A DNA stretch of 64,000 nt, taken from contig JBFLZD010000002.1 of assembly GCA_040756435.1 (NCBI GenBank), forward strand, positions 1 to 64,000, given 5' to 3'. The position numbers were made by a program, and so were the translations under genes. The notes beneath the pieces are model-generated. The model did not search any database and was not told the DNA's origin. It saw only the letters and a list, made by a program, of their open reading frames with translations. Every line of letters begins with the position of its first letter. Positions within the stretch are counted from its first letter, which is position 1. The DNA comes from Spirochaetota bacterium (GTDB lineage: Bacteria > Spirochaetota > UBA4802 > UB4802). This document shows positions 1-64,000 of the stretch, piece after piece.

Positions 1-1
1 A

Positions 2-886
2 GGCCGTTTTACTTATCTTTCTCGCTCACGATGGCAAAAAGAAATCAAAAGCGGTAAAATATATGTTAATAATATACCGATAACTATCCCTCATTATATT
101 GTATATCAGCACTATATCATTGAATACAAACGTCACTCCGTTGAAGAACCCACTGTTGACCCCACGTACACCATACTCTATGAAGATGACTACATCATCG
201 CAGTTAATAAAAGCGGCAATCTTCCCACTCACCCTGCTGGCAAATATTTCCACAACACTCTTACCATGCTATTGTGGTCTAACACAGGCATTCAGTGCAT
301 GCCGCTCAACCGCTTAGATCGCGAAACATCGGGCGTGGTAGTGCTTGCCAAAAGTGGTCGCATTGCGTCAGCATTTTTACAATACTCAAATACTATCTCC
401 AAAATATATTATGCGATAGTTATCGGTAATTGTTCCTTTTCCAGGCTAACAGTTGACACCCCAATAGGAATATCACAGGACTCACGTATCCGAAAAAAGC
501 GCACAGCGTATACAAATGCACAGTGGCACGCAGTTACCCATTTCACCGTCATTAAGCACTATCATGATTACACACTCATTAAAGCAGAGCCCCAAACAGG
601 CCGCACTCATCAGATACGTGTACATTGTGAACACATAGGCCACCCAATAGCTGGCGATACAATGTACTGTAGCCGTGATAATGATTTCATTGAATACATA
701 CAATCACAAGGCAACATAAAGCGCCCATTTCCTCGCTGTGCCCTCCATGCACGCATGTATCGCTTATACCATCCATTTTTGCAAAAGATGATTGCAATAA
801 AAGCACCATTGCCCCAGGATATGCGTACATTTTTATTACAATTAGAGAGCGCCGATGGCTCAACCAACAATACCACCAAAAGCTAA
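2..886 (+). CDS. RluA-family pseudouridine synthase (5' end outside window)
   Basis: The frame is open from the first bases of the window, so the start codon lies upstream and only the N-terminus is missing. The product should isomerise uridine to pseudouridine in rRNA or tRNA. The first ~20 visible residues look like the end of an S4 RNA-binding domain. The catalytic motif NRLDRETSG follows, with the catalytic Asp at 317-319, then TGRTHQIRVH near 595-625, typical of RluA/RluC/RluD. Position 1 of the catalytic motif is Asn where most relatives have His. The last 32 bases overlap the next gene, which suggests translational coupling. The exact target uridine cannot be told from the sequence. 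Confidence 0.93.
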   Translation, partial: GRFTYLSRSRWQKEIKSGKIYVNNIPITIPHYIVYQHYIIEYKRHSVEEPTVDPTYTILYEDDYIIAVNKSGNLPTHPAGKYFHNTLTMLLWSNTGIQCMPLNRLDRETSGVVVLAKSGRIASAFLQYSNTISKIYYAIVIGNCSFSRLTVDTPIGISQDSRIRKKRTAYTNAQWHAVTHFTVIKHYHDYTLIKAEPQTGRTHQIRVHCEHIGHPIAGDTMYCSRDNDFIEYIQSQGNIKRPFPRCALHARMYRLYHPFLQKMIAIKAPLPQDMRTFLLQLESADGSTNNTTKS

Positions 887-1379
887 ACTGTTCATAGGGC
901 TATTAACCGCCCGTGATGATGTTTTGTTTCATACCATAAACATACTACAAAAGAAATATGGCACCATTGATCTGCAATCAAACCCAATACCCTTTTCGCA
1001 TACTGATTACTATAGTACAATTGGTAAAAATTTATTCAAGGTATTCATAAGCTTTGAAAAACTTATCAACAGGGAAGATATAGCAAAAATAAAATTATTT
1101 ACCAATAAGGTAGAAAATAAATTTTTACACAATGGCAACCGCACCATAAATATTGACCCTGGCTATCTTACCCTTTCCAATGTTTTTTTAGCATCATGCA
1201 AGGATTATTTTCATCGAGTGTATATAGGCAAAGGTGTGTATGTGGAAAATGAATATCGTTATGTGGCAAAACATTACCAGCCCTGGGAATGGACATATCC
1301 CGATTACCGCAAAAAGGAATACCTCCAATTTTTTGAAACATTGCGTTCAATCTATTATGAACAGATTAAGCAACGATAA
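855..1379 (+). CDS. DUF4416 family protein
   Basis: This 174-residue protein matches DUF4416 along its whole length as I remember the family: KLFIGLLTA near the start, an IDLQSNPIPF-like segment, an INIDPGYLTLSN block in the middle, then KDYFHRVYIGKGVYVE and a WTYPDYRKKEY segment near the end. The family is about this size and its function is unknown to me. The ATG at 855 lies inside the 3' end of the pseudouridine synthase gene, so the two are probably co-transcribed. The stop is three bases from the stop of a convergent gene. Confidence 0.9.
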   Translation: MAQPTIPPKAKLFIGLLTARDDVLFHTINILQKKYGTIDLQSNPIPFSHTDYYSTIGKNLFKVFISFEKLINREDIAKIKLFTNKVENKFLHNGNRTINIDPGYLTLSNVFLASCKDYFHRVYIGKGVYVENEYRYVAKHYQPWEWTYPDYRKKEYLQFFETLRSIYYEQIKQR

Positions 1380-1382
1380 TGT

Positions 1383-2447
1383 TTAGTATAACATAAAATC
1401 AACAGGCGGATCAATAATTGCATATTGAAAAAATTGTAAAAGCTGCATAGCAACATCTTCTACATTTTCTACAGTGCCAAGTGTTGCAGTAAGCATGTCT
1501 TTTCCTGCCTGTGCATTCTTTTTACCTGCACACAGTGCCCTGAGCACAGCAGCAAAGATATTATTATTTTGTATCTTCAACACACTGTTACATGCTGCTA
1601 GCGCTGCGTCGTAATCTTTTAGTGTAAAGTGTTCATATGCTAAAAGCATCAGGGCTTCAACATGTTTTTTGTTCTTCTGTAAAGCTTTAGTACAATCAGC
1701 AATACACCCATTATGGTTACTCAGAGCAAAATACGCACTGGCTCTGTTGTAGTACACTCTGTCTTCATCCAGCCCCAGTTGCAATGCCCTCCCCCAGTAT
1801 TCCACAGCTTCATCATATTTTTGCTGCTGATACATGCTGCACGCATACACATCACATCCGCGGGCAAAGTTTGGCTTGTCGTCTATGGCTTTGTTAGCCC
1901 ACGCTGCTGCATGTACATAATCCAGGTTATGATAGTACAAAAGCGCAATATTGTAACTTATAAACGCGTTATAGGTATTAGTTCTATGAGCCAATAAAAA
2001 GTGCGATAGTGCCTGCTGCCATTGCCTGCGCACAGCATACACATAGCCAATAGCATTCAGTGCGCGCGAATACGCTGGCTCCAACGCAAGTGCAATGTAG
2101 AGATTATTCAAAGCATCATCAGGTTTGTTTTGATTAATATTGTTTATGGCTGCAAAATAAAAAATTTCTTTAACTGGTGGATATTTTTTTGTATACTCAT
2201 CAATATGTTTGTTCATAAAGCTATAGTACCCATTCAGATACAATGTGTTAATGGTTGCCAGAAGATCCGTCATGCCTATATAATCAACTGAAGCCTTAAT
2301 CACTTCACCACGCGGTATAGCAAGCACCTCGTCCCTCCGTATGGCAAATGTATTGCTATCATTGCCTATGATTAACATAATTATTGTACAAAATAACCTG
2401 ATCAACTTTGCATTAACTATTTTATACATCCTAATGTCATTATGCAT
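1383..2447 (-). CDS. TPR-repeat protein, probably exported
   Basis: This 354-residue protein has a hydrophobic stretch at about residues 13-28 that could be a signal peptide or anchor. From about residue 95 to 310 it is built of tetratricopeptide repeats, recognisable by the spacing of A, G, Y and P as in NLYIALALEPAYSRALNAIG and GRALQLGLDEDRVYYNRASA. TPR arrays are protein-binding scaffolds, and no enzymatic motif is visible. An AGAGGGA Shine-Dalgarno lies just upstream of the ATG. It stands alone between a convergent gene and an AT-rich spacer, so context gives no function. It could act in the periplasm or on the inner membrane. Confidence 0.8.
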   Translation of the reverse strand: MHNDIRMYKIVNAKLIRLFCTIIMLIIGNDSNTFAIRRDEVLAIPRGEVIKASVDYIGMTDLLATINTLYLNGYYSFMNKHIDEYTKKYPPVKEIFYFAAINNINQNKPDDALNNLYIALALEPAYSRALNAIGYVYAVRRQWQQALSHFLLAHRTNTYNAFISYNIALLYYHNLDYVHAAAWANKAIDDKPNFARGCDVYACSMYQQQKYDEAVEYWGRALQLGLDEDRVYYNRASAYFALSNHNGCIADCTKALQKNKKHVEALMLLAYEHFTLKDYDAALAACNSVLKIQNNNIFAAVLRALCAGKKNAQAGKDMLTATLGTVENVEDVAMQLLQFFQYAIIDPPVDFMLY

Positions 2448-2509
2448 TGAAAAAGAATCCCTCTTAAAAATACAATTTTAGCTTTTCATTTTCTGATCAT
2501 TTATTACCA

Positions 2510-2890
2510 ATGAATCTAAATACCACAATTAAAAATTCTTTATTTTATTTCAAACGATATTTATTACTTTAGCATTCCCACTGCATAATGTTTTCATTTC
2601 AATTGAACTACTATATTCTTTCTCTATAGACAACTCTTTTAAAAAACATTTTACACACAGTTTCCACTTACTTAAAAGTACTGGTAACACAAAATCATTA
2701 TACAAAAAGGCAAATCTTACCATAGAGATCAAAAAGATTAAAGCTGAGTGGCATTTGGAGATTCAAAAAGTCCGGATTGAGATTCACATAGTAAAAATCT
2801 GATATTTTGAAGTGGCACCCTGGATTGCTCCTTACCCAGACTCTTACTATTGTTGGAATCATTGCCGGTTTGTTCCAGGTGTTAAAGTGA
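2510..2890 (+). pseudogene. Possible frameshifted small gene (remnant)
   Basis: Three consecutive open segments in different frames read as one ~125-residue polypeptide. Frame one starts at ATG 2510 and stops at 2570. Frame two is open 2533-2799 and includes LTIEIKKIKAEWHLEIQKV. Frame three runs 2795-2890 and ends in a hydrophobic tail, TLTIVGIIAGLFQVLK. Two frameshifts would join them. I do not recognise the product. The reading depends on the pieces being parts of one gene; the alternative is that the 461-base gap holds only non-coding AT-rich DNA. No RNA structure is evident here. Confidence 0.28.
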
Positions 2891-2908
2891 ATCATTCATA
2901 AGAAATAC

Positions 2909-4450
2909 CTACATCCTCTCCCACTGATAAAACACGATATTCCGTTGCTCTTTGCTAAACTCAATCCCTATGATATATATTTCACTGCTATTATTTTTAT
3001 ATTTCTCATAATATCGTTTCTCTTTTATCTGCTGTAAGGCTTTCCCTTCTCCCTTGTCTTCCACAACCTTAAATTCCACAATATATGCCCTATTGTTCCA
3101 CAATACCGTTAAATCAATCCTCCCCGTAGTGGTGGTATCCTCCGCTACCACGGTTAATCCTGCTCCATTCAATAATGCATATACTACCGAGGCATAGTAC
3201 CCTTCATACTCCTGTATGTTATTCTTACGGTACCAATCCACAGGAAAACTTGCAAAAAAACTATAGAGTATATCCTTTATTTTATCGATATTGCCCTCGC
3301 GTAAAGAAAGTAGCAAATCTATTTTTGTTCCATCTTTCTTAACAGGATCAGGAGTTAAATAGGTTAAAAAAGCATCATTGAAACTTTTCCGTACCTCCAA
3401 ATTTGGATATGTTAACACATATATTGTGTTGCTATCTATCCGCAATACATCCTTTATGGTAAGATACCCCGATTGAAACAAAAGATTTTCTGGAAATATA
3501 TAATCTATATCAAGATTGGATAGTAGTTCCTCACCTACTTTGAGCTCCTCCAATTTTGGCACATAATACGCATTCTTCTGAAATAGCTTTATCAAAAATG
3601 TTGGTGTCCCTGTCTCAAACCAGTACGGCCTAAACATCTTCTTGGAAAATAACAGCAATATGTCAAAAGGATTGTACACTCGTTCACCAAGCCAGCTATA
3701 CCCGTTATACCACACCTTTAGGGCTTCTTTATCAAAATCCTTTACCCTGTTTTCAAAAACAGTCTCAAGCTCACTCTGAGTATACCCACAAAGCGTTGCA
3801 AAGTCAGGATCTAATGTGATGTCATTTAATTGATTTAATCCGCTGAATATCGACACCTTTGAAAATCGCGATACCCCTGTTAAAAATACAAGCTTTATAT
3901 ATGCATCCAGCGGCTTTATGACGCTATATAGATTCTTCAATACATCCCGTATGGCAATAGCCTTTTCTATATTATCTATCCTGTCAAGTATTGGCTTGTC
4001 ATACTCATCTATTAAAATTACTACCTTATGCTTATAATGCGCTTGCGCTTTCAGTATCAAATCCTCAAACGCTGTCCTGTAATCATCATCAACATTTGCG
4101 CTTATCCCTAAATTTTCAAAATTACGTCCAATTTGAACCTTTATCCATTTCTCCAATGTACCAGCATCATCAACTAACCCGCCTCCAAAATCAATATTCA
4201 GTACAGGATAGGTTTGACTCCAATCCCAATTATCATACAAATACAGCCCTTTAAAAAGCTCACGCTTCCCAAGGAATGCTTGCTTTATGGTATCAAGAAA
4301 CAGGGATTTACCAAAACGCCGGGGACGGGAAAGAAAATAATATTTGCCCTCATTTGAAAGTTTTGCCACAAAGTAAGTCTTGTCCACATAGTAATATCCA
4401 CCAGTGGCTATCTCCTCAAAGCTCTGTATTCCAATGGGCAGTTTCTTCAT
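2909..4450 (-). CDS. AAA-ATPase with C-terminal PD-(D/E)XK nuclease-like domain (DUF1703 type)
   Basis: This 513-residue protein belongs to the widespread AAA-ATPase-like/DUF1703 family, often multicopy in anaerobes. The N-terminus has the family opening IGIQSFEEI, YYYVDKT and a P-loop-like SRPRRFGKSLFLDT (about residues 40-55). A Walker-B-like VVILIDEYDKPI follows near residue 145. The C-terminal ~100 residues hold the PD-(D/E)XK core, GRIDLTVLWNNRAYIVEFK, where Asp, Glu and Lys are the expected metal-binding and catalytic residues. Length is full for the family. The biological role is unproven; members are suspected of acting on DNA in mobile or defence settings. A GGAAG Shine-Dalgarno precedes the ATG. 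Confidence 0.88.
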   Translation of the reverse strand: MKKLPIGIQSFEEIATGGYYYVDKTYFVAKLSNEGKYYFLSRPRRFGKSLFLDTIKQAFLGKRELFKGLYLYDNWDWSQTYPVLNIDFGGGLVDDAGTLEKWIKVQIGRNFENLGISANVDDDYRTAFEDLILKAQAHYKHKVVILIDEYDKPILDRIDNIEKAIAIRDVLKNLYSVIKPLDAYIKLVFLTGVSRFSKVSIFSGLNQLNDITLDPDFATLCGYTQSELETVFENRVKDFDKEALKVWYNGYSWLGERVYNPFDILLLFSKKMFRPYWFETGTPTFLIKLFQKNAYYVPKLEELKVGEELLSNLDIDYIFPENLLFQSGYLTIKDVLRIDSNTIYVLTYPNLEVRKSFNDAFLTYLTPDPVKKDGTKIDLLLSLREGNIDKIKDILYSFFASFPVDWYRKNNIQEYEGYYASVVYALLNGAGLTVVAEDTTTTGRIDLTVLWNNRAYIVEFKVVEDKGEGKALQQIKEKRYYEKYKNNSSEIYIIGIEFSKEQRNIVFYQWERM

Positions 4451-4532
4451 ATCTTCTTCCCTGGTAATTTTTGTCTATAGTATTATTAATTGCTATAATT
4501 GTCAATCGTAAAGAGTAACGGATTGTTGTTTT

Positions 4533-4760
4533 GAGATTGCTTCGTCACTTCGCTCCTCGCAATGACATGGTGGTCGGGATTGACACATGCTTTCGCCACT
4601 CGCAATAACAGTTTGCCGTAGTTTCATTGCGAGCATAGCACTTGTCCTGAGTGCTTCGACAAGCTCAGTAACCGATTGTTGAAGGGAAGCAATCCCAATA
4701 CCATGAAAGGCAGGATTGCTTTGCCCCTATTGCTTGGGGACTGGCAATGACATGGGAGGG
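4533..4760. repeat. Fragment of the CATTGCGAGG-type dispersed repeat
   Basis: The 497-base gap 4451-4947 holds no gene. Within it, 4533-4760 contains, in reverse orientation, segments also found inside the two terminal-repeat elements at 16836-17140 and 21207-21448. These are TTGCTTCGTCACTTCGCTCC / TCGCAATGAC, and TCCTGAGTGCTTCGACAAGC. The GGGTGTCC terminal repeats are missing, so this is a decayed or internal fragment. Confidence 0.7.
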
Positions 4761-4892
4761 ATAAGAACCATCCCTGGTCAGTGTGGTAATCCTTAAATAC
4801 CGGTATTGCTGGTTTTAGTTGTTTTTTTATGCGACAATTTATTTCACATTAACATTAATTGTAATTGCCCATAAATTAATTTTTTTAAAAAA

Positions 4893-4920
4893 AAAGAGGT
4901 GTCTTTTATGACACCCCTTT
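4893..4920 (-). terminator. Rho-independent terminator for the porin gene
   Basis: On the minus strand an 11-bp stem, AAAGGGGTGTC paired with GACACCTCTTT, encloses a six-base loop and is followed by a T-run. It lies 28 bases past the porin stop. The A-run and T-run on both sides mean it could work in both directions. One stem position is mismatched. Confidence 0.8.
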
Positions 4921-4947
4921 TTAAGATCTCTGGTTTCTTTTAAATAA

Positions 4948-6147
4948 TTAAATGAATATCTGGCACTGTACTGTTACCTGCTTATTTTTGAAATCATCGG
5001 TTTCATCTTTTAACTGCTGGGCGTATTCAACCTTAATATTGGCATTGTGGCCTTTAATGTAGTAGTTTAGTCCACCTGCAATCTCCGAAACCTTACCATC
5101 TACCCCACCAACTTCAATCTTTTTATAGTAATACCGAGCAACTGGCTGCCATGTGCCATTGATAAGGAATCCACCTTCAGCAAAATACATCTTCAGTTTT
5201 TCCGGATAAATTGTAGTACCACCAACTGTAACTGATGAAAATGGAGTGTTTTTTACATCAACGTATGCACCCTGCAGTGTTAACACATTATTTGCTGCAA
5301 TAGGATGGTCAAAATAAAAATCCACTGTCCAAGCAGTATAGTCTTCATCTTTTTTATTCAGATCACCTGTATATGTAAAAGCATCGTAAGCATCCTTTTG
5401 ATAATCCAAACCAAAGCCAAAGCTTATAATGCTCTTTTTGCCCAAATAGTTGCCACTGTAGAAAAAGCCATCCTCAGCATCTTTTAAGTTTATCTGTACT
5501 CTACCGGTTATTCGTGGCATATCATTTTTATTTAAGGTATACCGATACACATTTGGAGTTAATGGATTAGAGTCATCATCCCAGGTAATCTGTGTCCTAT
5601 CCTTTCCATCCCATACACCAATGCGGTAATCAACAAGGCCATTTGCAAGCAATCCTCTGAATTCAATACCGGTATCACGCCATACATTGCCTCCAACAGG
5701 AACTACTGCAGCGGTATAATCAGCACACAATAATGTGGCAGCCGACTGCCTGTCATGATGCATAAAGGGAAGTAGTATGTGGCCAAAAGCAATCTTTAAT
5801 TCTTTTGCAATGGTAAAATCAATGTAAGCATCCTGTGTATAAAGATTTTTACCAGTGTTATTATCTTCAAAATTTGGTGCATCAGTTTCCATGAAGAACT
5901 CAACACCCTGAGCAGCCTGACCCTTTACAATAACGCGTGAGCGGCGTATCTTTGCGTCTTTTGACCAGTAATCACTTTCAGGATTACCATCTTTGTAGAG
6001 TGAATATGCCTGTACCTGTAATAAATAGTGCAGCTCTAAATACTGATCGTCCCCAAAAGTAAACTTTGCAATGCTATCTGCCGCAAAAGTAGGCGCTGCC
6101 AGACCAACAACCAGCGCAATCGCAACCAAAAGTTTTGAAAGCTTCAT
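4948..6147 (-). CDS. Outer-membrane porin, OprP/OprO-like
   Basis: This 399-residue protein has a clean signal peptide with cleavage after the AFA ending at residue 22. The rest has the alternating pattern of a trans-outer-membrane barrel. Landmarks fit phosphate-selective porin relatives: DAKIRRSRVIVKGQ near the start, VEFFMETDAPNFED, the QDAYIDF turn, and repeated long strands to a hydrophobic C-terminus. It probably forms a diffusion pore for small anions or nutrients; substrate cannot be inferred. An AGGAGG Shine-Dalgarno precedes the ATG, and a strong terminator follows the stop, so it is a monocistronic unit as expected for an abundant porin. Confidence 0.82.
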   Translation of the reverse strand: MKLSKLLVAIALVVGLAAPTFAADSIAKFTFGDDQYLELHYLLQVQAYSLYKDGNPESDYWSKDAKIRRSRVIVKGQAAQGVEFFMETDAPNFEDNNTGKNLYTQDAYIDFTIAKELKIAFGHILLPFMHHDRQSAATLLCADYTAAVVPVGGNVWRDTGIEFRGLLANGLVDYRIGVWDGKDRTQITWDDDSNPLTPNVYRYTLNKNDMPRITGRVQINLKDAEDGFFYSGNYLGKKSIISFGFGLDYQKDAYDAFTYTGDLNKKDEDYTAWTVDFYFDHPIAANNVLTLQGAYVDVKNTPFSSVTVGGTTIYPEKLKMYFAEGGFLINGTWQPVARYYYKKIEVGGVDGKVSEIAGGLNYYIKGHNANIKVEYAQQLKDETDDFKNKQVTVQCQIFI

Positions 6148-6357
6148 AAAAAATCCTCCTAAAAATTTTTGTTAATGTTACCGTAAAAAGTAAGTATTTA
6201 AAACAAATTTTTGCTTATATATATTTAATATTTATTTTTTCAATAACTTTTTTTTAAAATATGCATGCATACAATCTTTTAAATATTCATATTTATGTAA
6301 ATAAAAATCCCAAACTGCATTATTTTTCTTTGTTGCTTTGGGTTGTATTTTTTAACA

Positions 6358-6654
6358 TTACCATTTTTTATTTAAAACATCTGAGTGTATGTACTTGCAA
6401 AATGTGTATACATCAAGCTCTTGTGCAACATAATAACAATTAAATATGCACTCATTATAATCCTGTTCACAATCATCTTTACAATACCCATAGTCCGGCG
6501 AACTTATATTATATTGTAGTTTACAATATTGCTCACATTCACCATAACGGTCAGCACATATCTTTGCACACCGCTCAGCATCAGGGTTGCTTTCACAGTG
6601 CAAAAGAACACTACACAATGAAATTACAAAGCATAACACTGCCAAGCGTCTCAT
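6358..6654 (-). CDS. Small cysteine-rich putative lipoprotein
   Basis: The 98-residue product opens with a basic, hydrophobic leader ending in SVLLHC (Cys 20), a possible lipobox, although His at -1 is unusual. After it come two blocks with identical spacing C-x3-C-x6-C-x3-C: CAKICADRYGECEQYC and CKDDCEQDYNECIFNC. Such paired CX3C helices are expected to form a disulfide-stapled hairpin in the periplasm or on the cell surface. I do not recognise a family. It lies between the porin and a TetR regulator, all on the minus strand, with no obvious coupling. Confidence 0.7.
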   Translation of the reverse strand: MRRLAVLCFVISLCSVLLHCESNPDAERCAKICADRYGECEQYCKLQYNISSPDYGYCKDDCEQDYNECIFNCYYVAQELDVYTFCKYIHSDVLNKKW

Positions 6655-6682
6655 ATCTACCTTACCAAAAGTAAGTTGTATT

Positions 6683-7312
6683 TTAATGGATTATCCCCTT
6701 TACTACCGCGTCCATCATCTGTGTAATCAATTCATCCACAGTATACCCTGTGAATGCTGTACTCTTTTTTACCTCCAGAATTAGAACACCGTCAATCATT
6801 CCCCACAGCGTTACCGCTGTTTTTAATGGATCGATTTTTTTTAATTCACCTTTGTGTATTCCTTCTTCAATCACAAAAGCCACAATTTTTAATAAAGCTA
6901 AAGTGCGCTCTTTTAGCTCTTTTACCAAACGAGTGTCATAAAAAAATTCTGAATTCCCTAAATGCAAAATTTCGGTAATATAAAAATAATCGGTATAATC
7001 CTTAAAAAATGATACATACGCACGTGCCAGTGCATAGAGTCTATCAATGGAGCTTTTCCCTGCAGCCTGTAAGGCATCCTGCAATAGTTTTTCTAAAATA
7101 TCGATGCCATCCTGATTCAACTGGCGGTATATAGCAATCTTATTGGCAAAATAAAGATAAAAAGCTGCTGGACTCAATTGTGCCTTTTTTGTTATCATTT
7201 CCACAGTAGTACCCTTAAATCCATTTTTTGAAAACAAATGCAATGCAGCTTTTTTTAGTTGCTCCTTCCGGTATTCTTTTTCACTTCCTGTTCGTGCACG
7301 CTGTTTTTTCAT
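6683..7312 (-). CDS. TetR-family transcriptional regulator
   Basis: The 209-residue protein has the TetR N-terminal helix-turn-helix at about residues 20-65: LKKAALHLFSKNGFKGTTVEMI then LSPAAFYLYFANKIAIY. A helical ligand-binding half follows, of normal family length. TetR proteins are usually repressors released by a small ligand. No Shine-Dalgarno is obvious, but a GCGATAGTT repeat sits directly upstream of the ATG (7320-7328). A TetR-like half-palindrome exists at 18480-18497 by the thiolase gene, but no link between the two is shown. Confidence 0.92.
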   Translation of the reverse strand: MKKQRARTGSEKEYRKEQLKKAALHLFSKNGFKGTTVEMITKKAQLSPAAFYLYFANKIAIYRQLNQDGIDILEKLLQDALQAAGKSSIDRLYALARAYVSFFKDYTDYFYITEILHLGNSEFFYDTRLVKELKERTLALLKIVAFVIEEGIHKGELKKIDPLKTAVTLWGMIDGVLILEVKKSTAFTGYTVDELITQMMDAVVKGIIH

Positions 7313-7797
7313 TTTATTTAACTATCGCAAAATTTAATCAAGTTATTTCCACCATGATTGGAAAACCATTGCATACCGTAAGTTTTAAAAAATTGAGCCA
7401 GTTATCATACCATGAGAATTCAGGATCTCTCAATGAAAATATTTAGATTGTGTTTATTATAGTGCAAATATGAAATACTCCCATAATGATATATACCATT
7501 ATTAAATAAATAATATTATTAAAAAATTTTCCAAAAACTTCACTATTGTGCATTATTGTTACTATGTTCATAAATTCTACGAATGGGTATAAACAGCAAA
7601 AAAAATCAATAATAAAGCAAATTATCTATTGACAAAATAAATAAATGAATATTTAGTTATTTTGATAAGCGTTTAATTATTGAATAGCCATACCATTACT
7701 ATTGTATTTTCAGAATGAAAGTTTTTGGGTATATTGTTCAGGTCGTGAGTATCAATAAATTTTTGATAATACACTTTATATTTAAAAAGGTTATCTC
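7313..7797. other. AT-rich gene-free spacer upstream of the propeller gene
   Basis: I see no coding sequence or repeat in this 485-base stretch. It is very AT-rich. A TTGACA box at 7629-7634 could be a -35 element, but the hexamer 17 bases on (TTTAGT) is a poor -10. It presumably holds the divergent promoters of the TetR and propeller genes. Confidence 0.5.
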
Positions 7798-10368
7798 ATG
7801 AAACTATCGTACACATTCAAAAAGCGTCATATTCTATACCTTCTTGTTTTTATGGCAATTCTCTACTACTTTTTTGCAACGTATCCTTTTGGCAGCTATC
7901 AGGTCTATCCTGAAAAACTATCGCCAAAAAATAAAGGCTACTATGACATTCCTCTTGACCCTAAAAGTCCCTGGCCAAAATTCAGGGCAAACAGCCTGCA
8001 AAATGGAAGAAGCGCTGTAAAACCAACGTATACCCATACACTGCGTCCATGGGTATTTAAAACAGGCAAAGGTATATTCAGCTCACCGGTTGTTGATGCT
8101 GACGGTACCGTATACATTGGCTCTGCCGATCATTACTTCTACGCTATACGTGAAAACGGCTCACTCAAATGGAAAATAAAAACAGGCGAGATCATTGATT
8201 CATCAGCGCTCCTTGATGACAGGGGATTTGTATATGTGGGCAGTGGCGATAGTTATGTGTATTGTATCAACAGTGAGACAGGCACCATTGTATGGAAACA
8301 CAAAGCGCATACCGTACAGGAAGTGTGGGAAGAATTTAAGATAAAAACATACAACGTCAACTGGTTTGAAGGCAATATTGGCATGCTTCCTGATGGCAGC
8401 ATCATTGCCCCTAACGATAACTATCTGGTATACCTGATTGACCGCCAAAACGGCAAACGAATAACACAATTCCCTGCCAATGAAATGATATGGTCGCTTC
8501 CTGCGGTAAACACAAAAACAGGGAAGATGTTTTTTGGCACTCAGTTTATGGCACTCAAGAATATCTATTGTTATAACTATCGCACACAAACCATAGAATG
8601 GACAAATGGTGGGCTTGGCTCTAACGCTGCATCACCGCTGCTTACCAACACTCACAAGAAAGGCCTTGTCATTGTAGGAGGTTATGATGGTTATGTGCGG
8701 GCATATGCGCAGGATAGTGGCAAACAGGTATGGAAACAGGGCCTGCGTGACCATATCTATGCAAGTGCTGCTCAGCTTTCAAACGGGCTTATCATTCAAC
8801 CTTGCGCAGATGGCACCATCTATGCACTCAATCCGCAAAACGGTAGCATAGTGTGGGCATTTGACACATTGGAGCCCATACGTTCATCAGCAGCCATTGA
8901 TGGCAATGACACAATATATGTTGGTTCGGGCGAAGGCAAGCTTTTCTGCCTTAATCCTGATGGTACATTGCGTTGGTCATACCTGTGCATTGATGAAGAC
9001 CGCAATGATTTAAACAGCTCTCCTGCACTGGGACCAAACGGTGTATACATTGGTGGTGAAAACGGGGGCGTGTTTTTTATTCCCTATGATTATCCTTTGC
9101 ACCATGCTAATAGCGATACAAACTGTTATACTGGTAAAAGTGAAGCACTCCCTGACGATGGCCCCTTTTTAGTATATACCACTAATTTTGGCAAACTGTT
9201 ACCTCAACCGCCTGCTACCATTGATGCTAATCAGCCACTTGCTTTCACCCTCTTTGTGCGCAAAAACGGTGACACACTCAAATCAGCCATTGATAGGGAT
9301 TCTTTAACAGTAGCAGTTACAGGAAAACCCAGATATCGCATTGATGTTTCTGCCAACAAACAGTTTTTTGTAATAACCCCACAGGAAACGTGGGTTAACC
9401 AGAATGGTGGCACCATAACCATTTCTATTAAAGGAAAATACATTACTGGCATGAACCGGTTTGGGCTCAAGTTTTTTGGAGGGAGTACAGCAGGCACTTT
9501 TGATGTTTCGTATTCATTTGCGATAGCTCCGTACAAAGGTGTTTTGCCATATAGGTATCCACAATTCATTGGCCAACCTCAGACAGTGTTTGAATTCAAA
9601 CGATTAGCTGCTCCAAACCCTACCATGCTTCCTTCATGGAATCAGATTGGTTTTGATTCGCTCCATTATGTTGGCGGTATTGTCAGCAAAACCACCGGTG
9701 GGCTTATTGTGTGGGTAGTTGGTGGAAGACTCAAAGATGGCAAAACGGTGGTGGACCCCAGTCTTGAAGCACGCTATCCATTATATTTGCACAGTGAAGG
9801 AAGGTGTGTAACTCTCTACAACTACGATGGATTCAAGATTAATTTTATTGGTTCATGGGATATGCCCTTTGGGATGTATCGTTTATCAACAACAGCCAAT
9901 CACTTAACAGGAACTATCGCACAATCCCCAGCATTAGTAGCTATAGCACTGGGTGATGAGATTGAATTTTATGGGCGCTTTCTTAAACTCATGGGCATGA
10001 CCGAATTTGATACAGGCCACATGGCGGTATTTGGTGGCTGTAACATGAGTCTGCATGGCAGCGGTATTGCTACTATGCCACAGGGTGTTGGTACTGTACA
10101 CTTTGAAGCAGGCAAAACGTATATAAAAGCATTATTGAAACATTCTGGCTTAAAGAAGAATGAGCACGTTTATAGCATTATGGTTGTTGATGTTAAAACG
10201 GGAAATCCACTACCACTGTATTACACCAAGCGCACCAACGTTAAGGATATAGACAATATTGTACAGGAAATTTCCGTTGAATTTGACAAAGGCCAGGTGA
10301 ATGGGAAGGTGAAAGCATACTGTATTGTGGACACCTATCCGGTTGCCTGGCAAATATTGCAATTATAG
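7798..10368 (+). CDS. Membrane-anchored PQQ-type beta-propeller protein
   Basis: This 856-residue protein has one N-terminal membrane segment (about residues 11-28) and then an extracytoplasmic portion. Residues ~60-450 carry PQQ-like propeller repeats, each with a GTVYIGSADHYFYAI or GFVYVGSGDSYVYCI style blade ending in a GxxxW strand such as NGSLKWKIKTG and TGTIVWKH. The C-terminal ~400 residues are beta-rich and unlike the propeller; I do not recognise them. No dehydrogenase catalytic residues are evident, so PQQ binding is not implied; the propeller may be a scaffold. The stop lies 13 bases before the P-type ATPase start, suggesting one transcript. Confidence 0.82.
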   Translation: MKLSYTFKKRHILYLLVFMAILYYFFATYPFGSYQVYPEKLSPKNKGYYDIPLDPKSPWPKFRANSLQNGRSAVKPTYTHTLRPWVFKTGKGIFSSPVVDADGTVYIGSADHYFYAIRENGSLKWKIKTGEIIDSSALLDDRGFVYVGSGDSYVYCINSETGTIVWKHKAHTVQEVWEEFKIKTYNVNWFEGNIGMLPDGSIIAPNDNYLVYLIDRQNGKRITQFPANEMIWSLPAVNTKTGKMFFGTQFMALKNIYCYNYRTQTIEWTNGGLGSNAASPLLTNTHKKGLVIVGGYDGYVRAYAQDSGKQVWKQGLRDHIYASAAQLSNGLIIQPCADGTIYALNPQNGSIVWAFDTLEPIRSSAAIDGNDTIYVGSGEGKLFCLNPDGTLRWSYLCIDEDRNDLNSSPALGPNGVYIGGENGGVFFIPYDYPLHHANSDTNCYTGKSEALPDDGPFLVYTTNFGKLLPQPPATIDANQPLAFTLFVRKNGDTLKSAIDRDSLTVAVTGKPRYRIDVSANKQFFVITPQETWVNQNGGTITISIKGKYITGMNRFGLKFFGGSTAGTFDVSYSFAIAPYKGVLPYRYPQFIGQPQTVFEFKRLAAPNPTMLPSWNQIGFDSLHYVGGIVSKTTGGLIVWVVGGRLKDGKTVVDPSLEARYPLYLHSEGRCVTLYNYDGFKINFIGSWDMPFGMYRLSTTANHLTGTIAQSPALVAIALGDEIEFYGRFLKLMGMTEFDTGHMAVFGGCNMSLHGSGIATMPQGVGTVHFEAGKTYIKALLKHSGLKKNEHVYSIMVVDVKTGNPLPLYYTKRTNVKDIDNIVQEISVEFDKGQVNGKVKAYCIVDTYPVAWQILQL

Positions 10369-10381
10369 AAAGGAAAGACGT

Positions 10382-13033
10382 ATGAACTGGCACACAATGC
10401 CTGTTGAAGAAGTATTCACTTCCTTAAAAACTTCAGATAAAGGAATTACCCAAGAAGAGGCCCAATCCCGCCTTAGTACCTATGGCTTTAATGAATTAAA
10501 AGAAAAAAAGAAAATAACGCCGTTAATGATGCTCCTACACCAATTTACTGATTTCATGATACTGGTATTGATAGCAGCGGCTTTGCTTTCAGGGTTTTTA
10601 GGTGAGATTTCTGACACTATAGCCATTATAGTTATTGTAGTGCTCAATGCTATCATAGGTTTTGTGCAGGAATATCGTGCTGAAAAGGCCATGGAAGCAT
10701 TGAAGAAAATGTCGGCTCCTATGGCAACCGTCATACGTGATGGAACCCCTGTAAATATCCCTGCCCGCCAAATCGTTCCTGGTGATATCGTTTTACTGGA
10801 AGCAGGTAAGATAGTCCCTGCTGATTTGCGGCTCATAGAAGCTGCCCAGTTAAAAATTGAAGAAGCAGCATTAACGGGTGAATCAGTTCCTATTGAAAAA
10901 CAAATACAGCCAATAAATGAGATAAATCTACCATTGGGTGACCGAAAAAACATGGCATATAATGGCACAATTGTTACCTATGGAAGGGGAAGTGGTGTTG
11001 CCGTTGCCACAGGAATGAATACTGAATTAGGCAAAATTGCAACAATGCTGCAGGAAGAAGAAGAAGTAAAAACACCATTGCAAAAGCGGTTAGCAGTATT
11101 TGGCAAAAAACTTTCCATAGCAGTTCTGGTTATCTGTGCAGTTATTTTTGGGGTGGGACTTTTACGTGGCGAAGAACCACTGCGCATGCTTTTGACTGCA
11201 ATTTCACTTGCCGTTGCAGCAATACCCGAAGCACTTCCTGCAGTAATCACCATTTCGCTTGCTCTGGGCGCTCGAAAGATGGTAAATCAAAACGCTCTTA
11301 TCCGCAAACTTCCTGCTGTAGAAACTTTAGGTTCGGTCACATATATTTGTTCAGACAAGACAGGTACGCTTACACAAAACAAGATGACTGTTGAAACTAT
11401 TTTTGTTAATAACACATTATTTACTACAACGCAATCACTTAAGGACAACCACAGCAAAAGTACACAGTTATTTTTCTTTGCCCTGGCTCTTAATAATGAT
11501 GCCATACGCGATGCATCTGGCGCACTGTTAGGGGATCCAACCGAAACCGCACTGTATCACTTTGCCTATACCAATTTGTTTGATAAAGCTTTACTGTCGC
11601 AAACGCTTCCCCGTGTAGCAGAAATACCTTTTGATTCTGAAAGGAAGTGCATGACCACTATTCATCAAAACACAAGCAAGGAAGTAACCCAATCATCGTA
11701 TATAGTATTTACCAAAGGAGCCATTGATACCATCATAGATATAACCAACACCATGATGATTCATTCAGAGATAGTACCCATCAATAAAGATGAAATTTTA
11801 AAAGTGGCTGAACAACTCTCTGAGCAAGGACTACGGGTGCTGGGAATTGCATCAAAATTTGTTGATACTCTTCCTTCTTCAATATCTCCGGACATCGTTG
11901 AATCAAATCTTACTTTGTTAGGGCTTGTTGGTATGATTGATCCTCCCCGACAGGAAGTACAACACGCTGTGTCTGAATGTAAATCAGCAGGTATCAAGCC
12001 AGTTATGATTACCGGTGACCATCCACTGACAGCAAAAGCCATAGCAGAGCGCCTTGGCATTATTGATGAAAATCGTCCGCATATTATAACAGGTAAGGAA
12101 TTGCAGGAGCTATCGTTTGAAGAATTTGAACAAAAGGTAGAATATATAAGTGTTTATGCAAGGGTTGCCCCAGAACAAAAGCTAAAGATTGTAAAAGCAT
12201 TACAGGATAAAGGTCAATTTATTGCCATGACTGGTGATGGTGTCAATGATGCACCCGCTTTGAAGCGCGCAGATATTGGTGTTGCAATGGGAATTACAGG
12301 AACTGATGTTTCAAAGCAGGCGGCACATATGATTTTGCTTGATGACAATTTTGCAACCATTGTGAAAGCAGTCAAAGAAGGTAGAAGGATATTTGACAAC
12401 ATCAGAAAATTTATAAAATACACTATGACAAGCAATTCAGGTGAAATATGGACAATATTTTTAGCTCCATTTTTTGGCTTACCCATACCACTGCTTCCTA
12501 TACACATTTTATGGATAAATCTTGTTACCGATGGGCTGCCCGGGCTTGCTTTGGCTTCTGAACCTGAAGAAAAAGGAATCATGCAACGCCCACCACGTCA
12601 TCCGCAGGAAAGCATTTTTGCTCATGGACTTGGTGCTCACATACTATGGGTGGGAATGCTCATGGGAATTGTTTCTATTATTACACAAGCACTTTCCATT
12701 AAATCATGGAATGCTCACTGGCAAACCATGGTATTTACAGTGCTCTGTTTAAACCAGATGGGACATGTGCTAGCTATACGCTCGGAAAAAGAGTCTTTAT
12801 TTACGCTTGGCATTTTATCAAACAAACCACTGCTGGGCGCTTTTATACTTACTTTTGTGCTGCAAATGGCAACCATATACGTTCCCTATCTCAATGGGAT
12901 TTTTAAAACACATCCATTAACTTTTGAGGAATTGAGCATAACACTTGCATTATCATCAGTGGTATTTATTGCCGTGGAAATTGAAAAAATTTTTAAACGT
13001 AAAAAAAGTACAAGGGGCGATAGAAACTTATAA
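10382..13033 (+). CDS. P-type cation (calcium-type, IIA) ATPase
   Basis: The 883-residue product is a full-length P2A ATPase that uses ATP to export or import cations, most likely Ca2+. The phosphorylation motif is SDKTGTLTQNKMT with Asp 325. The actuator has ALTGESVP, TM4 has PEALPAVITISLALGA, the hinge has TGDGVNDAPALKRADIG, and TM6 has NLVTDGLPGLALA. The N-terminal cation-ATPase domain is present. I place the start at 10382 because of the preceding AAAGGAAAG; an upstream in-frame ATG at 10325 would overlap the propeller gene and lacks such a site. PEALP with TM6 NxxxD supports Ca2+ over heavy metals. A GCGATAG site lies in the last codons. Confidence 0.95.
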   Translation: MNWHTMPVEEVFTSLKTSDKGITQEEAQSRLSTYGFNELKEKKKITPLMMLLHQFTDFMILVLIAAALLSGFLGEISDTIAIIVIVVLNAIIGFVQEYRAEKAMEALKKMSAPMATVIRDGTPVNIPARQIVPGDIVLLEAGKIVPADLRLIEAAQLKIEEAALTGESVPIEKQIQPINEINLPLGDRKNMAYNGTIVTYGRGSGVAVATGMNTELGKIATMLQEEEEVKTPLQKRLAVFGKKLSIAVLVICAVIFGVGLLRGEEPLRMLLTAISLAVAAIPEALPAVITISLALGARKMVNQNALIRKLPAVETLGSVTYICSDKTGTLTQNKMTVETIFVNNTLFTTTQSLKDNHSKSTQLFFFALALNNDAIRDASGALLGDPTETALYHFAYTNLFDKALLSQTLPRVAEIPFDSERKCMTTIHQNTSKEVTQSSYIVFTKGAIDTIIDITNTMMIHSEIVPINKDEILKVAEQLSEQGLRVLGIASKFVDTLPSSISPDIVESNLTLLGLVGMIDPPRQEVQHAVSECKSAGIKPVMITGDHPLTAKAIAERLGIIDENRPHIITGKELQELSFEEFEQKVEYISVYARVAPEQKLKIVKALQDKGQFIAMTGDGVNDAPALKRADIGVAMGITGTDVSKQAAHMILLDDNFATIVKAVKEGRRIFDNIRKFIKYTMTSNSGEIWTIFLAPFFGLPIPLLPIHILWINLVTDGLPGLALASEPEEKGIMQRPPRHPQESIFAHGLGAHILWVGMLMGIVSIITQALSIKSWNAHWQTMVFTVLCLNQMGHVLAIRSEKESLFTLGILSNKPLLGAFILTFVLQMATIYVPYLNGIFKTHPLTFEELSITLALSSVVFIAVEIEKIFKRKKSTRGDRNL

Positions 13034-13060
13034 AAAAATTACTGGTTTCATTATCTATAA

Positions 13061-13711
13061 TTAAATCATTGCCATGTAGTACGCATACTTGATAAGACCA
13101 ACATGGCTGGTGATACCCAATTTTGCCATGATGTTTGATTTGTGGTTGCGTACAGTTTTTTCGCTAATTCCAAGCATGTTAGCAATGTCTTTTGTTGAAT
13201 ACTCTTTTGCAATAAGCTGCAAAACTTCTTTTTCCCGCTTTAAAAGAGCACATAGTCTTTTTGATGTTTTGTTTTTTACCAATATATCTTCAAGCACTTC
13301 ATCAGGCAACTGTGGTGCATAAAAACTATTATGAACCATAACATGAAATATTGCAGCCACCAGATGTGATATTGCAATGGATTTTGACAAAAAAGCTGAA
13401 GCTCCTGCTGCCAGGGCACTTGCAGCAAGCGAGTCATTAAAATAACCTGAAAGAATGATAATTTTTACAACAGGCATTACTTTTAATATATATTTACTGG
13501 CTTCAATGCCATTTTCATTTTTAAGTCGCACATCAATAATCAGCACATCAGGTTTTGTTGCTTTGATATTTTCAACAGAAGAGGATATGTTTTCAGATGT
13601 GCCAACAACACTAATATTATCAACAAGCTCTAAGCTCTGAGCCAGGGTATCCCGTACAAGGTTTTCATCTTCAATAATAAAAACCTTTATAAGCTCTGGT
13701 ACAATTGCCAT
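13061..13711 (-). CDS. NarL/FixJ-type response regulator (REC-LuxR HTH)
   Basis: The 216-residue protein has a receiver domain (residues 8-125) with an acidic pocket at Glu14/Asp15 and the phosphoacceptor Asp60 in VLIIDVRL. A LuxR-type helix-turn-helix follows at about 150-210, containing LLKREKEVLQLIAKEYSTKD and IANMLGISEKTVRNHKSNI. It is a DNA-binding output protein of a two-component system. No cognate kinase is adjacent, so it is an orphan here. It converges on the P-type ATPase with a 27-base gap. Confidence 0.93.
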   Translation of the reverse strand: MAIVPELIKVFIIEDENLVRDTLAQSLELVDNISVVGTSENISSSVENIKATKPDVLIIDVRLKNENGIEASKYILKVMPVVKIIILSGYFNDSLAASALAAGASAFLSKSIAISHLVAAIFHVMVHNSFYAPQLPDEVLEDILVKNKTSKRLCALLKREKEVLQLIAKEYSTKDIANMLGISEKTVRNHKSNIMAKLGITSHVGLIKYAYYMAMI

Positions 13712-14109
13712 ATAGTTAATCCATTTTTTCTATATATTGTGTTTTATTATACATCATAGCCTGTTTTAGTCAATAGGCAAATGTCCTAAATTATTGCTGT
13801 TTTTTTATCAAAATTAATCATTTTTAGTGTTATACGTCATTTTTTTATTTTTTCTACTTTAAAATGCTTATAATTCTGGTAAAAATCATAAAATCTATTC
13901 ACTCAATAATTCATCAAAAGTAACCAATAATTATATATATTCTTTATGCTTCACGTAATTTTGCTATAATTTGATAAGATATAATAATACACTATTGGCA
14001 CAAGGGTAGTTTTAAAATAGCTCATTTTTCTGTGATAGAATAATGACAAGCTATTTATAATGCTCTCAATATGTTTTAAAATTTTTAAAAAATTGATACA
14101 GGTAGATAT
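13712..14109. other. AT-rich gene-free spacer between divergent genes
   Basis: This 398-base region separates the divergent response-regulator and MFS genes. I see no ORF, hairpin or repeat in it, only AT-rich DNA likely to hold both promoters. Confidence 0.5.
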
Positions 14110-15486
14110 ATGGAACGTGTTGCTACTAATAGAAAAGCAGCATTAGCTGTTACCACCTTAGGATCATTTCTCACATCATTTATGGGTTCTTCAATAAATG
14201 TTGCTCTTCCTATTATAGGGAAAGAATTTGCCATAGATGCAATCGTGTTAAGCTGGATTGCAACATCATATCTTTTATCTGCAGCCATGTTTTTAGTACC
14301 TTTTGGGCGAATTGCCGATATCTACGGCAGGAAGAAAATCTTTACCTACGGCATCATTCTCTATACTTTTTCATCTTTCCTTACGGCAATTGCACAATCT
14401 GCCTTCATACTCATTCTATTTAGAGTACTTCAGGGAATAAGCGGTGCAATGATATTCAGCACAGGAGCTGCCATGCTCATATCAGTATTTCCTCCCCAGC
14501 AGCGTGGCCGGGTACTTGGTATTAATGTATCTGCCGTTTACATAGGGCTTTCAACAGGCCCTTTTTTAGGGGGCATTTTAACACAACATTTAGGATGGCG
14601 CAGCATATTTGCAATAAGTGTAGTAGTAGGTGTGGCGATAGTTATGTTACTATATTCAAAACTGGAAGGAGAATGGATCGAAGCTCATGGTGAAACATTT
14701 GATTTCACTGGATCGCTCATCTATGCTATTGCGTTAACCATGTTGATGTTTGGGTTTTCATCACTTCCGTCGGTATTTGGAATAATTATGATTGTAGCAA
14801 GTATTGCTTGCATTTTCCTTTTTATAAAATGGGAGATAAACACTCAACATCCTGTTATTGACATGAACCTTTTTAAGAATAATACTGTTTTTACATTTTC
14901 CAATTTTGCAGCGTTAATTAATTACAGTGCAACATTTGCTGTAACATTCATTGTCAGCCTTTATCTACAATACCTTAAAGGTATAAGCCCGCAAAGTGCA
15001 GGGATTATCCTTATTTCTCAGCCTGTTACCATGGCTCTGTTTTCACCTATAGCAGGGAGAATGTCTGATAAAATTCAGCCTCAGGTTATTGCTTCCTTTG
15101 GCATGGCATTTACCACCATTGGGCTTGGACTGTTAACACTGTTACACTCTGATACATCAATAGCATTTGTTATTATGAGCTTAATTTTCATAGGCTTTGG
15201 CATAGCCCTTTTTTCTTCTCCAAATACCAATGCTGTCATGAGTTCGGTACATAAAAAATATTACGGAGTTGCTTCTGGTATATTAGGAACAATGCGGCTA
15301 ACGGGGCAAGCTTTCAGTATGGGCATTGTTACATTAATTCTGGCATTACATATGGGGAGAGTACAGATAACCCCACTCTACTTTGATAGGTTCTTGCAAA
15401 GTTCAAAAACAGCATTTATACTGTTTACAGTGCTATGCTTTGTTGGCATATTTGCATCACTTGCACGGGGTAAGATACACAGATAG
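14110..15486 (+). CDS. MFS drug/H+ antiporter, DHA2 (14-TM) type
   Basis: The 458-residue polytopic protein resembles EmrB/QacA exporters. Motif A is present as GRIADIYGRKKIF (about residues 67-80). SSINVALPIIGKEF in TM1 and the antiporter motif C region GLSTGPFLGGILTQHLGWRSIF are diagnostic. Total hydrophobic segments count to about 14. It should expel hydrophobic compounds in exchange for protons. No membrane-fusion partner (EmrA) is next to it. The Shine-Dalgarno is weak (AGGTAG). Confidence 0.92.
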   Translation: MERVATNRKAALAVTTLGSFLTSFMGSSINVALPIIGKEFAIDAIVLSWIATSYLLSAAMFLVPFGRIADIYGRKKIFTYGIILYTFSSFLTAIAQSAFILILFRVLQGISGAMIFSTGAAMLISVFPPQQRGRVLGINVSAVYIGLSTGPFLGGILTQHLGWRSIFAISVVVGVAIVMLLYSKLEGEWIEAHGETFDFTGSLIYAIALTMLMFGFSSLPSVFGIIMIVASIACIFLFIKWEINTQHPVIDMNLFKNNTVFTFSNFAALINYSATFAVTFIVSLYLQYLKGISPQSAGIILISQPVTMALFSPIAGRMSDKIQPQVIASFGMAFTTIGLGLLTLLHSDTSIAFVIMSLIFIGFGIALFSSPNTNAVMSSVHKKYYGVASGILGTMRLTGQAFSMGIVTLILALHMGRVQITPLYFDRFLQSSKTAFILFTVLCFVGIFASLARGKIHR

Positions 15487-15660
15487 CTATTGTAGCCTGC
15501 ATCATGATATATTTTTTACACCAAAGCCTGTACTAAAAATTTGAATGATGCAATATCACAACACTCTTTATCTTTTTATTATTTGATTTAATCAATTGTT
15601 TTCAGCATTATTTGTTTTACATTATTTGTTAAACCTAATTCGAGCTTTCGGAGATGAATT

Positions 15661-16776
15661 ATGAAAAAACAAAATAATGAATTAAATCCTGAAAAAGTTA
15701 AAGATTCACTTCCCCAGAAATTTAAAAGTATGGTTGATACGGTCATCAAACCCGAAGAACGTACCATGCGCAATTATGTTAACATTAATTTCTGGCGAAC
15801 AAAATATGATGAATATAAAAAAATTCGTGAAAAAGAAAAAGAAGACTTTGATGTATATGAATCTCTTTCCCATGGTGCCCGACCAACCATTGAATACTAT
15901 CTTTTAACAATTTTATCATGCCTTATTGCAACAGCCGGTTTGATGCAGAACTCTCCAGCCGTTATTATTGGTGCAATGATTGTTGCACCGCTTATGACAC
16001 CAATATTATCTTTTTCATTGGGAGTTATTTGGGGTGACACACTGCTTATTAAAACATCCTTTGGTTCAATTGTAAAAGGTACACTATTGGCAATATTTAT
16101 ATCTGGCACATTGGCATTTTTTGTTCCTATTGCCGAATATACCAGTGAGATACTTGCACGCACAAAACCAAATCTTTTTGATATAGTAATTGCCATTTCA
16201 TCAGGCCTTGTTGGTGCATATGGCAATGCAAATAGAAAAATCAGCAATACTCTTGTTGGAATAGCTATTGCTGTGGCCTTAATGCCGCCACTATGCACCA
16301 TTGGCATTGGAATTGGAAATTTTGACTGGCATATTGCTCGTGGGGCACTCATTCTGTTTTCAATCAATTTGATATCAATCTCACTGGCTGGTGCAATTAT
16401 ATTCTGGATTATGAAAATACACCCAATATCCAAAGAGGAAAAGGCAAAAGTTACAAGAAGAGCTCTGTCACAGATAATTATTTCAGTTATACTGTTAACC
16501 ATTATTTCAATTCCTGTAGGTATTTATACTTACAGGACATTTGTACTGGAACATGCAAAAAAGATGGTATGGGAAACAGCAAAAAAATATTTTGGCACAG
16601 ACGTTTTTGCCGTTCAATTTGATGAAAACCAGGGAAAACTTGATGTAATTATTATAGTGCTTTCACAACAAGATGATGAATCGCTCAAACAGATGCAGAG
16701 AATAAAATCACTTTATCCCGATTTTGGTACAGTTAAAATCAAATTCATTAAAACTGCATCCAGTATCAACGATTAA
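15661..16776 (+). CDS. DUF389 family membrane protein
   Basis: This 371-residue protein contains the DUF389 core. Hydrophobic segments begin around residue 80 with YYLLTILSCLIATAGL. The hallmark NSPAVIIGAMIVAPLMTPIL follows, and then GLVGAYGNANRKISNTLVGIAIAVALMPPL (about residues 180-210). The N-terminal ~70 residues are charged and soluble, and the C-terminal ~80 form another soluble domain. The family's biochemical role is not established; I make no functional call. It follows the MFS gene by 174 bases with its own putative ribosome site (CGGAGATG). Confidence 0.88.
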   Translation: MKKQNNELNPEKVKDSLPQKFKSMVDTVIKPEERTMRNYVNINFWRTKYDEYKKIREKEKEDFDVYESLSHGARPTIEYYLLTILSCLIATAGLMQNSPAVIIGAMIVAPLMTPILSFSLGVIWGDTLLIKTSFGSIVKGTLLAIFISGTLAFFVPIAEYTSEILARTKPNLFDIVIAISSGLVGAYGNANRKISNTLVGIAIAVALMPPLCTIGIGIGNFDWHIARGALILFSINLISISLAGAIIFWIMKIHPISKEEKAKVTRRALSQIIISVILLTIISIPVGIYTYRTFVLEHAKKMVWETAKKYFGTDVFAVQFDENQGKLDVIIIVLSQQDDESLKQMQRIKSLYPDFGTVKIKFIKTASSIND

Positions 16777-16835
16777 CCTTTTCAAGTAAATACAATGTAC
16801 ATTCATAGTTTTCACAGTTTTGCTTTCAACTAAAA

Positions 16836-17140
16836 AAGGGGGTCCTAAAAAACATCTCTTTGCGATGACTTTTGCCCTCCTGTCATTGCGAGGAATGTAG
16901 TGATGAAACAATCCAATACAACCTGATTGCGCGTGCCATATGCACGTGGTAGCATCACTTCCTGTCATTGCGAGGAGCCTCTTGGGCGACGAAGCAATCT
17001 CGTCTTTCATTATTTGGGATTGCTTCACTTCGACAAATGGTTGCTGAGCTCGTCGAAGCACTCAGTGCAAGCACTACGTTTGGAATGACTTTGCACCCGC
17101 GTCATTGAGATCCCCACTGTTTGTTTTGGGACACCCTCTT
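16836..17140. mobile_element. MITE-like element, copy 1, GGGTGTCC terminal repeats
   Basis: The right end reads TTTTGGGACACCCTCTT (17124-17140) and the left AAGGGGGTCCTAAAA (16836-16850). These are inverted repeats apart from a two-base deletion at left. The interior carries CATTGCGAGG / GAAGCAATC motifs and the GAGCTCGTCGAAGCACTCAG segment shared with the copy at 21207-21448. No ORF of note lies inside, so it is non-autonomous. It fills most of the 389-base gap between DUF389 and thiolase. Confidence 0.72.
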
Positions 17141-17165
17141 TTAATGTTAGAATTATCAACAGTTA

Positions 17166-18341
17166 CTATCGCTCAACTGTTACTGCTACTCCCTGTCCAC
17201 CACCTATACACAATGTGGCTATTCCCTTTTTAGCATTACGCTTAATCATTTCGTGAATGAGTGTAGTTAAAATGCGCGCACCGCTTGCCCCAATGGGATG
17301 ACCAATGGCAATTGCACCACCATTGACATTAACCTTTGATACATCCCAACCCATTTCTTTATTAACCACAACAGCCTGTGCCGCAAAGGCTTCATTTGCC
17401 TCTATCAAATCTAAATCCTGAACTTTCCAGCCAGCTTTTTGAAGGGCTTTTTTACTTGCTGGTATTGGGCCCGTCCCCATAATGGATGGTTCCACACCAG
17501 CTGAAGCGTACGACGCAATTCTGCACAATGGGGTAATGCCAAGTTCCTTTGCTTTATCAGCCGACATGACAACCGCTGCTGCAGCACCATCGTTAATACC
17601 CGATGCATTGCCTGCTGTCACAACACCATCCTTTTTAAACGCTGGTTTTAATTTTGCCAGGGCATCCAGTGTTGTACCAAAGCGGGGATGTTCATCAGTA
17701 TCAAAATATGTTTCTCCTTTTTTATCCTTGATTGGAACTGGAACTATCTCATCTTTAAAACGTCCTGATTTTATTGCTGCTTCAGCTTTTTGCTGACTAC
17801 CCACTGCAAACTCATCCAATTCTTCACGGGTTAAGCCCCACTTTGCTGCTACATTTTCGGCTGTTATACCCATATGGTATTGATTGAATACATCCCATAA
17901 CCCATCTTTTATCATGATGTCTATCAATACGCCATCATTCATGCGATATCCCCAGCGCGCCTTCTGAAGAGCAAATGGAGCATTGCTCATGCTCTCAATG
18001 CCACCTGCCACAATAATATCAGCATCACCTGCCTTTATAATTTGAGCAGCCAAACTAATAGCCCGTAATCCAGAACCACACACTTTATTAATGGTCATGG
18101 CAGGCACTTCCTGTGGAATACCTGAATAAATTAACACCTGTCGTGCAGGATTCATTCCCTGTGCAGCTTGCAACACATTTCCTAAAATAACGTTTTCTAC
18201 CTGCGCTGGAGTAATACCTGCCCGTTTTATGGCTTCCTTAACTGCAACAACCCCCAATTCCACAGCAGTCACGTCTTTCAGTGCACCCCCAAACGTACCA
18301 ACAGGAGTGCGAACTATTGATGCTATAACCACATCCTTCAT
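17166..18341 (-). CDS. atoB: Acetyl-CoA C-acetyltransferase (thiolase)
   Basis: The 391-residue protein is a standard biosynthetic/degradative thiolase that condenses or cleaves acetoacetyl-CoA. The nucleophilic Cys88 lies in [11 protein letters not shown]. The catalytic [16 protein letters not shown] and the C-terminal CIGGGQGVA supply the catalytic His and the second Cys. Length is exactly typical. No other beta-oxidation or ketogenesis gene is adjacent, so the pathway here (PHB, butyrate or fatty acids) is not determined. A GCGATAG repeat overlaps the stop codon. A promoter/operator candidate lies upstream at 18456-18497, though it points the other way. Confidence 0.96.
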
Positions 18342-18455
18342 ACAGACCTCTCTTATAATAATTTTATCATATAAATTATACTATAATTTTAACAAATGAT
18401 TGTTCATATGGTGTAATACTAATAAATAGCAGTTTACTTGTAAAGAAAAATAACA

Positions 18456-18497
18456 TTGACAGTAGAACATTAGTATGTTAGAGTAAGCACTCACTCT
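18456..18497 (+). promoter_or_regulatory. Candidate promoter with overlapping inverted-repeat operator
   Basis: TTGACA (18456-18461), a 17-base spacer and TAGAGT (18479-18484) look like a sigma-70 promoter for the gene at 18610. The imperfect palindrome AGAGTAAGCACTCACTCT (18480-18497) covers the -10. GAGTnnn...ACTC half-sites of this kind are typical of TetR-type lipid regulators. Both the promoter and operator are inferred from pattern only. Confidence 0.35.
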
Positions 18498-18609
18498 TAA
18501 AAATGCCATGTCACCATGAAAAGCCAATGATAAGAATGTTTTATAGTTATTGCATAAACATACAATGTTTGATAAATGTATATAACTCTTTTTCTAAGGA
18601 GCTATCGCC

Positions 18610-19737
18610 ATGAAAATAATTAAAATCATTGGATTGGCTGTGCTCAGCTTCATCATTGCTCTGACCCTTACCGTTGCTTTGTGGTTAATTCGGCCAAATA
18701 CTTCACAGGTTGATCCATTTCTTAACCTTGAAATATGGGAAGCAGTTCGTGATGGGATGCACAACTCCAATACTGATATGACATATTTTAACAATTACTT
18801 TTACCTTGTTCATGCTTCATCTCCATATCATTTTGCAACACCAGAGTGCAATCTCATAGTATGGCGTTCAAAGGATTGTAAGCAGTGGGAAAATCTTTCC
18901 ACGATTCAAATACCTGGTGAGGACATTCGGGACCCCAAGTTTTTAGCCATTGGCAATAGATTAATACTGTTTGTCCTTAAAAGCATTGAATTTACTGCTG
19001 AACCCTATTCAACAGCGTATTTAATTTCCAATGACGGCAAGAAGTGGAGCCCGTTACAGGAGATAGCTCATAAAGGATGGCTTTTCTGGAGGCCAAAGAC
19101 TTTTGATGGTAAGCGATGGTATGTTCCTGCCTACTGGCATGAGCATGGAAAAGCAATGCTTTTTACATCAACTGATGGCACCAGCTGGGAACCTGTCTCT
19201 TTAATCTATGAAGGTGATCGCTGTGACGAAACCGCTATTGAATTTTTGCCTGACGGCACAATGATAAGCACCCAGCGACTGGAATATTCAGACTTGTGGT
19301 TAGGCGACAGTCGTGCATGTACGGGGATACGGGTAGCAAAACATCCCTATACACAATGGGTGGGAATAAAGGATTACAGCACCCGATTAGATGGCCCGGC
19401 ACTCTTTTCATTCAATGGAAAGGTATATGCAATTGGCAGAAGAAATCCCTATACCCCGGGACTACTCAACAAATACGGCAGCATACTGTCAAAAAAGCGC
19501 ACATCCCTGTGGCTTGTAACACCTGAAAAACTTCTATGGCTTTCTGATGTGCCCAGTGCAGGCGATACCAGTTATGCAGGGTATGTAACACGTGGCAATA
19601 CATTGTATTTTAGTTATTACACCAGTGATATACACCATGATTATCCATGGATACTGGGGATGATAAAAGAAAGCCCCATCATGATGGGGAAACTTGATTT
19701 AAAATTACTTGAACAACTGGCTCTTGCTAAACAATAG
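18610..19737 (+). CDS. Membrane-anchored or secreted beta-propeller (glycosidase/sialidase-like fold)
   Basis: The 375-residue protein starts with one hydrophobic segment (residues 5-26), which should anchor or export it. The rest shows propeller-style repeats with Asp-box-like turns: SNDGKKWSPL, STDGTSWEPV and SKDCKQWENL. Such SxDGxxW turns occur in sialidase-like and five-bladed glycoside hydrolase folds. The central RDPKFLAI, WRPKTF and DETAIEF acidic pieces could line an active site, but I cannot assign a substrate. AAGGAG precedes the start at good spacing, with a GCGATAG repeat between it and the ATG. Confidence 0.62.
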   Translation: MKIIKIIGLAVLSFIIALTLTVALWLIRPNTSQVDPFLNLEIWEAVRDGMHNSNTDMTYFNNYFYLVHASSPYHFATPECNLIVWRSKDCKQWENLSTIQIPGEDIRDPKFLAIGNRLILFVLKSIEFTAEPYSTAYLISNDGKKWSPLQEIAHKGWLFWRPKTFDGKRWYVPAYWHEHGKAMLFTSTDGTSWEPVSLIYEGDRCDETAIEFLPDGTMISTQRLEYSDLWLGDSRACTGIRVAKHPYTQWVGIKDYSTRLDGPALFSFNGKVYAIGRRNPYTPGLLNKYGSILSKKRTSLWLVTPEKLLWLSDVPSAGDTSYAGYVTRGNTLYFSYYTSDIHHDYPWILGMIKESPIMMGKLDLKLLEQLALAKQ

Positions 19738-19881
19738 GATGAATGTATAAATATTTTAAAGCACAATGAAATGCACATCTATGTTGGAAAAGATGGCAGG
19801 AATATGCGGTATCAGCTTTTTTAATTTCATACATGTAAGCTTTGTATTAGGCCGTTATACCATTTTATTACTGGAGGAACT

Positions 19882-21186
19882 ATGAAAAAAACTGTAGTAT
19901 GCTTTATTGTATTGTGTTTGTTTTTTGCATTACAAAATGCAATGGCTGCCCGTCTTTCGGATGAGGACCTTTCTAAAAAGATTGAAGGTTGGTATCCAAC
20001 AGGATTACCACTGGTCAATTATGACAGCGACAATGGGTTTGGATATGGAGTCCGTGTATACCTGTATAACAATGGCACTCGCGATGACGAATATTTTGCC
20101 TATGCACCATATAAGATGCAGCTCTACGGGCAGTTTTACCAAACAACCAATGGGTATCAGTACCACGAAATAAATTTAGACATGCCCTATATCTTTGGTA
20201 CCAAATTCAGAATTATTACTTCAATAGCGTATGACAAAAAGATTAATGCTAATTACTTTGGGCAGGGTGCTGATACTGCAAAAGGGAAATTAACACTTTA
20301 CACTACATATCCAACAGCATATGAAACATTTAATAAATTCCAGGATTATTTAGATTATGCCAATAAAGATGAACGTTTTTTAAAGTACTACAATTACGAA
20401 TACACAAAGCCAAGCTATTTTTTGAATGTTTACCGGGATATAACTCAGAGCCTTAAATTTCTTGCTGGCCTTGAAATAAAGAAAGTTACCATTGACACCT
20501 GGGATGGAGAAAAGTTTGATGGCACTCAACAGGGACCAACACTCCTGGAACAACTGCAACCCTTAGGGTATGATGGCGGATGGTCAAACTTTGCCCGTGC
20601 AGGCATCTACTATGACACCCGTGATTATGAACCTGATCCCAAAACAGGATACCTCATTGACTATGCCTTTGAAATATCTGATGATACAATAGGTTCAAAT
20701 TATGATTTTACACGACACACTGTTCAGCTTCAATATTATTTTCCACTTGTGCAATCATTAACGCTGGCACTGCGCGCAGGTTACACTGACGCCAACGGCG
20801 ATACCCCGTTCTTTGAAATGGGTTATTTTGGATTTTCACTCAACCGTCGCACAGGTCTTGGCAACAACCGTACACTGCGCGGTTACCGTGAGCAGCGTTT
20901 TGTTGGCCCAACCATGACTGTTGCAAATGCAGAACTGCGCTGGAAATTTGCTGAAGCCAATCCCTGGGGGCAGAATTTCCAGTTTAAGATCACCGTATTT
21001 TATGATGCGGGCAATGTTTATAACAGGGCAGCTGATCCATTTACCGATCCACGCTTCAGTGATTACCATCAGGGTTATGGTGGCGGGCTTGTTATTGCAT
21101 GGAATATGGCCACAATTGTACATTTCTACTATGGGATGAGCAAGGAAGACTCTTCAGTATCTGTTGATTTCAGCCATACATTTTAG
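19882..21186 (+). CDS. Outer-membrane barrel protein, BamA/surface-antigen-like
   Basis: The 434-residue protein has a signal peptide ending near AMAA (residue 23-24). It then has repeated amphipathic strands and the C-terminal aromatic residue (SHTF) that marks outer-membrane barrels. The segment NRTLRGYREQRFVGPTM near residue 330 resembles the VRGF/RGY loop of BamA/TamA-type D15 surface antigens. No POTRA repeats are present; the whole protein is barrel plus a short leader. It may be a lipid- or protein-handling barrel, or the barrel of a two-part system; substrate is unknown. A GGAGG ribosome site lies close upstream. Confidence 0.78.
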   Translation: MKKTVVCFIVLCLFFALQNAMAARLSDEDLSKKIEGWYPTGLPLVNYDSDNGFGYGVRVYLYNNGTRDDEYFAYAPYKMQLYGQFYQTTNGYQYHEINLDMPYIFGTKFRIITSIAYDKKINANYFGQGADTAKGKLTLYTTYPTAYETFNKFQDYLDYANKDERFLKYYNYEYTKPSYFLNVYRDITQSLKFLAGLEIKKVTIDTWDGEKFDGTQQGPTLLEQLQPLGYDGGWSNFARAGIYYDTRDYEPDPKTGYLIDYAFEISDDTIGSNYDFTRHTVQLQYYFPLVQSLTLALRAGYTDANGDTPFFEMGYFGFSLNRRTGLGNNRTLRGYREQRFVGPTMTVANAELRWKFAEANPWGQNFQFKITVFYDAGNVYNRAADPFTDPRFSDYHQGYGGGLVIAWNMATIVHFYYGMSKEDSSVSVDFSHTF

Positions 21187-21206
21187 GGCGATAGTTACTG
21201 ATAATC

Positions 21207-21448
21207 AGGGGGTGTCCCAAAGGATATCTCTTTGCAATTACTTTTGCCCTTCTGTCATTGCAAGGAACGAAGTGACGAAGCAATCTTGTCTTGTACAATT
21301 GAGATTGCCACAATCCGTCAAGTGGGCACTGAGTCCCGTCAAAGCACGGTTGCAGAGCTTGTCGAAGCACTCAGGACAAGCGCTACGCTCGCAATGACTT
21401 TGCACCCACTTCATTGATAGCCCTACTGTTTGTTTTAGGACACCCTCT
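21207..21448. mobile_element. MITE-like element, copy 2, GGGTGTCC terminal repeats
   Basis: The left end AGGGGGTGTCCCAAA (21207-21221) and right end TTTTAGGACACCCTCT (21433-21448) are inverted repeats. The match continues outward as AATCAG on both sides. The 242-base interior carries CATTGCAAGGAACGAAGTGACG and GTCGAAGCACTCAGGACAAG. It shares this plan with copy 1 and has no transposase gene. Confidence 0.78.
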
Positions 21449-21459
21449 GATTAAAGGCT

Positions 21460-22311
21460 TTATTTATTGTTGCTAACAAGTATTTCCTTAATGGCGGCAG
21501 CTAAAATTCTTCCGGCCTTGCCGTTTATATGGATATTATCGGTCATATAGGTCAGGCCGCGGCTATCTGAAATTGCATCCCAATCCCTGCCAAAAAGATA
21601 ATGCTGCAAAATGGCACTGTACATAAACCACAGGCCAGTAGTGTAAGGGGCAACATCACGTTTGCCTTCACGTATCAAATCACGGGTAAGGATTTCATTT
21701 AAGCCAATATACCCCAATTTCTCTTTTTTAGCAATATCCCTGATAATGGCAGAGTAATCCATACTGAGTTTAAATGGGAGGCTGTCAATATTCTCACCCA
21801 GCGGGGGTAGCGATATCAGGACAATCTTTGCATTTGTTTTTGTTTTTAATATACTGACTAATTGACGGTAGTTTTGCTCAAACCATTCTTTTGTTGGCTT
21901 TTGCGGTAGATTCCACAGGTCATTATAACGCTGGTATTCCTTATCATTCAGCGAACCCTTAAGGTCGTTGGTCCCAATCCATACAAATACATACTGTGGT
22001 TTTAGAGCAATAACGCTGTCAACCACCTGAAGAAGATTATACACCAATCGTGAGTTGATCCCTTCATTTACAAATACATAGTTTTCCAAATCAGGATCGT
22101 TAGCCAGGTAACCAACATAATCAAAACTCACTGTTGCATGTGTTAAACTGTCGCCAAAGAATACAACAATCTTTTTATCGTGAGGCAATGTGGCTTTCAG
22201 CATAGCCTGTGCATTATTTGTAGGAACTTTTGATGCCATATAATACACATAGCCATATACCACACCAATGAGTAAAATAAGGATTCCAGTAATAATTAAA
22301 ACTTTTTTCAT
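21460..22311 (-). CDS. SGNH/GDSL-family hydrolase, membrane-anchored
   Basis: This protein (283 residues from the chosen start) has an N-terminal membrane segment (residues 3-22) and then an SGNH hydrolase domain. Block I is VVFFGDSLTHAT with the nucleophilic Ser. Block III is WIGTNDL. Block V is DNIHING with the catalytic Asp and His. It should hydrolyse esters at or outside the inner membrane; substrates range from lipids to carbohydrate acetates. I choose the ATG at 22311 because GGAGG lies nine bases upstream; an upstream in-frame ATG at 22344 has no such site. Confidence 0.87.
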   Translation of the reverse strand: MKKVLIITGILILLIGVVYGYVYYMASKVPTNNAQAMLKATLPHDKKIVVFFGDSLTHATVSFDYVGYLANDPDLENYVFVNEGINSRLVYNLLQVVDSVIALKPQYVFVWIGTNDLKGSLNDKEYQRYNDLWNLPQKPTKEWFEQNYRQLVSILKTKTNAKIVLISLPPLGENIDSLPFKLSMDYSAIIRDIAKKEKLGYIGLNEILTRDLIREGKRDVAPYTTGLWFMYSAILQHYLFGRDWDAISDSRGLTYMTDNIHINGKAGRILAAAIKEILVSNNK

Positions 22312-22501
22312 ACATGTAACCTCCATCATATTTATGTTATCCATTATTCATAATAATGGCATCATAGTACTATAGTCAAATCAGATTATTGCAATATTTG
22401 CAATTATAATAGTACAAAAAATGCTTCATGATTAATGAAAAGTAGTTGATTATTCTTATAAGTTAAACAAAACTATAAAAAAACAAAAAAAGAGGGATAC
22501 T

Positions 22502-22951
22502 ATGGAATTTGAAACAACAACCTGCATTTCAAACAAACACATTCAAATAATTAACTATTATGCAGAAATGTGCGACATGCCATTAAGTAAATTTCTTGTT
22601 TCATTAATTAATTATGCTGCAGTGCATGAAAAGAGAAAATTGAAACCATTTACGCATGTACAGTATAGAAAGCGCTCCGGTTTGACATGGCAACGGGTGC
22701 ATCTTTACCTTTTGTATCATGAATATGAATTTTTGCTTGATATGAAGAAGCTCTGGAAGATGAGCGTGGCGCATCTTATTGAATATTGCATCGAGAATGT
22801 GCTTGTAGAATTTGTTGAAGCTCTTTCAAAGGAAGAACACAACTATAGTTATCGTTTTATGCACTACACGTTTGACTTTTCATATGTAAAAAATATGCCA
22901 GCATATCGATGTATATGGGGTGTACCCCCCGAAATGCTGGCAAAAACATAA
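22502..22951 (+). CDS. Hypothetical protein, possible ribbon-helix-helix-like start
   Basis: The 149-residue protein is helical, without signal peptide or membrane segment. The first 45 residues (CISNKHIQIINYYAEMCDMP then LSKFLVSLINYAAV) have the short-strand, helix, helix pattern of DNA-binding ribbon-helix-helix proteins. A second similar pattern follows (VHLYLLYHEYEFLLDMKKL, MSVAHLIEYCIENVL), suggesting an internal duplication. I do not recognise a family. An AGAGGGA ribosome site supports the start. It converges on metY with a 26-base gap. Confidence 0.6.
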   Translation: MEFETTTCISNKHIQIINYYAEMCDMPLSKFLVSLINYAAVHEKRKLKPFTHVQYRKRSGLTWQRVHLYLLYHEYEFLLDMKKLWKMSVAHLIEYCIENVLVEFVEALSKEEHNYSYRFMHYTFDFSYVKNMPAYRCIWGVPPEMLAKT

Positions 22952-22977
22952 AAAAACCATAAGAAAAACTTAAAACT

Positions 22978-24252
22978 TTACAAAGCCTGTTCAAGCGCTT
23001 CAATAATATCATCTACATGTTCTATCCCTACCGATAGACGTATCAAATCCGGTGTTATACCTGCCTGGCGCTGTTGTTCCTCCGATAGCTGTGAGTGTGA
23101 TGTGCTTGCAGGATGTAACACCAAGCTCTTTGCATCACCCACATTTGCCAGATGGGAAAATAGCTTCACTGAATTTATAAACTTCACGGCGCTTTCATAT
23201 CCACCTTTGATGCCAAAGACTACCATACCACCAAAGCCATTTTTAAAATAGCGGGAAGCCACCTTATAGGAACTATCGCCCGGTAAACCTGGATAGCGTA
23301 CCCATGCCACATTTTTATGGCTTTGCAAAAATTGTGCAACTTTGAGTGCATTTTCGCTGTGCCGCTGCATCCTCAATGGGAATGTTTCAAGCCCCTGCAA
23401 AAAAATCCATGCATTGTCCGGCGAGATTGCAGCACCTAAATTACGCAGCGCAACAAGCCTCATACGCAGTATAAAGGCAATAGTATTTGCCTCCCCCAGA
23501 TCATGGGCAAAGCGCATGCCATGGTAACCTGCATCTGGTTCGTTGTAGAGTGCAAACTTTTCGTCAGTCCAATCAAAGTTACCGGCATCAACTACTATAC
23601 CGCCAATAGCAGTACCATGCCCCCCTAACCACTTAGTAAGCGAATGCACAACAACATTTGCTCCGTAATCAATGGGCCTGAAGTGATACGGCGTTGCAAA
23701 GGTATTATCAACTATGAGTGGCAGATGATATTTTTGTGCTATTGAAGCAACCCTTTCAAAATCAGGTACACCCAGGGTTGGATTGCCAATTGATTCAATA
23801 AAGATGGCGCGCGTTTTTTCGTTGACTTCTTTTTCATACGCATCGTAATCATTGTAGGGCACCATTTTGCAGGTTATACCAAACTGTGGCAGTATGGCAT
23901 CAAACATGGTGTAGGTACCACCATATAGATTGCTTGCACTGATAAACTCATCCCCAGCTCTGCATACATTAATAATGGCATAAAATATTGCCGATGTGCC
24001 TGATGCAAGCGCCAGTGCAGCCCTACCACCCTCAAGCATGGCCACACGTTCTTCCAGCACATCCTGCGTTGGATTCATGATGCGCGTATAAATGTAGCCT
24101 TTTTGTTTCAGTGCAAAAAGGTCTGCCCCATGCTGTGTTGAATCAAACACATACGAACTTGTGCGATACACCGGAACAGCACGCGCTTTTGTAGCATCAA
24201 TGCTCTGACCCCCATGAAGGGCAATGGTTTCAATGTGATTTTGTTTTGGCAT
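22978..24252 (-). CDS. metY: O-acetylhomoserine aminocarboxypropyltransferase/sulfhydrylase
   Basis: The protein (424 residues from the chosen start) is a PLP-dependent Cys/Met metabolism enzyme that makes homocysteine from O-acetylhomoserine and sulfide. The PLP Lys207 lies in VVHSLTKWLGGHGTAIGG. The N-terminal ETIALHGGQ and the YIYTRIMNPTQDVLEERVA block are typical of this branch; the length (about 425-430) separates it from the shorter MetB/MetC. I choose ATG 24252 because AAGGGGAG precedes it. It is the last gene of the rrf2-cysK-metY operon, 13 bases after cysK. Confidence 0.95.
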   Translation of the reverse strand: MPKQNHIETIALHGGQSIDATKARAVPVYRTSSYVFDSTQHGADLFALKQKGYIYTRIMNPTQDVLEERVAMLEGGRAALALASGTSAIFYAIINVCRAGDEFISASNLYGGTYTMFDAILPQFGITCKMVPYNDYDAYEKEVNEKTRAIFIESIGNPTLGVPDFERVASIAQKYHLPLIVDNTFATPYHFRPIDYGANVVVHSLTKWLGGHGTAIGGIVVDAGNFDWTDEKFALYNEPDAGYHGMRFAHDLGEANTIAFILRMRLVALRNLGAAISPDNAWIFLQGLETFPLRMQRHSENALKVAQFLQSHKNVAWVRYPGLPGDSSYKVASRYFKNGFGGMVVFGIKGGYESAVKFINSVKLFSHLANVGDAKSLVLHPASTSHSQLSEEQQRQAGITPDLIRLSVGIEHVDDIIEALEQAL

Positions 24253-24265
24253 AATTTTTCTCCCC

Positions 24266-25180
24266 TTAATCAAATAGCCATGTACTTACATAGCGTTCGC
24301 CAGAGTCTGGCAATAGTACAACTATTGTTTTTCCCTTGCTATCATGACGATGAGCAATTGTCAGTGCTGCCCACATGGCAGCACCGGCAGAAATACCGGC
24401 AAGGATACCCTCATCTTTTGCCAATTTTTTGGCGATAGTTCCGGCATCAGTCTCATCAACAGTTACTATCTCATCAATAACTGATTGGTTTAAGACTGCT
24501 GGTATAAAACCTGCTCCAATTCCCTGAATTTTATGAGGACCAGGTTTTCCTCCCGATAATACCGGTGATTTAGCTGGTTCCACAGCAACTATTCTTACCG
24601 ATGGCTTTTGCTTTTTAAGCACCTCACCAACACCAGTGATAGTACCTCCTGTACCAACACCAGCTATAAAAATGTCAACCTCACCTTTTGTATCATTCCA
24701 TATTTCCATTGCTGTAGTTTTACGATGTATCTCCGGGTTTGCCGGGTTGTTAAACTGCTGCGGCATAAAAGCATTTTTGGTTTTTGTAACTATCTCCTCC
24801 GCTTTTTCAACTGCACCACGCATACCAAGTGCACCATCAGTGAGTACAATTTCCGCACCAAGCATTGCAAGTAACTTACGGCGCTCTATGCTCATGGTAT
24901 CAGGCATTGTCAATATAAGCCGATAACCCTTGACAGCTGCTACAAATGCAAGCGCAATTCCCGTGTTGCCACTGGTGGGTTCAACAATCACCGAATCAGG
25001 ATTAAGTAAGCCCTTACTTTCAGCATCAGCTATCATAGCATAGCCAATACGGTCCTTGACGCTTGACAAAGGATTGCGCGACTCAACCTTTGCATAAAGA
25101 TTAACGCCATCAGGTACTAGTTTATTAATCTTTACCAGTGGTGTATTGCCAATGGATTCTATAATTGTAGTGTATTGCAT
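24266..25180 (-). CDS. cysK: Cysteine synthase A (O-acetylserine sulfhydrylase)
   Basis: The 304-residue protein is a complete fold-type II PLP enzyme that makes cysteine from O-acetylserine and sulfide. PLP Lys42 is in [12 protein letters not shown]. The substrate loop is [12 protein letters not shown], the phosphate-binding loop [12 protein letters not shown], and the tail [12 protein letters not shown] is characteristic of CysK. It lies between the Rrf2 regulator (23-base gap) and metY. AAGGAG precedes the start. Pairing with metY suggests both cysteine and homocysteine are made by direct sulfhydrylation. Confidence 0.97.
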
Positions 25181-25203
25181 AGTACTATCTCCTTTTCATC
25201 ATT

Positions 25204-25638
25204 TCAAATTTCGTATACACAACCAGAAGAATGCTTATATTCATCAACCATGTCCTGCAATGTAATGCCATCCAGAACCTGCATTATTGCTTCATCTGTC
25301 TTTTTCCAGATTGTGCGTGCTACACAATCGACATTTCGTTTGCACACTTGTGGGTTTTCAGCACATTCAACCAGAGATACATCGCCTTCTAATTTTTCCA
25401 CAATCATGCGTATGGTTATCTGTGATGGGTGCTTTGCCAGCATGTAGCCACCATTGGCACCGCGCACTGACTGTAATAGCCCTGCAGATTTCAACGGGAT
25501 TACCAGCTTACTTAAATATTTAAACGATATCCCCTGCATCTTTGCTACTTCTTTCAAAAAAACAGGACCCTGATTAAATTTAAGTGCAAATTCAAACATC
25601 ATCCTGACACCATATCTGCTTCTTGTTGATAATCGCAT
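25204..25638 (-). CDS. Rrf2-family regulator with IscR-type cysteines (IscR/CymR-like)
   Basis: The 144-residue protein begins with the Rrf2 winged helix MRLSTRSRYGVRMMFEFAL, then ISFKYLSKLVIPLKSAGLL and the wing RGANGGYML. Three cysteines, Cys92, Cys99 and Cys105, match the Fe-S ligand set of IscR (Cys92, 98, 104), so it may bind a cluster. Because it heads a cysK-metY operon, a CymR-like cysteine sensor is equally plausible; CymR itself lacks the cysteine trio. An autoregulatory operator candidate is at 25671-25689. Confidence 0.93.
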   Translation of the reverse strand: MRLSTRSRYGVRMMFEFALKFNQGPVFLKEVAKMQGISFKYLSKLVIPLKSAGLLQSVRGANGGYMLAKHPSQITIRMIVEKLEGDVSLVECAENPQVCKRNVDCVARTIWKKTDEAIMQVLDGITLQDMVDEYKHSSGCVYEI

Positions 25639-25670
25639 TGTTTACTTCCTTACTTATTTGCTACTATTAT

Positions 25671-25710
25671 GACCTTTTTGGTAGTATTTCACACAATATT
25701 AAATTGTCAA
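25671..25710 (-). promoter_or_regulatory. Candidate promoter and Rrf2 operator for the cysK-metY operon
   Basis: Read on the minus strand, TTGACA (25705-25710) is followed 17-18 bases on by ATACTA/TACTAC, then by ACTACC-AAAAA-GGTCATA, an inverted ACC...GGT core resembling Rrf2-family sites. The operator would lie across the -10 and start, 33 bases upstream of the regulator gene, consistent with autoregulation. No binding data; pattern only. Confidence 0.4.
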
Positions 25711-25827
25711 GAAATTTTATTATTTTTTTTACATTATTTTAGTTAGTTTATTGTTTTATTTTTTTTCATAGTGGATTTATAAAGTTAATGTTCATGCTTT
25801 GACCCTTAAATTTATATACGATAGTTA

Positions 25828-26268
25828 TCACACATAACCTATTTGTGGGGTCAGAGGAATCCGGCTTTTTACAAAAATACCGCTACCTCTTGCCACTTCC
25901 TGATTTTGAGAATCATACAGAATTGCTTCAGCAATATATTGACTACTAGATGACATTACTACGTTGCCAACTGCCTTGACATATCCATCCATTACAGGGC
26001 GCTCAAGATATAGTGTAAATGATGTTGTGAGTACAAAAACATCTTCTACCAGGGAATTAACCGCAAAAAAAGCTGCATTATCAAGAGCAAGAAAATACAT
26101 TGCCCCGTGGAGAGCATTGGCAGCATGATGGAGTTCTTTTTTGACTGGTAGAAATATTTCTGCCTTTCCTTTTTCAATATGTACTCGTGCACCTGTAAGC
26201 TGCACTATTGGAGCCGAATGCATTAAATTTTCTAATTTTCTAAAATGTTCATTTTTCATAGATACCAT
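25828..26268 (-). CDS. PaaI-like hotdog-fold thioesterase
   Basis: The 146-residue protein has a hotdog thioesterase layout. A substrate-loop segment, HHAANALHGAMYFLALDNAAFFAVNS, carries HxxxxxHG-like geometry and the catalytic-type Asp/Asn. It is followed by TTSFTLYLERPVMDG (the central beta strands) and SGIFVKSRIPL. It should hydrolyse acyl-CoA thioesters. The start may be ATG 26268 or the next ATG at 26259; neither has a strong ribosome site. A GGGGTCAGAG motif falls in the last codons (25847-25856), so a repeat has been taken into the C-terminus. Confidence 0.78.
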   Translation of the reverse strand: MVSMKNEHFRKLENLMHSAPIVQLTGARVHIEKGKAEIFLPVKKELHHAANALHGAMYFLALDNAAFFAVNSLVEDVFVLTTSFTLYLERPVMDGYVKAVGNVVMSSSSQYIAEAILYDSQNQEVARGSGIFVKSRIPLTPQIGYV

Positions 26269-26459
26269 CTATTAATTATTTTTTAAAATCCAATAATATT
26301 CTAAAATATTTTCTGCATTTGCTATAGCATTTACATCACCATAGGGTTTTACCATTTTACATAAAAAATTGTTTAAACTGGTATATATTACGTATAAATA
26401 TATTTCGTATACGTACTATGTCAAGTAAAAATTTATTACGCAATATTTCAATTCAACTT

Positions 26460-27056
26460 CTACACCCATCCCTCAATGGAATAACGCTTGCGGTATATTG
26501 CATCGTAGCTCATAAACTTTGCTACCCTTGTGGCAAAACTATCTCCTAACTGCATAAAATACTCATGATGATCTATTGGTACTCCTACATCGGCATTTTC
26601 ATCTAAATTTGCCTGTATGCTGCTATAGTGGTATTTTGTAGGGTCAGAGCATAGGTTTTTCCGTACCGGATTATACGCCAAATACCACAACAACCACAAT
26701 AAATAGTGAAACCCATCTTTGGCAAATTCTACAATACTATCCTTATACCGCTCATTCCAGAATGGTCCAGTCCTTCCGGTTAGCTTATTATACAATTCTG
26801 CAAACCGCGCTTTTATATACTGCATAATGCGCCCTATAGGTGCTCCATCATCTACCGTGTGGATGACTAAATGGATGTGATTGTCCATAATACAGTAGGC
26901 AATAAGCTTAAACGGGTATTTTTCTTTTGCTCTGCGTAAAATTTCCACAAAACAGGCTTTAAAGTAGTCTTCTTCTAACATATTTCGCCACTCTATGCTG
27001 CGGGAAGTAATGTGATAGGTAAGACCGGGCATCTGTACACGCAATTTCCGTGCCAT
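26460..27056 (-). CDS. REP-associated tyrosine transposase (RAYT, Y1_Tnp)
   Basis: The 198-residue protein is a Y1 transposase of the RAYT branch. It has the opening RKLRVQMPGLTYHITSR, the metal-binding HxH in IMDNHIHLVIH, and the catalytic Tyr region MQYIKARFAELYN. It also has GPFWNERYKDSIV, typical of this family. RAYTs are single-copy, domesticated IS200-like enzymes that act on REP hairpins. The repeat field at 27057-27634 upstream of its start, full of GGGGTCAGAGC, is the expected companion. One copy of the motif lies inside the gene (26641-26650). Confidence 0.93.
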   Translation of the reverse strand: MARKLRVQMPGLTYHITSRSIEWRNMLEEDYFKACFVEILRRAKEKYPFKLIAYCIMDNHIHLVIHTVDDGAPIGRIMQYIKARFAELYNKLTGRTGPFWNERYKDSIVEFAKDGFHYLLWLLWYLAYNPVRKNLCSDPTKYHYSSIQANLDENADVGVPIDHHEYFMQLGDSFATRVAKFMSYDAIYRKRYSIEGWV

Positions 27057-27634
27057 ACGTATTCCTCCTATAAGTATAGTAATATGCTATTACGCTTCTG
27101 CTGTATACAACGCTTTTGGTGGGAAAAATTAAAAGGAATTGGGAAAAATTTTGTACTTTTTGATAAAAAAATTTAAAAACATGGGGTCAGAGCGTCATAA
27201 AAGAGCTTAATAAACAGGATAGGTAATAAATATAGGGTCAAATCATACTATCTTCACAACCCCATCACAACTTCATGCAAACCCCGAAGGGGTGATATTA
27301 TTGTAAGGGGTCAGAGCCTCACCCTCCCCATCTTTGCGATCTCTATGTGAAACAAAAATTAATCATCTTGCTGAGAATACAGAGTACACAGAGTGGTGGG
27401 GTCAGAGCATTATAAGTAGATCCTGAATCAAGATCAGGATGACTTGTTGCCTATACGTCATTCCGGGCTTGACCTGGAATCTCTTGTTCCCACTAATGAG
27501 TTCCTGAATCACGTTCAGGATAACCGCACTGAATCATTCCTGAAATAAATTCTGGACATGGTTCAGGATGACACGCTATTATTTACTACAAAATCTCTAA
27601 GGGGTGAAATTATTGTAAGGGGTCAGAGCTATTC
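27057..27634. repeat. REP-like repeat field beside the RAYT gene
   Basis: GGGGTCAGAGC occurs at 27183-27193, 27307-27317, 27398-27408 and 27619-27629. Two of them end a longer unit, AAGGGGTGAnATTATTGTAA plus the motif (27286-27317 and 27599-27629). Between them lie small hairpins of the TCCTGAATCAAGATCAGGA and TTCCTGAATCACGTTCAGGA type. No ORF is credible in these 578 bases. Other copies of the core lie at 28194-28204 (inverted) and 60572-60582. Confidence 0.85.
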
Positions 27635-28750
27635 ATGAATATACTAACTATCCAACGATATGCAAACAACGGCTTTGGAATAGGATTTATTGATGGTAAA
27701 ACCGTATTTGTTCCCTATAGCGCTGTGGGTGATACTGTTGCTGTTACTATCACTCGCCAAGCAAAAAACTACTGCTTTGCTTCAATTACCGATATCATAA
27801 CCCCTTCACCCATTCGTATTAGGCCCCAATGTCCAGTATTTACTCACTGTGGCGGATGCGATTTTCTTCACATTCCGTATAAAGAAGAACTTTCAATAAA
27901 AAAAGACTTATTCCAGAATACCTTGACACACATTGGTGGTCTTCCACACCATATACTGCCAGAAATTGAGCTAATCTACAGTGAACGATTCCATTACAGA
28001 AGCCACGCCACCCTTCAATCAGATGGTACGCATATAGGCTTTTATAAGAAGGATTCTCATAATGTTGAGCCAATTCCAGCACAGGGTTGCTTACTTCTCC
28101 ATGAAGAATTAAATACGTACATACTCAGCAAATCGTGGGATAGCTACACTAACAACTCCATCAAAATTGCTATCGATGCGCAGGGCATTCTATGCTCTGA
28201 CCCCACTACAGTTATAACAGAACAGGAATGTGGCATCACCTATACACGAAGTGTTAATACATTCTTTCAGGCAAATAGATTTCTTAGAAGCAAGATGCTT
28301 CTTGTTGTTGACGAACTATCGCAAAGTTTTACATCATTTCTTGATGCAGGATGTGGTGTTGGCTTTTTCAGTATATATGTAGCCAAACGGATGCAAGGCA
28401 CTGGTATTGATACTAATATCCAGAGCATTGAATGGGCAAAACACAATGCAAAACATAATAACGTAAATGTAGATTTTCACACAATTAGCATTGAGAACTA
28501 TCACCCCTTTAAACATGACCATAAATGTGTTATCATTGACCCACCTCGTCAGGGCATATCAAAGAGGGGAAGAAAGACTATTGTTGCAATGAATCCTGCA
28601 GGCATTATATATGTTTCCTGCAATCCTGTAACCTTTGCCCGTGACGTCAAAAGCTTTATTGACAGTAACTATCGCTTACAAAAATTATTTATTATTGATA
28701 TGTTCCCGTGCACTCATCACACCGAAGTAATTGGGTTTTTGACAAAATAG
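27635..28750 (+). CDS. rlmD: 23S rRNA (uracil-5-)-methyltransferase, RlmD/RumA type
   Basis: The 371-residue protein has an N-terminal TRAM domain (about 1-60). An Fe-S cluster motif CPVFTHCGGC follows (Cys66, 72, 75, with Cys152 the likely fourth ligand). The SAM-binding motif is DAGCGVGFFS, and the catalytic Cys near residue 330 is in YVSCNPVTFARD. It transfers a methyl from SAM to C5 of a uridine, forming m5U in 23S rRNA or tRNA; RlmD versus RlmC is not resolved. The ribosome site AAGGGG is part of the last GGGGTCAGAGC repeat, so a REP copy supplies the translation signal. Confidence 0.93.
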   Translation: MNILTIQRYANNGFGIGFIDGKTVFVPYSAVGDTVAVTITRQAKNYCFASITDIITPSPIRIRPQCPVFTHCGGCDFLHIPYKEELSIKKDLFQNTLTHIGGLPHHILPEIELIYSERFHYRSHATLQSDGTHIGFYKKDSHNVEPIPAQGCLLLHEELNTYILSKSWDSYTNNSIKIAIDAQGILCSDPTTVITEQECGITYTRSVNTFFQANRFLRSKMLLVVDELSQSFTSFLDAGCGVGFFSIYVAKRMQGTGIDTNIQSIEWAKHNAKHNNVNVDFHTISIENYHPFKHDHKCVIIDPPRQGISKRGRKTIVAMNPAGIIYVSCNPVTFARDVKSFIDSNYRLQKLFIIDMFPCTHHTEVIGFLTK

Positions 28751-28751
28751 A

Positions 28752-29306
28752 CTACTTCAAAGCGAACGTCAATCCCTGCACAAACGTCATGCGCTCTTTG
28801 CCAATAGTATCAGGAATGGGTGGGAAAGGTGAAGCGCTGTGTATTGCCTTAAGCGCAGCATCATCTAAAAGTGCTGAACCTGAAGAACGTATCATCATAG
28901 CCGATAGTAGATTGCCATTTTTATCTATGGTGAATTTAATATAGGTTTTTCCCTCAATACCGTCCTTGCGTGCTGTAGCTGGATATACTAATGCTTCCTG
29001 AATACGCTGCCGTATCATATCTGTATATCGCATGGTTATACTCTGGCTGTCCTCATTGGATACCATATACTGTGATGCCATGATACCACCCTGCTTAACA
29101 GGCTTTGTAGGATTATTCTTTAGCCTGGTTGTATCACCGGCATTTTCAACATGTGGCAGCATTGTATATGTATGCATGGTAACATTCAATGTGTGTTGTT
29201 GCATATCCACGGTGCTGCCTCCAAACGACACACAAAGAAAAAAACCATGCACAACAACTGAAATAAAGAATGCATAATATACAATGTTTCTATTTTTGTG
29301 AGGCAT
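28752..29306 (-). CDS. tonB: TonB-type energy transducer
   Basis: The 184-residue protein has one N-terminal membrane segment (about residues 9-27), a short linker, and a C-terminal TonB domain with YPATARKDGIEGKTYIKF and SGSALLDDAALKAIHSASPF. It carries proton-motive energy from ExbBD to outer-membrane receptors. The linker lacks the usual long Pro-Glu/Pro-Lys run, so this is a short TonB. The gene overlaps exbD by 17 bases and converges on rlmD with no gap. Confidence 0.93.
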   Translation of the reverse strand: MPHKNRNIVYYAFFISVVVHGFFLCVSFGGSTVDMQQHTLNVTMHTYTMLPHVENAGDTTRLKNNPTKPVKQGGIMASQYMVSNEDSQSITMRYTDMIRQRIQEALVYPATARKDGIEGKTYIKFTIDKNGNLLSAMMIRSSGSALLDDAALKAIHSASPFPPIPDTIGKERMTFVQGLTFALK

Positions 29307-29718
29307 TATTTTCTTCCATGCTTGTTGCTATCACCAGGTCTTTAACCTGTGTTTGCTTTATGATATCAATTACCTGCACCACCATGCCAAGTTGTACCGT
29401 TTTATCGGCTTTCAGGATAATAGTCTTTGAAGCAGCCGATAGTGTGGAAAGCATTTCTTTAAGTGCTGAAAGCTCAACCTTTGTGGCATTGCAATAGATG
29501 GCATTACTACCAGTAATATATATCTCAATATTGTTTCTTTGCACAGTAACAGCCGAATTTGCTTTGGGCAACGACACTTCAATACCAGGATTGGTAACAT
29601 AATATGACGTGAGTGCAAAAAAAAGTAATAGCTGGAACACAACATCAATAAGCGGTGCTATATTCAAATCAATCACCACCTTCTTTCTTCGTTCAATAAA
29701 AAGCCTTTCAGCACTCAT
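29290..29718 (-). CDS. exbD: ExbD/TolR-type transporter subunit
   Basis: The 142-residue protein has the ExbD layout: a single N-terminal membrane helix after the IDLNIAPLIDVVFQLLLFF block, with Asp25 as the proton-binding residue, then a periplasmic domain ending in KDLVIATSMEE. It overlaps exbB by 4 bases at its start and tonB by 17 bases at its end, so the three are translationally coupled. Confidence 0.95.
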   Translation of the reverse strand: MSAERLFIERRKKVVIDLNIAPLIDVVFQLLLFFALTSYYVTNPGIEVSLPKANSAVTVQRNNIEIYITGSNAIYCNATKVELSALKEMLSTLSAASKTIILKADKTVQLGMVVQVIDIIKQTQVKDLVIATSMEENNASQK

Positions 29719-30323
29719 TGCTTTATAACCTCTAACATATCGCTGATTAACTCCTTTAGCGCACCGGTAATATCATCAATCCTGTCTTCAAAATAATGGT
29801 AGGCAATAATGGTGGGAATAGCAACAATCAATCCAGCTGCTGTGGTTATCAGCGCTTCCCATATACCACCAGCCAGTGCTGATGGATTGACCTGTCCCTG
29901 CATATTCTGAATGCCCATGAACACCTTTATCATCCCGGTAACTGTCCCCAAAAGGCCCAAAAGTGGTGCAATATTGCCAATTATAGCAAGCCAGTTTAAC
30001 CGCTGTTCTAAGTTGCGAACATAAAACGTGGCAAATCGTACTAACTTATGCTCAGCCTCATGCAATTCATAGTCTATGGTATAATCTTTTTCTAGATCCA
30101 GGACACAAGCCATATCCTTAACTATACCGGGGCATTCTGGAATAGTTTCTTTATTCAATGCATTCGCAATAAACTGCTGTTTAAAAATATTAATCGCATT
30201 CCATACATATGGTCGGGACTTTAGTAATACATATAACCGTTCTATAAATATTGCCAGTGACAAAACTGAACATAGCAAAATGGGCCACATTACCGGGCCA
30301 CCCTTTTGGAATATAGCAAACAT
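29715..30323 (-). CDS. exbB: ExbB/TolQ/MotA-family proton channel
   Basis: The 202-residue protein has the three-helix ExbB layout. The first helix is MWPILLCSVLSLAIFIERL, the central cytoplasmic part is EAEHKLVRFATFYVRNLEQR, and the conserved NIAPLLGLLGTVTGMIKVF plus GGIWEALITTAAGLIVAIP form the channel helices. It should form the proton channel with ExbD that powers TonB. It is the first gene of the operon. Confidence 0.95.
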   Translation of the reverse strand: MFAIFQKGGPVMWPILLCSVLSLAIFIERLYVLLKSRPYVWNAINIFKQQFIANALNKETIPECPGIVKDMACVLDLEKDYTIDYELHEAEHKLVRFATFYVRNLEQRLNWLAIIGNIAPLLGLLGTVTGMIKVFMGIQNMQGQVNPSALAGGIWEALITTAAGLIVAIPTIIAYHYFEDRIDDITGALKELISDMLEVIKQ

Positions 30324-30904
30324 ACCCGTTACTCTTTTTTACATTTTTGCTACTACATAAATAGTATAGTAAAATTTTGACAACTTATTTATAAATTTTT
30401 TAAAATTTTGTATTATTGTTATTATATATAATCCCTTATCACATGCATAATATTATAGTAAATAAGGGAACTTCTAAAAAAATGTTTTTTGGGGATTACC
30501 CCTTGTGGGCACAAATAATAGGATAAATCCGCTTTTTATTACATGAATAATTTCAGAAGAAAGCAGTTTTTTAAGGTGCCCATAATTTGTACTAGTAAAC
30601 AATTTTTTTGTATCTAGTACATACATTTCTAATGCACCTTTTGTAATTATTGTGTTGGGCAATTGTATTTATGTAATATTTATTGCATTTTTAATGTTTT
30701 ATTACTATTCATGGCAAGTATTCATTTTATATAAATAAGTATATTTTAATAAAAATATAAAAAAATGTATTGAAAAAATTACCAGTAATGATTTATATTG
30801 AATATGGTATAGGCAAGTGTAATGGGTGATATATTCTATACACCATATTCTGGAGTATGTATAAAAAACGCAAACATCTTTTAAGGTTTACTAAGGAGTT
30901 GCAT
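30324..30904. other. AT-rich gene-free spacer
   Basis: I find no convincing gene in these 581 bases. A 62-codon minus-strand frame (30474-30662) lacks a ribosome site and homology I can recognise. There is a small hairpin, GGGGATTACCCC (30490-30501), and a spaced GGGCAC/GTGCCC pair (30508-30513, 30577-30582). The promoters of exbB and the Fis-like gene should lie at its two ends. Confidence 0.5.
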
Positions 30905-31147
30905 ATGGCAGCTATAAAGGAAAAAATTATTATAAAAAATACAACCAGGAAAGGGCGGAAAAAATCATCATATTTACCACCTGATTATAAAACATTGCAA
31001 GAAGTTATTGATGGAATTGAACGTGACTACATCCTGCATACCCTGGAACTAACTAACTGGAATCTTCAGAAAACCAGTAGGGTTTTGGATATTGCGCGTA
31101 ACACACTGAAAGCTAAAATGAAGAAATATAATATTGATCTGCAATAG
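30905..31147 (+). CDS. Small Fis-type helix-turn-helix protein
   Basis: The product is 80 residues from the chosen start. The C-terminal half is a Fis/NtrC-type HTH: IERDYILHTLELTNWNLQKT then SRVLDIARNTLKAKMKKY. The N-terminal half is a basic tail (KNTTRKGRKKSS). It lacks the AAA+ domain of NtrC proteins, so it may be a small nucleoid-type or accessory DNA-binding protein. The ATG at 30905 has an AAGGAG site seven bases upstream; an in-frame ATG at 30857 would add 16 residues without such support. It converges on the next gene. Confidence 0.82.
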   Translation: MAAIKEKIIIKNTTRKGRKKSSYLPPDYKTLQEVIDGIERDYILHTLELTNWNLQKTSRVLDIARNTLKAKMKKYNIDLQ

Positions 31148-31153
31148 TTTCAT

Positions 31154-32167
31154 CTACAATAAAGCAAAAACAATGAAACCTGAAATGATCAATAATCCCA
31201 AAAGTAGTGCGATGTAAACAAATAGCATATTTTCATTACTTTCTTCCTTTTTCTGTTCTTGTTTATCCGTTTCAATCTTTACATTTTCTTCTTCTATTAT
31301 TTTAACCAGTACATTTTTTGCCACAAGAGCATATATTGCATAGCCACCAGTTGAAAGCGAGACCTTTTCTTTAATCCGAGCCTTCACCGGAAGGTATTGT
31401 CCATCACTGGTTATTGCGTTGAACATACGTGCAATCTTATCGGATACAGGGTCTTTGCCACTGAGCATCACTGTAATCTTTTCCCCCGCTTTTATATCAT
31501 TGATATATTTACCTTTAACAGGGGACACAATAACAGAACCGGGAATAACATATTCTACCTGTGCTTCAATTTCGCGCATTTTTATCTCATCGGGGCTAAG
31601 CTCCTCTTGCTTTTGCTCCTGTTCTCCTGGCAATTCCATTGGTATATTTTCAACTTCCAGGGTTAAAGAAGATGTTTTGTCTATCTCAATCTGGCATTCT
31701 GCATTTTGTGAAAAATATTTACCTATAATTTCCTCAAATAATTCTGAAACAAGCTGGATATTTTGAGCTTTGGCTGGTTCATATATATCATACCCTTCTA
31801 TTGCATCAGCTAAATGATTGGTAAACTTATACGAATCTTCTGTAGCTCCACCTAAATCACCAACAATATCACCAAATAAATTATAAAATTGCTTCCATGC
31901 ATCAAAAATGCGAATTTTATTGTAAATATCACTATATGAGGTTACCAGTGAGTTAATATTAATTATATAATTATATTCAACATTCAGGAAAATATAAAAA
32001 GCACCTACTTTGCCCGCCTTAAACCTTCCCTTAATAACAGCAACATCCTGCAAAATTCCTGCAGCCATCTGGCGGGCTTTTTCCAGATTCCCATTTGTAT
32101 ATTTTAAAGCCTTGTTTATAAGCTGGGTCTGATCATTGAATGAATCATATTGGGTATTATCTGACAT
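31154..32167 (-). CDS. Hypothetical tail-anchored protein
   Basis: The 337-residue protein is soluble and mostly helical for ~175 residues. A charged, Glu/Gln-rich linker (about 178-200) follows, then a beta-rich domain (about 200-290, with VIPGSVIVSPVKGKYINDIK and GGYAIYALVAKNVLVKI). A single hydrophobic C-terminal segment (about 316-337) would anchor it with the bulk in the cytoplasm. I do not recognise the family; a spirochaete-type DUF is possible from memory but unverified. Its start is adjacent to the stop of the 154-residue gene, so the two form a coupled pair. Confidence 0.65.
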   Translation of the reverse strand: MSDNTQYDSFNDQTQLINKALKYTNGNLEKARQMAAGILQDVAVIKGRFKAGKVGAFYIFLNVEYNYIININSLVTSYSDIYNKIRIFDAWKQFYNLFGDIVGDLGGATEDSYKFTNHLADAIEGYDIYEPAKAQNIQLVSELFEEIIGKYFSQNAECQIEIDKTSSLTLEVENIPMELPGEQEQKQEELSPDEIKMREIEAQVEYVIPGSVIVSPVKGKYINDIKAGEKITVMLSGKDPVSDKIARMFNAITSDGQYLPVKARIKEKVSLSTGGYAIYALVAKNVLVKIIEEENVKIETDKQEQKKEESNENMLFVYIALLLGLLIISGFIVFALL

Positions 32168-32632
32168 TTATACTTCAACCTCTTCGTCAGCTAAACTTTT
32201 TTCAATTATTTCATATTTTTTCTGGGGAGTTAATCCAATAATACGTTTAATGCACTGAGTAACCTGCTCTTTATAGTGAGAAGGAACCTCCAGTATGAAA
32301 TAACCATTTTCCAGATTATTTATAATATGAACTTTATTCTCCGGAATTTTCAACCCCAAAAGTGGGCCATAAAATTTTATAATATATTCGGGTGATATGT
32401 ATTTGACAAATAACCTGGAAACACCCATCTTTATTCTTCTAACTGGCTTGTACTGCTGGTATTTGGTTTTTATCAATTCATCAAATGATGAAGGGTTTTT
32501 GGCAATAATAACGGCAATGGTACCTTCCTGAGATTCAAGAACCTGCATATAGCTATAAAGATTCTTATATGAAGCTAAAAGCCCAAATAATGAATCATCT
32601 TCACTTTCTTTCTTTTTAATAATCTGTTTCAT
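32168..32632 (-). CDS. Hypothetical cytoplasmic protein paired with the tail-anchored protein
   Basis: This 154-residue protein has no signal peptide or membrane segment. It has an alpha/beta pattern with a basic central region (YKPVRRIKMGVSRLFVKY) and ends in an acidic tail (LADEEVEV). No motif is recognised. The zero-base junction with the following gene suggests the two products act together. Both lie in an island of signalling genes, so a role in membrane-linked signalling is a guess only. Confidence 0.6.
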   Translation of the reverse strand: MKQIIKKKESEDDSLFGLLASYKNLYSYMQVLESQEGTIAVIIAKNPSSFDELIKTKYQQYKPVRRIKMGVSRLFVKYISPEYIIKFYGPLLGLKIPENKVHIINNLENGYFILEVPSHYKEQVTQCIKRIIGLTPQKKYEIIEKSLADEEVEV

Positions 32633-32722
32633 GGTAGTATAGATATTACCTGATTAAATTAATCCGGCATAATCACAATTTATTCAATTATACAGGAAGT
32701 TATTTATTTATCAAGTATTTTA

Positions 32723-33277
32723 CTAAATAGCATGGAATACATTGTCATTATCTATCTTTCTTACTGCACGCATTTCATACAAACGCATCAGGCAATTTTG
32801 TGCTTCGGTTTCTGATACATGCAAAAATGACGCAATATCAACGCCAGTTGCCTGTTTGTTTATGACACAGTATTCAATGATATCCTTTTCCATTTCTGAT
32901 ACAGATCCCAACGCATGACATCCATTTTTACATAATCTATCGGTCATAACTATATACCGCTTTTGATCATGAGTCATTCTAATCACCTGATCAACAATAT
33001 ATTCCACATTATCAGTTATATTGACTAACTTGATATAAAATGGAAAAGTATTTGTTTGCGATAGTTCTAATAAAGGTACAATGCACTCATCAACAAATGA
33101 AGCATCAACTGAGCGTATGCCATCAAAATCAATGATTACCACTTCATGTTGGGCAAGATGTTTTAGCTTTTCTTGAATTTTCTGAAATAACAATTTGCCA
33201 ATATACCGTGTAAACAAATCAGTGCTTTTACGCGTTATGGCAACTGCTGTTGCTAATTTTTTTATTTCAATTACCAT
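32723..33277 (-). CDS. STAS-like domain plus C-terminal winged-helix protein
   Basis: The protein (184 residues from the chosen start) has a STAS/DUF4325-like N-terminal half: HEVVIIDFDGIRSVDASFVD is the core strand-helix around the usual phospho-Ser position. The C-terminal ~65 residues (MEKDIIEYCVINKQATGVD then SFLHVSETEAQNCLMRL) look like a winged helix. I choose ATG 33277 because GGATG precedes it; it sits four bases after the stop of the HATPase gene. The pair looks like an anti-sigma-type kinase and antagonist, but here the antagonist itself carries a DNA-binding-like domain. Confidence 0.75.
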   Translation of the reverse strand: MVIEIKKLATAVAITRKSTDLFTRYIGKLLFQKIQEKLKHLAQHEVVIIDFDGIRSVDASFVDECIVPLLELSQTNTFPFYIKLVNITDNVEYIVDQVIRMTHDQKRYIVMTDRLCKNGCHALGSVSEMEKDIIEYCVINKQATGVDIASFLHVSETEAQNCLMRLYEMRAVRKIDNDNVFHAI

Positions 33278-33281
33278 TATT

Positions 33282-34163
33282 TCATCCAATAAGTGTGATT
33301 GAAAACTGTGTACCTGGAAAAGATGGGCAATCATCTTTCAGAAATATATAACTCCCTCTTGATGAACGGCGATGATGTAAAACACTGATATACGCATTTT
33401 CTGAACGTAAAAAAATTGAACCTTTCAGTTGTTCCATAATGGCATTAACCTGGCACAAACCATATCCATAGCGGCGTTTACTTGAAAGTGGTGTTGTTAA
33501 AACAGTTTGCAGCAACTTTGCATTGGACAATGTTTTAATTTCAGGCATATATTCAAATGTTCCCGGTATTCCAATACCTGAATCAACAATAGCTATTCGG
33601 AATATGCGCTCATTTAAATACATATAGCTCTGAATGGCAATAAACCCTGAATCTAAACTGTGTTCAAAAATATTCTGGCATATTTCTGAAATGACGGTAA
33701 CAAGATAATCCACCATGGTTAACGTCAACCAGTGTTTTAAAATGACAAGGGCTCGCTTTCTGAAAGTAGCTATAACTTTTGCAATAACTTTAACACTTTC
33801 CTTTTCTTTCCCCGGTATTTCAATAACCTCAAGCAACCGTGAGGAAGCCATGCTTCGCCTCAGCTGTTTGTGCTTATCCAGTGTTTCTTCACAATCAAAT
33901 ATAGTATGAGCAAAGAAATCCATCCTTGCCATATACTGCAATATTTGTGACGGGATGCGATGCAAAGTCAACTTGTTCCCTGTTAATCGCAGGTAATTTC
34001 GACCAATAAGAAGCAAACATAATAATGAATAAGGGTCAATAAAAGTCACATGAGACAAATCAAGCCCTTTAGCTTTCTGATTGATTATATGCTGGTACAG
34101 GGCAATAACCGATTCAAAGCTGAAAGGGTCCTTACATTGATCAGGAAGTTGAATGATAGCCAC
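33282..34163 (-). CDS. STAS-like plus HATPase (anti-sigma-type) protein
   Basis: The 293-residue protein has an N-terminal STAS-like portion (residues ~30-80, LDLSHVTFIDPYSLLCLL) followed by a GHKL ATPase domain. The N-box is VISEICQNIFEHS, the G1 box IVDSGIGIPGTF, and the G2 box RRYGYGLCQVNAIM. There is no dimerisation/phosphoacceptor His domain, so it fits SpoIIAB/RsbW-like ATP-binding partners, not a standard sensor kinase. It is co-transcribed with the STAS-like/winged-helix gene, four bases apart. Confidence 0.85.
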   Translation of the reverse strand: MAIIQLPDQCKDPFSFESVIALYQHIINQKAKGLDLSHVTFIDPYSLLCLLLIGRNYLRLTGNKLTLHRIPSQILQYMARMDFFAHTIFDCEETLDKHKQLRRSMASSRLLEVIEIPGKEKESVKVIAKVIATFRKRALVILKHWLTLTMVDYLVTVISEICQNIFEHSLDSGFIAIQSYMYLNERIFRIAIVDSGIGIPGTFEYMPEIKTLSNAKLLQTVLTTPLSSKRRYGYGLCQVNAIMEQLKGSIFLRSENAYISVLHHRRSSRGSYIFLKDDCPSFPGTQFSITLIG

Positions 34164-34350
34164 TGATCATCCTTTACGTAAAATTTAAGAAAATGAGGAC
34201 GTAACTATTCCTTATGTATAATAATCGACATTTTATCATCATTTTTCACTATTTATTCCCAAATGATGCTTGCATGGATATATTAATGAGTGTATTGGTA
34301 TACTAATCGCAAACTATCTGAAGCGTATTAAAAAAGAATAAAAGTGGGTA

Positions 34351-35136
34351 ATGCATATGTTACAGGATAATGAGATAGAAATTTTAATTGCCAAACTACG
34401 AAATAAATACGATGAATATGCACATAAATATAACCCCCGCTGGTTTAACAAAGAGGCATTTGAAGAGCGCTTACAGTCTGCACTGCGAAACAAAATTGAT
34501 CTAGAAGCTTTTATTATAGCTGAAATTGCCCATTTTGAAACAATACGAAAGCGTTATGAGGAGAAAAAAAGTGAAAGCAGTTTCAGTAAAAAAGTTGATG
34601 TGCTCATTGAAGAATTGACCGCAAAAATTAAAAAATATCCAAAGATTGAATTCCACCCAAAAGCACATTTTGAGATTATGCATATGTATGGTGCATGTAA
34701 TGAGTTGCTTGAGCTTTATTTCCCTGTTTTATGGATTATCCTTGATGACCATAGCAAACTGTATGAATTTGAGCAGCAGTTACAGTATGTATCTTCATAT
34801 AATCCAAAACGTTTTTCAAAACGAATTGAAGACCATATAGCACTTTTACGGAGACCATCTGTTACGTATATAGAAATTGAAAAAGACAAAAATGAATATT
34901 TAAAAGAATGTGCTTTCCTCCTGCACCAGATATTCCAATGGCTATCTGATATCCTGTTATATGTTAGCAATGGTAATCACATATCATTTTCAAAGCTTTA
35001 CGTAAGCCAGGAAAAACGAAAAAAAATTATAGCACAATTTCAGGGTGACACAGCCCCATCAGCAATAAGAAAAATTCAAGCATATATAGCTGGTATAATA
35101 GAAGACTTTAGACTACAGGCTTTTAAGAAAAGTTAA
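34351..35136 (+). CDS. Hypothetical helical protein
   Basis: The 261-residue protein is highly charged and helical, without signal peptide or membrane segment. I do not recognise it. Pieces such as ALRNKIDLEAFIIAEIAHFE and ECAFLLHQIFQWLSDILLYV suggest a helical bundle. The start may be ATG 34351 or 34357. It points toward the REC-SpoIIE gene and the two 3' ends overlap by four bases. Confidence 0.65.
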   Translation: MHMLQDNEIEILIAKLRNKYDEYAHKYNPRWFNKEAFEERLQSALRNKIDLEAFIIAEIAHFETIRKRYEEKKSESSFSKKVDVLIEELTAKIKKYPKIEFHPKAHFEIMHMYGACNELLELYFPVLWIILDDHSKLYEFEQQLQYVSSYNPKRFSKRIEDHIALLRRPSVTYIEIEKDKNEYLKECAFLLHQIFQWLSDILLYVSNGNHISFSKLYVSQEKRKKIIAQFQGDTAPSAIRKIQAYIAGIIEDFRLQAFKKS

Positions 35137-36713
35137 ATTTTTTTAAAGCAAATTAACGTGACGTCATCTTCTAATGGTGCATACTCAGTGAACTCATACA
35201 TACTTCCACATATCGAGTGTAACAATTCTACCAGGTTTTCATGTGCATTTGTAACTATTGTATCTTTTAACCGTTGATCTCCATACAGAGTTTTTAAGGC
35301 AGGATTCATGGATTCGGTTAAACCATCAGTATATAAAAACAACATATCGCCACTTTGCATCGTAATTGTATTATCCTGGTAATCCATGTCATCAAAAACC
35401 CCTAACAACCCACCGGTATTGGGTAACTCTTCAATGGTGTGGGAATTATGCTTATAATAGTATAGTGGAGGATGACCACCAGATGTATAAAATATTCTAC
35501 CATCGGGATATAGTCTGCAAATTACTGCTGTTCCAAAGTAATATAACCCTTTGCCATCAGCAATCATCTGCCGGTTAACCTTATACAACACTTTAGCCGG
35601 GGATTGTTCATTGAAGCTGAATGTGCGGATAAGTGTACGCATTGCATTACCAATGTAAGACGATGCTATCCCATGGCCGGATACATCACAAAGGACAATC
35701 TGGTAAACACCTTTTTCAATATAAAATCCATCAAAAAAATCACCTGAGATATCTTCCGCTGGCAGAAATGTTGAGGCTATTTCATATCCATTTATGTTTC
35801 TGAATTTTGGTAATTGTGCAACTTGTATCTGCCGTACTTTTGATATTTCATCACGATATATTTTATTTTGCTTCTGAACATACTCGTAAATCTCAGTTCT
35901 GCTTATTATGACTCTTATGATTTCTGCTAATAATCCAATAAGATTTTTTTCATCCGGAGTGTAAGGAACATTACTGACAAAAAATACATATCCATACTGC
36001 TGCAGGGATATGCTGGCAATATATACTTGAGTAGTGGATTCAAAGAAAAATGAAACAGGTTCAATAGCATTTTGAGTAATAACCCTGTGAAGTTTAGGAA
36101 TAAGGGATTGCCAGGATTCATGTGAAATTAATTTTAATACTGTATATTTCCCTGTCTTAAGCTTATTAAATATAAATAATCCATCTAGTTGAATAATATA
36201 TTTAATATGGAGGAACAATGCTACAAGAGTATCAATGTCATCAATTTTAATACACTTTTTAATAAAATCATTCAGTTGTAATAATCGATTTTTTATATCT
36301 TTTTGATATTCCAATGAATGCTCAAGCTTTCGCTTAATCTCAATCATCAGAGCACATCGGCGTAATTTTGAAAATAGTATAAACTTGTTAAAAGGCTTTA
36401 TGATATAATCCATAACGCCAATGCTGTATGCCCTGATCAAAGTTTGTTCATCGTTTGTAGCTGTCAATATATACAGGATAACATCTTCATACTGATTCTG
36501 GCTTCTGATCCATTTACACACATCAAGGCCATGTGCATCTGGCAAATGTAAATCTATAATTGCAATATCAGGGTTAAATTCTTCTATAACTTCCTGGAAC
36601 TGGCCAAACGATGTTGTAGTTTTAACATTATAGCCAGCTAACATTGAAGCAAGCATCTTGCCAATGAAGGGGTCATCATCCAGAACAAGAATTCGTATTG
36701 GTTCAACATCCAT
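35133..36713 (-). CDS. Response regulator with SpoIIE-type PP2C phosphatase output
   Basis: The 526-residue protein has a receiver domain (about 5-125; phosphoacceptor Asp54 in AIIDLHLPDAHG) and a middle region (about 145-285) that is probably GAF-like. A C-terminal SpoIIE/PP2C domain follows, with LPAEDISGDFFDGF, VLCDVSGHGIASSY, YTSGGHPPLYYY and FLYTDGLTESMNP, keeping the metal-binding acidic residues. Such proteins dephosphorylate STAS antagonists in partner-switching systems. The nearby STAS and HATPase genes at 32.7-34.2 kb are the obvious partners. Confidence 0.93.
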   Translation of the reverse strand: MDVEPIRILVLDDDPFIGKMLASMLAGYNVKTTTSFGQFQEVIEEFNPDIAIIDLHLPDAHGLDVCKWIRSQNQYEDVILYILTATNDEQTLIRAYSIGVMDYIIKPFNKFILFSKLRRCALMIEIKRKLEHSLEYQKDIKNRLLQLNDFIKKCIKIDDIDTLVALFLHIKYIIQLDGLFIFNKLKTGKYTVLKLISHESWQSLIPKLHRVITQNAIEPVSFFFESTTQVYIASISLQQYGYVFFVSNVPYTPDEKNLIGLLAEIIRVIISRTEIYEYVQKQNKIYRDEISKVRQIQVAQLPKFRNINGYEIASTFLPAEDISGDFFDGFYIEKGVYQIVLCDVSGHGIASSYIGNAMRTLIRTFSFNEQSPAKVLYKVNRQMIADGKGLYYFGTAVICRLYPDGRIFYTSGGHPPLYYYKHNSHTIEELPNTGGLLGVFDDMDYQDNTITMQSGDMLFLYTDGLTESMNPALKTLYGDQRLKDTIVTNAHENLVELLHSICGSMYEFTEYAPLEDDVTLICFKKI

Positions 36714-37338
36714 ATCATTTCCCTTAAATTATACAATGAATTGTATATCCTCAATACAGTTTTTTCAAGTGTATTTTTTAGGTTACATATTTAACAAATA
36801 ATCAGCAATAATTCCTTAAAAAATTTCATAATGAATATAGTGTACACCCCAGCCGCCGAAGGCGGCGGGGGTGTACACTATTTTATATTTTATTCAAATT
36901 TCCACATTTAGGAATAATTAGTGACAAATAATCATCATTTTCTTTGTGTGCTCATTAAAGCTTTTTACTATGGACTAAAACTTCCCACAGTATTCTTAAA
37001 TAGAACATATTGAGCAAATTGTGCCCATTGTTTGAAGGCGGGGTAATCTATACTTTTCATGAATACTTTGATAGGGAAGTTTCATAAAAGTTAGATTCCA
37101 TACATCCATCTACAAATATCATATTAAAAGCAATTCTTTTCCATGAAATACATTATATTACCTGCAACGGTATATATGGCAGCCTGAGATATAATAGCAT
37201 GAACTATCGCCAAAATACAAAAAGTTTTGTTGAAAATATTTACTGGCTGATGTACATAGTATTATAGACTTGTCCTTAGCAATTTTCTACACCACATAAA
37301 ATGCAGTAAGTATTTATTATTTTTGTGGAGGTAACACT
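36714..37338. other. Gene-free spacer with repeat copy 1
   Basis: Outside the palindromic element at 36805-36923, I see only AT-rich DNA. The minus strand at 36968-37060 has a 30-codon reading frame (starting MKSIDYPAFKQWAQFAQYVL) and an out-of-frame preceding stretch. It could be the end of a decayed gene, but is too short to assign. Confidence 0.45.
36805..36923. repeat. 120-bp palindromic element, copy 1
   Basis: AT-rich arms with ends AATAATTCC and GGAATAATTA surround a GC-rich hairpin, GTGTACACCCC...GGGGTGTACAC with a GAAG-type loop. The 11-base direct repeat ACAAATAATCA flanks it (36794-36804 and 36924-36934), as a target-site duplication would. It has no coding capacity. Confidence 0.85.
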
Positions 37339-37818
37339 ATGGTGTATGTGTACAGCATTATTATAATTATTATTGTAATTCTTTTCAAGAGGATGATAAA
37401 GATTGTCCCTCGTGATTCTATCTGCATTATTGAAAAAAAACTCAAATATCATAAAACGTTACTGCCGGGATTACATATTATCAGCCCGTTTGTTTCTGCG
37501 CGGATTGTTCCCGTTGAAAAAAGGGAGGGGGTACCGGTATCACAGGAAATAGAATTTGGCGATAGCTCCAAACAAAAACTAACAGTCAGGACAACATTCT
37601 TGTTATGGGATCCCTATACACCGTTTTTTACCTTTGAGAAGTTAGACCAGGAAATGAGCAATAAGGCATTCCAAGAACTGTCAAAATGTGCCGCTGGTTA
37701 TACCAAACAGGAATTTGAAAAAAATTTTGATGTCGTAAAACAAAAATGTCTTGAATCATTAAATCAGTTTGGAAAAGAGTACGGTATTGAATTTACAAGC
37801 TTAGATATTTCAGAATGA
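37339..37818 (+). CDS. Short Band-7/SPFH-domain protein
   Basis: This 159-residue protein has an N-terminal membrane helix (about 2-17) followed by the stomatin/SPFH core: IVPRDSICIIEKKLKYHKTL, LPGLHIISPF and TVRTTFLLWDPYTPFF. The usual coiled-coil tail is missing; the protein ends shortly after YGIEFTSLDISE. SPFH proteins form membrane scaffolds. Its stop overlaps the start of the ABC-F gene by four bases (37815-37818), so the two are translationally coupled. Whether it is a truncated relative or a genuinely short form is unclear. Confidence 0.72.
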   Translation: MVYVYSIIIIIIVILFKRMIKIVPRDSICIIEKKLKYHKTLLPGLHIISPFVSARIVPVEKREGVPVSQEIEFGDSSKQKLTVRTTFLLWDPYTPFFTFEKLDQEMSNKAFQELSKCAAGYTKQEFEKNFDVVKQKCLESLNQFGKEYGIEFTSLDISE

Positions 37819-39656
37819 TTTCAGTTCAAAATTTAGCTAAACGATTTGGCAGCACACTTCTTTTTGAAGATGTCACCTTTACAATCGGCAGTAAAGAAAA
37901 GGTAGGGCTTGTTGGTCGCAACGGACTGGGAAAGACAACGTTGCTTAAAATCATTGCTGGCATTGAACAGCCTGATGAAGGCAGTGTGTCTGTACCACGC
38001 CATTACACCATTGGCTATATGTCACAGCAGCTTTATTGTACAAAACCGCTGGTCCGCGATGAAGCGCTATCGCTTTTGCCTGAATCCGAGCAGCATGAAT
38101 ACTGGCGTGCTGAAAAAATTTTATCGGGGCTGGGATTTACCACCAGTGACATGCTAAAAAGGGTGGATGAACTTTCAGGTGGATTTCAGGTACGCCTGCA
38201 GCTAGCAAAAACCCTTATACTGAACCCTGATATGCTGCTACTGGATGAGCCAACCAACTACCTTGATATTACTTCTATCCGCTGGTTAGCTAGTTTTTTA
38301 CAAAACTGGTCAGGTGAGCTTCTATTTATTACGCATGACAGAGGTTTCATGGATTCCATTGTTACCCACACTCTTGGGATTCATCGCAACCGGATAAAAA
38401 AAATAAAGGGCAATACCCAGCAATTCTATGAGCAAATTGCACTTGAAGAAGAAATATATGAAAAAACCCGCATCAACGATGAGCGCAGAAAAAAAGAAAT
38501 AGAAGAATTTATTTCACGATTCAGGGCAAAAGCACGGCTTGCCAACCTGGTACAGTCTAGAATCAAGACTATAGAAAAGATGCAAAAAAGAGAAAAGCTA
38601 ATACCATTAAAAAATCTGGATTTTGAATTCAGGTACAAGCCCATAACAGCAAAATATGTTGTGCAGGTTGATTCTATTTCATTTGGTTATGATGAAACAC
38701 CTTTAATACACAACCTTTCATTTTCGGTAGCTTCCGGCGATAGAATCTGCATAATAGGCCCAAATGGCAAAGGGAAAACCACACTGTGCAAACTCCTTGC
38801 AGGCAGCCTGCAGCCTCAATCAGGAACTATCACCAAAGCATTAGGTGTTGAAACAGGATATTTTGAGCAAACAAATATTTCAACATTAAACCCCAATGCT
38901 ACCATAGAAGATGAGATTTTCTACAGCGATCCTGATAACAACAAACAGCTTGCACGCAATATATGCGGCTCTCTTCTTTTTGAAGGTGATGATGCATTAA
39001 AACCTGTGTCGGTTCTTTCAGGCGGTGAAAAGAGCCGGGTTCTGTTGGGGAAAATTCTGGTTAAGCCAATAAATCTTCTTATACTGGATGAGCCGTCTAA
39101 TCACTTAGACATGGAAGCCTGCGATGCATTGCTTACGGCTATCGACAGCTTTGAAGGCGCTGTGATACTGGTTACCCATAATGAACTTTTCCTTCGAGCT
39201 ATCGCACAGCGATTAATCGTTTTTCAAAATAATACCATAAGCATTTTTGAAGGCGATTACGAACGCTTTCTGGAAAAAGTAGGCTGGATTTCAGAATCAG
39301 ATACATCAAAGGCAGATAATACAGAACAGTCTGAAGGCAAGCTCAACAAAAAAGAATTACGAAGGATTCGTTCACAATTACTGCAGCAAAAGCAGAGTGA
39401 ATGCAGACCATTGCAGCAGCGCATTGAGCATATTGAAAATGAAATCATGCATTACGATAATCTTTTAAAACAATATAATGCTGATATTATCATTGCATCA
39501 CAATCACAGAAGAGCAGTGAAATTCAGCGTTTATCCATTGAAATTAATAAACTGGAAAAAACATTGAGCAGCTTGTATGATGAACTTGAAGAACTTATGG
39601 AATTGCATGAAGAAAAGAACCGCCACTATGATAGATTAATTCAGGAATATGCATAA
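37815..39656 (+). CDS. ABC-F family ATPase
   Basis: The 613-residue protein has two ABC cassettes and no membrane domain. Walker A motifs are GRNGLGKTT and GPNGKGKTT, signatures LSGGFQVRLQ and LSGGEKSRVL, Walker B LLLDEPTNYLD and LILDEPSNHLD. The linker between cassettes (residues ~205-275) is the highly charged P-site tRNA interaction region. The C-terminal ~110 residues are coiled coil, as in Uup-like members. ABC-F proteins act on the ribosome in translation control or antibiotic protection; which applies here is not visible. Its start overlaps the SPFH gene. Confidence 0.93.
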   Translation: MISVQNLAKRFGSTLLFEDVTFTIGSKEKVGLVGRNGLGKTTLLKIIAGIEQPDEGSVSVPRHYTIGYMSQQLYCTKPLVRDEALSLLPESEQHEYWRAEKILSGLGFTTSDMLKRVDELSGGFQVRLQLAKTLILNPDMLLLDEPTNYLDITSIRWLASFLQNWSGELLFITHDRGFMDSIVTHTLGIHRNRIKKIKGNTQQFYEQIALEEEIYEKTRINDERRKKEIEEFISRFRAKARLANLVQSRIKTIEKMQKREKLIPLKNLDFEFRYKPITAKYVVQVDSISFGYDETPLIHNLSFSVASGDRICIIGPNGKGKTTLCKLLAGSLQPQSGTITKALGVETGYFEQTNISTLNPNATIEDEIFYSDPDNNKQLARNICGSLLFEGDDALKPVSVLSGGEKSRVLLGKILVKPINLLILDEPSNHLDMEACDALLTAIDSFEGAVILVTHNELFLRAIAQRLIVFQNNTISIFEGDYERFLEKVGWISESDTSKADNTEQSEGKLNKKELRRIRSQLLQQKQSECRPLQQRIEHIENEIMHYDNLLKQYNADIIIASQSQKSSEIQRLSIEINKLEKTLSSLYDELEELMELHEEKNRHYDRLIQEYA

Positions 39657-39677
39657 TAAAGGAGTAAAAATTTTTCA

Positions 39678-39797
39678 GTAATAATTCCTTAAAAAATTTC
39701 ATAATGAATATAGTGTACCCCCCCGCCGCCGAAGGCGGCGGGGGGGGTACACTATTTAATATTTTATTCAAATTTCTACATTTAGGAATAATTAGTG
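39678..39797. repeat. 120-bp palindromic element, copy 2
   Basis: Same plan as copy 1. The central hairpin is GTGTACCCCCCCGCCGCC / GGCGGCGGGGGGGGTACAC. Flanking near-repeats AAAATTTTTCA (39667-39677) and AAATTTTTTCA (39798-39808) resemble an 11-base target duplication with one mismatch. It sits between two convergent genes, where the hairpin could act as a terminator. Confidence 0.83.
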
Positions 39798-39821
39798 AAA
39801 TTTTTTCACTAATTTTACTTA

Positions 39822-40211
39822 CTATTGCTTTTTGTTTTTTAAGCTTTTAACTGCATTTTCAATAACATTGCGCAACTCATCAGGAGTGAATGGCTTGGGG
39901 ATATAATCAAAAGCTCCTGCCTTCAATGCCTGCCGTGCTGTTTCAACCGTTGCATAACCGGTAAATATAATGACAATTACCTCCGGGTACCTTTTTTTTA
40001 TTTCCTCTAATAGCTGCATGCCATCCATGCCCGGCATCATGAGATCGGTAACAACAATATCATATTTCTTTTTTTCAAGATTATCCAGCGCAGTTTGCCC
40101 TGAATATGCGGTTTCAATTTCATAGTCCAGTTTCTGCAGCACTCTGAGGCAGCTTTTGAGTACTATATCCTCATCATCTACTATCAGAATTTTAGCAAGA
40201 ATATCTTTCAT
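39822..40211 (-). CDS. Single-domain response regulator (receiver only)
   Basis: The 129-residue protein is a CheY-type receiver. Phosphoacceptor Asp56 lies in IVVTDLMMPGMDG, the Thr in IIFTGYATVETA, and the Lys in DYIPKPFTPDEL. The sequence resembles NtrC-type receivers, but no output domain follows. It lies 12 bases after the sensor kinase stop, so kinase and regulator are an operon. Confidence 0.94.
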   Translation of the reverse strand: MKDILAKILIVDDEDIVLKSCLRVLQKLDYEIETAYSGQTALDNLEKKKYDIVVTDLMMPGMDGMQLLEEIKKRYPEVIVIIFTGYATVETARQALKAGAFDYIPKPFTPDELRNVIENAVKSLKNKKQ

Positions 40212-40223
40212 GGTTCACACCTT

Positions 40224-42173
40224 TCATGTTTTTTGAAATACTGCATATTCTTCCTTATTTTTAGACAGTGGGAATGTAATGGTAAAAATTGTGCCCTTCC
40301 CTATCTCACTTTGCACATCAATATTACCATGGTATCGTTTAATAATACCATAGGTTACAGCAAGACCAAGCCCGGTACCCTTCCCCTGTTCCTTTGTTGT
40401 GAAGAACGGATCAAATATTTTATCTAAATGATCCTCCTTGATGCCTATTCCAGTATCCGAAACAATGATGGTGATACTATCGTTATGTAAATTATATTGT
40501 GTCTTCACTGTCAATGTGCCTCCCTGTGGCATTGCATCCGCTGCATTCATTGCTAAGTTATTAATAACCGACTTAAACTGATTTTCATCTATATACATAT
40601 CAGGCACATCAGGATCCAGTTCTTTATTAATGACAATATTGTGGAAGTTAACATGCTTCTCAAGAATCAGAAGAACTTCATTTATAAGAATATTTATATT
40701 AGTCCGTTTGATATCAGGTTTTGTTGAACGAGCAAAATCTAAAATATTACGCACTATATCCCTGCATCGTAATGTTTCCTTAATAATTACTCTTAAGTCT
40801 TCCTCAAAATCAGTATCCTTCAAATCTTCCAGTAACAGTGAGCTGTAGGTAAGAATGGCCGTAAGGGGGTTATTTATTTCATGAGCAATGCCTGATGCAA
40901 GTCTTCCAAGTGAGGCTAACTTTTCAGATTGCAATATCTGGTTTTGCGTTTGTTCTTTCAGCTTTCTATCTCTTTCTTTGATTGCATCAATCATCTGGTT
41001 AAATGTATAACACAAATATCCTATCTCATCTTCGCTTTCTATCTCAATGTGTGCGTCATAGTTTCCATTTATAACCGATTCTGAAGCCTTCACCAAAGTG
41101 CGTACAGGCTGAATTATCATGTTTAAAAGATACAGTGAAATCCCCACAGCAACAATTGCAATTAAAATTGTTATCACCGCAAAATTAACCGTTGAACTTG
41201 TCTTAATCTCATCAAATTTTTTTTCAAGTATCCCAACATAAAGAATACCAATGGGCTTATGATATACATTTAATAGTGGCTTATACGCAGATATATACCA
41301 GTTATTAACCACAAATGCTTTATCCCACCAGACCTTTCCCTGCAAAATGACCTTATTGTATACTTCCTCTGAAAGCAGTGTTCCAATTGCTCGTGAACCA
41401 TCAGGCTTTTTTACATTGGTGCATACTCTGACATCATCCAGGAATATTGTTGAAGTACCAACCTCAAGTCCCCCAATCTTTTCATCTTTGAATACCAGTT
41501 CTTTTATCTGGTCTACTATCCCGTTATAATTATTTAAAATCCTTACGCCATAAATAATACCAATAAAATTATTATTATAAAATATGGGGATAGTTGCTCG
41601 TATTGCCAGTGCATCAACAACCTTTGTCCGTTCAACTTTTCTTGATTTAGGAGTTGGTACAATATCAATAATTACTTTTTTGGCTATTACTTCTCCTTCA
41701 CGCTCAAGATGTTTATGGGTAACAATATCTGTTCCCTCACATGGTGCCTTATTTTTTAATACATACGAAATATGGTTATCATCGGAAACATCATCACCAA
41801 ATGAATAATTATTTGCTCGGGCAATCACCTTCCCATGAGCATCCGTAATATTGACAATATCAATTCCCAATTCCTTCTGCACTTCTTTGCATTTATTTAT
41901 TAATACCTGCCGGTTATTATGCATAATTGCCAATTGAATATATTCTAACAGAGCAATATGCTTGAGCATCTTGCTTTTAAGAGCAACTCTGCTATTATAA
42001 ATAAAATCAGCTGTGTCTAAATCCTTCAGTACAGTATCAAATGCCTGCCCAACAACATGTTTTTCAATTGTCCGTATGCCAACAAAGGTTGATGCAATTC
42101 CTGATAAAAGCACAATGGAAAGTATGCTAATAAATAATTTAAACCGTATCTGTGTGGCAAATCGCTTTTTCAT
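40224..42173 (-). CDS. Sensor histidine kinase with periplasmic Cache domain
   Basis: The 649-residue protein has a first membrane helix (about 13-33), a large periplasmic domain (about 35-330, Cache-like with repeated strand-rich segments), and a second helix near 335-355. A HAMP domain (IIQPVRTLVKASESVINGNY) is followed by HisKA with His near residue 430 in GIAHEINNPLTAIL. The HATPase domain has N-box NLAMNAADAM, G1 DTGIGI and G2 GKGTGLGL. It should sense a small ligand or redox cue and pass phosphate to the adjacent receiver (39822-40211). The trigger is not visible. Confidence 0.93.
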   Translation of the reverse strand: MKKRFATQIRFKLFISILSIVLLSGIASTFVGIRTIEKHVVGQAFDTVLKDLDTADFIYNSRVALKSKMLKHIALLEYIQLAIMHNNRQVLINKCKEVQKELGIDIVNITDAHGKVIARANNYSFGDDVSDDNHISYVLKNKAPCEGTDIVTHKHLEREGEVIAKKVIIDIVPTPKSRKVERTKVVDALAIRATIPIFYNNNFIGIIYGVRILNNYNGIVDQIKELVFKDEKIGGLEVGTSTIFLDDVRVCTNVKKPDGSRAIGTLLSEEVYNKVILQGKVWWDKAFVVNNWYISAYKPLLNVYHKPIGILYVGILEKKFDEIKTSSTVNFAVITILIAIVAVGISLYLLNMIIQPVRTLVKASESVINGNYDAHIEIESEDEIGYLCYTFNQMIDAIKERDRKLKEQTQNQILQSEKLASLGRLASGIAHEINNPLTAILTYSSLLLEDLKDTDFEEDLRVIIKETLRCRDIVRNILDFARSTKPDIKRTNINILINEVLLILEKHVNFHNIVINKELDPDVPDMYIDENQFKSVINNLAMNAADAMPQGGTLTVKTQYNLHNDSITIIVSDTGIGIKEDHLDKIFDPFFTTKEQGKGTGLGLAVTYGIIKRYHGNIDVQSEIGKGTIFTITFPLSKNKEEYAVFQKT

Positions 42174-42272
42174 ATTAATATGCTATCATTCATTTAATTC
42201 TATTTAATATAATAAATCATATTGCACATATTTTGCAACCTTTTTATTGATACGTAAGTAAAAATAGAAAAT

Positions 42273-42303
42273 AGCCGGAACATCAGATCCTGACATTCCG
42301 GCT
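42273..42303 (-). terminator. Rho-independent terminator of the hydrogenase operon
   Basis: The perfect hairpin AGCCGGAA...TTCCGGCT has an inner TCAG/CTGA extension. On the minus strand it is followed by ATTTTCTATTTTT, a moderately T-rich tail. It lies about 50 bases beyond the response-regulator stop (42354), at the end of the operon running down from 52713. Confidence 0.7.
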
Positions 42304-42353
42304 TTGCGATTGTAAACAGGTTGTTGTGATACTATATGCACATCACGGTAAAC

Positions 42354-42755
42354 TCATACATATTTTTTGATTTTATCCAGCAACTCATCTATGCGTACCG
42401 GTTTTGTCAAAAAATCATTAATGCCGGGTAGAAATGATTGTTCTTCATTCAGCGAAAATCGTGAGTTGGTTACCTGATTAATTGCAGTCAGCATGATTAT
42501 AGGCACATTTTTTACGTCTTTGTATTTTGAATCCTCCCTGTTGCTTCGTATCTGATATGATATCTCAAAGCCTGCAGTATCAGTCTCCATCATGACGTCT
42601 AAAATCATAAGATCAGGATGATACGATAGTAACTTTTTTAAGCCTTCAGCGCCACTATAGGCAACTTCCACCTCATATCCATTCATGGTCAAAGCCTGTT
42701 TCAGGCTTTCAACCAGGTCTCTATCGTCATCAACTAATAATATTTTTTTTGCCAT
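42354..42755 (-). CDS. Receiver-only response regulator, last gene of the hydrogenase operon
   Basis: The protein (133 residues from the chosen start) is a receiver domain with phosphoacceptor Asp53 in LMILDVMMETD and the conserved Lys in FLTKPVRIDEL. No output domain is present. I prefer the ATG at 42755 (GGAG nine bases upstream) over one at 42776. It follows the hydrogenase small subunit gene by 24 bases. Its role might be to link hydrogenase activity to a phosphorelay, or it may act as a phosphate sink. Confidence 0.9.
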   Translation of the reverse strand: MAKKILLVDDDRDLVESLKQALTMNGYEVEVAYSGAEGLKKLLSYHPDLMILDVMMETDTAGFEISYQIRSNREDSKYKDVKNVPIIMLTAINQVTNSRFSLNEEQSFLPGINDFLTKPVRIDELLDKIKKYV

Positions 42756-42779
42756 TGTGTATACTCCATCTACCAAATT

Positions 42780-43310
42780 TTAATCATAGAGCAGCTGATA
42801 AATGACATTTCTTTCTTCCCATGCCTTCGTTCGCTGATAGATATCTATTGGGAATTCAATCTGCTTCAATTCAATAGGAGCTGCCTTCTTATCCACCAGA
42901 CCTAACGCTAATGCAACACCATAAATAATTGCTTCAGGCCTTGGAGGACAGCCAGGGATAAAATAATTAACCGGTATTGCCTTATCGGCACCACCTGTCA
43001 CATTATAGGTATCAAACCAGCAACCGCCGCCTGTTGCACATGAACCAATCCCAAATACAAGTTTTGGTGATGGCATTGCATCATATGCTTTTTTTACCAA
43101 AGGAAATGTTGGTCTGGTAACAGCACCTGAAATAAGCATTACATCAGCATGCCTGGGTGATGCAACCAGTTTGATACCAAACCGTTCCACATCATAGTAA
43201 GGAGTTAATACATTTAATATTTCTATATCACACCCATTGCACGCACCAGAATTGCAGTGATACACCCACAATGATTTTGGAAATGCCTTCTTTGCTATTT
43301 TACCCAACAT
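42780..43310 (-). CDS. Group 4 [NiFe]-hydrogenase small subunit (NuoB/HyfI-like)
   Basis: The 176-residue protein is the NuoB/HycG/HyfI homologue that carries the proximal [4Fe-4S] cluster. Ligands are visible as Cys24 and Cys27 in GACNGCD, then GSCATGGGC and PGCPPRPE. It has no Tat signal, as expected for a group 4 hydrogenase facing the cytoplasm. It follows the ferredoxin subunit gene by 2 bases, within the ten-gene operon. Confidence 0.94.
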   Translation of the reverse strand: MLGKIAKKAFPKSLWVYHCNSGACNGCDIEILNVLTPYYDVERFGIKLVASPRHADVMLISGAVTRPTFPLVKKAYDAMPSPKLVFGIGSCATGGGCWFDTYNVTGGADKAIPVNYFIPGCPPRPEAIIYGVALALGLVDKKAAPIELKQIEFPIDIYQRTKAWEERNVIYQLLYD

Positions 43311-43312
43311 GG

Positions 43313-43858
43313 CTATTCTCCTATCTTTTCAGGCCTTTTATAGGTCTTAGTTTTTTCATACAATTCTTTGTCAAATGTTTGTGAAGAAACAGGAATGACT
43401 GCCCTCATCACCAAATTATCATACCGGTATCCTAAATATGACAGTTTATCGATAGCATTCTTTATTTCATGATCAAAACATCTCCCACAGCGCTGACATG
43501 TCAGCATAAATAGTTCCATTGTTTCATTAATGTCACGTTTGTCATCAGTTGCCAGTTCATACTGTGATGTCATTGTTATTGCTTTTTCAGGGCACAGGTC
43601 CGCACAACGCCCACAATAGGTACAACGTGAACCATCATACATCATTACCCTGAGTTCATTGCAAAGATCGCGCACAAGTATGGTACGGGCAGGGCAGTGA
43701 TTAGCACATCCGCCACATCCAATACATTTATGATGATCCCAGTATGGCTGACCCCTGTAATTTTCTGGCACAGGATGCGGTTCAAATGGATAGGGCAATG
43801 TTACCGTACCGGGCTTAGTAACTACAAATAGCTGTTTTATTTTACTTGTAAGCCACAC
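43313..43858 (-). CDS. 4Fe-4S ferredoxin subunit (NuoI/HycF-like)
   Basis: The 181-residue protein has two classical [4Fe-4S] motifs, CIGCGGCANHCP and CTYCGRCADLCP. It also has an extra CQRCGRC segment (about residues 118-124) that may bind a further cluster or zinc. It should pass electrons between the soluble modules and the hydrogenase small subunit. Gaps to its neighbours are 24 bases (upstream) and 2 bases (downstream). Confidence 0.93.
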   Translation of the reverse strand: MWLTSKIKQLFVVTKPGTVTLPYPFEPHPVPENYRGQPYWDHHKCIGCGGCANHCPARTILVRDLCNELRVMMYDGSRCTYCGRCADLCPEKAITMTSQYELATDDKRDINETMELFMLTCQRCGRCFDHEIKNAIDKLSYLGYRYDNLVMRAVIPVSSQTFDKELYEKTKTYKRPEKIGE

Positions 43859-43882
43859 GATCGTTCTCCTTAACGTTAAGAT

Positions 43883-44782
43883 TTATATTCCATAAACACT
43901 CAATGCAATGGTACATAATGATATGACAATTAACACTGCATAGTATTTCACTGCCTGGTCAATGCGTAACCGTGGGTTGGTGGATCCCAGTAACGCAATC
44001 AGCACAAAAATCACTGCAACTGCTAAAAGCTGCAAAATTAGGTCAGCAACAAAAATCCCCGTATAGAGAAAAGGCATAAATACCGTTACAAAAAGCACCG
44101 CATAGAACATCTGCTTTAACATCATTGAATATTTAAATAGTGCATAGTTGGGACCGCTGTATTCAATAAACGGGCCCTCCAGTATTTCAACTTCAGCTTC
44201 AGAAATATCAAATGGTTGACGGGCAACAAATGCCTGCAATGCCATAAGATATACTACAAGCATAAGCACCACCGACCATGAATAGCCAGTAGAAAGAATG
44301 CTAAACATGCTGGCATCGATAGCCAGGCTTTTCATCCTTACTGCACCCAGTATAAAAGTCATGGCCAGTATTGGTTCCACCATAATCATGGTTATCATCT
44401 CACGGCTTGCACCAATCATTGCATATGCATTCTTGCTTGATAATGCGCCCAACAATATAGAAATACCTGCTAATGTCAAAAGATATACGATAGTGATGAC
44501 ATCAGCATACTGTGTGAGCATATTAGGCTTGAATCCAATAGGAACTATCGTAACCACTGCTGTTACTGCTGCAAAGGCCATCATTGGTGCCAGCTTGAAT
44601 GCCCAGTTATCACTTACTAAATTATTCTTACCCAAAAGTTTAAGCAAATCCAGGTACGGCTGATAGATAGGTGGGCCCTGCCGTGACTGCACTTTTGCAG
44701 TCAGTTTTCGAATTATACCTTCATATAAGGGTGCTAACCCCAAAAACACTACAATATTGAGTACTATCATGAGAATATCCAT
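43883..44782 (-). CDS. Membrane subunit NuoH/HycD/EchB-like
   Basis: The 299-residue polytopic protein has about eight hydrophobic segments. It contains the family motif GLAPLYEGIIRKLTAKVQSR then GPPIYQPYLDLLKLLGK in the first loop, the conserved SREMITMIMVEP, and RQPFDISEAEVEILEGPFIE. It links the hydrogenase peripheral arm to the membrane and takes part in ion translocation. It fits between the large subunit (12 bases) and the ferredoxin gene. Confidence 0.94.
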   Translation of the reverse strand: MDILMIVLNIVVFLGLAPLYEGIIRKLTAKVQSRQGPPIYQPYLDLLKLLGKNNLVSDNWAFKLAPMMAFAAVTAVVTIVPIGFKPNMLTQYADVITIVYLLTLAGISILLGALSSKNAYAMIGASREMITMIMVEPILAMTFILGAVRMKSLAIDASMFSILSTGYSWSVVLMLVVYLMALQAFVARQPFDISEAEVEILEGPFIEYSGPNYALFKYSMMLKQMFYAVLFVTVFMPFLYTGIFVADLILQLLAVAVIFVLIALLGSTNPRLRIDQAVKYYAVLIVISLCTIALSVYGI

Positions 44783-44794
44783 ATGCCACCTGCC

Positions 44795-46468
44795 TTATAC
44801 TTTTTTGCTTCGTGACAGACGTTCAAGCTCTTCATTGTTAAGTATTGATTGTCTGCCTGTCTTTACGTCAACCAGTGCCATCCTGTCAGTACATGAGAAA
44901 CACGGGTCTATGCTACCAATGATTATTGGTGCATCGGCTAACTGATTATTCAGTAACATCAACGGTACGCCCTGTAAGTTGGGATACGTGGGGGCACGTA
45001 CTCGCCATCGGTCTGCTCTGTTCTCTTCACCAGTAATAAGGTAATGAACGACTTCCCCACGTGGTGCTTCAACAGCAGATATTGAATGAACCAGTGGCTT
45101 AATGGGCTCATCAAATTCATATAACAATGGTTCATCAACAGGCATGTCACGTAACACTTGCCGTATAATCTTTATTGATTCAAATGTTTCAAGGATACGT
45201 ACCAGCACCGTTCCCCATACATCGCAGGTATCAACAACCGGCACATCAAATTGCACTGCATCGTATGCTGCATAGGGATGGTCACGTCGTGTATCAATAT
45301 CCACACCTCGTGCGCGGGCAACTGGCCCAACCAAACTCCATTTTATTGTATCTTCTTTTGAAACATACCCCACACCCTTAGTTCTTCGGTGGATAGCAGT
45401 ATCGCCAACGATTGCATTTTTTATTGCTACAAGCTCTTTCTCCACCTTATCCATGACATTTAAAATATCTTCCTTGTGTGGCAAAATATCACGGCGTACG
45501 CCACCAATAATTATCATCCCATAGGTTTTGCGGTTGCCAGTAATCTTTTCTGCTAACCACATTACCGGTTCACGAACACGCCATGAATGCATGAACACCG
45601 TATCAAATCCAATAAGGTGGCCAGCAACACCTAACCACAATAGATGGGAATGTACCCTTTCAAGCTCTAACATAAATGTACGAATATACTCTGCCTTCCG
45701 GGAAATCTTTATTCCTGCAGCAAGCTCCACCGATTGTGAATACGAGGTAGCATGAACCGATCCACAGATACCACAAATACGCTCTGCAATAAACGGCACT
45801 TCATTATAGGTTACCTGTGTGGTACACAATTTCTCAATGCCACGATGTGTCATAAAACCACGGTAATCACATCCTTTTATTGTTTCACCATCAACATACA
45901 CTGCAAAATGTGCTGGCTCATGTAATGTGGGATGGAATGGTCCAATAGGAACGGTAGTGCACCCTTCAGGAGCTTTATCTAATTGATATGCCACATCTTC
46001 GGCTGCTGGAGGCATTAAATTCCATGGGACTTCCTTACGCAGTGGATAGATACCTTGTGGCCAGTCATCAGCAAGGATGAGCCGTTTTGGCTTTGGATGT
46101 CCTTCAAACTGCATACCAAGTAAGTCCATGTACTCACGCTCCGACCACCCTGCATTAGGGATGTCCGGTGTAATAGAATCAAGAACTGGTTTGTCAGCAG
46201 GAACTTTTGTCCTTAAACAACAGAAGATGTTGTCTTTATCAAAACTGAAAGTATGTACTAACCCCAATGTATTATCACGGGCTATATTATCATATCCTAT
46301 ACTCACCATATAACGGGCGCCCATTGCAATGACTGCATTACATATAGCCCGTATATTCTTTTTATCCACATCAACAAACAACCGTGTTTCAAGTGGTGTT
46401 TCAAAGCCCTTGACAGCGCTTTTAAACTTTTCTTTCAAATCTTTTTTTACTTGGTCTATCGATGGCAT
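44795..46468 (-). CDS. [NiFe]-hydrogenase large subunit, NuoC-NuoD fusion (HycE/HyfG-like)
   Basis: The 557-residue protein joins an N-terminal NuoC-like domain (~1-150) to a NuoD-like catalytic domain (~170-557), as in E. coli HycE/HyfG. All four Ni ligands are present: Cys232 and Cys235 in RICGICGSVHA, and Cys523 and Cys526 in DPCFSCTDR. It is therefore a real H2-active subunit, unlike complex I NuoD or Ehr proteins, which lack them. The chain continues about 30 residues after the second CxxC motif (after the usual DPCxxC...R end), so C-terminal processing is not obvious from the sequence, although a maturation protease is encoded in the operon. Confidence 0.96.
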   Translation of the reverse strand: MPSIDQVKKDLKEKFKSAVKGFETPLETRLFVDVDKKNIRAICNAVIAMGARYMVSIGYDNIARDNTLGLVHTFSFDKDNIFCCLRTKVPADKPVLDSITPDIPNAGWSEREYMDLLGMQFEGHPKPKRLILADDWPQGIYPLRKEVPWNLMPPAAEDVAYQLDKAPEGCTTVPIGPFHPTLHEPAHFAVYVDGETIKGCDYRGFMTHRGIEKLCTTQVTYNEVPFIAERICGICGSVHATSYSQSVELAAGIKISRKAEYIRTFMLELERVHSHLLWLGVAGHLIGFDTVFMHSWRVREPVMWLAEKITGNRKTYGMIIIGGVRRDILPHKEDILNVMDKVEKELVAIKNAIVGDTAIHRRTKGVGYVSKEDTIKWSLVGPVARARGVDIDTRRDHPYAAYDAVQFDVPVVDTCDVWGTVLVRILETFESIKIIRQVLRDMPVDEPLLYEFDEPIKPLVHSISAVEAPRGEVVHYLITGEENRADRWRVRAPTYPNLQGVPLMLLNNQLADAPIIIGSIDPCFSCTDRMALVDVKTGRQSILNNEELERLSRSKKV

Positions 46469-46496
46469 ATCTTACCTCTTATTCCAAAATGTTGTA

Positions 46497-48356
46497 TTAT
46501 TTCACATTACCACCTGTCCACCATAGCATGGACTTTAATGCTGCAAACATGTGTCTGTCCTTATATCTGTTATTATTATTAAGGTCCTGATACCCACACA
46601 ACCATGTTGGCATAACTTTTTCCTGAGAACCCGCACTCTTTTTCACACTATACGCAACTATAAATCCAATAATAACTATTACGATCACCACAAGTGGAAC
46701 AGCAATAGCATTTGCATACTGCATGCCAGGAACATTTATTGTTACACCCATAGCAGATGTAAACACAGCATTGTGTGCCGATAGCTCATTGAATGAAGTC
46801 TGCACTATGGAACCAGTTGAGAACTTAAAAATATTCATTATTGTTTCATAATAAATGAAAGGAACTACCCCCTGAACTATGCAAAGCAGCGCCAGAATGA
46901 CCTTAGGCACAAGCATCTTCCAGGTTACTTCATGAGGTTTGTGTTCAACATTCCATTCTACACCGGCTGAAGCAAATGACATCCCAAAAAATTTTACATA
47001 ACATGCCAGTGTCAATGCGCTGGTAAACAGGGCAATGATGCCAAAGAGGGCAAGGAAGAAAACCTGGCTGCCGCCAAGTAGTGTAGCAGAGATTATTGTC
47101 CACTTACTTGCAAACCCACTGAAAGGAGGAACGCCTGCTATAGACAGTGAAGCAATTCCTGCAATCACTGCGCTGACAGGCATGAATGTAAGCAAACCAC
47201 CTAATTTATTAAGATCCTTTGTACCTGTTTCATATACTATACTGCCTGCGGTAAGAAAGAGTAGTCCTTTAAAGATAGCATGGTTTAATACATGATACAA
47301 TATTCCAATAATGACCAGAAACGACAGCATCTGTACAAACATATTACTGCTGTGGTACATGTACAGGCCAGCTCCAATAGCCAGAACAATGTATCCAATC
47401 TGGCCAATGGAGCTGTAAGCAAGCAGGCGTTTAGCATCGCTCTGCTTTAAAGACTGGGAGGTGCCAATAAATAACGTCACTACACCAAACGTCGCAATTA
47501 TACTTCCCCATATTAAAGGATTAACAGTATGACCTTCATGTGGAATCATCCAGAAGAATGTTCTAACTATGCCATAAATACCCGTTTTAATCATGACACC
47601 ACTCAACAGTGCACTCACCGGTGAAGGAGCAATAGAGTGCGCGTCAGGCAACCATAACTGCCCAAACGGGAATACGCCAGCTTTAAAGCTGAAACCAAGC
47701 AAAAGCAGGGCATACACCACCGGAATCATTCCTCCAGTAGCGCCAAGTTTTTGCGTTAATGTATGAATTGAATCACCCATAACCGAACCACTGATAAGGA
47801 ATGCACCAACAACTATAAAAAGCCATGCCAATTCCATAAGGATTAAATATTTATTTGCATTGCGCACATTCTGCTTTTCTTTATATTCAAATCGAATCAG
47901 AAAATATGATGCTATTGTCATAAGCTGCCATGCTACTGTGAATCCAATACTCAAATCATCAACGGTTACTATGCCAATCATACCCAGAATGAACAGTGGG
48001 AAGTTTATGTAATAGGGTTTAAGTGAGTAGTCCTTATAATGTTCCATATAATCAATAGAATACAGTGCGCTCATTACTGCCATAAAGGAAATAATGGCAA
48101 TGAAGAATCCTGAAAACGCATCTATAAGAAAATAGACTGGCACAGTACCAAAATATATTGCCTGTGTTTCTGCTGCCTTTTGTACAAAGATTGCCACATA
48201 TGCAATATACAACAATAATCCTGCTGCAATTGCCACTGCAATCGTGTTTATCCAGCCTGCTAATTTTCTTTTTGAAGCTAAAAGCGGTACAATGATACTT
48301 GCACCAAGCAATATAGCAAAAGCCTGTAATAACATTCCATAAAGATCAATGTTCAT
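46497..48356 (-). CDS. Proton-conducting membrane subunit (HyfB/HycC/MrpD-like)
   Basis: The 619-residue polytopic protein belongs to the NuoL/NuoN/MrpA/MrpD antiporter family. Key segments are FKAGVFPFGQLWLPDAHSIA (Lys and Asp of the ion path), SPVSALLSGVMIKTGIYGI, and LNHAIFKGLLFLTAGS. It is the single NuoL-type subunit of the complex and should move H+ or Na+. I choose ATG 48356 (AGGAGT seven bases upstream); a GTG at 48362 is a possible alternative. It overlaps the maturation protease gene by 11 bases. Confidence 0.93.
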   Translation of the reverse strand: MNIDLYGMLLQAFAILLGASIIVPLLASKRKLAGWINTIAVAIAAGLLLYIAYVAIFVQKAAETQAIYFGTVPVYFLIDAFSGFFIAIISFMAVMSALYSIDYMEHYKDYSLKPYYINFPLFILGMIGIVTVDDLSIGFTVAWQLMTIASYFLIRFEYKEKQNVRNANKYLILMELAWLFIVVGAFLISGSVMGDSIHTLTQKLGATGGMIPVVYALLLLGFSFKAGVFPFGQLWLPDAHSIAPSPVSALLSGVMIKTGIYGIVRTFFWMIPHEGHTVNPLIWGSIIATFGVVTLFIGTSQSLKQSDAKRLLAYSSIGQIGYIVLAIGAGLYMYHSSNMFVQMLSFLVIIGILYHVLNHAIFKGLLFLTAGSIVYETGTKDLNKLGGLLTFMPVSAVIAGIASLSIAGVPPFSGFASKWTIISATLLGGSQVFFLALFGIIALFTSALTLACYVKFFGMSFASAGVEWNVEHKPHEVTWKMLVPKVILALLCIVQGVVPFIYYETIMNIFKFSTGSIVQTSFNELSAHNAVFTSAMGVTINVPGMQYANAIAVPLVVIVIVIIGFIVAYSVKKSAGSQEKVMPTWLCGYQDLNNNNRYKDRHMFAALKSMLWWTGGNVK

Positions 48357-48849
48357 ACACACACTCCTTTTGGTTGCTCATAATTGAGGATTGAACCATA
48401 CTAACTATTGAATCAACTTTATCCAGTATTATGGGCGATAGTCCCTTTCCAAAATCATTATGCTTGATAACTATCCCAAGCATGTATACATCTTTACCAG
48501 ATGCTTCCAGTATTTTACATGACATCCGTAATGCCAATTTATGCGTTGATACATCTAATCCCGTTTCAACAAAATCACTGAGTTTTCCAAAAACAACCGT
48601 GCCTTCTTCTGCGTCAGCTTCTATAGCATCAATGATCAACACATTTTTACAATTTGACTGGGCAATCGCAAACACATAACTTTCAATGACATCTTCTACA
48701 TTAAATATGACCACATGAGACTGCACAACTTTAGCTGCCAGAGTATCAACAATGTACAGCCCTACTGCATCATCACCTCTATAGTAATTGCCTACTCCAA
48801 CAATGCAGGTTGTATCCTTAAAAATATTTTCCAGCGTCGCCAACCTCAT
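48346..48849 (-). CDS. Hydrogenase maturation protease (M52 family)
   Basis: The 167-residue protein has the signature VGVGNYYRGDDAVGLY (about residues 17-32), with the Asp that binds Ni in precursor large subunits, and the central VLIIDAIEAD. M52 enzymes cleave the C-terminus of the large subunit after Ni insertion. It overlaps the neighbouring HyfB-like gene by 11 bases and the HyhG-like gene by 4, so it is embedded in the operon. Confidence 0.94.
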   Translation of the reverse strand: MRLATLENIFKDTTCIVGVGNYYRGDDAVGLYIVDTLAAKVVQSHVVIFNVEDVIESYVFAIAQSNCKNVLIIDAIEADAEEGTVVFGKLSDFVETGLDVSTHKLALRMSCKILEASGKDVYMLGIVIKHNDFGKGLSPIILDKVDSIVSMVQSSIMSNQKECVYEH

Positions 48850-49679
48850 ATCTGCTCACCTAAGGTTTTAATCTGCCTGTAAGTATATACTGGGCCATCA
48901 GTGCACACCAGGGTTCTCCCGATGGCACAGTGCTGACACTTTCCCACGCCGCACTTCATATGCCTCTCTAACGTTGAGATTATCATGTCATCCTTAATTC
49001 CACGCTGCATAAGTTCTTTTATAACAGCATTAAACATCACCGGTGGGCCACACACAAATGCCACGGTATTTTCTACAGGTATCTCTACCTTATCAAACAG
49101 TGTTGTGATAATACCCACGTTGCCTTTCCATTCAGGCGTGCCATTATCAACTGTAATAAATGTTTCAAACCCTTCAATTTTCTGCCACTGTTCTAACATA
49201 TACTGATACATTAAATCCTGTGGTGAACGTGATCCATATAAAAGCAGTATACGACCAAAATCATTACGGTGCTGCAATACATGGACTATTGATGACCGTA
49301 AAGGAATAAGTCCAATACCACCAGCAACATAGATAACATTTTTTCCTTTTATTTCTTCAAATGGGAACCCATTGCCAAATGGTCCACGTATTCCCACTTT
49401 ATCACCAACCTGAAGATCATGTAACGCATTGGTTACCTTACCTATTCGCCGCACAGTTATATGAAAACGGTCATTTTCAGGGCTGGGTGGAAGCGATACT
49501 GCAAATTCACCTGCACCAAATACCGTACACATAATAAACTGACCTGATTTAAACGTAAAATTGCCATCAATTTCCTTATTATCAAACCTCAGATAAAAGG
49601 TTTTTACATCAACAATCTCATCTTTAATTTCTTCAATTGTGGCAATTTCTGGGACTGTTACTATCTTCTGTTCGCTCAT
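48846..49679 (-). CDS. FAD/NAD(P)-binding [2Fe-2S] reductase (HyhG/AsrB-like)
   Basis: The protein (277 residues from the chosen start) has an FAD-binding barrel (EFAVSLPPSPENDRFHITVR), an NAD(P)-binding domain (YVAGGIGLIPLRS, VCGPPVMFNAV), and a C-terminal [2Fe-2S] motif, CGVGKCQHCAIG...VC. This matches the gamma subunit of sulfhydrogenases and related reductases. It should connect NAD(P)H with the Fe-S chain of HyhB. Which pyridine nucleotide is used is not visible. ATG 49679 has AGGTG upstream; a GTG at 49688 is an alternative. Confidence 0.93.
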   Translation of the reverse strand: MSEQKIVTVPEIATIEEIKDEIVDVKTFYLRFDNKEIDGNFTFKSGQFIMCTVFGAGEFAVSLPPSPENDRFHITVRRIGKVTNALHDLQVGDKVGIRGPFGNGFPFEEIKGKNVIYVAGGIGLIPLRSSIVHVLQHRNDFGRILLLYGSRSPQDLMYQYMLEQWQKIEGFETFITVDNGTPEWKGNVGIITTLFDKVEIPVENTVAFVCGPPVMFNAVIKELMQRGIKDDMIISTLERHMKCGVGKCQHCAIGRTLVCTDGPVYTYRQIKTLGEQI

Positions 49680-49688
49680 AGTTATCAC

Positions 49689-50741
49689 CTATTCATGAAT
49701 TTCTCTTCGGATATATGTAACCACATTGGGTAACCCTATATCGCCAGGACATACCCATGCGCAGCGCCCGCATCCAACACATCCTGGCCGCAGGTATTTC
49801 TTTGACTGTGAGTATGACAGTTTACAGAAAAATCGCTTGTTTCTTCGGTCTTCTATTGGTTTCCGTGGATTATGACCTCCTGCCATTCTGGAATATCCTT
49901 CGTATGAACATGAATCCCATGTTCGCAAGCGCTCAGTATTCCCTGCTATAGTATTGGCGTCATTTATGTTAAAACAGGTACAGGTGGGACACACATACGA
50001 ACATGCACCACACTCAATACACTGGTTTCCAATATACTCCCATACTTCTTCTTTGATGAATCCTGTTGTTACACGGTTCATCACCCGTGATACCCATGCC
50101 TTTGACTCAGTTGCAATATCCTCAAACATGGTGATCGATTTTTCTACAAGCTTCTGTTTTTGCGTTACATGTTCTTGTGTGGCTTTGGGGAAGTTGAATG
50201 ATTCAATAAATGCCTTGCCTTTTTCACTGCCAACTTCAAGCAAGTAACTATCGCCCAAATCCGTAAGATTTAAATCATACCCTTCCTGTGCAGCAGGACC
50301 GCTGTCAGTACATACACAAAAACACTGCTTGAACGGAACAACACAGGTATTGGCTACTATGAACATGCGGCTTCGGTGATGGCGATAGACCTCATCAACA
50401 AATTCTTGACCTAAGAAAAACCTATCAATACACTGTAAGCCCGTTAAATCACATGAACGCAATCCAAACAGTGCCTTTGGCACATCATCAAAGACCATTG
50501 CGATGTCCGCCTTCTTCGCATTTTTATCATATTTATACTGCATGATTGTTTCTAAATGAGGAAACACCACATGCTTTGGTGGATTGGCAGGGATAGGTGC
50601 ATTCAGATCAATGTTGTCTGCACTTACTTTATCAAAGAAACACTGCCCAAATGCCTCATCTAAATAGGGTCCATACAACGTATACTTTTCTTCTAAGGCC
50701 TTTGCAATTTTTTTTACATCATTTTTTTTAATCAGATACAT
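49689..50741 (-). CDS. Dicluster 4Fe-4S electron-transfer protein (HyhB/AsrA-like)
   Basis: The protein (350 residues from the chosen start) resembles the beta subunit of sulfhydrogenases and anaerobic sulfite reductase A. The N-terminal domain has ALFGLRSCDLTGLQCIDRF. Two cluster motifs lie in the C-terminal half, CIECGACSYVCPTCTC and CVGCGRCAWVCPGD. It should shuttle electrons between the HyhG-like flavoprotein and the rest of the complex. ATG 50741 (AAGGTG upstream) starts one base after the molybdopterin subunit stop; an upstream alternative would overlap that gene by about 60 bases. Confidence 0.93.
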   Translation of the reverse strand: MYLIKKNDVKKIAKALEEKYTLYGPYLDEAFGQCFFDKVSADNIDLNAPIPANPPKHVVFPHLETIMQYKYDKNAKKADIAMVFDDVPKALFGLRSCDLTGLQCIDRFFLGQEFVDEVYRHHRSRMFIVANTCVVPFKQCFCVCTDSGPAAQEGYDLNLTDLGDSYLLEVGSEKGKAFIESFNFPKATQEHVTQKQKLVEKSITMFEDIATESKAWVSRVMNRVTTGFIKEEVWEYIGNQCIECGACSYVCPTCTCFNINDANTIAGNTERLRTWDSCSYEGYSRMAGGHNPRKPIEDRRNKRFFCKLSYSQSKKYLRPGCVGCGRCAWVCPGDIGLPNVVTYIRREIHE

Positions 50742-50742
50742 A

Positions 50743-52713
50743 TCACACCTTCTCAATTCGTACTGGGATAGTTGCTTCTTCGCCCTGTGACACAATGTCA
50801 CTATATGCTAATAAAAATGATGCAATCCCCTCTCTGATAAAATAGGGGACATACGCTGTGCCAGGTGCCACATCATCTGAAATCATAACCATTGCTTTCA
50901 TGCTTGCTTTTTCGGCTACAACCTTTACCGGCCAGCGGTCACGCACTCCTATCTGCTTTGCATCTTCAGGTGCTATGGCCACATACCCATCTGGATACAA
51001 CAGCAACGTGGCATTATATTCACGCAGTGGAATAAACGTCTTATGCATGATATTGTTCTGATGCCAGTAATGCTGTGCTTTACCCAGCATAAGTAGATAC
51101 GGATATTCCTGTGTTGCCTGCACAGCTGCATAGGGCTTGTGTGGGAGCACAAATGAAACTTTTTCAGGCACACAGTATTTTGTACCATCATGATTTTTTT
51201 TGGTGCACGGCCACTGCACCCCATGTTTTTTGGAAAGCAATGTATAGCTTATTCCTTCATAAGCAGGAGTAAGGGAAGCTATCTCATCCATTACATCTGA
51301 TGCACTCTTATAATTAAATGGAATGCTCTTTGCCTCTGCAATTGCATCTATAAGCTTCCACATTGGCATCACATCAAATGCAGGAGCGCACTTCTGGGAT
51401 GCAAGCTGAACACGTCGCTCAGTATTGGTAAATGTGCCATCAGTTTCAATATATGTTGTGATGGGCAATACAACATGAGCAAAATCTACAACCTTATTGG
51501 TAAATGCCCCAATATAAGCAACAAAAGGCAATGACTTCAAACGGTCTGCATATTTGACAATGCCATCATCATGATCAACAATCACCAGAGCTTTGAGTGG
51601 TGATGAGCTATCGGACAGAAGTTGTTCAACGGTCTTCCCTTTAAATGTAGGTAATTCCTGTCCCCATTTTTTTTCAAATTTCTTTTTACTGGTTGCATCA
51701 TCAATGCTCTGGTAACCTGTCAGTAAATCCGGAGCACATCCCATATCAAAGCTCCCCTGTAAATTGTTTATACCAGCAATAGGATTTACTCCACAACCTT
51801 CTTTGCCAATCTTGCCTGCAAGCGCAAACAGGTTATAAATTGATGCAACAGTATCATAGCTTAATCCTGAAATACCTGAGGAAAAAAATACCGCAGCACT
51901 TTTTGCCTTAATCAGCCGCTCTGCTACAAAAGCTACCTCAGCTGGCAATACCCCTGTTTCCTTTTCTATTGAATCAAACGGTACAGTTGCTAAATACTTT
52001 TTATATTCTTCATAATGTGCCGATTTTGTATCTCCCCACTGTTGTTTATCTATATAGTACGCAATTGCATCAAAAACCATCCGCATTGTTCCAGGCTTAC
52101 AATTAATAAACTTTTTGGAAAGCTTTGCAATCTTTGTCATGCGGCTGTCGATAGTAATTAGCAGCGATCCACTCCGTGCAGCATAATGCAACTCACTACC
52201 AATGATAGGATTCTGAGTGGTTATATCCATCCCTGCTACAATAAGCACTTCAGCTTTTCGTATGTCCTCAAGCGATCCCAACATACCTGCAAATCCTGTG
52301 CCGTTATACAAAACATCTAAGCTGTTACGATGACCTGATTCTGCTTGAAGGCTTATGTTGTTTGTTTTAAAAACTAAACGGGCCAATTTCATCAGTGCAA
52401 AATTGTCCTCATTGGATGAACGTGGCGAGGCATAAAATGCAATCTCTTCAGGCTTATACAGCGATAATGCCGAAACAAGCTTGGCAATAGCATCTTTATA
52501 ACTAACCTGGCCACTATCTTTAACATACGGCCTGATAATCCGTTCCTGTGTACTCAATAACTCATGGATATTCCATCCTCGTACACATAACCTGCCCTTA
52601 CTTACTGGATGTACCCGCGATGGGAAAACTCCCTGTACAGATGTGCCATCTACTTTGAGATAGTGGCCACATCCTGTTCCACAAAAGGTGCATACACCTG
52701 GCATATAACTCAT
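50743..52713 (-). CDS. Formate dehydrogenase alpha-like molybdopterin oxidoreductase lacking catalytic residues
   Basis: The 656-residue protein has the FdhA/FdhF layout: [4Fe-4S] ligands Cys8, Cys11, Cys15 and Cys43, then the molybdopterin-binding domains and a C-terminal MGD-binding domain with VAPGTAYVPYF. In an ungapped alignment to E. coli FdhF from memory, TNNVDCCARVUHG falls on TNNISLQAESGHR. The catalytic Sec/Cys is Gly127 (GGT codon, 52333-52335) while the next His is kept. In VNPIAGINNLQGSFDMG the catalytic Arg position is Ala313. It should not oxidise formate in the usual way. It may bind a cofactor structurally, like NuoG, or another substrate. First gene of the operon; GAGG upstream. 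Confidence 0.88.
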   Translation of the reverse strand: MSYMPGVCTFCGTGCGHYLKVDGTSVQGVFPSRVHPVSKGRLCVRGWNIHELLSTQERIIRPYVKDSGQVSYKDAIAKLVSALSLYKPEEIAFYASPRSSNEDNFALMKLARLVFKTNNISLQAESGHRNSLDVLYNGTGFAGMLGSLEDIRKAEVLIVAGMDITTQNPIIGSELHYAARSGSLLITIDSRMTKIAKLSKKFINCKPGTMRMVFDAIAYYIDKQQWGDTKSAHYEEYKKYLATVPFDSIEKETGVLPAEVAFVAERLIKAKSAAVFFSSGISGLSYDTVASIYNLFALAGKIGKEGCGVNPIAGINNLQGSFDMGCAPDLLTGYQSIDDATSKKKFEKKWGQELPTFKGKTVEQLLSDSSSPLKALVIVDHDDGIVKYADRLKSLPFVAYIGAFTNKVVDFAHVVLPITTYIETDGTFTNTERRVQLASQKCAPAFDVMPMWKLIDAIAEAKSIPFNYKSASDVMDEIASLTPAYEGISYTLLSKKHGVQWPCTKKNHDGTKYCVPEKVSFVLPHKPYAAVQATQEYPYLLMLGKAQHYWHQNNIMHKTFIPLREYNATLLLYPDGYVAIAPEDAKQIGVRDRWPVKVVAEKASMKAMVMISDDVAPGTAYVPYFIREGIASFLLAYSDIVSQGEEATIPVRIEKV

Positions 52714-52911
52714 AGATTATCCTCACTAACCATAATGAAATTCAAAATCATACAGTACTGTGCTACCATAATGTTTTCTTATTCAATTACTATGATGAAT
52801 ATGGCACATTATAAGGATATTGTAAATAGGGGATTTTCTTATTTTTGTTATAGGGGAATTTACTTATGCGATTATGTATATATTGTTTATTTTATTTTTT
52901 ATATTTTACTA

Positions 52912-55764
52912 TCATTCAGTCCGATTTTGTTTTACCCACTCTATTGCATATTGCAAAAGTTCCTGTGATGATTCTACGTGTAGTTTCATCTTAATCTTTT
53001 CTCGTACATTTTCAACAGTTTTAACACTAATATGTAATTTTTGAGCAATGTGCTTGTTGCCCAGACCATGCCCTATTAACTGAAATATCTCAAATTCACG
53101 ATTTGTAAGCGCTTCCACCGGACTCTCTATTTTTCCCTTTTCTGATAAGGATTGCACCATCTGTTCCTTCATTTCAGTAGAAAGATACACATCCCCCTTT
53201 AACACCGTATAGATGGCCTGTATAATCTTATCCGGTGCTTCCTGCTTCATGAGATACCCACGCGCACCAGCTTTAATAGCTCGCTCTGCATATAACTTTT
53301 CATCATACATGGAAAGCACAAGTGCTGGCAGTTTAGGGAAACGCTGTTTCAACGCTTTAACCAGTTCAATGCCACTTGTCCCGTTTAATGAAATATCCAC
53401 AATAATGCAATCAGGAACTTTACGGTTAACTACATCTATTGCTTCATCCGCTGATGTAGCCTGGCCTATTACCTCTAGATTTTTCTGCGTATTAATAAGC
53501 TGTTGCAAACCCTGTCGCACAATAGGATGGTCATCAACAATAACAACCGTATATTTTTTACCTGTCTTAGGTTTTTCTATAATGGACTTCTGAGGCCCTT
53601 TCTGAATAATACATTGCACCAGCGTTCCGCCACTTTTGTTATTCTGCACCTGAAACGACGCATTAATAATCCATGCTCTGTACTGCATGATATGCATTCC
53701 CATTCCTTTTGCCAGATCAACTTCATCCGGGATGCCTTTGCCATCATCCATAATCTTTACATAATAATATGCATTATCTTCAGATATTGTGATAGCAATG
53801 TTTTTTGGACTGGCATGTTTCACAGCATTGTTTAATGCTTCACGGATAATGTAATACACATGTACTGTATCGATTGCTTCGTCAATGTTACTTGTAATAT
53901 TCCATTCTAAGATGGCTTTGATAGCAAAGTTTTTATTAATATCAGCAATCATTTCCTGCAACGATGAATACAATCCTTTGTTGGTTAAATCCACCGGGCT
54001 TAAACCTCGTGCAATGAGCCGCGTCTGCTCAATAGCCTGATGTACCATGTTCTGTATCTCAACAATTTCATCAGCTTCCTGAGGATAATCATTTTTTATC
54101 TTAAGCCTGAGCATTTCTGTTTTGAATATTAACCCTGCCAGATGCTGACCCAATCCATCATGTAAATCGCGTGCTATGCGGTTTCGTTCTTCCAAGTTTG
54201 CCTGAAGTATCTTTCTTTCAAGCTGCTTTTTTTCAGTTATATCAATTCCTATAAACATGAAATAATCAAATTCATTATTGCTGTATACCGGCCGTGCATG
54301 CCACTGAACAATTTTTTCTTCACCACTCTTTGTATTGATAGGGCTTTCAAAAATGCGTGTTGTTCTGGTCCTCTTCATTGTTGACAACTGATTACGGAAT
54401 GACTTTTGCCCAACATCTGGAATAAAAATATCACAGCATGTTTTACCCAGTACCTGACTTAGCAAGTACCCTGTAGCCTGTAACATGGCTTTATTGCAGG
54501 TGAGAATGTTCCCTTCCTCATTTAACGTGATAAAATATGCAGGAGCAATATCCTCTAAATTCTGGATAATATCCAGGCCTTTTTTTAGTTTTTCCTTTGT
54601 GCGCTTCACATCGGTGAGATCTCGCGCAATAATTGAACAGCCAATAACACTATCGTGCTCATCAAGAAGCGGGGAGATAGTCATTGATAGATTGTGTATC
54701 GTACCCTTTTTATCCAGCCCTTCTGTTTCATAATGATCTATCGCCTCATTGTTTTTAATTAGTAGTAGCAATTGGTCAAATTCATCAGGCCTGTATGGGG
54801 GCGATAGTATACTGATATCACATCCTACCACCTCATCAAGTGCATAGCCAAAAATATGCTGCGCAGCTTTGTTCCAGCTAGCAATTTTGCCATCAAGTGT
54901 AATACCAATTATTGCATCATCAGAGTTGTCCAGTACAATTGATAATTGATTGCGCACATGTTCAATGTGTTTTCGCTCAGTGATATCTCGGGCAACACTC
55001 AGTACAGCATTTTCATTTAAATAATAAATGATAGTGCTCACAATCTCCACAGGGATGGTGTTGCCGTTTCTATCAACAAATGAGGTTTCATAGGAATCAG
55101 TATTTTCATCAATTGAACGCAAATAGTGATGTATCCTGTCACTATCCCCTTCTGCCGTTAACTGTTGTAGTGTCATTAGCATCATGGCATCATATGAAAA
55201 ACCTAAACGTTCACAGGTAGTATTATTTACTTCCAATATTTTCCCATCACGTTTATGAATAATAACCATATCCGAAATGCTATTAAACAAAGATTTGTAG
55301 CGCATCTGCGACGCCAAAAGTTCACTGGTGCGCTGTAATACAATATCCTCAAGCAGGTCTTTTTCTTTGCGCAGCATATCCTCGGCATGTTTTATGCGCA
55401 TCATTGCATTAATCTGCGCAATGAGTTCAGCCTGATCAACAGGCTTGGTTAAAAATGCATCGGCCCCTAATTTTAAACCTTTGACTTTGCTCTGGGTATC
55501 AGTATGGATAGCGGTAAGAAATATAACAGGGATATGGCGCGTCTTAGGATTGTTTTTTAAAATCTGGCATACTTCATAGCCATCCATCTCGGGCATCTTA
55601 ATATCAAGTATAATAACATCAGGATTGTGCTCTTCTGCTTTTTCTATACCTTCCTTTCCGGATTGTGCAGTAACAACCTCACAGTTGGCAATCAGGTTCT
55701 TCAGAAGTGCGGTAATACTTACCAGATTATCTTTTTTATCATCTATGACTAAAATTGTGTTCAT
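52912..55764 (-). CDS. REC-PAS-PAS-PAS-histidine kinase-REC-LuxR HTH fusion protein
   Basis: This protein (950 residues from the chosen start) fuses a whole phosphorelay. Receiver 1 (about 1-120, Asp54 in VIILDIKMPEMDG) is followed by three PAS domains (~160-525). The NarX-type HisKA_3 has His near 545 in RNRIARDLHDGLGQHLAGL, and the HATPase follows (~640-735). Receiver 2 (~750-865, with CIIVDISLNGTSG) and a LuxR HTH (~885-945, LTNREFEIFQLIGHGLGNK then HIAQKLHISVKTVENVREK) form the output. It lies next to the hydrogenase operon, but regulation of it is only inferred. Its ATG at 55764 overlaps the stop of the upstream kinase gene (ATGA). Confidence 0.92.
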   Translation of the reverse strand: MNTILVIDDKKDNLVSITALLKNLIANCEVVTAQSGKEGIEKAEEHNPDVIILDIKMPEMDGYEVCQILKNNPKTRHIPVIFLTAIHTDTQSKVKGLKLGADAFLTKPVDQAELIAQINAMMRIKHAEDMLRKEKDLLEDIVLQRTSELLASQMRYKSLFNSISDMVIIHKRDGKILEVNNTTCERLGFSYDAMMLMTLQQLTAEGDSDRIHHYLRSIDENTDSYETSFVDRNGNTIPVEIVSTIIYYLNENAVLSVARDITERKHIEHVRNQLSIVLDNSDDAIIGITLDGKIASWNKAAQHIFGYALDEVVGCDISILSPPYRPDEFDQLLLLIKNNEAIDHYETEGLDKKGTIHNLSMTISPLLDEHDSVIGCSIIARDLTDVKRTKEKLKKGLDIIQNLEDIAPAYFITLNEEGNILTCNKAMLQATGYLLSQVLGKTCCDIFIPDVGQKSFRNQLSTMKRTRTTRIFESPINTKSGEEKIVQWHARPVYSNNEFDYFMFIGIDITEKKQLERKILQANLEERNRIARDLHDGLGQHLAGLIFKTEMLRLKIKNDYPQEADEIVEIQNMVHQAIEQTRLIARGLSPVDLTNKGLYSSLQEMIADINKNFAIKAILEWNITSNIDEAIDTVHVYYIIREALNNAVKHASPKNIAITISEDNAYYYVKIMDDGKGIPDEVDLAKGMGMHIMQYRAWIINASFQVQNNKSGGTLVQCIIQKGPQKSIIEKPKTGKKYTVVIVDDHPIVRQGLQQLINTQKNLEVIGQATSADEAIDVVNRKVPDCIIVDISLNGTSGIELVKALKQRFPKLPALVLSMYDEKLYAERAIKAGARGYLMKQEAPDKIIQAIYTVLKGDVYLSTEMKEQMVQSLSEKGKIESPVEALTNREFEIFQLIGHGLGNKHIAQKLHISVKTVENVREKIKMKLHVESSQELLQYAIEWVKQNRTE

Positions 55765-56816
55765 TCCGTAACCCAACGCTGAACTTTTAACACAAATTCT
55801 TCAATGGCAAACGGTTTTTGAATAAAATCATCACAGCCGGATGCCATGATGATTCCTCTTTCATCTTTTAATGAAGAAGCTGATACAATAATCACCGGTA
55901 TATGGCCAGTTTGTTGATTCCCTTTTAGTTGCTTGACCACCTCCAACCCATACACATCAGGTAGTGATAAATCAAGCAATATACATGCTGGTTTTATATC
56001 CTGGGCAAGTTTCAATCCTTCATGACCGCTATGTGTTTCAACTATGTCATACAATTTGGACAAAAGAGCCTTAACCACCACTATGCTATCAGGATCATCA
56101 TCAATAACAAGAATTGTTTTACGTTGCCGCTTGGTTACTTCATGTTCTTTTTGTAACGGTAGCCGCACGGTAAACGTTGACCCCTTGCCAAGCTGGCTTT
56201 CAACAGCTATGGTACCCCCTAATAGTGTAACAAGCCTGGCAACGATGGTAAGTCCAAGTCCGGTGCCAGGATATTTTGACGATAGTGACCCCGAAGCCCT
56301 GGTAAATCCGGTAAACAACGTATCTAAATACTCACTGCGGATTCCAATGCCGGTATCAGCAATACTGACTACACCGTGTCCATCTTTTTTATATGCCGAT
56401 ATTGTTATACTTCCTTCTTCAGTGAATTTAACCGCATTATCAATGAGATTTTCACATACCTGATACAGGCGAGACTCATCAGTAGCCAGTATAATATCAT
56501 CGCAGTGCATATGCAATTGCAATCCCTTTTTGCGGATGACTCCTTCATAGCGTTCACACACATCATGTAACACGGAAGCTATCGATACATTTGTTACAGA
56601 CAATTGTATACCACTATCAATTTCAAACACTTCAATAAGATCATTAATAAGGGCCAGAAGTTTTTGACCATTACGTTCAATAATTTCTAAATACTCTTTT
56701 TCTTCAAGGGTAAGGCGGCTATCAGCCTGCATAAGCAAAACTTTTGATAGCGTTAAAATTGAGTTTAACGGTGATTTCAATTCATGGCTTATGCTGTGTA
56801 AAAACTCTTTATTCAT
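55761..56816 (-). CDS. Histidine kinase-receiver protein without sensor domain
   Basis: The 351-residue protein opens directly with the phosphoacceptor motif (His11 in SISHELKSPLNSI). The HATPase domain follows (NLIDNAVKF, DTGIGI, GTGLGL, ending ~225), then a receiver domain (~230-345, ACILLDLSLPD). Having no sensor region, it needs input from a partner. The upstream 165-residue protein overlaps it by eight bases and the downstream fusion protein by four, so the three are a tight operon. Confidence 0.92.
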   Translation of the reverse strand: MNKEFLHSISHELKSPLNSILTLSKVLLMQADSRLTLEEKEYLEIIERNGQKLLALINDLIEVFEIDSGIQLSVTNVSIASVLHDVCERYEGVIRKKGLQLHMHCDDIILATDESRLYQVCENLIDNAVKFTEEGSITISAYKKDGHGVVSIADTGIGIRSEYLDTLFTGFTRASGSLSSKYPGTGLGLTIVARLVTLLGGTIAVESQLGKGSTFTVRLPLQKEHEVTKRQRKTILVIDDDPDSIVVVKALLSKLYDIVETHSGHEGLKLAQDIKPACILLDLSLPDVYGLEVVKQLKGNQQTGHIPVIIVSASSLKDERGIIMASGCDDFIQKPFAIEEFVLKVQRWVTE

Positions 56817-57306
56817 GAGCCTTTTGCGCTACATTCATTTTTAATAGATACGCAATATTAAAAAGATTGGTAATGCCCCCTACAAAGCGTTCCTTGATCA
56901 TGCCTTTAGGCAAACTATCAACTTTAAGGTGATATTCCTCTAATCGGTTCTGTATTGTGGCAACAATGTTTGATAGCTCATCATGGGGTAATTTTTGCTT
57001 TAAATACTCCATTTGCTCATTGACAGCCTGGGCACTGAAAAACATCTTTCTAAAAGCATCTTTAATATCATGAGGAAAACCTATAATCAATTTTTCTACT
57101 AAACAGATCCTTGCCAACTGATATCCCAGCTGAACATCCTGGCAGCTCCTATTTGAAAAGCAATCAGGAAAACGCTCCAAATATGCGCTGCCTAATGCTA
57201 TCATCTCTTCAATATCAAAATCAAAGTTGCCATCACAGGCAATGATATCGTTTCTAAATTCGTCTAAATTCTTTGATTTGATAAAATACTCAGCTGGCTT
57301 TGCCAT
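56809..57306 (-). CDS. Hypothetical helical protein, first gene of the phosphorelay operon
   Basis: The 165-residue protein is all helical by appearance and has no signal peptide or membrane segment. I do not recognise it. Cysteines in ERFPDCFSNRSCQDVQ and LARICLVEKL are of note but form no known motif. Since the following kinase lacks a sensor, this protein is a candidate input module, or a sigma/anti-sigma-like partner. A GCGATAGTT repeat lies 28 bases upstream of the ATG. Confidence 0.6.
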   Translation of the reverse strand: MAKPAEYFIKSKNLDEFRNDIIACDGNFDFDIEEMIALGSAYLERFPDCFSNRSCQDVQLGYQLARICLVEKLIIGFPHDIKDAFRKMFFSAQAVNEQMEYLKQKLPHDELSNIVATIQNRLEEYHLKVDSLPKGMIKERFVGGITNLFNIAYLLKMNVAQKAHE

Positions 57307-57440
57307 ATGTTCATTCCAGTTTATTCACAGTAACTATCGCATAAAAACTATAGCACATCATTACTATTTTATATAGTTAAAATAGTATATCAATTTTGTA
57401 AAGTAGATTATGGAAGGGAATGTATACAAATATGGTATTG

Positions 57441-58409
57441 TTAATCTCGTATAGGTAGCATCACAATACTCAGAGGATTTACCTGCACACCATTAACCAT
57501 AAGTGATACATGCAGATGTGGACCTGTTGACATGCCTGTGCTTCCCACCGTTCCTATAAGCTGCCCTGCCACCACCGTATCCCCGCTTGTAACATACAGC
57601 GTATCCATGTGCATATAGTAACTGAACATGCCATTGCCGTGATTTATAATAACCATATTGCCTTCATAGAAGAGCATTTCAGCAAGCACCACAATGCCAT
57701 CAAGCATTGCATACACGGGATCCCCGGTATCTCCGTTTAAGTCAATGCCGCGGTGAATACGCTCAACCGTTTGTGTTTTCCCTGAAGTACTGTCATGAAG
57801 TTTATATATCCGTTTTGCCCAGAATGGGGAATTGACCTCGTGCACATTACGAGGATGAAACGCTCTGCCCCGGACAAGATCGCTATATTGTGTGGCAAAC
57901 GCTTTTTGTTTTTTTTCAGTACACTGCTGTATAAACTCCACTACTTCAGGTGACTCTAAATATTCTTTTTTAGAAAACTTGCCCAAATCCATAGGTACGG
58001 TTGAAACAGGAAATGCTGTTTTTACAACCTCAACAGGTATATCAATTTTTTTTGTACCGATAGTTACTGTAAAAGTATATGTCCCGGGCTGTTGGTCAGG
58101 TGCAATGGCAAAAAAACCTCTGAATCCCCAGCTTCGTTTTGTAGTCGGAATAACTTTTTCATTAAACGTTGCACCAATTTTTTTCACATCATTAGCGGGA
58201 ACTATCTCAAAGTATACAATATTTCCCTGTGAAAAGCGATGAGCAAAAAGCATGCAGGCAATATCATCGCCACTGTAGCTTATAACCTTTACATCAGTAG
58301 CAGTAAAATTTTTTGGCACCGGTGTTTTAGCGATAGTTACTTTTGTAATATCTTTTGCACATGAAAGCAAAAGTAATAAACCCAGTGCTATATATATTCT
58401 TTTTCTCAT
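57441..58409 (-). CDS. M23-family peptidase, lipoprotein (LytM-type)
   Basis: The 322-residue protein has a lipobox (LLLLLSC, Cys17), so it should be a membrane lipoprotein. The middle part is beta-rich. The C-terminal M23 domain has the metal ligands HRGIDL (His-x3-Asp) and GPHLHVSL (HxH), plus MVIINHGNGMFSYYMHMD. It should cut or remodel peptidoglycan cross-links, or act as an amidase activator. All ligands appear intact, so catalysis is likely. It is followed by 446 bases of gene-free DNA upstream of its start. Confidence 0.9.
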   Translation of the reverse strand: MRKRIYIALGLLLLLSCAKDITKVTIAKTPVPKNFTATDVKVISYSGDDIACMLFAHRFSQGNIVYFEIVPANDVKKIGATFNEKVIPTTKRSWGFRGFFAIAPDQQPGTYTFTVTIGTKKIDIPVEVVKTAFPVSTVPMDLGKFSKKEYLESPEVVEFIQQCTEKKQKAFATQYSDLVRGRAFHPRNVHEVNSPFWAKRIYKLHDSTSGKTQTVERIHRGIDLNGDTGDPVYAMLDGIVVLAEMLFYEGNMVIINHGNGMFSYYMHMDTLYVTSGDTVVAGQLIGTVGSTGMSTGPHLHVSLMVNGVQVNPLSIVMLPIRD

Positions 58410-58855
58410 TCTAAAAACCTTTCTATCCTTCCCGTTGTGTACTCTGCGTTCTGCGTATTCAAACAGCGTTGCCTTCTTGTACCCTGTGTTAGGATTGCTG
58501 CATCCACAAAGTTTTGCTTTTTCTCATTGCTCAGGCGCTCACACACTTGACCGTCTGAGATAGATAGTATCTAATATCTTATCCTTACCTGTAAGCTACA
58601 GACGCCATCCATGGCCATAGCCTGTAACGCAAGTTATTTGGCTCCGACATACTGTCTCTTCTATTTTACGTAGCCCCAATCCATAAAGTTAGCAATTAAT
58701 TGCTCTCACCCAAACTCCTCCAGATACTCCGCACCAGCTACTATTTATGCATCTAGCATTTTTTAGCTTTCATAGTACACCGTTGATGCTTGATTTTTAT
58801 ACAATTCTTATATATACTATAATACATACACATACTATACCACAAGGAGGTTTGT
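58410..58855. other. Gene-free spacer
   Basis: The 446 bases between the divergent M23 and 117-residue-protein genes hold no convincing ORF. A minus-strand stretch near 58660-58760 reads partly like a decayed coding sequence (EYLEEFG, ANFMDWGYVK) but has stops throughout. A promoter for the downstream gene is annotated at its right end. Confidence 0.4.
58790..58818 (+). promoter_or_regulatory. Candidate sigma-70 promoter for the gene at 58856
   Basis: TTGATT (58790-58795), a 17-base spacer and TATACT (58813-58818) fit a sigma-70 promoter; a perfect TATAAT also lies at 58818-58823. Start of transcription would be about 30 bases before the ATG, next to an AGGAGG ribosome site. Confidence 0.5.
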
Positions 58856-59209
58856 ATGTCCACACGTATTTCTTTTAGTAAATTAGAAAAAGAATTCCTC
58901 CCCCAGTTCAGAGAAAAGATAAGCACCTCAGAAGACATCATTGACGTACAAAAATATTTTTCGTACACTATAAAAGAAATGCTGCAAAAAGCCTTTGAAA
59001 AAGAAGAAATAACCATTACCCAAGAAGATATTGAGCTTATCACCATACCACCGTATTATACTATAAAAAAAATGGATTCATCCATACAATCATTATGGGA
59101 AAATTCAGATTTAAAGGATATACTTCACCGATTTGCTGAGGTAGCCCACAAACGGTATCTTCATTTGCAAAAGAATCCATCAAAGACCAACAAGAAGATA
59201 CGAAGATAA
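58856..59209 (+). CDS. Small hypothetical protein
   Basis: The 117-residue protein is charged and helical, with no signal or membrane segment. It begins MSTRISFSKLEKEFLPQFRE and ends in a basic tail (NKKIRR). I do not recognise a family. The strong AGGAGG site and good promoter argue for a real gene. It converges on the broken PIN-domain toxin gene; no partner gene is evident. Confidence 0.6.
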   Translation: MSTRISFSKLEKEFLPQFREKISTSEDIIDVQKYFSYTIKEMLQKAFEKEEITITQEDIELITIPPYYTIKKMDSSIQSLWENSDLKDILHRFAEVAHKRYLHLQKNPSKTNKKIRR

Positions 59210-59248
59210 AGATTACATTTCATCATTTCTACAGGCAGTTAAAGCAAG

Positions 59249-59668
59249 CTATCTGAATTTATTTAGAGCTAACAATTCTTTTGGGGTGTAAATTGCAACA
59301 TTACAATTCTTAAAATCATCTTTATTACGTGTAACAATTATTTCCAATCCATTACAATTAGCAGCAGCAACCTGAATAGCATCTTCAAAATCTTTAATCT
59401 GGTAATGTAAGGCATCTATAATTAAATTTTTATCTACAGTTATTACATCAACTATTTCTATTAAATCAGCAATGAAAGATCTTGCAATATTATCATCGAT
59501 CTGTTTTTTTTAAATATAATAAATATCTGTTATACTTGATGCAGTGATATACCCTTTGATCATTTTTTTATCAATCAACTTAAAAAGTTTTGCTGCGTAA
59601 TTAAAAAAAGGCTCTCTTTTCAGGGCAATATCCAAAATAATATTTTTGTCAATAAGTATACGCTTCAT
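59249..59668 (-). pseudogene. PIN-domain toxin with an internal stop (broken)
   Basis: The frame from ATG 59668 to TAG 59249 encodes a 139-residue PIN protein, interrupted by TAA at 59510-59512. Before it: KRILIDKNIILDIALKREPF (Asp7, Asp13 are the metal ligands) and ITASSITDIYYI. After it: KKQIDDNIARSF, then HYQIKDFEDAIQ and EIIVTRNKDDF, the remaining acidic and Thr-Arg-Asn residues. Reading frame is the same on both sides, so one base change (TTA Leu to TAA) explains it. PIN toxins are RNases. The antitoxin gene overlaps by four bases and is intact. Confidence 0.82.
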
Positions 59669-59892
59669 TTATATTTTTTATCAAGGTATGAATAACGGCT
59701 ACTATCTACATCAACATTTTTTAATATCCCACCCCATTTTTTAATAAATAGATGAGCGGTCATATCTTTTTTTTTATTTCTTTCTTTAAATTTGACAATT
59801 ACTTCCACTTTTTTTTTGTAATACTGCTTATTCACTGGCACTTTAATAAACCCATCTTTTGATACTATAGTTTCAAATCTGTATTCTTTCAT
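59665..59892 (-). CDS. Antitoxin of the PIN-domain toxin pair
   Basis: This 75-residue protein has an N-terminal beta-type DNA-binding half (ETIVSKDGFIKVPVNKQYYK) and a C-terminal toxin-binding tail (LFIKKWGGILKNVDVDSSRY). That tail pattern, WGGILKNV...DYL/SYLDKKYK, is typical of antitoxins beside PIN toxins. Its stop overlaps the toxin start (ATGA, 59665-59668). It should bind the toxin and autoregulate; since the toxin is broken, it may be a leftover. Confidence 0.78.
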   Translation of the reverse strand: MKEYRFETIVSKDGFIKVPVNKQYYKKKVEVIVKFKERNKKKDMTAHLFIKKWGGILKNVDVDSSRYSYLDKKYK

Positions 59893-59977
59893 AATTTATA
59901 TATCCAATTACTTCCTGCTCTTTATTACTAAGATAAAATCTTTATCATAAAATTCAAATAAAATTTTGATTTACTTT

Positions 59978-60097
59978 CAATAATCATTCCTTAAAAAATT
60001 TCATAATGAATATAGTGTCCACCCCGCCGCCTTTGTCGGCGGTGGTGTACACTGTATTATATTTTGTTCATATTTTTTCCATTGAGGAATAATTAAC
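59978..60097. repeat. 120-bp palindromic element, copy 3
   Basis: Same plan as copies 1 and 2. The core hairpin is GTGTCCACCCCGCCGCC / GGCGGTGGTGTACAC with a TTTG-type loop. Perfect 10-base direct repeats GATTTACTTT lie at 59968-59977 and 60098-60107, as a target duplication would. The right copy runs into the 3' end of the DUF1992 gene, so the insertion reached right up to its stop codon. Confidence 0.85.
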
Positions 60098-60100
60098 GAT

Positions 60101-60469
60101 TTACTTTGATAATTTCTCCATTATCTTTTTTCTATATTCATAGTCAGTCACATGAATACCTTTCTGCTCCATAAGCATGGTATAGCGTAGTTGTTTTGCA
60201 CTGAGCTGCTTTACCAGTCCCTTCATTTCCTCATCATCGTAGCAAGCATCAATAAGCTGCTGTAATGAATATATTTCTTTACGTAGTTCCACCTCTTCAG
60301 GCACTATACCGGCATTTTTTAAAATTTTATATGCCATACGAAGTTCTGGCGGGATATTATCCAGTTCATCCTTTGGCAATGGTTTACCCATTCCCGGTAG
60401 GTTATCAAACTCTCCCCGCTCCATTGCCTCGCGTATACGCTGTTCTGCTATAAGCTCAAAAATGTACAT
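60101..60469 (-). CDS. DUF1992 protein (DNAJC28-like C-terminal domain)
   Basis: The 122-residue protein is DUF1992 throughout: LIAEQRIREAMERGEFDNLPG then GKPLPKDELDNIPPELRMAY, KILKNAGIVPEEVELRKEI, and LVKQLSAKQLRYTMLMEQK. This is the conserved domain of eukaryotic DNAJC28 (a J-protein); the bacterial role is not established. The J-domain gene lies 75 bases upstream on the same strand, in the order found in the fused eukaryotic protein. The last codons are next to a palindromic element. Confidence 0.9.
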   Translation of the reverse strand: MYIFELIAEQRIREAMERGEFDNLPGMGKPLPKDELDNIPPELRMAYKILKNAGIVPEEVELRKEIYSLQQLIDACYDDEEMKGLVKQLSAKQLRYTMLMEQKGIHVTDYEYRKKIMEKLSK

Positions 60470-60544
60470 ACTCAGTTTATTTTACATTTAAATTATAGTA
60501 TATAACACACATACATAATGCAGTTGCTTTTGTAAAATATTTTT

Positions 60545-60871
60545 TTATCCATATCCTGGACCTCCCCAATGGGGGTCAGAGCCAAATTTCCTTTTCCAAA
60601 AAGCTTCAGGGTCTTCCTCCGCAAGTTCCTCCACAAGCTTTTGTTCTGTCAAAGGTATTTTATAGCTATTGCAAAAAGCAATGAGCAGTTTATACGCTTC
60701 AGTTATTTTGATAGCCTTCTCATTGCATATTTCTTTATCGTGCTTACAGCGGTCAGGATGCCACTCATGCATTAACTTCCGGTATGCTTCTTTAACCTGC
60801 TTTAGGGAGGCCCTATCGCCCAAACCTAAAAGCTTTGCAGCTTCTTCTATTTCCTGATAATCAATACGCAT
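60545..60871 (-). CDS. J-domain co-chaperone
   Basis: The protein (108 residues from the chosen start) is mostly a J domain. The signature HPD lies at about residues 38-40 in HEWHPDRCKH, preceded by SLKQVKEAYRKLM. It ends in a short tail containing DPEAFWKRKFGSDPHWGG. J domains stimulate the ATPase of DnaK/Hsp70. I choose ATG 60871, which has CAGGAG six bases upstream, instead of 60895. GGGGTCAGAGC (60572-60582) falls inside the coding sequence at its 3' end. Confidence 0.85.
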   Translation of the reverse strand: MRIDYQEIEEAAKLLGLGDRASLKQVKEAYRKLMHEWHPDRCKHDKEICNEKAIKITEAYKLLIAFCNSYKIPLTEQKLVEELAEEDPEAFWKRKFGSDPHWGGPGYG

Positions 60872-61024
60872 AGAACGCTCCTGTATAATAATCACATACC
60901 AAATGTACCATAAATTGCCATGATTTCCATTTCAACGTTTATATGTATACTCATTGTGTAATGCAAATACAGTAATAAATCACGGTATTGTGTTCGATAA
61001 ATAATTGAAGGGAGAACTATTGCC

Positions 61025-62824
61025 ATGAAACTATTATCAATGATAATGACATTCCTTATTATACCACACATCCTTTTTGCTGAAAATTACTGGCAGCGAT
61101 ATGCCGATGCACTCATCAAAGAACAAAAGCAGGTAAAAGAGCAAGCATCAAATGCACCATTTGTGATTGAGTATCTTGACACCCGTATTGCCATGGCGCA
61201 AGAGTTATCGCGTTCCTTTGATGCAATACCACAAAACAACAAACAAACGCAAGCACACATAGCCAATTGCTATAAGCAGGTACTATCGCTTTGCTTTGAT
61301 AAAACACTCATTAATATTACAAAAGAACAGGTTGCCAAAGAATTACAGTGTGCTGAAATTAGCAATACTGATGCTATCATCATTCACTCTGAATTGGTAC
61401 TTTCATCGTTTTTCAAGAATGGTGATACAATCTTTGATACTATTACACCACAATCCAATATACAACAAATCATATCCCAATGCAAGCCGCCCTTTGATGA
61501 CCTGTCACCCAGTACACGCTTTCAGGAGCTTGCTGCACATACCAATTTTATAAAACAAAAACATCACTACATTACCTCCATAGCTTCACTGTGTAATGTA
61601 ACACAGTATAATGAAGAAGAACTACGGCAAAATCCAGAACAAGCCAAAGCCCTCCTGTCACAGTTAGCTTACACACTCATCAATATTCCCGAATACACAG
61701 CCACATACCACCAAACCGAAGGCATCCCCTATCAAATAACTATCCCACAAACATTAGACTGTTTCCGTGTAATAAATGAAATACAAAACAAAAGGGATGC
61801 GATAGTAACCAGGCAGGATACCCAAACGATTCCTGAAATTGAATCCATAACTCTTTCATACATCACACCCATACAAAACCAGATTGCCGAGCAAAAGAAA
61901 CTTCTTACAATCATGAAATCAACCGATGGCATCTGTGTTGAAAACGAGGAAGTCTTTAATAATTTTGTACAACGTTTTGAAACACAATCAAAATATCTGC
62001 ACGATTATGCACAAGCAACAACACTGTACTGTCAGCTTGTACTGTTACAAGAACCACGTATTAATTACTCTAACCGATATCAGCATATTGTACATGTTGC
62101 CACACATATTCAGAAACTTGCACAATCATTAGGCAATACCACAAAAGAAATAATCCCTGAAGTAAAGCAACTATTTGATGTATTGAAAGCATTTCTCTAT
62201 ACTGATGCACCAAAAGAAAACAATGATAAACTTGCAACAACATTGCAGACACTGCACACAATTAAAGAAGACATCTACACCATGGCCAGCACCAGAAAGG
62301 ATGACACACTCAACCCTGCGCTCTGTAACCTTGAAATTGCAATGAACATAGAAACACTTGAAAAAGGCATCAAACTGTTTACTACACAAACATACGCAAA
62401 GCAGGCACTTATGCGCTATGCATCAACAATGCAGAAAGCCTTTGAATCTGCACAAACTGGTTTTAGCGATGATACAATACAGCAGATTATTGCCATGCAG
62501 TCAGTAATTCCTGTAGTTGAAAATTTTGATGTGCAGCAGATAATCACCGAATATACAAGCCAGCAATATATGCTGCGCAAACTACGATCCGACAGCGCAT
62601 CACTTATGCAGCGCATAGAAGCATACAAAAAGAAAGGCATTACTATAAACGACTATGAAAAAGCAAAAGAGATTGTTGAAACTATAAAAAGCCTGCAGTC
62701 ACTGTATACGGTAGATGTTGGAAAATACAAAATGAACCAGAATAACATTCTTATTATAGATCGACAGTGTGTAGCATTACTCAAACGGATGATGCAAAAC
62801 AATAAAATTGTATCCAATATATAA
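61025..62824 (+). CDS. Large secreted hypothetical protein
   Basis: The 599-residue protein has a signal peptide (FLIIPHILFA, about residues 1-19) and then a long helical, Gln- and Thr-rich body with several cysteines. No domain is recognised. Repeated helical segments might form coiled coils. It is preceded by GAAGGGAG. It stands alone between the J-domain gene (divergent) and mnmA, so no functional context is available. Confidence 0.6.
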   Translation: MKLLSMIMTFLIIPHILFAENYWQRYADALIKEQKQVKEQASNAPFVIEYLDTRIAMAQELSRSFDAIPQNNKQTQAHIANCYKQVLSLCFDKTLINITKEQVAKELQCAEISNTDAIIIHSELVLSSFFKNGDTIFDTITPQSNIQQIISQCKPPFDDLSPSTRFQELAAHTNFIKQKHHYITSIASLCNVTQYNEEELRQNPEQAKALLSQLAYTLINIPEYTATYHQTEGIPYQITIPQTLDCFRVINEIQNKRDAIVTRQDTQTIPEIESITLSYITPIQNQIAEQKKLLTIMKSTDGICVENEEVFNNFVQRFETQSKYLHDYAQATTLYCQLVLLQEPRINYSNRYQHIVHVATHIQKLAQSLGNTTKEIIPEVKQLFDVLKAFLYTDAPKENNDKLATTLQTLHTIKEDIYTMASTRKDDTLNPALCNLEIAMNIETLEKGIKLFTTQTYAKQALMRYASTMQKAFESAQTGFSDDTIQQIIAMQSVIPVVENFDVQQIITEYTSQQYMLRKLRSDSASLMQRIEAYKKKGITINDYEKAKEIVETIKSLQSLYTVDVGKYKMNQNNILIIDRQCVALLKRMMQNNKIVSNI

Positions 62825-63409
62825 TATTATATAATATTATTCACTTTTTTGTCCAGGCAGCAACAAAAACAAAATAAAGTGCCAAAGGAAATACATTATG
62901 CTTTCTATGCTCACTAATCCTTCACCAGCTTATGTTCCAAGCAGCCTATATTGATTGCTCCATAGCAAAATACGTTTCAACCTGCGACAGAAGGTTGCTG
63001 AACTTGTCGAAACACGCACGCATCACATGACGCCATACCTCTCCAGTACGGCTATCGTTGCCACACCGTTTATCATATTCATTATTTCTTAATTATTCCA
63101 ATTTCCTTCAAAATCCTATACAGTGAGTCCCGTATACCTTTGCTCCGACAGCATTTTGCTACCCCATCAGGATACTGTAACCCTTCAAGTATTACTCTTA
63201 CCTTGTCTTATGGATTGTAGCTGCTGTTTACTATTTACTATACGATTTTCCTCTATATTTTTCTCTTAAAAAATTATCTATTTAGGACTTCCTGACTTTT
63301 TTAGAAAGCCTCATTTAAATGGTATTTTTTTCTGATAAAAGTAACAGAGTATTATATATTACTGTTTATAATCGTACTACGTTGATATAGTATACAAAAC
63401 AGGATACCT
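62825..63409. other. Gene-free spacer with transposase and repeat remnants
   Basis: The 585 bases hold no intact gene. A minus-strand transposase fragment is annotated separately at 63089-63207. At 62980-63020 a segment resembling the CATTGCGAGG-type repeats appears (TTGCTGAACTTGTCGAAACA). The AT-rich right end should contain the mnmA promoter. Confidence 0.5.
63089..63207 (-). pseudogene. Transposase fragment, IS3 OrfA-like (HTH remnant)
   Basis: A 39-codon minus-strand frame, bounded by stops, reads KVRVILEGLQYPDGVAKCCR then SKGIRDSLYRILKEIG. It has the pattern of the helix-turn-helix of IS3/IS911-type OrfA transposases (VRIVLEGLRG..AELCRREGI..NLYYRW). No other part of the element is visible, so it is a decayed fragment. 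Assignment is by motif likeness only. Confidence 0.5.
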
Positions 63410-64000
63410 ATGAAAATAGCAGTTGCAATGAGTGGTGGTGTTGATTCGTCAGTTACTGCTGCACTACTTGTTGAAGAGGGGCATCAGGTAATTGGCCTTA
63501 CCGCTAAAATTTTACTGTGTGCCGAAATGGATGGTTGCCAGCCACGCTATGATGTATGCTGTAGCCCCGAAAGCATCAATGATGCAAGAAAAGTAGCAAG
63601 GCAGCTTGGCATACCCCATTACATTGTCAACGTAGAAGATGAATTTTCACAAAATGTTATCGATCCATTCTGCGCTGAATACATTACGGGCCGCACACCC
63701 AGCCCCTGCATCAACTGTAATACCAGCATAAAATTTCCAAAGCTTTTAGATTTTGCTCATGAGTTAGGCTCTGATATGCTTGCTACTGGCCATTATGCAA
63801 CTTTATGTAAGAATACCCGCTATTATATCAAACAAGGCGTTGATAGTGATAAGGATCAATCTTATTTTTTATTTAACCTTTCGCAGGATGTGTTGCAACA
63901 CCTGATACTTCCCCTTGGTCAATTTACCAAACGTGAGATACGCGCAAAAGCACGTGAGCTGGGACTTGCCACCGCACACCGGCCTGAAAGCCAGGAAGTA
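63410..64000 (+). CDS. mnmA: tRNA-specific 2-thiouridylase MnmA (3' end outside window)
   Basis: The first 197 codons of an MnmA enzyme are visible. The PP-loop is AVAMSGGVDSSVTAALL (residues 4-20). The segment CAEMDGCQPRYDVCCSPE is followed by the active-site Cys in TPSPCINCNTSIKFPKLL (Cys100 and Cys103; E. coli Cys102 aligns with Cys103). DSDKDQSYFLFNL and RPESQEV follow. The window ends just before the expected second catalytic Cys (ESQxxC). MnmA thiolates U34 of Lys, Glu and Gln tRNAs. Confidence 0.95.
   Translation, partial: MKIAVAMSGGVDSSVTAALLVEEGHQVIGLTAKILLCAEMDGCQPRYDVCCSPESINDARKVARQLGIPHYIVNVEDEFSQNVIDPFCAEYITGRTPSPCINCNTSIKFPKLLDFAHELGSDMLATGHYATLCKNTRYYIKQGVDSDKDQSYFLFNLSQDVLQHLILPLGQFTKREIRAKARELGLATAHRPESQEV

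Follow-up and report, generated by a model that had tools for sequence, protein, structure and literature searches.

A formate dehydrogenase-like protein encoded with group 4 [NiFe] hydrogenases has lost both catalytic residues and probably persists as an iron-sulfur bridge

A hydrogenase operon of a Spirochaetota bacterium encodes a protein that looks like the catalytic subunit of a formate dehydrogenase (FDH), and the locus raises the question of what such a protein does if it cannot oxidize formate. A preliminary description of the window (the whole stretch of 64,000 nucleotides of contig JBFLZD010000002.1 that was analysed) had proposed that this FdhA-type protein keeps its fold motifs and [4Fe-4S] ligands but lacks both catalytic residues, and had considered either a structural, NuoG-like subunit or an enzyme with a different substrate. 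Here, the protein and its homologs are named FDHX. The gene is located as follows:

50743..52713 (-): FDHX, an FDH-fold subunit without the catalytic Sec/Cys and Arg; open and complete reading frame, 656 amino acids

Pfam profiles identified three domains of the FDH/DMSO-reductase superfamily in FDHX (Molybdop_Fe4S4, Molybdopterin and Molydop_binding). An AlphaFold model of the protein (pLDDT 84.4, pTM 0.87) matches FDH structures end to end; in a Foldseek search FDHs rank top, with an E-value of 1e-55 and a match that spans the whole length. The assignment to the FdhA type, with its fold motifs, is thus borne out. The closest solved relatives are FDHs of the F420, HDCR and FHL types, and identity to active FDHs is about 27-35% over almost the full length, whereas similarity to NuoG is weaker. 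The top NCBIfam model is that of the FDH alpha subunit (TIGR01591); its score of 399 bits is below the equivalog cut-off of 666, therefore by NCBI's rule FDHX is not to be named an FDH. Among the best matches listed from a plasmid collection there were just ordinary FDHs, at about 31% identity or lower, and an Rfam scan of the FDHX region gave zero matches. Elsewhere in the window, an open reading frame at 26460-27056 (-) resembles a REP-associated Y1-type transposase, as judged by eye from its translation.

In alignments with solved FDHs the Sec/Cys-His motif corresponds to Gly127-His128 of FDHX and the catalytic arginine (Arg333 of E. coli FdhF) to Ala313. Aligning FDHX with 12 active FDHs, E. 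coli FdhF among them, confirmed both columns. For FDHs of the Sec type, the reading frames downstream of the TGA codon begin aligning exactly at FDHX residue 128. The key residues are:

52333..52335 (-): Gly127, at the FdhF Sec/Cys140 position by alignment; codon GGT, read from the sequence
51775..51777 (-): Ala313, at the FdhF Arg333 position by alignment; codon GCT, read from the sequence
52585..52692 (-): [4Fe-4S] ligands Cys8, Cys11, Cys15 and Cys43, invariant in 44/44 FDHX sequences

Pairwise, multiple and post-TGA-frame alignments agree on Gly127, which leaves no selenocysteine, and none of them places a Cys or Sec codon at the catalytic position; the alignments with solved FDHs and with the 12 active FDHs that include FdhF agree likewise on Ala313. 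FDHX shares with FDHs the fold and the four cysteine ligands, as had been described. The absence of the catalytic pair extends to the homologs, which we sampled as 44 FDHX sequences from Spirochaetota and Acidobacteriota/Aminicenantes and compared with 15 active FDHs. The column of the Cys/Sec metal ligand is occupied by Gly in 41 sequences and by Trp in three, and that of the catalytic Arg by Thr, Ala, Val, Ser or Pro in all 44, with no Arg in any of them. Loss of both residues is confirmed as a property of the whole FDHX family, and a sequencing error behind Gly127 and Ala313 is excluded because the catalytic residues are missing in every homolog. The neighboring His that the preliminary description regarded as kept is present in the window protein (His128) and in 33 of the 44 homologs, but not in all of them. 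The genome from which the window derives also encodes an FDH with an in-frame TGA (L059) and has MoaC, MoeA and MoaA, therefore the losses in FDHX do not stem from an organism devoid of Moco. With the Cys/Sec and the Arg gone throughout the family and further pocket columns changed, oxidation of formate via the known mechanism is not credible, as had been anticipated.

Downstream of FDHX the operon continues with the following genes:

49689..50750 (-): HydB/AsrA-like Fe-S subunit of the sulfhydrogenase beta type (Fer4_22, NF040829/NF040833; nearest solved relative 9nez chain B, sulfhydrogenase 1 beta, E 5e-40)
48846..49688 (-): HydG/AsrB-like FAD- and NAD(P)-binding subunit with a [2Fe-2S] domain, of the sulfhydrogenase gamma type (by its domains; nearest solved relative 9nez chain C, sulfhydrogenase I gamma, E 2e-53)
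48346..48849 (-): HycI-type hydrogenase maturation protease (profile matches)
46497..48362 (-): HyfB/HycC-like antiporter-type membrane subunit (profile matches)
44795..46468 (-): group 4 [NiFe] hydrogenase large subunit of the NuoC-NuoD/HycE type (motifs RICGICG and DPCFSC; nearest solved relative E. coli FHL HycE, 7z0s, E 1.5e-121)
43883..44782 (-): HycD/NuoH-like membrane anchor (profile matches)
43313..43858 (-): HycF/NuoI-like polyferredoxin (best NCBIfam model, formate hydrogenlyase Fe-S subunit)
42780..43310 (-): HycG/NuoB-like hydrogenase small subunit (profile matches)

The order FDHX, HydB, HydG, HycI, HyfB-like, HycE, HycD, HycF, HycG, in which FDHX comes first, is kept in Spirochaetota and Acidobacteriota/Aminicenantes on all contigs of sufficient length; in a few Acidobacteriota loci no separate HycI gene was recognized. 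Two kinds of machinery are encoded side by side. HydB and HydG make up a sulfhydrogenase-type NAD(P)H module, with a Fer4_22 beta subunit and a FAD/NAD gamma subunit that carries the [2Fe-2S] domain, and the remaining genes specify a group 4 [NiFe] hydrogenase, with two CxxC Ni-ligand pairs, NuoB-, NuoI- and NuoH-like and antiporter-like subunits, and the maturation protease. The Ni-ligand motifs RICGICG and DPC(F/I/Y)SC are intact in the large subunits checked; in three loci, whose reading frames are over-long, the searched segment does not include the first of them. Profile annotation detected no HycB-type gene in the operon, which thus has neither the HycB nor the active FDH of a formate hydrogenlyase. 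An orthologous large subunit (at least 68% identity) was found in 30 of the 59 relatives searched, and FDHX or a piece of it is present in all 30, although a few drafts (e.g. G022, G025, G028) give just a fragment or a match at the edge of a contig.

Several further features of the locus were observed. The start of HydB, with its ATG, shares 8 bases (window 50743-50750) with the end of FDHX, and the HydG/HycI and HycI/HyfB-like genes overlap as well, suggesting translational coupling. Genes for two-component histidine kinases and response regulators flank the operon (window 39822-42776 and 52912-57306), and their relatives recur beside FDHX in many related genomes. The HycF-like subunit carries an extra C-terminal CxxCxxC motif (TCQRCGRCF), which is perhaps related to the cysteine quartet that lies near FdhF in E. 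coli HycF (PMC9474812).

Beyond the two catalytic positions, FDHX differs from active FDHs at these sites:

52579..52581 (-): Arg45, at the FdhF Lys44 position; Arg in 44/44 FDHX, Lys in 15/15 active FDHs
51568..51573 (-): His381-Asp382, by alignment a shortened remnant of the GE(N/D)P cofactor motif (FdhF 402-405)
51013..51033 (-): FDHX-specific insertion I-P-x-R-E-Y-N, residues 561-567; P, R, E, Y and N invariant in 44/44

FDHX has exchanged residues at columns where active FDHs vary hardly or not at all (K44R, N176D, H181N, Q335I/L/V, E403H/R and D429G), and several of these columns presumably line the cofactor in FdhF. The K44R change alone cuts the activity of E. coli FDH-H to 7.1% and makes the enzyme bind its cofactor less tightly (PMC12176258). 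In all 44 FDHX sequences the GE(N/D)P motif (G-E-N/D-P) is gone or shortened, and at this motif and the switched columns they lack the invariant pocket residues of an FDH; Asn317 and His128 are largely or fully kept. In place of the old residues there is a different pattern of conservation. Fifteen columns are conserved in FDHX and in active FDHs alike but with differing residues, and FDHX has many invariants of its own, among them a W-H-x-N motif (Trp550-His551-x-Asn553). Highly conserved new residues occupy old pocket columns (R45, D163, N168, H381-D382, Y400 and G402), and residues 561-566 of the insertion are missing from all 15 active FDHs. Around the W-H-x-N motif the FDHX model has low pLDDT (52-61), although the motif is conserved.

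Such a pattern could mean that the emptied pocket has been refitted for another ligand (a nucleotide, a metabolite or a cofactor), which would make FDHX a sensor or a new catalytic subunit. The family-only invariants, the W-H-x-N and P-x-R-E-Y-N motifs and the replaced pocket residues are in keeping with this proposal, and a conserved motif of low pLDDT is expected of a loop that becomes ordered by a ligand or a partner. However, side chains that merely fill the cavity, or a new interface with HydB or HycF, would fit too, and no ligand can be named; we regard a refitted pocket as unlikely. The opposite suggestion, that FDHX is a decaying relic without function, may be prompted by the fact that it is among the faster-evolving subunits of the operon. 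This is already contradicted by the dN/dS of 0.065-0.10 between FDHX and three congeners, which corresponds to purifying selection, by the maintained reading frame and by the presence of the gene wherever the hydrogenase was found. Purifying selection and family-specific invariants together indicate that FDHX is not drifting, and a relic is scarcely conceivable.

Two genomes, G169 and G181 (97% and 98% complete), bear directly on the presence of the cofactor. Both have FDHX, and searches of both gave no match to MoaC, MoeA or the C-terminal domain of MoaA. G169 contains no PF00384 protein besides FDHX, and in G181 a NuoG of 509 amino acids is the only other one. Of the 29 other relatives in the same order, 27 gave a MoaC match and 24 a MoeA match; a single search thus has a miss rate of about 7-17%, and chance is an unlikely explanation for two genomes that both lack all three matches. 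Both genomes keep the whole operon. The two FDHX copies share 71% identity with one another and 52-53% with the window protein, and they fall inside the FDHX clade. The operons lie on contigs of 181 and 209 kb with a GC content (0.58 and 0.56) near that of their flanks, and contamination is unlikely; since the flanking genes are not syntenic, horizontal acquisition is likely. Judging from these draft genomes, FDHX of this lineage very probably works without a pterin cofactor. Extended to the window protein by homology, this reading suggests that FDHX has most likely lost its Mo/W-bis(pyranopterin) cofactor. The AlphaFold models may be weakly indicative of the same: in a control model of an active FDH (L139) the cofactor loops are poorly ordered, with pLDDT of 37-68 around the Arg loop against 77-93 in FDHX, whose ordered loops would fit a pocket that needs no cofactor, the two models differing in alignment depth (13 versus 30).

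MoaE was dropped as a marker of Moco synthesis because it is absent from many genomes that have MoaC. Two further genomes without MoaC, MoeA or MoaA matches, G296 and G297, were set aside as Moco-free examples, since exported molybdoenzyme-like proteins are present in them and incompleteness is possible. The molybdoenzyme-like proteins concerned are L082 and L089 (G297) and L084 (G296), some with Tat-type signals as judged by eye; either these genomes are incomplete or something odd is going on in them.

The main competing proposal is that FDHX still binds Mo/W-bisPGD and converts another substrate without a protein ligand to the metal, feeding electrons to the hydrogenase. Enzymes of the arsenite oxidase type function without a protein ligand to Mo, hence loss of the Cys/Sec alone does not exclude catalysis, and group 4 hydrogenases frequently bear a substrate module. 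Additionally, the fold is fully retained, as largely are His128 and Asn317, and most FDHX genomes make Moco, as seen from MoaC and MoeA matches. On the other hand, the cofactor motif is lost and several pocket columns are switched in all FDHX, Moco synthesis went unmatched in G169 and G181, and the operon already possesses an NAD(P)H input of its own in HydB-HydG. We therefore consider a molybdenum-dependent FDHX quite unlikely. Between the two readings initially offered, the absence of GE(N/D)P from all 44 sequences, the two genomes without Moco matches and the co-occurrence with the hydrogenase in 30/30 genomes favor the structural, NuoG-like subunit over the different substrate.

NuoG-like does not mean derived from NuoG. 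In a tree of 52 sequences FDHX forms one clade (support 100) nested in active FDHs; its sister, also with support 100, is a diverged degenerate form in G540, and the two lie near the active FDHs L139 (G088) and L027. NuoG falls outside and shares no ancestry with FDHX that excludes active FDHs, with the proviso that NuoG branches are long and the tree is a quick one, so that the exact distance between FDHX and NuoG is uncertain. This placement indicates that FDHX descends from FDHs independently of NuoG and resembles it in fate. FDHX could instead be a fragment of complex I, a NuoG without its N-terminal ferredoxin domain, and E. coli NuoG does have K44R, N176D and R333A in common with FDHX in the alignment. 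These shared changes are most simply explained by convergence; both the tree and the higher, nearly full-length identity of FDHX to active FDHs speak against a fragment, which we find very unlikely.

At L139 (G088, 2460-6441), a near relative in the tree, a Cys FDH of the active type precedes HydB- and HydG-like genes, the order seen in FDHX operons. Unlike FDHX, this FDH has the Cys, His, Arg and GENP intact, and no hydrogenase genes of the window type were recognized within the 11 kb examined around it. The enzyme is likely to be NAD(P)-linked and may serve as a model of the FDHX ancestor; in the simplest history, an FDH-HydB-HydG enzyme was first combined with a group 4 hydrogenase, and catalysis by its FDH was lost afterwards. 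The degenerate protein of G540 (L136, 11727-13823) has Arg45, no Cys/Sec, Ala at Arg333 and the R-E-Y of the insertion, and belongs to a diverged version of the whole operon. Another degenerate FDH-like protein, separate from FDHX in the tree, was found in G023 (L141:6783-9533) and G031 (L142:8091-10886); it has a NuoG-type N-terminus, Leu/Val-Asp in place of Cys/Sec-His and a retained Arg333, and adjoins NuoF-like and rnf-like genes.

Taken together, FDHX is probably a former FDH catalytic subunit that has lost catalysis and, most likely, the Mo/W cofactor, and that now serves as an obligatory [4Fe-4S] bridge within a group 4 [NiFe] hydrogenase that is linked to NAD(P)(H) and translocates ions. 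We infer the assembly of this complex, its electron path and its direction from the gene content. NAD(P)H is thermodynamically a poor donor for H2, the reaction being uphill under standard conditions; therefore either an ion gradient would drive H2 release from NAD(P)H, or H2 uptake to NAD(P)H would drive the pump. NAD(P)H and the NiFe site of HycE would exchange electrons by way of HydG (FAD/[2Fe-2S]), HydB, HycF and HycG, and this transfer would be coupled to ion transport through HycD and the HyfB-like subunit. FDHX would fasten the HydB-HydG input module onto the hydrogenase core; in E. coli FHL, FdhF touches HycB and HycF (PMC9474812). Its single cluster may be an electron relay or an off-path structural element like N7 of NuoG, a cluster that takes no part in electron transfer but is required for stability (PMC5123574). 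It would be a bolder step to see here a second, independent complex-I-like NAD(P)H-linked ion pump, in which FDH-HydB-HydG joined a group 4 hydrogenase, the cofactor was lost and the pocket was refitted with a new, strictly conserved ligand site; we hold this to be rather unlikely.

Emptied subunits of the FDH type are already known in NuoG and QrcB. NuoG/Nqo3/NDUFS1 of complex I has an FDH-fold domain that keeps a [4Fe-4S] cluster and has lost Moco, and it belongs to a set with an NADH module and an ion-pumping arm of NuoD, NuoH and antiporter subunits (PMC5123574, PMC9474812), as the FDHX complex would by its genes. FDHX keeps the cysteines for an N7/FS0-type cluster, and its residues together with G169 and G181 suggest that it lacks the cofactor. 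FDHX differs in beginning at the N7-type cluster domain, without the N-terminal multi-cluster [2Fe-2S]/[4Fe-4S] domain, in its partnership with a NiFe hydrogenase that keeps its Ni ligands, in having HydB-HydG instead of NuoEF as input, and in its separate origin in the tree. FdhF of E. coli FHL has the same fold (TM about 0.86) and a group 4 hydrogenase setting; unlike FDHX it has Sec140, Arg333 and Mo(MGD)2, and FHL lacks an NAD(P)H subunit and employs HycB as its linker. QrcB of the menaquinone reductase Qrc is likewise an FDH-like large subunit kept in a respiratory complex, but without bis-MGD and without the Fe-S cluster (PMC10772276) whose ligands FDHX retains. OmeA of Dehalococcoides is FDH-like and part of a hydrogenase-containing complex, yet is predicted to bind bis-MGD (PMC10772276, PMC6258894); both QrcB and OmeA belong to complexes of the NrfD/CISM type. 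A 2019 account of Saganbacteria RX5A records a comparable, unclassifiable gene cluster that combines an enigmatic group 4 hydrogenase with asrA/asrB (HydB/HydG-like) and an FDH-like molybdopterin protein; phylogeny did not identify this protein as an FDH, it was supposed to be an oxidoreductase module, and, unlike the FDHX operon, the cluster is described with Mrp subunits and cooF (PMC6349859). In the open-licence literature searched we found no description of catalytic-residue loss in this hydrogenase-linked family.

FDHX genes are likely to be annotated as FDHs and their operons as formate hydrogenlyases, with the consequence that formate metabolism would be wrongly credited to these uncultured bacteria. 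The origin of the emptied FDH-like domain of complex I is debated, and FDHX looks like an independent case of the same emptying. Because it is found with a hydrogenase whose Ni ligands are intact and close to FDHs whose active sites are intact, the steps of emptying can be traced and tested. Should the reading of a second assembly with a refitted pocket be true, FDHX would represent, in extant bacteria, a counterpart of the event by which complex I acquired its emptied FDH-like subunit.

Follow-up and report, generated by a model that had tools for sequence, protein, structure and literature searches.

The NarX/NarL and NarQ/NarP systems pair a HisKA_3 kinase with a NarL-type regulator composed of a receiver (REC) and a GerE helix-turn-helix; NarX/NarL consists of two proteins, and its target is nitrate respiration. 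FhlA is a sigma-54, formate-binding activator dedicated to the formate-linked group-4 hydrogenase (formate hydrogenlyase) of E. coli. The characterised analogues in which kinase, receiver and DNA-binding domain share one chain are the HTCSs of Bacteroides, membrane proteins with a periplasmic sensor and an AraC-type helix-turn-helix (PMC11253607). Kinase-like proteins can also act as phosphotransferases: ChpT is unable to use ATP (PMC3433190), and PhyT moves phosphate between receiver proteins via a conserved histidine (PMC5898713).

Here we report the architecture, conservation, synteny and promoter footprint of a fused kinase-regulator encoded in a 64,000-nucleotide stretch from a Spirochaetota bacterium (positions 1 to 64,000 of contig JBFLZD010000002.1; hereafter the window). 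We propose, with a probability of about 0.62, that the fusion is a dedicated DNA-binding switch of the adjacent FdhF-like/group-4 NiFe hydrogenase operon, gated by a receiver and supplied with phosphate by two routes. No description of this architecture, or of the regulation of this operon, was found in the open-access literature.

Domain architecture of the fusion protein

The fusion gene and the domains that it encodes are as follows.

52912..55764, minus strand: fusion gene (P0001), 950 aa, REC1-PAS-PAS-PAS-HisKA_3-HATPase_c-REC2-GerE (Pfam and ORF reading)
55411..55755, minus strand: REC1, residues 4-118 (Pfam and alignment of 16 homologues)
54226..55314, minus strand: three PAS domains, approximately residues 151-268, 277-382 and 407-513
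53605..54189, minus strand: kinase core, HisKA_3 526-593 with phospho-acceptor His535, and HATPase_c 632-720
53200..53550, minus strand: REC2, residues 739-855, NarL type, phospho-acceptor D790
52945..53112, minus strand: GerE/LuxR-type helix-turn-helix, residues 885-940

The original prediction of a 950-residue protein at these coordinates, with a receiver, three PAS domains, a NarX-type kinase, a second receiver and a LuxR helix-turn-helix, was borne out by a Pfam search in which two Response_reg, three PAS, HisKA_3, HATPase_c and GerE all scored above the curated cut-offs. The frame is intact on the minus strand, with no internal stops in its translation; it starts with ATG at 55764, and an alternative in-frame TTG at 55776 would give 954 aa. 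The NCBIfam models NarL, MctR, NarQ and NarX match the C-terminal parts of the protein in order, below their equivalog cut-offs. No membrane segment was predicted, indicating a soluble protein. No HPt domain was present among the Pfam matches, and because of this the term phosphorelay is inexact for the window protein and its description as a whole phosphorelay was overstated. Full-length structure prediction recovered the domains only (pTM 0.35), and their packing was therefore left uninterpreted.

Judged by its predicted domains, the window protein fuses a kinase and a regulator of the NarX/NarL type and bears one more receiver at its N terminus. Unlike NarX/NarL it forms one chain, lacks the NarX-type periplasmic sensor and membrane segment, carries three PAS domains besides the added receiver, and has a hydrogenase as its predicted target.

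Relatives and rarity of the fusion

The fused protein is encoded in one open frame in 16 genomes of the same Spirochaetota order, namely the window and 15 others. Four other genomes of the window's genus encode the whole fusion at 77-93% identity, a further four (G036, G039, G040 and G042) do so at ~42% identity, and seven (G038, G029, G006, G043, G008, G035 and G017) encode a shorter form with a single PAS domain. The whole-architecture relatives that bear names are uncultured Spirochaetota MAGs, for example Spirochaetia bacterium UBA2205, UBA5763 and UBA5550. In a tree of the REC2-HTH region all 16 fused proteins formed one clade (support 91/93). G040 encodes a second HisKA_3-REC-HTH fusion (L057 8316-10910, 865 aa; no N-terminal REC detected); it was placed outside the hydrogenase-linked clade on a long, uncertain branch, and no genes of this hydrogenase operon were found in its 20-kb locus.

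A frameshift or misassembly joining two genes, the outcome that would have undone the original prediction, has practically no chance of being correct: nothing was found in its favour, and 16 separately assembled genomes, across the genus and 11 more distant members down to 41% identity, keep the single frame, thereby ruling it out. Single-frame fusions were also sought on plasmids, where the three candidates inspected proved to be separate genes.

The fusion was also said to be rare. Stop-free HisKA_3...GerE frames in a sample of 198 Spirochaetota genomes were confined to this order (cut-off 1e-62), and none were detected in 118 Bacteroidota or 150 Pseudomonadota genomes (cut-off 1e-42); these counts are lower bounds, since the scans examine only the best candidates of each genome. 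In Chloroflexota, six HisKA_3-to-GerE proteins were found in 4 of 151 genomes, again as a lower bound, with one further example in an Anaerolineae genome. The claim of rarity is partly supported by these scans. The Chloroflexota proteins (L187-L192, HisKA_3-HATPase-REC-GerE) correspond to the C-terminal half of the window fusion in one frame, at 27-30% identity, and no N-terminal receiver was detected in them.

A conserved cassette upstream of the fusion

Two further genes precede the fusion.

55761..56816, minus strand: HK2, hybrid kinase HisKA-HATPase-REC, 351 aa, no sensor domain; 4-bp overlap with the fusion gene
56809..57306, minus strand: 165-aa all-helical protein, family unassigned, first gene of the cassette; 8-bp overlap with the HK2 gene

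The overlaps make the fusion the third gene of a cassette, whose order (165-aa gene, hybrid HisKA kinase, fusion) is conserved across the fusion genomes (n=16; partial in G042, where the 165-aa gene lies at the edge of a different contig and the order rests on HK2 and fusion). In several relatives HK2 is a membrane-type protein of ~980 aa that bears Cache-HAMP-GAF sensors; the version found in the window genus has been shortened to 351 aa and begins at the H-box.

The 165-aa family is present in 29 of the 46 genomes of the order. In family f5 its gene directly precedes this hydrogenase operon although HK2 and fusion are both absent, so that its association with the operon does not depend on the kinases. 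AlphaFold2 gave a confident all-helical model (pLDDT 93) for which the PDB held no significant fold match, and the protein had no Pfam or NCBIfam match. An assignment as HPt was rejected, as the alignment lacks an invariant histidine. The family conserves IPxGMxKERFxGGIxxxxN near the C terminus and is often found at hydrogenase operons of the order; second copies elsewhere adjoin unrelated genes (for example L149, next to cysteine synthase).

Conservation of the active sites

The REC1 residues D8, D9, D54, T84 and K107 are invariant in 16/16 homologues, as are the DHp histidine His535 and the REC2 phospho-acceptor D790. In the window genus the HisKA_3 and HATPase_c domains have intact H, N, G1 and G2 boxes, with all catalytic residues in place. 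Among the other homologues, the G1/G2 boxes are lost in L042-L045 and L051 (5/16) and the second acid of the REC2 pocket in L042-L045, L050 and L052 (6/16), such that ATP boxes or acid pocket are degenerate in 7 of the 16. Degeneration is combined in L042-L045, where the REC2 pocket reads DA or DS in place of DD and the ATPase domain retains 24% identity to the window genus, compared to 46% for the DHp domain, with the H-box and its His535 kept. The HK2 proteins of L042-L044 have also lost their N, G1 and G2 boxes while retaining the histidine (the HK2 of L045 is cut by a contig end, and the box count therefore covers L042-L044).

By this alignment the conserved parts of the fusion are REC1, the DHp histidine and the DNA-binding domain. 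The invariance of the REC1 site, set against damage to ATP boxes or REC2 pocket in seven homologues, suggests that input in trans via REC1 is essential; self-contained signalling looks not to be. The window protein, with its catalytic residues intact, might signal entirely within itself or its dimer as originally proposed, but such an ability is not conserved across the homologues.

The hydrogenase operon as presumed target

Downstream of the fusion lie an operon and, at its end, three signalling genes.

42780..52713, minus strand: presumed target operon, FdhF-like, HydB-like, HydG-like, HycI, HyfB, HyfG/E-like large subunit, HyfC, HyfH and HyfI
39822..42776, minus strand: REC-only protein, membrane sCache-HAMP-HisKA kinase and REC-only protein, at the end of the hydrogenase operon

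The large subunit carries the NiFe motifs RICGIC and DPCFSC. The start of the FdhF-like gene (52713) is separated from the fusion gene by 198 bases, exactly as originally noted. The FdhF-like molybdopterin protein (50743-52713) has its N-terminal Fe4S4 cysteines; the Cys/Sec-His motif is absent from the formate dehydrogenase position, which reads SGHRN, and formate dehydrogenase activity is on this ground doubtful.

The fusion cassette and the same operon lie ~6 kb apart or less in 13 of the 16 genomes. In G006 and G043 the operon is on a different contig from the fusion, and in G017, which has the cassette and is 89% complete, no hydrogenase match was found. None of the three proteins encoded at the end of the operon contains a DNA-binding domain, and the fusion is the sole protein with one among the regulators of the locus (Pfam). 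In L042-L044 an sCache-HAMP kinase lies ahead of the 165-aa gene within a single gene run. Similar RECs and kinase also follow the operon in genus g12 and other lineages without the fusion, and in L045, L046 and L051 a HisKA kinase is joined to the last REC in one protein.

In g12 the regulator at the head of this operon is a free protein of the NarL type, from a different subfamily; this shows independently that regulators of this type are employed there. These g12 proteins were rejected as the direct unfused ancestor by the tree, in which they form a separate clade with f6 regulators (99/98); their recognition helix differs from that of the fusion, which likewise speaks against direct ancestry.

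A predicted operator overlapping the hydrogenase promoter

Upstream of the FdhF-like gene, the genus alignment contains a strongly conserved block with the following predicted elements.

52850..52858, minus strand: second half-site TTCCCCTAT, 24 bp upstream of the first
52821..52833, minus strand: proposed operator TCCCCTATTTACA, 107 bases upstream of the start codon of the FdhF-like gene
52798..52803, minus strand: predicted extended -10, TG followed by CATATT, 17 bp downstream of the -35 and invariant in the five genus members

The last six bases of the operator, TTTACA (52826-52821), form the predicted -35. The TCCCCTATTTACA site returns upstream of the FdhF-like gene in lineages where the surrounding intergenic DNA has diverged, and in L042-L045 a near-palindrome resembling ATAGGGGAATTCCCCTAT stands in place of the second half-site. 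With a matrix built with the tested lineage left out, a footprint overlapping the predicted -35 was found at 14 of the 15 hydrogenase loci from fusion genomes and at 0 of 10 loci from fusion-less f5 and g12 (Fisher p = 3.4e-6, a value that is too small because the test ignores relatedness among the genomes; counted by lineage, 8 with it and 1 with a weak site stand against 2 without). All g12 hydrogenase loci lacked the TCCCCTATTTACA footprint, and G043 and G006 carry it even though their fusion sits on another contig. The recognition helix, SVKTVENxREKIK, is common to the fused homologues with small changes among them.

Within the 3.6-Mb window genome the core CCCCTATTTACA has a single exact match, at the FdhF-like promoter, and the second half-site accompanied none of the 14 sites with one mismatch to the core. 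The site has two mismatches in G035 and is weak (TCCCCTCTCGACA) in G008, where both fusion and operon are present. A two-mismatch copy of the operator, TCCCTTATTTACT, lies at 30457-30469 of the window upstream of an ExbB/MotA-like gene (29715-30323) and is probably due to chance. In two congeners, L038 (7850-8400) and L040 (10870-11738), coding remnants that read as AbrB-type and PIN-type (toxin-antitoxin-like) lie between fusion and FdhF-like gene; the footprint adjoining the FdhF-like gene is intact despite them.

The placement of the half-sites relative to the -35 suggests a class-II-like activator. A sigma-54 promoter before the operon was rejected, as a search of the fusion genomes around the FdhF-like start gave no -24/-12 element. 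The fusion would resemble FhlA as a dedicated activator at a group-4 hydrogenase but differs from it in this respect. Autoregulation via the same site was also rejected, with no convincing extra site near the cassette in the 20-kb loci. The link between fusion and hydrogenase operon is well supported, and the suggestion that the one may regulate the other is upheld by the conserved synteny and by a footprint that tracks the fusion.

Discussion

We propose a model in which the fusion, a NarX/NarL-type kinase-regulator to which an input receiver has been added, is soluble and probably acts as a dimer. In one route, the PAS-controlled HisKA_3 kinase would phosphorylate REC2 in cis, within the dimer; given the degenerate kinase boxes in 5/16 homologues and REC2 pockets in 6/16, this route would not be universal. 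In the other, the co-transcribed HK2, the sCache-HAMP kinase at the operon tail, or both, would phosphorylate REC1, which would then gate the central module. Phosphorylated REC2 would free the helix-turn-helix to bind the operator and the half-site upstream of it, beside the hydrogenase -35, with activation the most likely output. What we infer here is which way phosphate moves, which kinase feeds REC1, that the output is activation and not repression, and the signal. As in the HTCSs, two DNA-binding domains would be held together by a dimeric kinase, which presumably makes masking by REC necessary. From the predicted domains, it is the GerE helix-turn-helix and soluble form that set the fusion apart from the HTCSs, and so does its N-terminal input receiver, a domain that the account in PMC11253607 does not describe for HTCSs.

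Could the protein instead work alone, with REC1 vestigial or structural and with PAS sensing, autophosphorylation and transfer to its own REC2 in the manner of a soluble Bacteroides HTCS? The intact catalytic residues of kinase, REC2 and helix-turn-helix in the window genus would allow it, and both the Chloroflexota fusions without a detected REC1 and the HTCSs themselves (PMC11253607) offer precedent, but an active site in REC1 that never varies, while ATP boxes or REC2 pocket are damaged in 7/16, makes this unlikely, as do the overlap of a kinase gene with the fusion gene and the conserved cassette order. The fusion is probably fed with phosphate by partner kinases. Another reading is that it regulates something else and that the hydrogenase footprint, which could be bound by a factor encoded elsewhere, belongs to that factor. 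The cassette of G017 without a detected hydrogenase and the lack of a good site in G008 fit such a reading; we nevertheless hold it to be rather unlikely, since footprint and fusion associate across lineages, also when unlinked, and no other DNA-binding protein occurs among the regulators of the locus.

The DHp histidine is kept where ATP binding has been lost, recalling ChpT and PhyT, and we therefore leave open, as quite unlikely, a complete one-chain relay ending on DNA in which a partner kinase would feed REC1, the DHp histidine would serve as HPt and the L042-L045 module would be a pure phosphotransferase. A built-in linear order from REC1-D54 to His535 (HPt-like, in the ChpT/Spo0B/PhyT manner) to REC2-D790, with the first phosphate from the sCache-HAMP kinase or HK2, would accord with the diverged ATPase and retained H-box of L042-L045, with the HK2 proteins of that clade, which kept their histidine after losing the ATP boxes (complete HK2: L042-L044), and with ChpT and PhyT as kinase-like DHp domains that carry phosphate from REC to REC (PMC3433190, PMC5898713). 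ChpT shares with L042-L045 a degenerate ATPase domain, but the window protein keeps its ATP boxes, and both ChpT and PhyT are separate proteins, whereas the fusion carries both receivers. The window's own kinase looks intact, the REC2 of L042-L045 is one pocket acid short, and His535 could be conserved for structural reasons or for a phosphatase function; we thus find this linear order quite unlikely.

Taken together, the retention of REC1, His535 and D790 against losses in kinase and REC2 pocket, and the position of the fusion as sole DNA-binding protein among the regulators, lead us to conclude, from sequence comparison, that the fusion would be the common output, REC1 its conserved input in trans, and its own kinase a second, lineage-dependent input. 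This is a proposed control system for a formate/hydrogen-metabolism operon of uncultured spirochaetes, for which no published regulator was found in the open-access literature, and it is built on a compact soluble signalling protein for which sequence supplies a predicted operator, a presumed target operon and candidate partner kinases. Gating by an additional receiver can thereby be tested for a fused kinase-regulator in vitro on a defined DNA site, and the natural series of intact kinase, degraded kinase and altered REC2 bears on why cells fuse two-component systems and how constant activity is avoided.
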